A DNA stretch of 20,196 nucleotides from a virus: positions 1 through 20,196 of the IMG/VR virus record IMGVR_UViG_3300031344_000021. One strand, given 5' to 3'. The notes under the pieces are model-generated. The model was given only the letters and a program-made list of their open reading frames with translations, was not told the origin of the DNA and ran no database searches. A program made the position numbers and the translations under genes. This document shows positions 1 to 20,196 of this stretch, one piece after another (position 1 is the stretch's first letter; the number at the start of each line of letters is the position of its first letter).

Positions 1-1
1 C

Positions 2-1222
2 GTGAAGTACCGAGTCAAGGCCGCTGCCAAACCACTCGGAGGGGCCGTTGAAATCGCGATCTACGACGTCGTTGGTGACCTTGGAAACGGCGGAGGCGTC
101 ACGTCAAAGGACGTCCTCGCAGCCCTGGGTGAGGCAGGCAAAGGCCAAGACATCCAGGTCCGCATCAACAGTGCCGGGGGTAGCGTCACTGAGGGGACGG
201 CAATCTTCAACGCTCTCCGGGACCGTTCAGACGCAGGCGCCAAGGTCAAAGTCCGAATCGACGGACTAGCGGCCTCGATCGCGAGCGTCATCGCGATGGC
301 CGGCGACGAGATCGAGATCGCCGAGAACGCGTTCCTGATGATTCACAACCCCTTCGCGCTCATCGAAGGCGGTTCCGAAGAGCTTCGCAGCATGGCGGAG
401 CATCTCGACGACGTCACCGAGCAAATGCTCGCAACGTACGCCGATCGCACGGGGCTCTCGACCGGGAAGCTCAGCGACATGTGCGACGCCGAGACGTGGC
501 TCTCGGCCTCTGAGGCTCTCGAACTCGGCTTTGTCGACAAGGTCGCAAAGCGCTCTCGAGCCCAAGCGCTCGCTCTCTACGACTTCAGCCGCTTCAGGGC
601 GGTGCCCGAGGTTCTCGCGAGGTTCACCGCTTCCGCGAAGGCCGAGAAGAAAGACCAACCAATGGCCGCAAAAGACGACGAAGACAGCAAGGACAAGAAG
701 ATCGCGGAGCTGGAGAAGAAGCTCAAGGCCGCTGAAGACGAGTGCGCCGAGCTGAAGGAAAAGGCGAAAGCCTCCGCTTCCGCGAAGAAGTCCGAAGACG
801 AAGACGATGATGACGACGAGGACGACGGCGAGGCCAAGAAGGCCAAGGCCATCGTAGCGGCGGCCATCGAGGTCACGGGCGAGCGCGATCTTCAGCGCCT
901 CGAGGGCGCTCTCATGGCCCTGACGCACAAGCGCTCGGACGAGCATCAGACTCGCGTCCTCGCTGCCATCAAGGACGGCAAGCTCGCCCCGGCTCGCAAG
1001 GATTGGGCACTCAAGGCATCCGCCGAAACGTTCGACGCCTATCTACAGGGCATCGAAGGTCAGCGCGTCACCCCCGTTGGCCACGAGTTCAATCCGCCCG
1101 CCGGTGATCCAACGCAGGCGAAGGCTGACCCCACCAAGCTCACTGCCGACGAAGCGAGGGTTTCACGCCTCATGGGTGTGAGTCCCGACGCCTACTTGAA
1201 GGCCAATCGTCAGGCTTCCTGA
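2..1222 (+). CDS. Prohead protease (ClpP-type) with scaffold-like C-terminal region
   Basis: Self-compartmentalised serine peptidase expected to mature the phage prohead. Residues about 15-183 have the ClpP/crotonase-type fold pattern: the nucleophile is Ser92 in GLAASIAS, the base is His115 in MIHNP, and the acidic residue is in the DAETWLSASEALELGFVD stretch (162-179). The INSAGGSV motif at 55-62 is the usual oxyanion/substrate loop. From about 221 the protein changes to a charged region with a Lys/Glu coiled coil (about 229-262), an Asp/Glu run (about 264-277) and a helical tail to 406, which resembles a scaffold domain fused to the protease, as in Mu gpI/gpZ and lambda C/Nu3. The GTG at base 2 is the first possible start, but the true start could lie to the left of the window. 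It is followed by the decoration and capsid genes, which supports the role. Confidence 0.88.
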   Translation: MKYRVKAAAKPLGGAVEIAIYDVVGDLGNGGGVTSKDVLAALGEAGKGQDIQVRINSAGGSVTEGTAIFNALRDRSDAGAKVKVRIDGLAASIASVIAMAGDEIEIAENAFLMIHNPFALIEGGSEELRSMAEHLDDVTEQMLATYADRTGLSTGKLSDMCDAETWLSASEALELGFVDKVAKRSRAQALALYDFSRFRAVPEVLARFTASAKAEKKDQPMAAKDDEDSKDKKIAELEKKLKAAEDECAELKEKAKASASAKKSEDEDDDDDEDDGEAKKAKAIVAAAIEVTGERDLQRLEGALMALTHKRSDEHQTRVLAAIKDGKLAPARKDWALKASAETFDAYLQGIEGQRVTPVGHEFNPPAGDPTQAKADPTKLTADEARVSRLMGVSPDAYLKANRQAS

Positions 1223-1248
1223 TTTCCCCAACTCAAGGGTAACCACAC

Positions 1249-1695
1249 ATGGGACTCTCCAAGCCTAGGCTTACGCCTAAGCGAGCGGACGGTACGTATC
1301 GTATCGACCAGCTCGGCCTCAAGGGCAGCACGACCGTCTACATCGGCGGCCTGATTTGCGTCGACTCGAGCGGCTATGCCGTTCCCGGCGCCACGGCGAC
1401 CGGTCTTCACGCGATCGGTATCCTCACGAACGATCAACCGGACTTCCTTCCCGGTTCGACGATCGTCAACTCCGGTTCGAACGGGGCGAAGACGATCAAC
1501 GTCGAGCGCGGACTTTGGAAGCTCGACAACTCCGGCACTGACCCTGTCAGCGTCGCGAACAACGGCACTTCGATTTACATCGAGGACGACCACACCGTTT
1601 GCGCGACGGCGACGGGCAAGAGCATCGCGGGCGCGATGGTCGGGATCGACGCCGATGGCGGCGTCTGGGTCTCGGTCGGCCTTGCGAACACCTGA
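1249..1695 (+). CDS. Capsid decoration (cement) protein candidate
   Basis: A 148-residue, beta-rich, Gly/Thr/Ser-rich protein without membrane segments. The start ATG has an AAGGG element about 10 bases upstream. The C-terminal IDADGGVWVSVG pattern and the alternating beta/turn composition are typical of small head-decoration or DUF2190-like proteins, which trimerise on the outside of the capsid lattice. The place between the protease and the major capsid gene is where phages of this type encode it (compare lambda D between C and E). The family is inferred from size, composition and position. A Mu gp35-like head protein is an alternative. Confidence 0.6.
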   Translation: MGLSKPRLTPKRADGTYRIDQLGLKGSTTVYIGGLICVDSSGYAVPGATATGLHAIGILTNDQPDFLPGSTIVNSGSNGAKTINVERGLWKLDNSGTDPVSVANNGTSIYIEDDHTVCATATGKSIAGAMVGIDADGGVWVSVGLANT

Positions 1696-1710
1696 TTTTC
1701 GAGGACGACA

Positions 1711-2655
1711 ATGGAAATCACGAACACCAATCTTGACCTGATCTACAGGAACGCGAACGTCCGTTATCAGGGTGCCCTCAACGGCACGGTCTCGTACCTC
1801 AACCAGATCGCGACGACCTTCCCGAGCGCGACTCGCCAAGAGACTTATGCGTGGCTCGAGCGTCTCCCTCGCCTGAGGAAGTGGTTCGGCAACCGCGTCG
1901 TGAACTCGGCGAACACGCACGCTCAGGTCGTGACGAACTACCCGTTCGAACTCACCGTGGCGTTGAAGCGCCGCGACGTTCAGGACGACCAGCTCGGCAT
2001 CTTCGGCAACACCGTCGATGAGATGGGGCAGCAGGCGGGTCTGTGGCCCGACCGTGAGATCGCCGACTTCATCACCTCGAGCACGGGCGCCATCGCCACA
2101 AACGGCTTCGACGGCGTGCCGTTCTACAGCGCGTCGCACCCGAACAACGGCGGCGACATCACGGGCGGCCCGTCGGGGACGCAGAGCAATCTCTACGTCA
2201 ACACGGCGCTCACCTACGACAACTACGTGGCCCAGCGAGCCATCATGCAGTCGTGGACGGGCTTCGACGGCGCACCCCTCAACATCAGCGTCGACACCCT
2301 CATGGTGCCACCGGCGCTCGAGGGCACGGGCAAGCTCATCCTCGAGGCCGACTTCCTCGCGAACACGGCCGGCACTGCCCCGCAGACAAACGTGTTCAAG
2401 GGGACGGCGAAGCTGCTCGTGAACAAGCTCTTGGCGAACAAGCCCAACAACTGGTTCCTGCTCAGCACGTCGAACGTCGTGAAGCCGTACCTCTGGCAGC
2501 TCCGCAAGGCGCCGGTGTTCACGATGCTCACGGATCCGGCATCGCCGAACGTCTTCCTCGCGAACGAGTTCATGTACGGGCTCGACTCCGAGGGCGCTGC
2601 GAGCATGACCCTCTGGTTCCTCTCGATGGCGTGCACGTCGGCCGGCTCCTATTGA
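1711..2655 (+). CDS. Major capsid protein, Mu gpT-like
   Basis: Forms the icosahedral shell (HK97 fold). The Mu gpT family signature is visible at residues 45-66 (ETYAWLERLPRLRKWFGNRVV), a Trp-leucine-proline-arginine-Trp pattern, followed by the Phe-Glu-Leu-Thr-Val-Ala block at 79-84 and the RRDVQDDQLGIF segment at 87-98. Its 314 residues are close to Mu gpT. A GAGGA ribosome binding site lies about 9 bases before the ATG. It sits directly after the decoration gene and 3 bases before the gp36-like gene, the expected head order. There is no separate protease-cleavable N-terminal delta domain, consistent with a scaffold encoded by the upstream gene. Confidence 0.9.
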   Translation: MEITNTNLDLIYRNANVRYQGALNGTVSYLNQIATTFPSATRQETYAWLERLPRLRKWFGNRVVNSANTHAQVVTNYPFELTVALKRRDVQDDQLGIFGNTVDEMGQQAGLWPDREIADFITSSTGAIATNGFDGVPFYSASHPNNGGDITGGPSGTQSNLYVNTALTYDNYVAQRAIMQSWTGFDGAPLNISVDTLMVPPALEGTGKLILEADFLANTAGTAPQTNVFKGTAKLLVNKLLANKPNNWFLLSTSNVVKPYLWQLRKAPVFTMLTDPASPNVFLANEFMYGLDSEGAASMTLWFLSMACTSAGSY

Positions 2656-2658
2656 TCG

Positions 2659-3138
2659 ATGGGCTACGCAACGCTGGCAGACCTGGACACTTTCGGTCTG
2701 CCGGCGGGAGCCCTTGAAGGCAAGCAGCTCGACAAGCAGAAGACGCTCGACGCGGCTTCCGCTTTTGCCGACAGCTTCTTGGGCAACAAGTACAACCTGC
2801 CGATCAAACCCTTCCCGGGTCTGGAAGGTGCGCCAGACTTCTACGATCCGGCGCTCGTCATGGCCGTCGTCAAGATTGCGGCTTGGATGTTGATGAGCCG
2901 CCGGGGCTTCAATCCGGACAACGGCTCCGATCAGGTGCTGAGGCTTGGGTACGAGGATGCTCGAACTTGGCTCCTTCGCGTCAGCAACGGTCAAGCCGTT
3001 GTGCAGGTTCAGCAGGCGCAGCCCGAGTCTCTGCAACCTGACATCTCGAGCAACGCGCCTCGAGGCTACGGCGATCTCATCGGCGACGGCAGCACCGACT
3101 ACCCAGGCGTAGGCGGAACCTCGAGCTGGGGCATTTGA
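2659..3138 (+). CDS. gp36-like (DUF1320) head-tail connector protein
   Basis: A 159-residue protein with the layout of DUF1320 proteins (Mu gp36): a short N-terminal segment MGYATLADLDTFGL, helices with the pattern KTLDAASAFADSFLGNKYNLPI (about 28-50), a second helix pair around ALVMAVVKIAAWMLMSRRG (about 70-89), and a YEDARTWLLRVSNGQA segment (about 102-117). This all-helical fold makes the ring between the portal and tail. The C-terminus is Gly/Ser-rich and probably disordered. The ATG follows the capsid stop by 3 bases, and its own stop overlaps the TTG of the next gene by 4 bases, so translation is probably coupled. Confidence 0.75.
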   Translation: MGYATLADLDTFGLPAGALEGKQLDKQKTLDAASAFADSFLGNKYNLPIKPFPGLEGAPDFYDPALVMAVVKIAAWMLMSRRGFNPDNGSDQVLRLGYEDARTWLLRVSNGQAVVQVQQAQPESLQPDISSNAPRGYGDLIGDGSTDYPGVGGTSSWGI

Positions 3139-3566
3139 AACTCACCGGCAGCTTCGCCCAACTGGCGAAGCTCCGGGCGGGACTCGAGCGCCTCGAGCAG
3201 CAAGGCGTCGAAGCCGTTGCCGAAGCCGGAGCGACCGCGCTTCGGAAAGTCGTCGACGCTCAGTACGAGCGAGGCAAGGGCCCGGACGGACAGCGCTGGG
3301 CCCCTCTCGCGTCGGGCGAAGCGAGCCACCTCACGGACACGCACGAGATGCGTGACACCACGACCGTCGTTCACGGCGTTCGCGGCATCACGACTCGGAT
3401 GAGCGGAAAGCGGGGCCAAGCCCGCTTTCATCAGCGTGGGACGAAGAAGACGCCCGCTCGTCCTCTCGTGCCCGAGACAGACGCGCCACTCCCGCAATCG
3501 TGGGCCGAACCGCTGCAAAAGGCGGGCACGACGGCCCTAACGAAGCTTCTCAAAAAACAGACCTAA
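3135..3566 (+). CDS. Phage virion morphogenesis (gpG/gpS-like tail completion) protein
   Basis: 143 residues, fitting the phage virion morphogenesis family (Mu gpG, P2 gpS), which completes the head-proximal end of the tail. Seen: a helical N-terminus (about 5-45), the GKGPDGQRWAPL motif (47-58), and the family's terminal signature FHQRG (98-102) then PARPLVP (107-113), which matches the usual HxxG...ipaRpF pattern. The start is a TTG inside the TTGA overlap with the previous stop. No ATG lies near the N-terminus. The gene ends TAA, and one codon later comes the TTG of the next gene in the same frame. Confidence 0.82.
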   Translation: MKLTGSFAQLAKLRAGLERLEQQGVEAVAEAGATALRKVVDAQYERGKGPDGQRWAPLASGEASHLTDTHEMRDTTTVVHGVRGITTRMSGKRGQARFHQRGTKKTPARPLVPETDAPLPQSWAEPLQKAGTTALTKLLKKQT

Positions 3567-3569
3567 CAG

Positions 3570-4163
3570 TTGCCGCTACTCGAAGTCGTCAACGCAATTC
3601 GCGAAGACTTCGAAGCGAGCGGCTGCCCTGCGAAGGTCTTCTACGACGAACGTCAGCTCGCGGAACACGACGCTCCCAACCGCGTTGTTTTCGTTCCGAC
3701 GAGCGACACCTACGAGGCGCCGCTAGCGATCGGCGGACCCGGCCCGCACAACCCGAGAGCGTTCTTCAGGGTCAAGCAGGGCTTCGCCGCGCACATTTGG
3801 GGCGCGGCCCCCGACCAGCCGAACCCTGCTCCGACGGCTCAACGGCTCGCTGACGAGACGTGGCTTTGGAAGCTCGTCAACCAAACAGCCTTGAGCATCT
3901 ACCGGGTAGCACCCGGTAACAACCAGCTTCTCTCCGGAGATTACCGAGCCCGCGCCAATCAGGACCGCGGGCTTCTTTATGTTCTGAAGGGCTTCATCGA
4001 AGTCCCCGTCGGTCTCGACATTGATTACCCCAAGTGGGGGATCGACGAGACCGCGCAAACCTGGACCAACGTGTCCGGAGTCAGTGCCGACGTCACCGTC
4101 GAAGAGCTGAAGCCGGATCGAACGGTCCTCGGGTCCGTTTCCTTCACCTCGTCCGGTGGATAA
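3570..4163 (+). CDS. Neck or tail terminator protein candidate
   Basis: 197 residues, mixed alpha/beta, not recognised by motif. An N-terminal helix (LLEVVNAIREDFEASG, about 3-18) leads to a beta strand pattern (VVFVPTSDTYEA, about 38-49) and a central segment HIWGAAPDQ (about 75-83). This outline resembles tail terminator proteins (lambda gpU or the DUF1834/Mu gp37 group), which cap the tail tube and sheath. The position between the gpG-like protein and the sheath is that of Mu gp37/gp38. TTG start; the TAATG overlap ties it to the sheath gene. The name rests mainly on position. Confidence 0.5.
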   Translation: MPLLEVVNAIREDFEASGCPAKVFYDERQLAEHDAPNRVVFVPTSDTYEAPLAIGGPGPHNPRAFFRVKQGFAAHIWGAAPDQPNPAPTAQRLADETWLWKLVNQTALSIYRVAPGNNQLLSGDYRARANQDRGLLYVLKGFIEVPVGLDIDYPKWGIDETAQTWTNVSGVSADVTVEELKPDRTVLGSVSFTSSGG

Positions 4164-5623
4164 TGGCAATTCCTAACGTCACGTTCAATGTTGTCGAGAA
4201 CGGTCTCGGCAACACGCCTCCGTCCCCCTCAAACACCGTTGCCATCTTCGGTTGTTCGCAAGGCGGCACCGCAGCGGTCGCCAAAGACCCGTACCAAGTA
4301 GTCAGCAACCTCGTCACTGACTACGGCTACGGCCCGGCCGTCGAACTCGCGGCGCAGCTCATTCAGAGCGGCGTTCCGACGATCTTCGTCAAGGTCGCGA
4401 CGAACGCTGCTGGTGCTGCGAGTGCGGTCACGCACACGGGCACGGGCGCCAGCGTGATGACGATCACCGGAGCGCCTTGCGACAACTACAACGTCATCGT
4501 CACCGTGGTCCGTGCTGGCACAGCGGGCACGGCACCGGAGCCCGGCTTCACGGTCTCTCTCGACGGCGGGGTCACGACGAGCCGGGAAATCCGGATGCCG
4601 TCGAACCACATCTATGCGGGTCTCGCGGCAACCACGGGCATCACGCTGAACTTCACCGCGGCGACGGTCGTGGTCGGGGACACGTACGTCTTCACGACGA
4701 CGGCCCCGACGTGGGTCGTTGCCGACGTCGAGACGGCGATCACGGCGCTCCGAACGTCGACGCATCAAGCGTCGTTGCTCTACGTCGTTGGCGACGCCGC
4801 CGAGTCGGACGCCGCCGGCATCGTCACGGCCGTCGCGCAGTTCAACGGTCAGTACAGCAAGCGTTTCGTCCGCTGCATCGTCGAAGCACGAGACATCAAT
4901 ACGTCGACCTCGGAGGCCGAGTCCGCGTGGATGACGTCGATCGAGAACGACTACGCGGCGTTCTCGAGCGATCTCGTCGGCGTCGCTGCCGGCGGACACC
5001 TCAACGTGAGCGCCATCAGCGGGATTGGCTTCCGACGCAACATCGGTTGGCTCGCGATTGTCCGAGCCGGCCTCACCAAGGTCTCTCGCGGCCTCAACGC
5101 CGTTGCCGACGGTGCTCTTGCCGTGAGCAAGGGCGCGTCCCCGGTCAGCGTCGTCTATCACGACGAAGCGAAGAACCCGGGCCTCGACGCGAACCACTTC
5201 ATCACGGTTCGGAGCTTCGACGGCCTCACGAATTACTACATCACGAACCCCAATCTGATGAGCGGTCCGACCTCGGACTTCACGCTCCTTCAGTACGGCC
5301 GCGTGATGGATGAGGCGTGCCGCATCGCCAACATCTACTTCACCGGGCTGCTCGGCGGTGATGTCCGTCTTGGCAAGAACGGCAAGATCCTCGAGCGCGA
5401 CGCCAAAGCAATCGAGTCAGCATCTGATGCGGTTCTCGAAGAGGGTTTGCTCAACACGGGTGATGTCAGCGCGATTTGGACTCAGGTCTCGCGCAACGAC
5501 GACATCACGAACACCAAGACACTGAGCGTCACGATCAACATCGAGCCGTTGGGATACATCGGCACGGTTGCTCTGACGATGACGTTCGTCAACCCGGCTT
5601 TCGGCCAGCCGCTCGCGGCCTGA
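4163..5623 (+). CDS. Contractile tail sheath protein
   Basis: 486 residues, the usual length for Mu-like sheaths. The start is the ATG in the TAATG overlap with the previous gene; an in-frame extension to 4034 would lie over that gene and is not credible. The N-terminus MAIPNVTFNVVENGLG and the following block (NTVAIFGCSQGGTAAV) resemble DUF2586-type sheaths of Mu-like phages. Residues about 80-200 form a beta-rich insertion that would face outward. The C-terminal part (from about 300) has the conserved sheath core, with HFITVRSFDGLTNYYITNPNLM and the strand SVTINIEPLGYIGTVALTMTFVNP near the end, which would interlock with neighbouring subunits. It is followed by the tube gene, as in all contractile tails. 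Confidence 0.85.
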   Translation: MAIPNVTFNVVENGLGNTPPSPSNTVAIFGCSQGGTAAVAKDPYQVVSNLVTDYGYGPAVELAAQLIQSGVPTIFVKVATNAAGAASAVTHTGTGASVMTITGAPCDNYNVIVTVVRAGTAGTAPEPGFTVSLDGGVTTSREIRMPSNHIYAGLAATTGITLNFTAATVVVGDTYVFTTTAPTWVVADVETAITALRTSTHQASLLYVVGDAAESDAAGIVTAVAQFNGQYSKRFVRCIVEARDINTSTSEAESAWMTSIENDYAAFSSDLVGVAAGGHLNVSAISGIGFRRNIGWLAIVRAGLTKVSRGLNAVADGALAVSKGASPVSVVYHDEAKNPGLDANHFITVRSFDGLTNYYITNPNLMSGPTSDFTLLQYGRVMDEACRIANIYFTGLLGGDVRLGKNGKILERDAKAIESASDAVLEEGLLNTGDVSAIWTQVSRNDDITNTKTLSVTINIEPLGYIGTVALTMTFVNPAFGQPLAA

Positions 5624-5641
5624 GCCCTGAGGTAACAACAT

Positions 5642-6109
5642 ATGTCCGCACCCTATCCGTTGACCAACGGCTTTCGGCACAGTTGGGCTTCAATTGAGAT
5701 CCGCGCGAACGGCCCCGTAATCAACGGGGTCACCGAGATCAACTACTCGCCGAGCCTCGAGCCCGGCCTGGTGTTTGGAGCCGGCGCAGAGGCCGTCGGG
5801 CGCACGGTAGGTCAGAGCAAATACGAGGGGGACATGACGATCCTTCTCGAGGAATTCAACGATCTCGTCACCGCTCTCGGCCCCAATTGGATGACCGTTG
5901 AGTTCGACATCGTCGTCTCTTACGACGCGTCGGGCTCTGGTCTCTCCGTGATTCAAGACACGCTCCGAGCGTGCCGAATCACGAAATACGAGGCGAGCAA
6001 CTCGACCACGAGTCAAGACGGCACGGCACGCAAGTGCACACTGTCGATTCTTCGCATTCTCACGAACGGCGTCGCCACGGCGACAGACACCGTCGCGCCG
6101 TTCTCGTGA
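5642..6109 (+). CDS. Tail tube protein
   Basis: 155 residues, fitting tail tube proteins (Mu gpM, about 120-170 residues). The pattern VINGVTEINYSPSLEPG, then GAEAVGRTVGQSKYEGDMTI, then a helix (LLEEFNDLVTALG, about 74-86) and a C-terminal strand region (CRITKYEASN, CTLSILRI) corresponds to the beta-barrel with one helix that stacks into hexameric rings inside the sheath. GAGG lies about 8 bases before the ATG. It lies immediately after the sheath and before the assembly chaperone. Confidence 0.82.
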   Translation: MSAPYPLTNGFRHSWASIEIRANGPVINGVTEINYSPSLEPGLVFGAGAEAVGRTVGQSKYEGDMTILLEEFNDLVTALGPNWMTVEFDIVVSYDASGSGLSVIQDTLRACRITKYEASNSTTSQDGTARKCTLSILRILTNGVATATDTVAPFS

Positions 6110-6134
6110 TCTGAACAACAGGGAGACAAGGTAG

Positions 6135-6479
6135 ATGGCTAAGCTAGACGACGCCAAGCGGCAGAAGCTTGCAGAGGAACACGGCGAGATCGTCGTGATC
6201 ACTCACAAGCGTGCGGGCGACGCGGCGTTCAAGGGGCCTTCGCGGCCTCTTTGGGAACAATTTCAGAGCCGCGTCTTGAACGACAAGACGAAGGCATCCT
6301 CGACGAGCTGGCTCGTTCGCTCGTGCCTTATCTTCCCGGATGCGGCTGAGTTCGAGACGTACCTCGACCGATACCCGATGCTCGCTGAAAAGGCGGGCGC
6401 CCAACTCGTAGAGCTGGCGGGCGGCGGCGAAGAGGACGTCACCGTAAAAAAATACGAGAGCGCTGCCTCCAAGACGTGA
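6135..6479 (+). CDS. Tail assembly chaperone (zero-frame product)
   Basis: 114 residues, mostly helical, lying between the tube and tape measure genes, the fixed position of the G/GT-type tail assembly chaperones that coat the tape measure during tube polymerisation. A strong GGGAG plus AAGG leader precedes the ATG. The last codons read GTA AAA AAA TAC (6444-6455). A slip on the seven adenines would bypass the stop at 6477-6479 and add the -1 frame to 6601, giving a 155-residue product. The family name rests on position, size and frameshift geometry, since sequence motifs in this group are weak. The zero-frame form should be the major product if frameshifting is real. Confidence 0.7.
   Translation: MAKLDDAKRQKLAEEHGEIVVITHKRAGDAAFKGPSRPLWEQFQSRVLNDKTKASSTSWLVRSCLIFPDAAEFETYLDRYPMLAEKAGAQLVELAGGGEEDVTVKKYESAASKT
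6446..6452 (+). promoter_or_regulatory. Programmed -1 frameshift site (A_AAA_AAA)
   Basis: Seven adenines in the phase X_XXY_YYZ relative to the chaperone gene. The first A is the third base of GTA and the next two codons are AAA AAA. A Shine-Dalgarno-like GAAGAGGA ends at 6436, 9 bases upstream, close to the spacing of the stimulator in E. coli dnaX. Downstream, TACGAG at 6453-6458 can pair with CTCGTA at 6487-6492, and an alternative GAGC-UUCG-GCTC hairpin lies at 6478-6489. The heptamer and its phase are seen directly. Its use is inferred. Confidence 0.62.
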
Positions 6480-6601
6480 GCTTCGGCTCGTACTGCCTTC
6501 GCCAGCTCTTGCAAGGCAAGGACACCGACGAGGCCGCAGCCGCTGCGTTCGAACTGAACAAGGCAATCAAGCTCTTCATCCTCACGCACGAAAAGAAGTG
6601 A
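6452..6601 (+). CDS. -1 frame extension of the tail assembly chaperone
   Basis: Open -1 frame of 49 codons after a slip on the A run, ending TGA at 6599-6601. The peptide runs IRERCLQDVSFGSYCLRQ... to ...LTHEKK, with a helix containing DTDEAAAAAFELNKAIK. This matches the short T-domain-like tails fused to chaperones by frameshift, which contact the tape measure. It is too short to be listed as a normal open reading frame. A GTG at 6476 overlaps the zero-frame stop (GTGA), so a separate 41-residue product by coupled re-initiation is the competing explanation. Confidence 0.58.
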   Translation: MRERCLQDVSFGSYCLRQLLQGKDTDEAAAAAFELNKAIKLFILTHEKK

Positions 6602-6615
6602 CGCCTAACGACGTT

Positions 6616-6649
6616 GCCCCGCCCGCTCTCATGAGTCGGCGGGGCTTTT
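6616..6649 (+). terminator. Intrinsic terminator-like hairpin before the tape measure gene
   Basis: GCCCCGCC (6616-6623) pairs perfectly with GGCGGGGC (6638-6645). Inside it a C/C mismatch is followed by a 4-bp stem (one G-U) closed by a TCAT loop. TTTT and then CGTCTTT follow directly. The tape measure start is only 15 bases after the T tract, with no room for a new promoter. Known intrinsic terminators have this geometry, so it is probably a partial terminator or an antiterminated site. Confidence 0.72.
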
Positions 6650-6664
6650 CGTCTTTGTAGCTCG

Positions 6665-8905
6665 ATGGCCGACGCTCTCACGTTCCAACTGGCGCTCATC
6701 GACAAGATGAGCGGACCTGCGTCGATTGCCGAGAAGTCGCTCCGTGCGCTCGAGGACGTCTTGAACCGTATCAAGGCGATTGAGCTTCCGTCCCTTAAGT
6801 TCGCCCCGATCAAGCTCCCGAAGATCCCGACGGAAGGGACCAAAGAGTTCCCGTTGCAGAAGGCCGCGAAGGGCCCTTCTGACTCTTTCCTCAAAGCGAA
6901 CTCGGATGCCATCGGGCACGAGAACGCCAAGCTCTCCCCGAGCCTCATTGCACCGGTTCGGCTCGCGAACGGTGAACTCGAGCGCCTGAAGCAACAGCTC
7001 AGGGACGACAAGCTCGCGGTCACGAACCTTTCTGCGTCGATGAAGCAGTTGCAGGGGGCAACGACCGTCGACATCCACGCTTTCAAGCTCCTTCAGGCGC
7101 AGCTCCAAGAGAAGAAGAACAGCCTCGCCCAGGTACAGCAGAAGCTCATCCTCTCGGGTCACGCGGCACGCTTCGGATCCGAGGGGACGAACCGGCTCAC
7201 GACGACGCTACGTGAACTCGCCGAGAAGGCCGGCGTCGTTCCCGGCACGATGGGCGGCCTCGCGCAGAAGCTCGGAGCCGTAGCGGGCCAGGCTGACACT
7301 CTCGTTGAGACCCTCGGCCCAACGACGGCCGTCATCGCCGGCCTCGGTGCTGCGGCCCTTGCTGCCGTTGCGGCCGTCATCGCTCTTGGGGGCGCCTTCC
7401 TGTACGCCGCCATCGGGGGCGGGAAGCTCGCTCTAGAGGCCGCACAGGCCCGCCGCGACACGGAAGAGATGCTCGAGGCGATGCTCGGCAGCCAGCAGGC
7501 GGCCGTCAGCACGTACGCCGACATCGAGCAGCTCACGCGCACCGTGGCCGTCAGCCAGAGCCACGCGCAGGAGCTGGCGCAACAGCTCACCGCTAGCGGC
7601 ATCTCGAACCGCACCACGCTCGAGGCGAGCCTCAAAGCCATCGCGACGGCGGACTCCGTCGTCAAAGGATCGGGCGACAAGATCCAGTCGATCATCGAGC
7701 GTGCCGAAGCAGCTGGCACGTTCAACGTCAACGCCAAGAAGCTCACAGGGACCGGCGTCCAGATCCAGGCCCTCTACGCCCAAATCGCCAAGAACACTGG
7801 CGTAGGCGTCAAGCAAGTCGAGGCACAGCTCAAGGCCGGGAAGATCAAGGCCGAGGCCGGCATCACGGCTCTCACCCAGGTCATCGACGCGAAGTTCGGT
7901 GCCGTCGCTCTGAAGCGTGCTCGAAGCTTCGACGCCTCCCTTCAGCGAATGAAGGACAACATCGGGCGGCTCTTCGAGGACGTGAAGATCGAAGGGTTCG
8001 AAGAGTCGTTGGCGAAGATCGTCGACCTCTTCGACTCGAGCACCGTCAGCGGCGCAGCGCTCAAAGAGATCGTCACGGGCACCTTCAACGGCCTCTTTGA
8101 GACGGTGAAGCAGGTCGGCCCTTACGTTTCGATCTTCTTCCGCGGCCTCATCTTGATGGCGCTGAAGGTCTACAACGCCTTCCGGCCCGTCCTTGCGCAG
8201 TTTCACCTTCTAGGCGCTGACGGAGCATCAGACCAGAAGGCGCTCATCGATCGAGTGATCGGCCTCGCCGCTGGTGTCGGCGTTCTCGCGTCGGTTGTTG
8301 CGACCCTCGTCGGATGGGTCGGCAAGCTGAATGACTATTTCCCGATCCTGAAGCTCGGCCTTGGGCTTCTGCTCGGCCCATTCATCCTCGGGCCGTACCT
8401 GATCCTGAAGTTCATCGCCTCCCTCGTGAGCCTCGGTCTCACGATCGCAGGGCTCATCCCGGGCTGGATCACCGCTGGCGAGCAGCTCGTCGACGGCCTG
8501 ATTCAGGGCGTGGAAGCGGCCGGCACTCGTGCAATCGCCGCAGTGAAGAGCCTCGGCCTAGACGCTCTGAACGCCTTCAAGAGCGTCTTCGACATCAACT
8601 CGCCGTCGCGCGTGATGATGAAGATGGGCGGGTACCTGAGCCTTGGCCTCGCTCAGGGCATCGAAGCTCAAGCGCCCGTTGCGAACGACAACATGCGGGA
8701 GCTGTTTGCGACGCCGATGCCGGTGCCGCAACCGCGTGAACGTACTGAGCCGCAAGGGAAGTCCGGCGGCATGCAGATCACGTTCTCGCCGGGAGCGATC
8801 CAAATCACGGGTGTTGAGGGTGCGGCCCAGCTCGCAGCGATCTTCCCGCAACTCTTCGCCGACGCGTTCGAGAAGATCGCTCTGAAGCAGGCATCCGGCT
8901 ACTAA
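6665..8905 (+). CDS. Tail tape measure protein
   Basis: 746 residues, the longest tail-tube-length gene, in the standard place after the chaperone. It sets tail length; at about 1.5 angstrom per residue the tail would be near 110 nm (inference). Seen: N-terminal amphipathic helices (about 1-60), a long Lys/Gln/Glu-rich helical region (about 90-160), a hydrophobic Ala/Gly stretch (about 220-250), then two further hydrophobic segments (about 530-552 and 562-600). The C-terminus has the family pattern: Gly-rich helix, FDINSPSRVMMKMGGYLSLG and a GIEAQ helix (about 636-668). The ATG is not preceded by a clear ribosome binding site. Confidence 0.9.
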   Translation: MADALTFQLALIDKMSGPASIAEKSLRALEDVLNRIKAIELPSLKFAPIKLPKIPTEGTKEFPLQKAAKGPSDSFLKANSDAIGHENAKLSPSLIAPVRLANGELERLKQQLRDDKLAVTNLSASMKQLQGATTVDIHAFKLLQAQLQEKKNSLAQVQQKLILSGHAARFGSEGTNRLTTTLRELAEKAGVVPGTMGGLAQKLGAVAGQADTLVETLGPTTAVIAGLGAAALAAVAAVIALGGAFLYAAIGGGKLALEAAQARRDTEEMLEAMLGSQQAAVSTYADIEQLTRTVAVSQSHAQELAQQLTASGISNRTTLEASLKAIATADSVVKGSGDKIQSIIERAEAAGTFNVNAKKLTGTGVQIQALYAQIAKNTGVGVKQVEAQLKAGKIKAEAGITALTQVIDAKFGAVALKRARSFDASLQRMKDNIGRLFEDVKIEGFEESLAKIVDLFDSSTVSGAALKEIVTGTFNGLFETVKQVGPYVSIFFRGLILMALKVYNAFRPVLAQFHLLGADGASDQKALIDRVIGLAAGVGVLASVVATLVGWVGKLNDYFPILKLGLGLLLGPFILGPYLILKFIASLVSLGLTIAGLIPGWITAGEQLVDGLIQGVEAAGTRAIAAVKSLGLDALNAFKSVFDINSPSRVMMKMGGYLSLGLAQGIEAQAPVANDNMRELFATPMPVPQPRERTEPQGKSGGMQITFSPGAIQITGVEGAAQLAAIFPQLFADAFEKIALKQASGY

Positions 8906-8906
8906 C

Positions 8907-9467
8907 TTGGGCGTCCTCGTAGTCGATCCGATCACCAACCCGGACGCCTACAACAAGCTCAGTGTAGGCGGCGTAGACAACCCGGGGCTCTTCCTTCTCG
9001 AGTCCGACGGCGACAGACCATACAGATGGGACGTCAAGAACGTCGCGGGCGGGCAAGGTTCGACGATCACGTACCAAGGGTGGGACCTGGCAAAGCCCAA
9101 GGGCCGCTTCGTCTTCTGGACGAGCGAGCAGATCCAAGAGTTTTACGGCTCATACCTTCCCTTGCTGGCCTACGACGCCACGAAGAAGGCACCGAAGCCG
9201 ATCGCGGTCTTCCACCCCGTGTTGTTCGCCAACGACATCATCAGCGTCGTCGTCGACAAGATCGGGCAGCTCACGCACGAGGGTCAGCAGCGGTGGTCGG
9301 TCTCGACCGACCTCATCGAGTACCGGCCGGCTCCGAAGGTGAACACCACGACGACACCGACGAGCGCTGACCCGGGCTCGAGCCCGAACAAGCCGACGGT
9401 GAACGACGCGCTCGACCAAGCCATCGCAAACGAGCTGGCAATCGCTCAGAAGCCCCTCCCCGGCTGA
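8907..9467 (+). CDS. Tail or baseplate protein between tape measure and hub
   Basis: 186 residues, not recognised by motif. A beta-rich N-terminal half (about 10-75, with FLLESDGDRPYRWDVKNVAGG and TITYQGWDLAKPKGRFVFW) leads to a helical segment (EQIQEFYGSYLPLL, about 74-87) and a strand block around HPVLFANDIISVVVDKIG (about 102-119). The C-terminal 40 residues are Thr/Pro-rich and probably unstructured. In Mu-like phages this position belongs to the tail protein (gp43/gpN) or hub adaptor, which joins the tube end to the hub. TTG start one base after the tape measure stop. The TGATG overlap ties it to the next gene. Confidence 0.5.
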   Translation: MGVLVVDPITNPDAYNKLSVGGVDNPGLFLLESDGDRPYRWDVKNVAGGQGSTITYQGWDLAKPKGRFVFWTSEQIQEFYGSYLPLLAYDATKKAPKPIAVFHPVLFANDIISVVVDKIGQLTHEGQQRWSVSTDLIEYRPAPKVNTTTTPTSADPGSSPNKPTVNDALDQAIANELAIAQKPLPG

Positions 9468-10126
9468 TGCTCGGCTCGATCAACGGCGTCGCAATCAAGA
9501 CCGCCGAAGTGACGCTGCCCTTTCGCGGCGTGTGGACGGCCGACGTCGTCACCGAGGGCGAGATCGACGCCGATGGCCCCGTGACGATCACGATCGCGGA
9601 CCTGACTCTCGTCGGAACCGTCGATCGGATGGGCGACTTCTTGGGCTCCGGCAACCTCCGCATCGTCGGCGGCGCTGGCGGCTGGATGAAGCCGGTTCCA
9701 GCCAAATACTACCAAAACAGCTTCGGGCTGAAGCTCTCGCCAATCGTCAGCGACGCGGCTCGAGAAGCCGGCGAGACCGTCAACGTCAGCTCCGACGCAG
9801 AGCGCACCGTCGGATCGTTTTACATGCGCGAGCAGGCACCGGCAGCGCGTGTGCTGGCGCAGCTCACGTCCCTTTGGTGGGTGGACTTCGCTGGCGTGAC
9901 GCAGGTTGCCGTCACTCGGAAGGCCACGCCGATCACGGCGACGTTCGACGTGCTCCCGAAGGGCACCGACCTGCATCTTGGGCGCGTCGCACTCGCTACC
10001 GACACACCTTGCGCCTTCGTGCCGGGATGCACCTTCTCGAGCCAGACGCTCTCGAAGCAAACCATCAGCACGGTGGTTCACCGGCTCGGCGCCAACAAGT
10101 TAAGGACCGAAGTTTGGACTCAGTGA
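9467..10126 (+). CDS. Reduced baseplate hub protein (gpD/gp44-like)
   Basis: 219 residues. The C-terminal part resembles hub proteins: a helix-strand block AARVLAQLTSLWWVDFAGVTQVAV (about 125-148, a wyvd-x-dG-like pattern) and the ending FVPGCTFSSQTLSKQTISTVVHRLGANKLRTEVW, which follows the pattern of the last hub domain (PGCxx...VxxVvHrl..xkLRTev). The N-terminus has a beta-rich domain with GGAGGWMKPVPAKYYQNS. It is shorter than Mu gp44 (about 380 residues), so either one tube-like domain is missing or it sits in the neighbouring gene at 8907-9467. It precedes the spike gene, as expected. Confidence 0.6.
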   Translation: MLGSINGVAIKTAEVTLPFRGVWTADVVTEGEIDADGPVTITIADLTLVGTVDRMGDFLGSGNLRIVGGAGGWMKPVPAKYYQNSFGLKLSPIVSDAAREAGETVNVSSDAERTVGSFYMREQAPAARVLAQLTSLWWVDFAGVTQVAVTRKATPITATFDVLPKGTDLHLGRVALATDTPCAFVPGCTFSSQTLSKQTISTVVHRLGANKLRTEVWTQ

Positions 10127-10344
10127 GCGACAACGATTTCCGGATGCTGCGGGCGGACGTGTCGCTCCTCATCAACTACACGAAGGCGATCACGCAGGCC
10201 CTCGGCATCGGGCATCTAGTTCGACTCGCCGAAGAAGAGCACCGTCTCGCAACGGCCGAGCTTTCAGGGCGCTCGCTCTGGCACTCGAACGGCCACGGCG
10301 ATGAACGTCCCACCGACCCCGCTCCGGGCTTCCCTGACGAATGA
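10123..10344 (+). CDS. Small protein of unknown function between hub and spike
   Basis: 73 residues from a GTG that overlaps the hub stop (GTGA at 10123-10126), ending in the ATGA overlap with the spike gene (10341-10344). Both junctions are of the coupled type used throughout this operon. The N-terminal half is helical (RADVSLLINYTKAITQALGIG, about 11-30). The rest is charged and then Pro-rich (GHGDERPTDPAPG). A longer frame open from 9532 is only a shadow over the hub gene. No family recognised. Confidence 0.65.
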   Translation: MSDNDFRMLRADVSLLINYTKAITQALGIGHLVRLAEEEHRLATAELSGRSLWHSNGHGDERPTDPAPGFPDE

Positions 10345-10913
10345 GCGACGACGATCGCCTCATCGACGCGGTTCGAGCCGTCGTGCTGAGCCTGCTGCCA
10401 AACTACACGTTCCACGGGTTCTACCGGTACGTGGTCGACAGCTTCTCCGAGAGCGACCAGACGTTCGACGGCAAGCCCGTCGACACCTCGAAGGGCCTGC
10501 CGAACATCACGAAGGTTCCGGCACGAGCGCCCGGCATCGCGACGATCAAGCTCGGCGACGGCGAGACCGTCCTCATCGGCTTCGAGGATGCGGATCCCAC
10601 GAAGCCCTTCTTGGGTCACTTCGGCTATCCGACGGGCAACTCCCTGCCAGTAGCTAGGCAAGGTGACCTCGTCTCGACGGGCGTGACGTTCGTCGAGCTA
10701 GCCGTGCTCATGACAACGGCAGCGTCGGCGTGCACGAGCCCGCAAGTTGCCCAAGTCGGTGCGGCGTTCACTGCCCTGGCCACGGCGCTCACCAACTGCG
10801 TGGCGCTCCAATACACGACCCCGCCTCCCCCACCGTACATCCCTGGCATCGGCGGCCCTGCAACTCTCACCGGAGTGACCAGCTCCGGCTCGACGCGGAA
10901 CAAGTCCCTCTAA
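10341..10913 (+). CDS. Baseplate spike/assembly protein, gpV/gp45-like
   Basis: 190 residues. An N-terminal helix (DRLIDAVRAVVLSLL, about 5-19) precedes an OB-fold-like domain with PARAPGIATIKLGDG then VLIGFEDADPTKPFLGHF (77-94), the typical signature of phage baseplate puncturing proteins (Mu gp45, P2 gpV), followed by PVARQGDLV (103-111). The C-terminal part (about 115-190) is Ala/Thr-rich with a Pro5 run, and may form the trimeric point or its support. Length is near Mu gp45. ATGA coupling with the preceding small gene. Confidence 0.72.
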   Translation: MSDDDRLIDAVRAVVLSLLPNYTFHGFYRYVVDSFSESDQTFDGKPVDTSKGLPNITKVPARAPGIATIKLGDGETVLIGFEDADPTKPFLGHFGYPTGNSLPVARQGDLVSTGVTFVELAVLMTTAASACTSPQVAQVGAAFTALATALTNCVALQYTTPPPPPYIPGIGGPATLTGVTSSGSTRNKSL

Positions 10914-11435
10914 GTGCCCGCCGTTTACCTCGGGGTGATGACCGTCGCTGGGGCCGTCGGAGGGCTGAGTTCTGCCCTCACGCTGGCCGTTGGCGGCCTC
11001 GCCGGCCCCATTGGGGAACTCCAAGTTCAGGTTGCTGCGAGCGCGTCGATCGGCGCTCAGTTCAGCGCCGGTCTCTCGGCTCCGGACGTCACCGTCGGGG
11101 CGATGCTCTCGGCTGCGGCTGAAGTCACCGGCACGATCAGCGCTCAGCTTCCGACGGCGTTCCTTCAAGGGAGCCTCGATGCGAACGGCTCTCTTGGCAT
11201 CGCTCTGAACGCCAAGATCGCAGCGCTCGAAGCAGCGGTCGACGTCGACATGGTTGCCGCCCTCACGACGGGCGGACTCTACGCGTTCACGTACGCCGGT
11301 GATGTCGCCCAGGCATGGACGTCGCTCGCTGCTGCAACACCGCCCACGCTGACGGGCAACGTTTTCGGCGTCGTGATTTTAGCTCAGACGCCAGAGGCAC
11401 AAGCCTCACTCAAGCTCGCCTTTGGCATCGCCTAA
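10914..11435 (+). CDS. Ala/Gly/Leu-rich baseplate-cluster protein of unknown function
   Basis: 173 residues, strongly enriched in Ala, Leu, Ser, Gly and Val with no Cys and little Trp. The N-terminus is hydrophobic (residues 1-35), then Ala-rich repeats of the type AASASIGAQFSAGLSAP. The final block (GVVILAQTPEAQASLKLAFG, about 151-170) resembles the end of Ala/Leu-rich proteins found next to spikes in other Mu-like phages, where they may form a helical element of the baseplate. GTG start next to the spike stop (TAAGTG); an alternative ATG lies at 10938. Hydrophobicity could also suggest a membrane-active protein, but its place among baseplate genes argues against a holin. Confidence 0.5.
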   Translation: MPAVYLGVMTVAGAVGGLSSALTLAVGGLAGPIGELQVQVAASASIGAQFSAGLSAPDVTVGAMLSAAAEVTGTISAQLPTAFLQGSLDANGSLGIALNAKIAALEAAVDVDMVAALTTGGLYAFTYAGDVAQAWTSLAAATPPTLTGNVFGVVILAQTPEAQASLKLAFGIA

Positions 11436-11817
11436 CTACGGCAGCGATCTCGCCTGCGACACTGACCTTGATCCGATGCTCCGCCTGGTTTCCGGCGCGG
11501 AGATGATGGGCCAGGTGTGCCTTCGGCGGCTCTATTGCCGGCAAGGGCGACTCCTAAGCAACCCCAACGACAACACGCTCGACGCTCGAGACTTCGTCAA
11601 CGACGGCGTCAGTGCGAAAGACCTGCCGAAGATCGGCGGTCTCTGCCAGGGCGCCCTTCTCGGTGATCCACGGATCGCGACGGCGATGGTCTTAGCGACC
11701 TTCACGCCGTCGACGAAGACGCTTGCCTTGAACATCAAAGGGACGGGGTCGCAGGGGCCGTTTGCGCTCGTTCTCGGTGTGTCCGCCGTGACCGTCGAAA
11801 TCCTGAAGCCCAACTAA
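11422..11817 (+). CDS. gp46-like baseplate wedge protein
   Basis: 131 residues. The pattern NYGSDLACDTDLDPMLRLVSGAEMMGQVCLRRL (about 5-37) followed by a strand-rich C-terminus (AMVLATFTPSTKTLALNIKGTG, about 93-114, and FALVLGVSAVTVEIL) corresponds to gp46/gp25-like baseplate proteins: an N-terminal G.DL...D strand, helical middle and C-terminal beta strands. The TTG start at 11422 lies 14 bases inside the previous gene. No upstream ATG is available. The TAATG overlap leads directly into the gpJ-like gene, as with Mu gp46-gp47. Confidence 0.62.
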   Translation: MASPNYGSDLACDTDLDPMLRLVSGAEMMGQVCLRRLYCRQGRLLSNPNDNTLDARDFVNDGVSAKDLPKIGGLCQGALLGDPRIATAMVLATFTPSTKTLALNIKGTGSQGPFALVLGVSAVTVEILKPN

Positions 11818-13010
11818 TGGCTGTACCTCCACTCTCACAGCTCGTTGCTCCGCTCACACGCGACCAAGTGCTCGCGGCGATGCTCGAGGTGGCGGCGGAC
11901 CTGTCGCTCCCGATCGAAGCCTACGAGTCGGGTTCCGTCGGCCGTGAACTCCTCACGATCATCGCCCAAGCGATAGCGGACAGCACCGTCACCGGAGCCG
12001 CCGCAATCGGCGGTGGGCTGCTCGACTACGCGGTGGGCGCCTGGCTGACGCTGCTGTGCAACCAGGTCTACGGGATCGATCGCATCCCGGCGACGTTCGC
12101 TAGCGGCCAAATCACGCTCACGAACAACAGCGGGACGACTTACAACCCAGCCGCGGGTGACCTTCGCTTCGTCGCGCTGACAGGCCAAGCGAAGGGGCAG
12201 ACGTACACGTCGACGAGCGGTGGAACGCTTACTGCGGGCGGCGGGACCCTCACGGTCAACGTCACGGCGGACCAACCCGGAGCCGCTTCGAGCGCCTCCG
12301 CTGGTGACATTGCAGCCCTCGCCACGCCCCTTCTTGGGGTCACATGTGTAAACGCCGCCCCGCTCTTCGGCGTCGATGAAGAGAGCGACGCAGCCCTCGT
12401 CGCTCGGGCCAAAGAAAGCCTGGCGCGGGTTACCCCCAACGGTCCCGCGGATGCCTACGCGTTCTACGCGAAGAGCGCCGAGCATGCGGACGAAACGCCC
12501 GTCGGTGTCACCCGCGTCAGCGTCATTCAACAGAACGGGACGAACCAGGTGTACGTCGCCAACGAGAGCGGCGCGGTCACCGGCGACACGACAAGCCCGT
12601 CTACCAACACGACGGACCTTGGGCTCGTCAACTGGGCGATCCAGCAAAACTGCGTCCCGACGGGCATCACCGCCGTCGTGCAGTCGGCGGTGGTCAACGC
12701 GGTCACGGTCCGCGGCACCGTCTACCTCACTTACAACTCGAGCGAGGATCCTACCGACGCGGCCGAGACTGTCCTCGAGCAACTCCGGACCTATTTCGCG
12801 ACGATCCCGATCGGCGGGTTCAGCATCCCGACGGCAAACAACCGCGTCTTCCGCGAGGCACTAGCCGGACAAATTTACGAGTCACTTCCCGGTCAGGTCG
12901 TCAGCGTCACGCTCGATCTCCCGGCGAACGACGTGACGCTCAACCAGAACGAGGTCGCCGTTCTCGTGAGCGTCGCCAACGATTTCACGATCGAAAGAGC
13001 GCTCGCCTGA
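11817..13010 (+). CDS. Baseplate wedge protein J-like (Mu gp47)
   Basis: 397 residues, close to Mu gp47. The N-terminus MAVPPLSQLVAPLTRDQVLAAMLE leads to a helical region (about 20-80: SGSVGRELLTIIAQAIADS, LLDYAVGAWLTLLCNQVYG), then a beta insertion (about 95-180) with GQITLTNNSGTTYNPAAGDLRF and the gpJ family signature VDEESDAALVARAKESL (about 185-201). The C-terminal strands (VRGTVYLTYN, about 298) complete it. This forms the outer wedge that changes shape at contraction. It is flanked by gp46-like and gpI-like genes. Confidence 0.87.
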   Translation: MAVPPLSQLVAPLTRDQVLAAMLEVAADLSLPIEAYESGSVGRELLTIIAQAIADSTVTGAAAIGGGLLDYAVGAWLTLLCNQVYGIDRIPATFASGQITLTNNSGTTYNPAAGDLRFVALTGQAKGQTYTSTSGGTLTAGGGTLTVNVTADQPGAASSASAGDIAALATPLLGVTCVNAAPLFGVDEESDAALVARAKESLARVTPNGPADAYAFYAKSAEHADETPVGVTRVSVIQQNGTNQVYVANESGAVTGDTTSPSTNTTDLGLVNWAIQQNCVPTGITAVVQSAVVNAVTVRGTVYLTYNSSEDPTDAAETVLEQLRTYFATIPIGGFSIPTANNRVFREALAGQIYESLPGQVVSVTLDLPANDVTLNQNEVAVLVSVANDFTIERALA

Positions 13011-13855
13011 TGGTCGACTTCTCGGACGTTAAACCCGAGTTTCAGCCGTTTCGATCGTCCGTGAAGAAGTGGGCTCCGCCGTGGCTCACCGGGAAGTGGG
13101 GCTACCGCACGCTCTACACGGGCGGCCTGATGGTCGACGCCATCGCCGAGTGGCTTCGCATCGGCATTATCCAACGAATGCCGAAGAGCTGCGGCTCCGA
13201 GGCAGTACCGCACATCGGACGCGACCGGCGCATCACCCGCGGGCGAGCGGAGACGGAAGCTCAGTACCGAGAGCGTCTCCGGCTTGCTCTCCCGACGTGG
13301 CAGCTCGCCGGCAACGCCCCGACGTTGCTCAAGCAGCTCTACGCGTACCTCACTCCGACGGCATACCGGATCCGCTACGTCACCAGCGGTTCCGACGCGA
13401 GCAACAACCACTTCGCCGACTATTGGACGATCGAGGGCAACGAAGCTCTCTCGTACACGCGCGTCAGCCCGAACAACTGGAACTGGGACAACCAGTGGAA
13501 CCAGGTTCGCTTCTGGCTCGTCATTTACGGCCCGGTGTTTACACCGTGGCGTTGGGGTCTTCCGAGTGCGGGCTCCGGCCTCGAGTACAACCAAGGCCAG
13601 AGCTGGGGCTTCCTCGAGGACGGCTCCGTCCTTCAAGACATCCTGAGTCTCGTCAACCAGTGGAAGTGCGCTGGCTCGCACGCCACGGCTGACGGTGGGC
13701 TCATCGTCACGACGAACGACACGTTCCTCGCTCCGACAAATTCACCGAGTGACCCGCACATGCCCGACGGCACGTGGGGAGACCTCGTTTCCGGGCACAG
13801 GCCCGACGGCAACAACGGAAGAGACGATCTCGCTCTCTTCTTGGGCGGCATTTGA
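13010..13855 (+). CDS. Baseplate/tail protein, gpI/gp48-like candidate
   Basis: 281 residues, rich in Trp and Tyr. The position after gpJ matches Mu gp48 or P2 gpI, which closes the wedge and anchors fibres. The N-terminus (about 1-110) has helical blocks around AIAEWLRIGIIQRMPKS and ETEAQYRERLRLALPTWQLAGNAPTLLKQLYAYL, consistent with tail protein I. The C-terminal part is beta-rich with repeated W/N patterns (NNWNWDNQWNQVRFW, about 160-175) and FTPWRWGLPSAGSGLEY, which may form a fibre-binding surface. The ending is Asp/Gly-rich. The name is inferred from position and layout. Confidence 0.5.
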   Translation: MVDFSDVKPEFQPFRSSVKKWAPPWLTGKWGYRTLYTGGLMVDAIAEWLRIGIIQRMPKSCGSEAVPHIGRDRRITRGRAETEAQYRERLRLALPTWQLAGNAPTLLKQLYAYLTPTAYRIRYVTSGSDASNNHFADYWTIEGNEALSYTRVSPNNWNWDNQWNQVRFWLVIYGPVFTPWRWGLPSAGSGLEYNQGQSWGFLEDGSVLQDILSLVNQWKCAGSHATADGGLIVTTNDTFLAPTNSPSDPHMPDGTWGDLVSGHRPDGNNGRDDLALFLGGI

Positions 13856-14526
13856 TGGCTCACACTTACACGCCTACAGCGACGTTTCATCCGACGCTCG
13901 TCCTCCCCGACGACGGCGACAAGGCTACGGCCGCGAGCGTAAACGTCACCGCGTTTCAACCCCTCGCCGACAACGACACCGTCCTCGAAGCCAACAAGCT
14001 CGACGGCGTAACGGGTCAAACATACACGCCGACGGGAGCGATCACCGTTCGTGGCGACGGCATGGACGTCGACCCTCTAGTCTCTCACGGGGTCAACGTC
14101 GGCAGCGTACTGAGCACGTTCGCGCTCTTCGGCGTTGGCACCGGCGTCACGAGCGGACGGGCGGATCTTACGGCGCTGATCAACAGCGGCGGCTTCTCGG
14201 TTTCGAGCAACCGCGTGACCGTGCCGGCGGTCGGCACCTACGAGATCCACGTCAGCGCCGTCGTCCTCAACACCGACGGCTCGAACCCGCAGATCCTCGG
14301 CATCACCCTGAATGCTGACGCCACGCTCCTCTGCAACACTTTTGCGAGCGCTGATGCCGCCGACGGTGTCGCAGGCGGCTACGCGACGATCTCGCGTTCG
14401 ACGATGTTGCTCGTCACCTCACGGTCGACTCAACGGTTGAACGTCACCTACGCGGCGAACACGGAGGGCGTGTCCGTGGACGCCTCGGGCAGGGCGGGAA
14501 CGCTCCTCATCAAGCGGGTCGCCTAA
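13855..14526 (+). CDS. Fibre-like protein with jelly-roll-type C-terminal domain
   Basis: 223 residues from the ATG in the TGATG overlap; an extension to 13774 overlies the previous gene. The N-terminus (MAHTYTPTATFHPTLVLPDDGD, Ala-rich linker, about 1-50) resembles adaptor ends of tail fibres. The C-terminus (about 105-223) alternates strands in a pattern like C1q/TNF-type jelly rolls: VTVPAVGTYEIHVSAVVL, a DGSNPQILGITLNAD strand, a GGYATISRSTMLLV strand and a final GTLLIKRVA. Such trimeric domains occur at tips of tail fibres and bind cell-surface sugars or proteins. The fold is inferred from sequence patterns only. Confidence 0.5.
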   Translation: MAHTYTPTATFHPTLVLPDDGDKATAASVNVTAFQPLADNDTVLEANKLDGVTGQTYTPTGAITVRGDGMDVDPLVSHGVNVGSVLSTFALFGVGTGVTSGRADLTALINSGGFSVSSNRVTVPAVGTYEIHVSAVVLNTDGSNPQILGITLNADATLLCNTFASADAADGVAGGYATISRSTMLLVTSRSTQRLNVTYAANTEGVSVDASGRAGTLLIKRVA

Positions 14527-14528
14527 CC

Positions 14529-15773
14529 ATGGCCGGCGAAGACTTCACCTTCCTGGACGGTCTAATCCAGGGTCCCGCAGGTCCGGCCGGACCAGCCGGT
14601 GCCGGCGTCAACATGCCCGACGATCCCGCCGACGATGGGAAGTTCGCTGCGGCTCTCTCCGGCGACCTCGTCTTCATCGACGCCGCTACCGCGACCGGCC
14701 GGCTCAATCAGTTCAGCTCGTCGCTGAAGGGCCTCGTGCCCTCGAGCGGCGGCGGCACGGTCTACTACCTCCGAGCGGACGGAGCGTGGGCGGAACCGCC
14801 GCAGTTCGACGTCGACATTCGGAACTTCGGAGCGACGAGCGGCAGCGATTCGACGACGGCCGTCGCTGCGGCAATCTCGTCTCTTGGGTCGCAGGGCGGA
14901 AAGGTTCTCGTACCTCGAGGGATCTTCGACGTCTCGGCGGAGCTGGGTCTCACCGGAAACATTGAACTCGTGGGGGGACGCGGCTCCGTGCTCCGAAAAG
15001 TCGGTACGAACTTCAACGTCCTACGTCTCACCAACTCGGGCAACAAGGTCAGCGGGATCGAGATCAACGGCAACAACCAGGCCCAAGGCTCGCTCATCCT
15101 CTGCACGGGTTCCGACAACGAGATCACGAGCTGTTACCTGCACGACAACGGTGTGATGTCGGATGGGGCGTACACGAACCAGAGCCACGGCGTCGCCTTC
15201 GACGGCCAGAGCACAACTTGCGTTCGCAATGTCGTCGAGAAGTGCCGGATCTTCGCTTGCCACGACATCGGGATCAGCCAGCACACCGCGCCCGACAACC
15301 GTATCGCCAACAACGAGATCATCGGATCCGGCCTCGAGGGCGTGACGATCGACGTGGCCTCGCATCGAGCCCGTGTTGTGAACAACCTCATCAGCGGATG
15401 TTGCATAAACGGCGGCGTAGGTGGCGTCGGGATCGACGATAGCGACCTGTGGCTCGTCGCCTTCAACATCATCCAGGCCACGCAGAGCAGCCTCTCGGGT
15501 ATCAAGACGCAGAACAACGTAGGCCCGAGCAACTACGGGCTCATCTACGGCAACGTACTTTTGGACAACGGCGGGTGGGGCATATGGTTCTTCGCCGGAA
15601 CTAGCGGGAACGCCTCGAACCACGCCGTGACGGGCAACGTCATCCGAGGCAACACCTCGGGCTCCTTCAAGCTCGACGCGGGCTGCAACAACAACCTCGT
15701 CACCGGCAACTCGATCAACGCCGTGGCGATCAGCAATTCAGGCACCGGCAACACTCTTACGGCCAACGCATAA
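14529..15773 (+). CDS. Tailspike with collagen-like stalk and pectate-lyase-type beta-helix
   Basis: 414 residues. The N-terminus carries GPAGPAGPAGAG (15-26), a Gly-X-Y collagen-like linker. At about 92-150 the start of a pectate lyase-like (Pectate_lyase_3) domain is visible: DVDIRNFGATSGSDSTTAV, a helix and GGKVLVPRGIFDVSAELGLTGNIELVGG. From about 165 to 400 a right-handed beta-helix follows, with turns such as NKVSGIEINGNN, NEITSCYLHDNG, NRIANNEIIGSG, RVVNNLISGCC, NHAVTGNVIRGN and NLVTGNSINAV (PbH1-type). This is the architecture of tailspikes that bind and often cut surface polysaccharide. Catalytic residues cannot be assigned. ATG two bases after the previous stop. Confidence 0.75.
   Translation: MAGEDFTFLDGLIQGPAGPAGPAGAGVNMPDDPADDGKFAAALSGDLVFIDAATATGRLNQFSSSLKGLVPSSGGGTVYYLRADGAWAEPPQFDVDIRNFGATSGSDSTTAVAAAISSLGSQGGKVLVPRGIFDVSAELGLTGNIELVGGRGSVLRKVGTNFNVLRLTNSGNKVSGIEINGNNQAQGSLILCTGSDNEITSCYLHDNGVMSDGAYTNQSHGVAFDGQSTTCVRNVVEKCRIFACHDIGISQHTAPDNRIANNEIIGSGLEGVTIDVASHRARVVNNLISGCCINGGVGGVGIDDSDLWLVAFNIIQATQSSLSGIKTQNNVGPSNYGLIYGNVLLDNGGWGIWFFAGTSGNASNHAVTGNVIRGNTSGSFKLDAGCNNNLVTGNSINAVAISNSGTGNTLTANA
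14571..14606 (+). repeat. Collagen-like Gly-X-Y stretch in the tailspike
   Basis: Codes for residues 15-26 of the tailspike as four Gly-Pro-Ala type triplets (the last imperfect). A short trimerising linker of this kind is common in phage fibres. It marks the boundary between the baseplate-attaching end and the receptor-binding beta-helix. Confidence 0.75.
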
Positions 15774-15784
15774 GGACAGAAGAA

Positions 15785-16273
15785 ATGAGTGAAATGGGAT
15801 TTGCGGACGACCTCCGCGCTCAAGGCGTCTTCACGATCGAGGTCATCCGGGACGGAAAGAACGGACCCGAGGTGCTCCAGCGGCGTGTCGCGCCGAACCT
15901 CGTGGTGAACAGCGGCAAACGTCAGCTCTGGCGCCAAGCGACCGGGCTCAACTCGAACGACTTCGATCAGATGCGGATCGGCACCTCGTCGGGCGCAACC
16001 AACTCCGGTCAGACGAACGTGCTCTCGCCGCTCACCGGCACGATCAACACCGTGGATTCGAAGACGCTGCTTTCAGGTACGCGTACTTTCCAATGGGTGA
16101 TCTCGTACCCGAGCGGTGCAAGCAGCAAGAGCGCCGCTGGCATCAAAGAGGTCTGCCTGTTGAACCAGAACACCTCGCCGGGCGGATCAGCCATGAGCCG
16201 TTCGACGTTTACGAGCGTGACGAAGACTCGCGCGGACAAATTGAAAATTTCCTATGTTTGCAGGGTTACGTAA
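15785..16273 (+). CDS. Small tail-cluster protein of unknown function
   Basis: 162 residues. The N-terminus is MSEMGFADDLRAQGVFTIEVIRDGK, then a beta-rich body (NSGKRQLWRQATGL at 43-56, TLLSGTRTFQWVISYPSGAS near the middle) and a Ser/Thr-rich strand ending SYVCRVT. Similar short proteins sit in tail-fibre clusters of Caudoviricetes and may be virion-associated beta-sandwich pieces. No conserved catalytic motif is seen. An AGAAG element precedes the ATG. The last 40 bases are noticeably AT-rich compared with the neighbours. Confidence 0.5.
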   Translation: MSEMGFADDLRAQGVFTIEVIRDGKNGPEVLQRRVAPNLVVNSGKRQLWRQATGLNSNDFDQMRIGTSSGATNSGQTNVLSPLTGTINTVDSKTLLSGTRTFQWVISYPSGASSKSAAGIKEVCLLNQNTSPGGSAMSRSTFTSVTKTRADKLKISYVCRVT

Positions 16274-16292
16274 CGCGTCGCGCTGACTTCGC

Positions 16293-19157
16293 ATGGCATT
16301 TCGCAGCGTCGCAGTCACAACAGTCGACGGTAACGTAACGGTCAACGCTCCGGCGGGCCTGACCGTTGGCGATGTGCTGCTCCTCGCGTGCTCGAACGAT
16401 ACGGGCACGGGCTTCGGCACGACTCCGACCGGGCTGACGCTGCTCTCAGGGCCGACCACGTTTGGCATCGACGGCCAGACGATCGCGCTCTACGGGTGCA
16501 TTTGGGACGGCACGCAGTCGCTGTCCTTCAGCCCGGGGACGTCGGCCGACAACATCTATGTAGCCACGGCGTGGAGCGGGCGCGTCACGTCCTCGCTCGC
16601 GTCGTCGGTTGCCGTCACAACCACGACGCCGGCATCGACATCCACGTCGATCGCTCTCACGGGTGCGACGTCAGCAGCGGGCGATGATATCGCCGCGTTC
16701 AGCATGCCCGATCCGGCGAGCCACACCGGGCTCACGCAAACGCCGCCCGCTGGCTATACCGAGCCGTCCGGCGCAGACGTTAACGTTGGTTTCTCGGCCG
16801 TCGACTTCGCCTACAAGGAGAACGTCTCGTCGGGGTCGACGGGCACTCTCACGTTCACGGCCAGTGCGTCCGTCGAGTATTCGGGTTGGGTAGTCCGGCT
16901 CGCGATCGGCACCGGACCAAACATCACGAGCCAGCCGAGTTCGACGCAGGTTGCGGTGGGGTCGACGGCGACCTACTCGGTCACGGCGAGCGCGTCCGGC
17001 GGCGGGACCCTCTCGTACCAATGGCAACTGAACGGTACCAACGTCAGCACGGGCAGCGGCGGCACCACGTCGAGTTACACGACGGGGGCGCTCGGGCTCT
17101 CTGACAGCGGCGGATCCTACACGTGCATCGTCACCGAGACTGGCGGATCGAATGCCGGCTCGGCCACGACGACGGCCGCGATCGGGTACGTCGGAATCGT
17201 TAGAGTTGCGGTCAGCACGACGGTCTACACGGCGACGGGCACGCCAACGACGATCGCCCCCGGATGGCCGACGACTGCGGGGATTTCCAGCTCTGTCGGC
17301 AAGGTTCTCCTCATCATCGGCATGAAGCCCGCGACGTCGGGCGCTGGTACCGTCACAACGCCAAGCTCCCCGTGGTCGCTGCTCGGCAACATCCAAGGCG
17401 CTGGCGGTTATACGGCCGGCGGTGCGAGCGCTGCTGACACGGGCAACTGTGATCTCTACGTCTACTCGGCGGACGATCCAGGGACCACGAGCGGTAGCCT
17501 CTCGGTCACCGTCAACGTAGGAGCTACCAACGGCGTGGCGTGGGCTACGATGCTCCGCTACTCGGCACCGAGCGGATCGACGTTCTCCCTCGCGATGGCC
17601 ACCGGGTCAGACACGAGCGCGGGCAACGTCTCGATCACCTTCGGCTCGGATCCCGGGGTCACGGCAAATGACTACGTCGTCGGTGCGATGTGTATCCCGA
17701 CGGACGTCACGACGCCCAGCCAGTTCAGCGCTGAGGCATTTTCGCAGACGGGCGTGACGTTCGGCACGGTGTTCGAGATCGGTGAGCCCGACAGCTCGAA
17801 CAACAACGACATTGGCGGTTTCATCGTCGACGTACCCATCTCGAGCGGTACCTCGAGCGCTGCACCGACGATGACCGCCACGGCGGGCGGCACCACCACG
17901 AACGTCCGTGGCCCCGGCGTTTTCGTGCGGCTCCGAGCCACTACCGGCGGCTCGACGTTCACACCAACGATCTCGGGCGACACGGCGGCTGTCACGGACA
18001 GCGAGACGACGTCGCTCGAGTACCTGCGTACTCCCACCGGTGACACGGCGAGCGTCACGGACGGCGCCTCGGTCGAGGTCACCAAGGGCGCTAACGACAC
18101 CGCCGCGGTCTCGGACGCGACATCGACGGCTCTCGAGTACGGCCGCCTACCGAGCGACACAGCCGCTGTTAGCGACGGCGCAGCTCTCGCGCTCGAGTAC
18201 CTTCGTGTCCTCTCGGACACCGCAGCGGTAACGGACGCCCTCGCCGAAGAAGCTCAGTATCTTCGTTCGGCCTCCGACACCGCGAGCCTCACGGACTCGA
18301 TCACCGCGGGGCTGTCGCGTGAGACCGACGTCTCCGTCTCGGACAGCGCGTCCGTAACCGACTCGCTCGCCGAAGAGACTCAGTACCTTCGCTCGGGTTC
18401 CGACACGCTCGCCGCTTCGGACACGTCGACCACCTCGACGGAGTTCGGACGTGCGGCATCGGACACCGTTGCGGCCTCGGACGCCGTCGCGGTTGGCTTC
18501 GAGCTTGGACGTTCGGTCTCCGACTCCTCGACGCTCACGGACGCAGCGGCTACGGCCTCGGCCTACGAGCGGCTGCCGTCGGATTCCGTTGTCGTAGCCG
18601 AAACGCTCGCTACCGAGACGAGCTACGTCCGACCGGTCTCGGACACCGTCGCGTCGACGGACGCTGTAGACGCCCAGCTCGTCACGCCGTCGACGCTGAA
18701 CGTCTCCGTCTCGGACTCCCTGGCGGTCACGGATTCCGAGACGAGCGAGACCGCCTACGACCGTTCGGCTTCGGACGCAGCGAGCGTCACGGACCAGACC
18801 GCGGTCAGCAGCGAAGCTTCAAGAGTCTCGTCCGATTCGGTGGCGGTAGGCGACGCGATAAGCCGTGAGACCTCGGTCACGCGCAGCTCGTCGGACGCCG
18901 CGACGGCTAGCGACGTCCTTCTCACGTGGGCCGACTACGCACGCCTCGCAGGCGACGTGGCGGACGTTGTTGACGCCGTCGAGGCGTTCATCGTCGCGCC
19001 GTTCATCAACGTGAACGTCACTGACGTCGTTGCGACGACGGACGCCACGAGGGTCATGCAAGCCGTTCCCGACTTCGCGACAGACCCGCGGCGAACCGCC
19101 GTGACGAGCTTCGAGAGCCGGACCGCGACCACCAACTACGAGAACCGGACGTTCTGA
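16293..19157 (+). CDS. Large tail-associated adhesin: beta-sandwich, Ig-like and repeat domains
   Basis: 954 residues, no signal peptide. Four parts are visible. Residues 1-208 form a beta-rich domain (GDVLLLACSND, YVATAWSGRV, GWVVRLAIGTG). Residues about 210-297 form an Ig-like domain (PSSTQVAVGSTATYSV, Trp244 in YQWQLNG, DSGGSYTCIV with Cys278). Residues about 299-552 form a second domain whose blocks echo the first (KVLLIIGMKPATSG, WATMLRYSAP, GVFVRLRATTG). Residues 563-925 are about eighteen 19-24 residue repeats starting D[TS]xxV[TS]D. The end is FESRTATTNYENRTF. Ig-like domains on phage particles are known to hold cell-surface sugars or mucus. The protein is probably a fibre or surface decoration; the exact role is unknown. 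Confidence 0.65.
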   Translation: MAFRSVAVTTVDGNVTVNAPAGLTVGDVLLLACSNDTGTGFGTTPTGLTLLSGPTTFGIDGQTIALYGCIWDGTQSLSFSPGTSADNIYVATAWSGRVTSSLASSVAVTTTTPASTSTSIALTGATSAAGDDIAAFSMPDPASHTGLTQTPPAGYTEPSGADVNVGFSAVDFAYKENVSSGSTGTLTFTASASVEYSGWVVRLAIGTGPNITSQPSSTQVAVGSTATYSVTASASGGGTLSYQWQLNGTNVSTGSGGTTSSYTTGALGLSDSGGSYTCIVTETGGSNAGSATTTAAIGYVGIVRVAVSTTVYTATGTPTTIAPGWPTTAGISSSVGKVLLIIGMKPATSGAGTVTTPSSPWSLLGNIQGAGGYTAGGASAADTGNCDLYVYSADDPGTTSGSLSVTVNVGATNGVAWATMLRYSAPSGSTFSLAMATGSDTSAGNVSITFGSDPGVTANDYVVGAMCIPTDVTTPSQFSAEAFSQTGVTFGTVFEIGEPDSSNNNDIGGFIVDVPISSGTSSAAPTMTATAGGTTTNVRGPGVFVRLRATTGGSTFTPTISGDTAAVTDSETTSLEYLRTPTGDTASVTDGASVEVTKGANDTAAVSDATSTALEYGRLPSDTAAVSDGAALALEYLRVLSDTAAVTDALAEEAQYLRSASDTASLTDSITAGLSRETDVSVSDSASVTDSLAEETQYLRSGSDTLAASDTSTTSTEFGRAASDTVAASDAVAVGFELGRSVSDSSTLTDAAATASAYERLPSDSVVVAETLATETSYVRPVSDTVASTDAVDAQLVTPSTLNVSVSDSLAVTDSETSETAYDRSASDAASVTDQTAVSSEASRVSSDSVAVGDAISRETSVTRSSSDAATASDVLLTWADYARLAGDVADVVDAVEAFIVAPFINVNVTDVVATTDATRVMQAVPDFATDPRRTAVTSFESRTATTNYENRTF
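17979..19070 (+). repeat. About 18 tandem repeats of a 19-24 residue unit (SDTAxVTDxx...)
   Basis: In-frame tandem units in the adhesin (residues 563-925), each opening with Asp-Thr/Ser-x-x-Val-Thr/Ser-Asp and usually ending with (Q/E)Y(L/G)R-xxS. Clear copies include DTAAVTDALAEEAQYLRSAS, DSASVTDSLAEETQYLRSGS and DTAAVSDGAALALEYLRVLS. Units diverge towards the C-terminus (DVADVVDAVEAF, DVVATTDATRV). At DNA level TCGGACAC and related words recur, but spacing follows codons, so it is a protein repeat. Confidence 0.85.
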
Positions 19158-19466
19158 ATGAGCGATCTCACCGAAGTCCAAGCCCAGTTCCTCAAGGACC
19201 CGGCGGCGGTACTGCCGTACTACAGGGATTGGTCCGACTGGCTCGACGCGGGCGAGAGCATCGTGTCCTCGAGCTGGACGGTTACGCCTGCGAACGACGT
19301 CACGATTGTCCTCGAACAAATGATCGGCACCACGAAGACCGCGGTGTGGCTCTCAGGCGGCGTGGCTGGCGTGCCCTACACCGTGACGAACGAGGTCACG
19401 ACGGATAGCTCACCGATCGCGAAGGTCGACGAGCGGAGTTTCACTCTAGTCTGTAGATCCCGGTAG
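19158..19466 (+). CDS. Possible phage fibre-tail adaptor protein
   Basis: 102 residues. The pattern FLKDPAAVLPYYRDWSDWLDAGESIVSSSWTVTP, then VWLSGGVAGVPYTVTNEVTT and DERSFTLVCRSR is a recognisable small phage protein family (LkDP..vl.y..DWsdwL.. / ..vWLSGG..G..Ytvtn.i.. / ..DeRSftlrvr.R), often annotated as fibre-tail adaptor. It is an Ig-like beta-sandwich by strand pattern. ATG directly after the adhesin stop. Its last 21 bases overlap the 3' end of the convergent TIR gene. The functional name is uncertain, the family match fairly firm. Confidence 0.6.
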   Translation: MSDLTEVQAQFLKDPAAVLPYYRDWSDWLDAGESIVSSSWTVTPANDVTIVLEQMIGTTKTAVWLSGGVAGVPYTVTNEVTTDSSPIAKVDERSFTLVCRSR

Positions 19467-20196
19467 CCTGGTGGCGGCACCGCTACCCCTTCGCTCGTCC
19501 GCAAAGCCGACTTTACCTTGGCGAACGTCAAATAGGGGGTATCTGGTGGCCAATTCCCAAATCTCTTCACCAGTTACATCGTATTTGGTGTTCTTTCGAA
19601 CGCGCTCTGCCAGCTCTTCAAATGTGCGACTCCCCGAATGGATCAGGTCGACCTCAATTAGCTCAACGATCTCCTGTTCTCGGCGTTTTCGGCTCGTTTC
19701 ATGATCTCGAACGACTCTCCGCGCTCTGACCTCCGACCGCGTTCTCAGATAGTCATGTAGAGCCATATCCATATCGAGCGCTGAAATGGTTGGAGCGGCC
19801 GCGAGTTGGTCAAGGATCGCTCGCGTGTTCGTCAATAGTTCCTTAAGCACCTCGTTGTCCCCCCTCTGCGCCGCCCTCGGAGCTTGCAGAAGCGCTTCCG
19901 CCGCCTTCAGTTCAACCTCAAGCTCCGGCCAGCATTTCTCGAACAAGTCTTCAACGATCGCTCCTGAGCGCCCCAGGTCCGCCATGGCCGTATTAATGCT
20001 TCTTATTAGAGCGAGCGTGCCCTCCTTGCTACACGCTCGCCCTTGAAGCGGGTTCAACGGCAGCGTTGGAAAGTCAGCGGGCGTGATGTCGAGCATCCAA
20101 GGCGCCGTAGGCTTGTTCAGTCCGTCACGGATCACACCCGCCTCGTAGTTGAGCCACGGCTTCTCGACGTTCTCTCGCGTCACGCAGATCACGCAG
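19446..20196 (-). CDS. TIR-domain protein, 5' end outside window (partial)
   Basis: Transcribed leftwards and open at the right window edge; 248 residues are visible from a GTG at 20192 (internal, not a convincing start). Residues 2-70 fit the second half of a bacterial TIR domain: ICVTRENVEKPWLNYEAGVI, then PWMLDITPADFPTLPLNPLQ and an EGTLALIRSIN helix. Glu17, in the W-L-N-Y-E-A-G motif, is at the place of the catalytic glutamate of NAD-cleaving TIRs. Residues about 80-185 are helical. Residues about 187-235 (TFEELAERVRK, GEEIWELATRYPLFDVRQGKVGF) resemble a winged helix. Base composition is lower in GC (28 of 60 at 19561-19620, against 37 of 60 at 18241-18300). Such proteins act in anti-phage defence by NAD depletion or signalling. 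Confidence 0.72.
   Translation of the reverse strand, partial: CVICVTRENVEKPWLNYEAGVIRDGLNKPTAPWMLDITPADFPTLPLNPLQGRACSKEGTLALIRSINTAMADLGRSGAIVEDLFEKCWPELEVELKAAEALLQAPRAAQRGDNEVLKELLTNTRAILDQLAAAPTISALDMDMALHDYLRTRSEVRARRVVRDHETSRKRREQEIVELIEVDLIHSGSRTFEELAERVRKNTKYDVTGEEIWELATRYPLFDVRQGKVGFADERRGSGAATRLPGSTD
19462..19487. terminator. Hairpin at the convergent junction, weak terminator candidate
   Basis: GGTAGC (19462-19467) pairs with GCTACC (19482-19487). Inside, after a two-base CT bulge, GGTG pairs with CACC around a GCGG loop. It covers the stop of the last tail gene and sits between two converging genes, where a bidirectional terminator would be useful. No T tract follows on either strand, so function is doubtful. 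Confidence 0.3.

Follow-up and report, generated by a model that had tools for sequence, protein, structure and literature searches.

The locus raises the question of what a gene for a TIR-type protein is doing beside the tail genes of a phage, whether it belongs to the phage or to the host, and how its product would act. TIR proteins are NAD-cutting immune enzymes, and those of the present kind are often carried by phages and probably protect the host from rival phages. The window, that is, the whole stretch of DNA that was analysed, makes up a complete IMG/VR record (20,196 bases). Almost its whole length is taken up by a single head and contractile-tail module on the plus strand (positions 2-19157, from profile and sequence matches), which encodes a head protease, major capsid protein, adaptor, tail sheath, tape measure, baseplate J and fibres, and after which comes the last tail gene, for a Gp77-like fibre-tail adaptor (19158-19466, plus strand; PF23148, E=2.4e-24). 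The TIR reading frame occupies 19446-20195 on the minus strand and, in the list of open reading frames, is open at the contig end. Because it runs off the contig, only the C-terminal 249 residues of the protein are visible; alignment with relatives places about 58 N-terminal residues, comprising the MKVFISWSG start and the next elements, beyond the contig. The gene is convergent with the tail genes, all of which lie on the opposite strand, and its stop overlaps the last of them by 21 bp, the two stops being convergent. At 57.0%, its GC content lies below that of all 374 same-size stretches, whose mean is 63.5% (SD 2.2); its GC3 is 0.63, against 0.72-0.90 across 22 phage genes. Both the opposite orientation and a GC content below that of the tail genes had been pointed out in the first-pass annotation, and both hold, the TIR gene having the lowest GC content of the contig.

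The same annotation had assigned the protein to the TIR proteins, which is supported here by family profiles and by the fold modelled for a full-length relative. The visible fragment is matched by the PADLOC TIR-TM profile (1e-18, profile positions 60-233) and by phrog_13899 (2.8e-22), and phmmer finds relatives with E-values down to 2e-22. At the sequence level, similarity to TIR proteins far above chance is confirmed, and these matches assign the protein to the AC1-type TIR family (PADLOC TIR-TM protein, phrog_13899). Neither Pfam nor NCBIfam gave a match to the fragment; for Pfam, the probable reason is that the fragment does not include the N-terminal half of the TIR domain. Relatives of full length do exceed the PF13676 (TIR_2) threshold. 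No relatives came up when the reading frame was used as a single-protein query, but alignment scans recovered them. Modelled with AlphaFold2, the full-length relative L086 adopts the TIR topology with high confidence, and a Foldseek search with this model retrieves SPARTA TIRs (7.5e-7), plant TIRs and SpbK (9phb, TMt 0.72); the complete window protein would probably share this fold. With the AlphaFold2 model of the window fragment (mean pLDDT 82), Foldseek retrieved nothing significant from PDB or BFVD; the fragment comprises no more of the TIR domain than its C-terminal half, for which such an outcome may be expected. Resemblances of the fragment to winged-helix structures (Fur domain, I73R; Foldseek E about 4) were not significant and were rejected as evidence, as were the matches of the C-terminus alone to PDB sequences, which were of chance level (for example, troponin C).

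The WLNYEAG motif noticed in the first-pass annotation spans residues 14-20 (about 20136-20156); with the preceding proline, PWLNYEAG (20136-20159, minus strand) forms a WxxxE motif whose Trp is Trp14 and whose Glu, the candidate catalytic residue, is Glu18. In the family profile, built from 84 relatives, the corresponding PW(I/L)xFEAG motif aligns with the WxxxE motif of AbTIR, and WLNYE of the window falls on AbTIR W204 and E208. Both of these residues are required for the NADase activity of AbTIR, and the Trp also for the production of 2'cADPR (PMC11374754). The likeness to AbTIR and other bacterial TIR NADases lies in this active-site motif, as aligned by profile; the similarity is otherwise distant (profile E about 0.002) and, unlike the window gene, those enzymes are not phage cargo. 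Trp14 and Glu18 are conserved in 85 of 85 aligned sequences, an invariance that is partly built in because the search pattern contained both residues. We therefore rechecked it on homologues found independently of the motif, by protein or profile search alone, and all 18 of these, two of them already within the set of 85, have both residues. The alignment with E208 and this recheck bear out the earlier proposal of a candidate catalytic glutamate in the WxxxE motif. The family residues retained in the fragment are Asn9, Pro13, Trp14, Glu18, Gly20 and Pro46.

The family is wide, with 71 viral and at least 80 bacterial or archaeal loci from many phyla (obtained in pattern scans, in which 80 of 263 bacterial and archaeal genome matches were kept), and the TIR-TM profile matches all 84 full-length members scanned. 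Mean pairwise identity is 49% in the TIR part and 17% in the C-terminus. For the C-terminal 114 residues of the window protein no relative was detectable among 157 proteins. The AlphaFold2 model of the fragment predicts a long helix without homologue at residues 139-186 (19638-19781, minus strand), followed by two short predicted helices at residues 192-218 (19542-19622, minus strand), which may serve as the sensor. Judged by eye, the family members at L026 (10424-10612) and L029 (10316-10582) have a helix-turn-helix-like end; the former has weak sequence matches to HTH proteins, and a search for an HTH sequence match to the latter found none. In the TIR tree, the window protein pairs with that of the viral contig L011 (99/86) and has a long branch (1.56). 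Family members are mostly solitary genes: a same-strand neighbour lies within 60 bp at 42 of 147 loci, as determined with a rough gene caller, and an upstream neighbour with two or more predicted membrane segments is found at 9 of 142. Downstream neighbours in viral contigs vary (integrase, antiterminator Q, HNH endonuclease, terminase, portal), tail or fibre genes being found there in single viral contigs only. Two plasmids carry members in other settings: in Gloeothece (L006, 1824-4261) the member, which is matched by the PADLOC CRISPR-T model (1e-55), lies just upstream of cas10, and in Deinococcus radiophilus (L007, 1818-2267) a member of 149 aa directly follows a DNA methyltransferase gene near an IS6 transposase.

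The capsid protein of the window is 41% identical to its counterpart in Myxococcus phage Mx4 and the tail sheath 35% identical to that of Thermus phage Riverbug; judged from such matches, the phage is contractile-tailed. Its 954-residue tail protein at 16293-19157 combines an Ig-like domain with a long array of degenerate SDTxAVTDxxxxxxEYxR repeats. A single-protein scan with the tail protein at 13010-13855 found no relatives, and the baseplate alignment (five sequences) was too divergent to serve as a query. In the closest contig (L164, 52 kb), the tail module is about 32-67% identical to that of the window and likewise ends with a Gp77-like gene, which is followed by a glycosyltransferase gene on the same strand. 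The slot of the TIR gene is held in the closest related phage contig (L294, 322-2754) by a glycosyltransferase in two parts (PF00535 and PF00534) that also has TPR repeats. In Mx4, the tail module is followed by a long minus-strand block. Of 26 related contigs, 16 have a tyrosine integrase match, which in 14, the closest contig among them, lies above the family cut-off. The TIR profile had no match in 50 related contigs, many of which are fragments; as a positive control, it detected four known carriers. The integrase matches, together with the absence of the TIR gene from relatives, suggest that the lineage is temperate and that the TIR gene has been added to it sporadically, and the window's own phage would then probably integrate as well. 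A Mu-like transposing phage was also considered and was dropped, with tyrosine integrase present as described and PF09299 matched by none of the 26 relatives (nor by the control genomes).

The first-pass annotation had offered two alternatives for the origin of the gene, prophage cargo or a host defence island next to the insertion site. In our analysis the former is favoured, and the gene is most likely accessory phage cargo. It has the traits of cargo in its opposite strand, its low GC content and its absence from the 50 related contigs, incomplete as many of these are, and the contig ends before the right bound of the phage. Many homologues are phage-borne, one of them within a tested defence locus (AC1), and related phages have other genes after the tail module or are without a TIR gene. 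Were it instead a chromosomal defence gene of the host, with the end of the contig being host DNA beside a prophage insertion site, its lower GC content than that of the phage genes would be accounted for; family members are also frequent in genome contigs beyond those of known phages, and host flanks are possible in IMG/VR contigs. We nevertheless regard this as improbable, since the overlap of the stop codons leaves no room for an attachment site, which would otherwise fall within a complete tail gene, and since neither lysis genes, none of which precede the TIR gene within the window, nor the right end of the phage has been reached. Moreover, in the closest relative the Gp77-like gene is followed by another gene, and Mx4 has its minus-strand block at the corresponding position.

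As to how the protein would act, we lean, with somewhat better than even confidence, towards its being the C-terminal part of an AC1-family TIR effector that cleaves NAD+ and that serves a probably temperate contractile-tailed phage as accessory cargo for solo abortive defence. The direct basis for this explanation is homology, the WxxxE motif, the TIR fold of a full-length relative and sporadic presence. The gene would be transcribed alone during lysogeny, and the protein would become active only once a product of another infecting phage is sensed by its C-terminal part, which diverges fast. The TIR domains would then cluster and Glu18, as the putative NADase residue, would cleave NAD+, so that the infection is aborted and neighbouring lysogens are spared. 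We think that the C-terminus senses the phage product and the TIR domain aborts the infection by NAD+ loss by analogy with SpbK of Bacillus subtilis ICEBs1, in which binding of a phage portal protein to the non-TIR domain makes the TIR domains cluster and sets off the loss of NAD+ (PMC11984713, PMC12847820). Like the window protein, SpbK is a single protein of similar size with a TIR and a second domain, and it was matched in fold (9phb) by the L086 model. The domain order is reversed, SpbK having its sensor N-terminally and its TIR domain C-terminally.

The family also includes the TIR gene of the P2-like phage AC1 (locus L002), beside which are two membrane-protein genes. By Rousset et al. 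(2022, PMC9122126), the AC1 lysogen, as well as the three cloned genes, is reported to protect E. coli C from lambda and LF82_P8, and the three-gene clone also to resist P2. The AC1 system is like the window in TIR family, in being phage-borne and in the WxxxE motif. Identity is about 30% over the TIR part and none is detectable in the C-terminus. The AC1 gene lies with its membrane-protein genes in the P2 defence hotspot, whereas the window gene follows a tail module and has its upstream flank off the contig.

Since any partner genes would lie upstream, off the contig, a signal-making, Thoeris-like role is possible, and this is the strongest rival to direct NAD+ depletion. The TIR enzyme would turn NAD+ into a cyclic or modified ADP-ribose, activating a membrane or Macro-domain, ThsA-like partner encoded just upstream. 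We consider this rather less probable, at about one chance in four by our reckoning. The two membrane-protein genes adjoining the AC1 TIR gene argue for it, a nucleotide messenger being proposed by the AC1 authors (PMC9122126), as does the presence in the window protein of the Trp that AbTIR needs for 2'cADPR production. Thoeris (ThsA/ThsB) is alike in having a TIR enzyme that acts on NAD+, and two family members adjoin its homologues. In the viral contig L018 (8953-10633), a TM-Macro ThsA homologue (PDLC00413, 5e-53) precedes the member at a distance of 31 bp, and this Thoeris-like pair links the TIR-TM family to Thoeris; in Massilia sp. Root418 (L139, 7231-8831) a ThsB-type TIR gene (PDLC00421, 1e-61) is directly upstream of the TIR-TM family gene, making a tandem of two TIR genes. 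Direct killing may therefore not hold for all members. The window protein itself had no ThsB model among its PADLOC matches up to E=10 and is not a ThsB by profile, and no ThsA gene is visible within the contig, whose end cuts off the upstream flank. The scarcity across family loci both of close same-strand neighbours and of upstream membrane-protein neighbours speaks against the signal-making role. That the gene has no function, being a TIR remnant (decayed or non-enzymatic) or the product of an assembly join, is far less probable still; the long tree branch, the unique C-terminus and the visibility of only part of the gene would fit, but all 249 visible codons are open and the family residues listed above are retained. 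A further and fairly improbable proposal is that the family provides one-gene phage-borne immunity, a constant TIR domain being joined to exchangeable C-terminal sensor modules, here a helical end without known relative.

Phage-borne defence with the AC1-type TIR family has already been published, and the window gene is a further member of that family. If the abortive reading that we favour is true, the range of the AC1-type TIR family reaches contractile-tailed phages of an uncharacterised lineage that is related to Mx4 and Riverbug, and the position behind the tail module may hold interchangeable cargo, a TIR gene here and a glycosyltransferase in the closest relative. The family, with a constant TIR part, varied C-termini and mostly solitary genes, lends itself to the study of what triggers phage-borne TIR enzymes.
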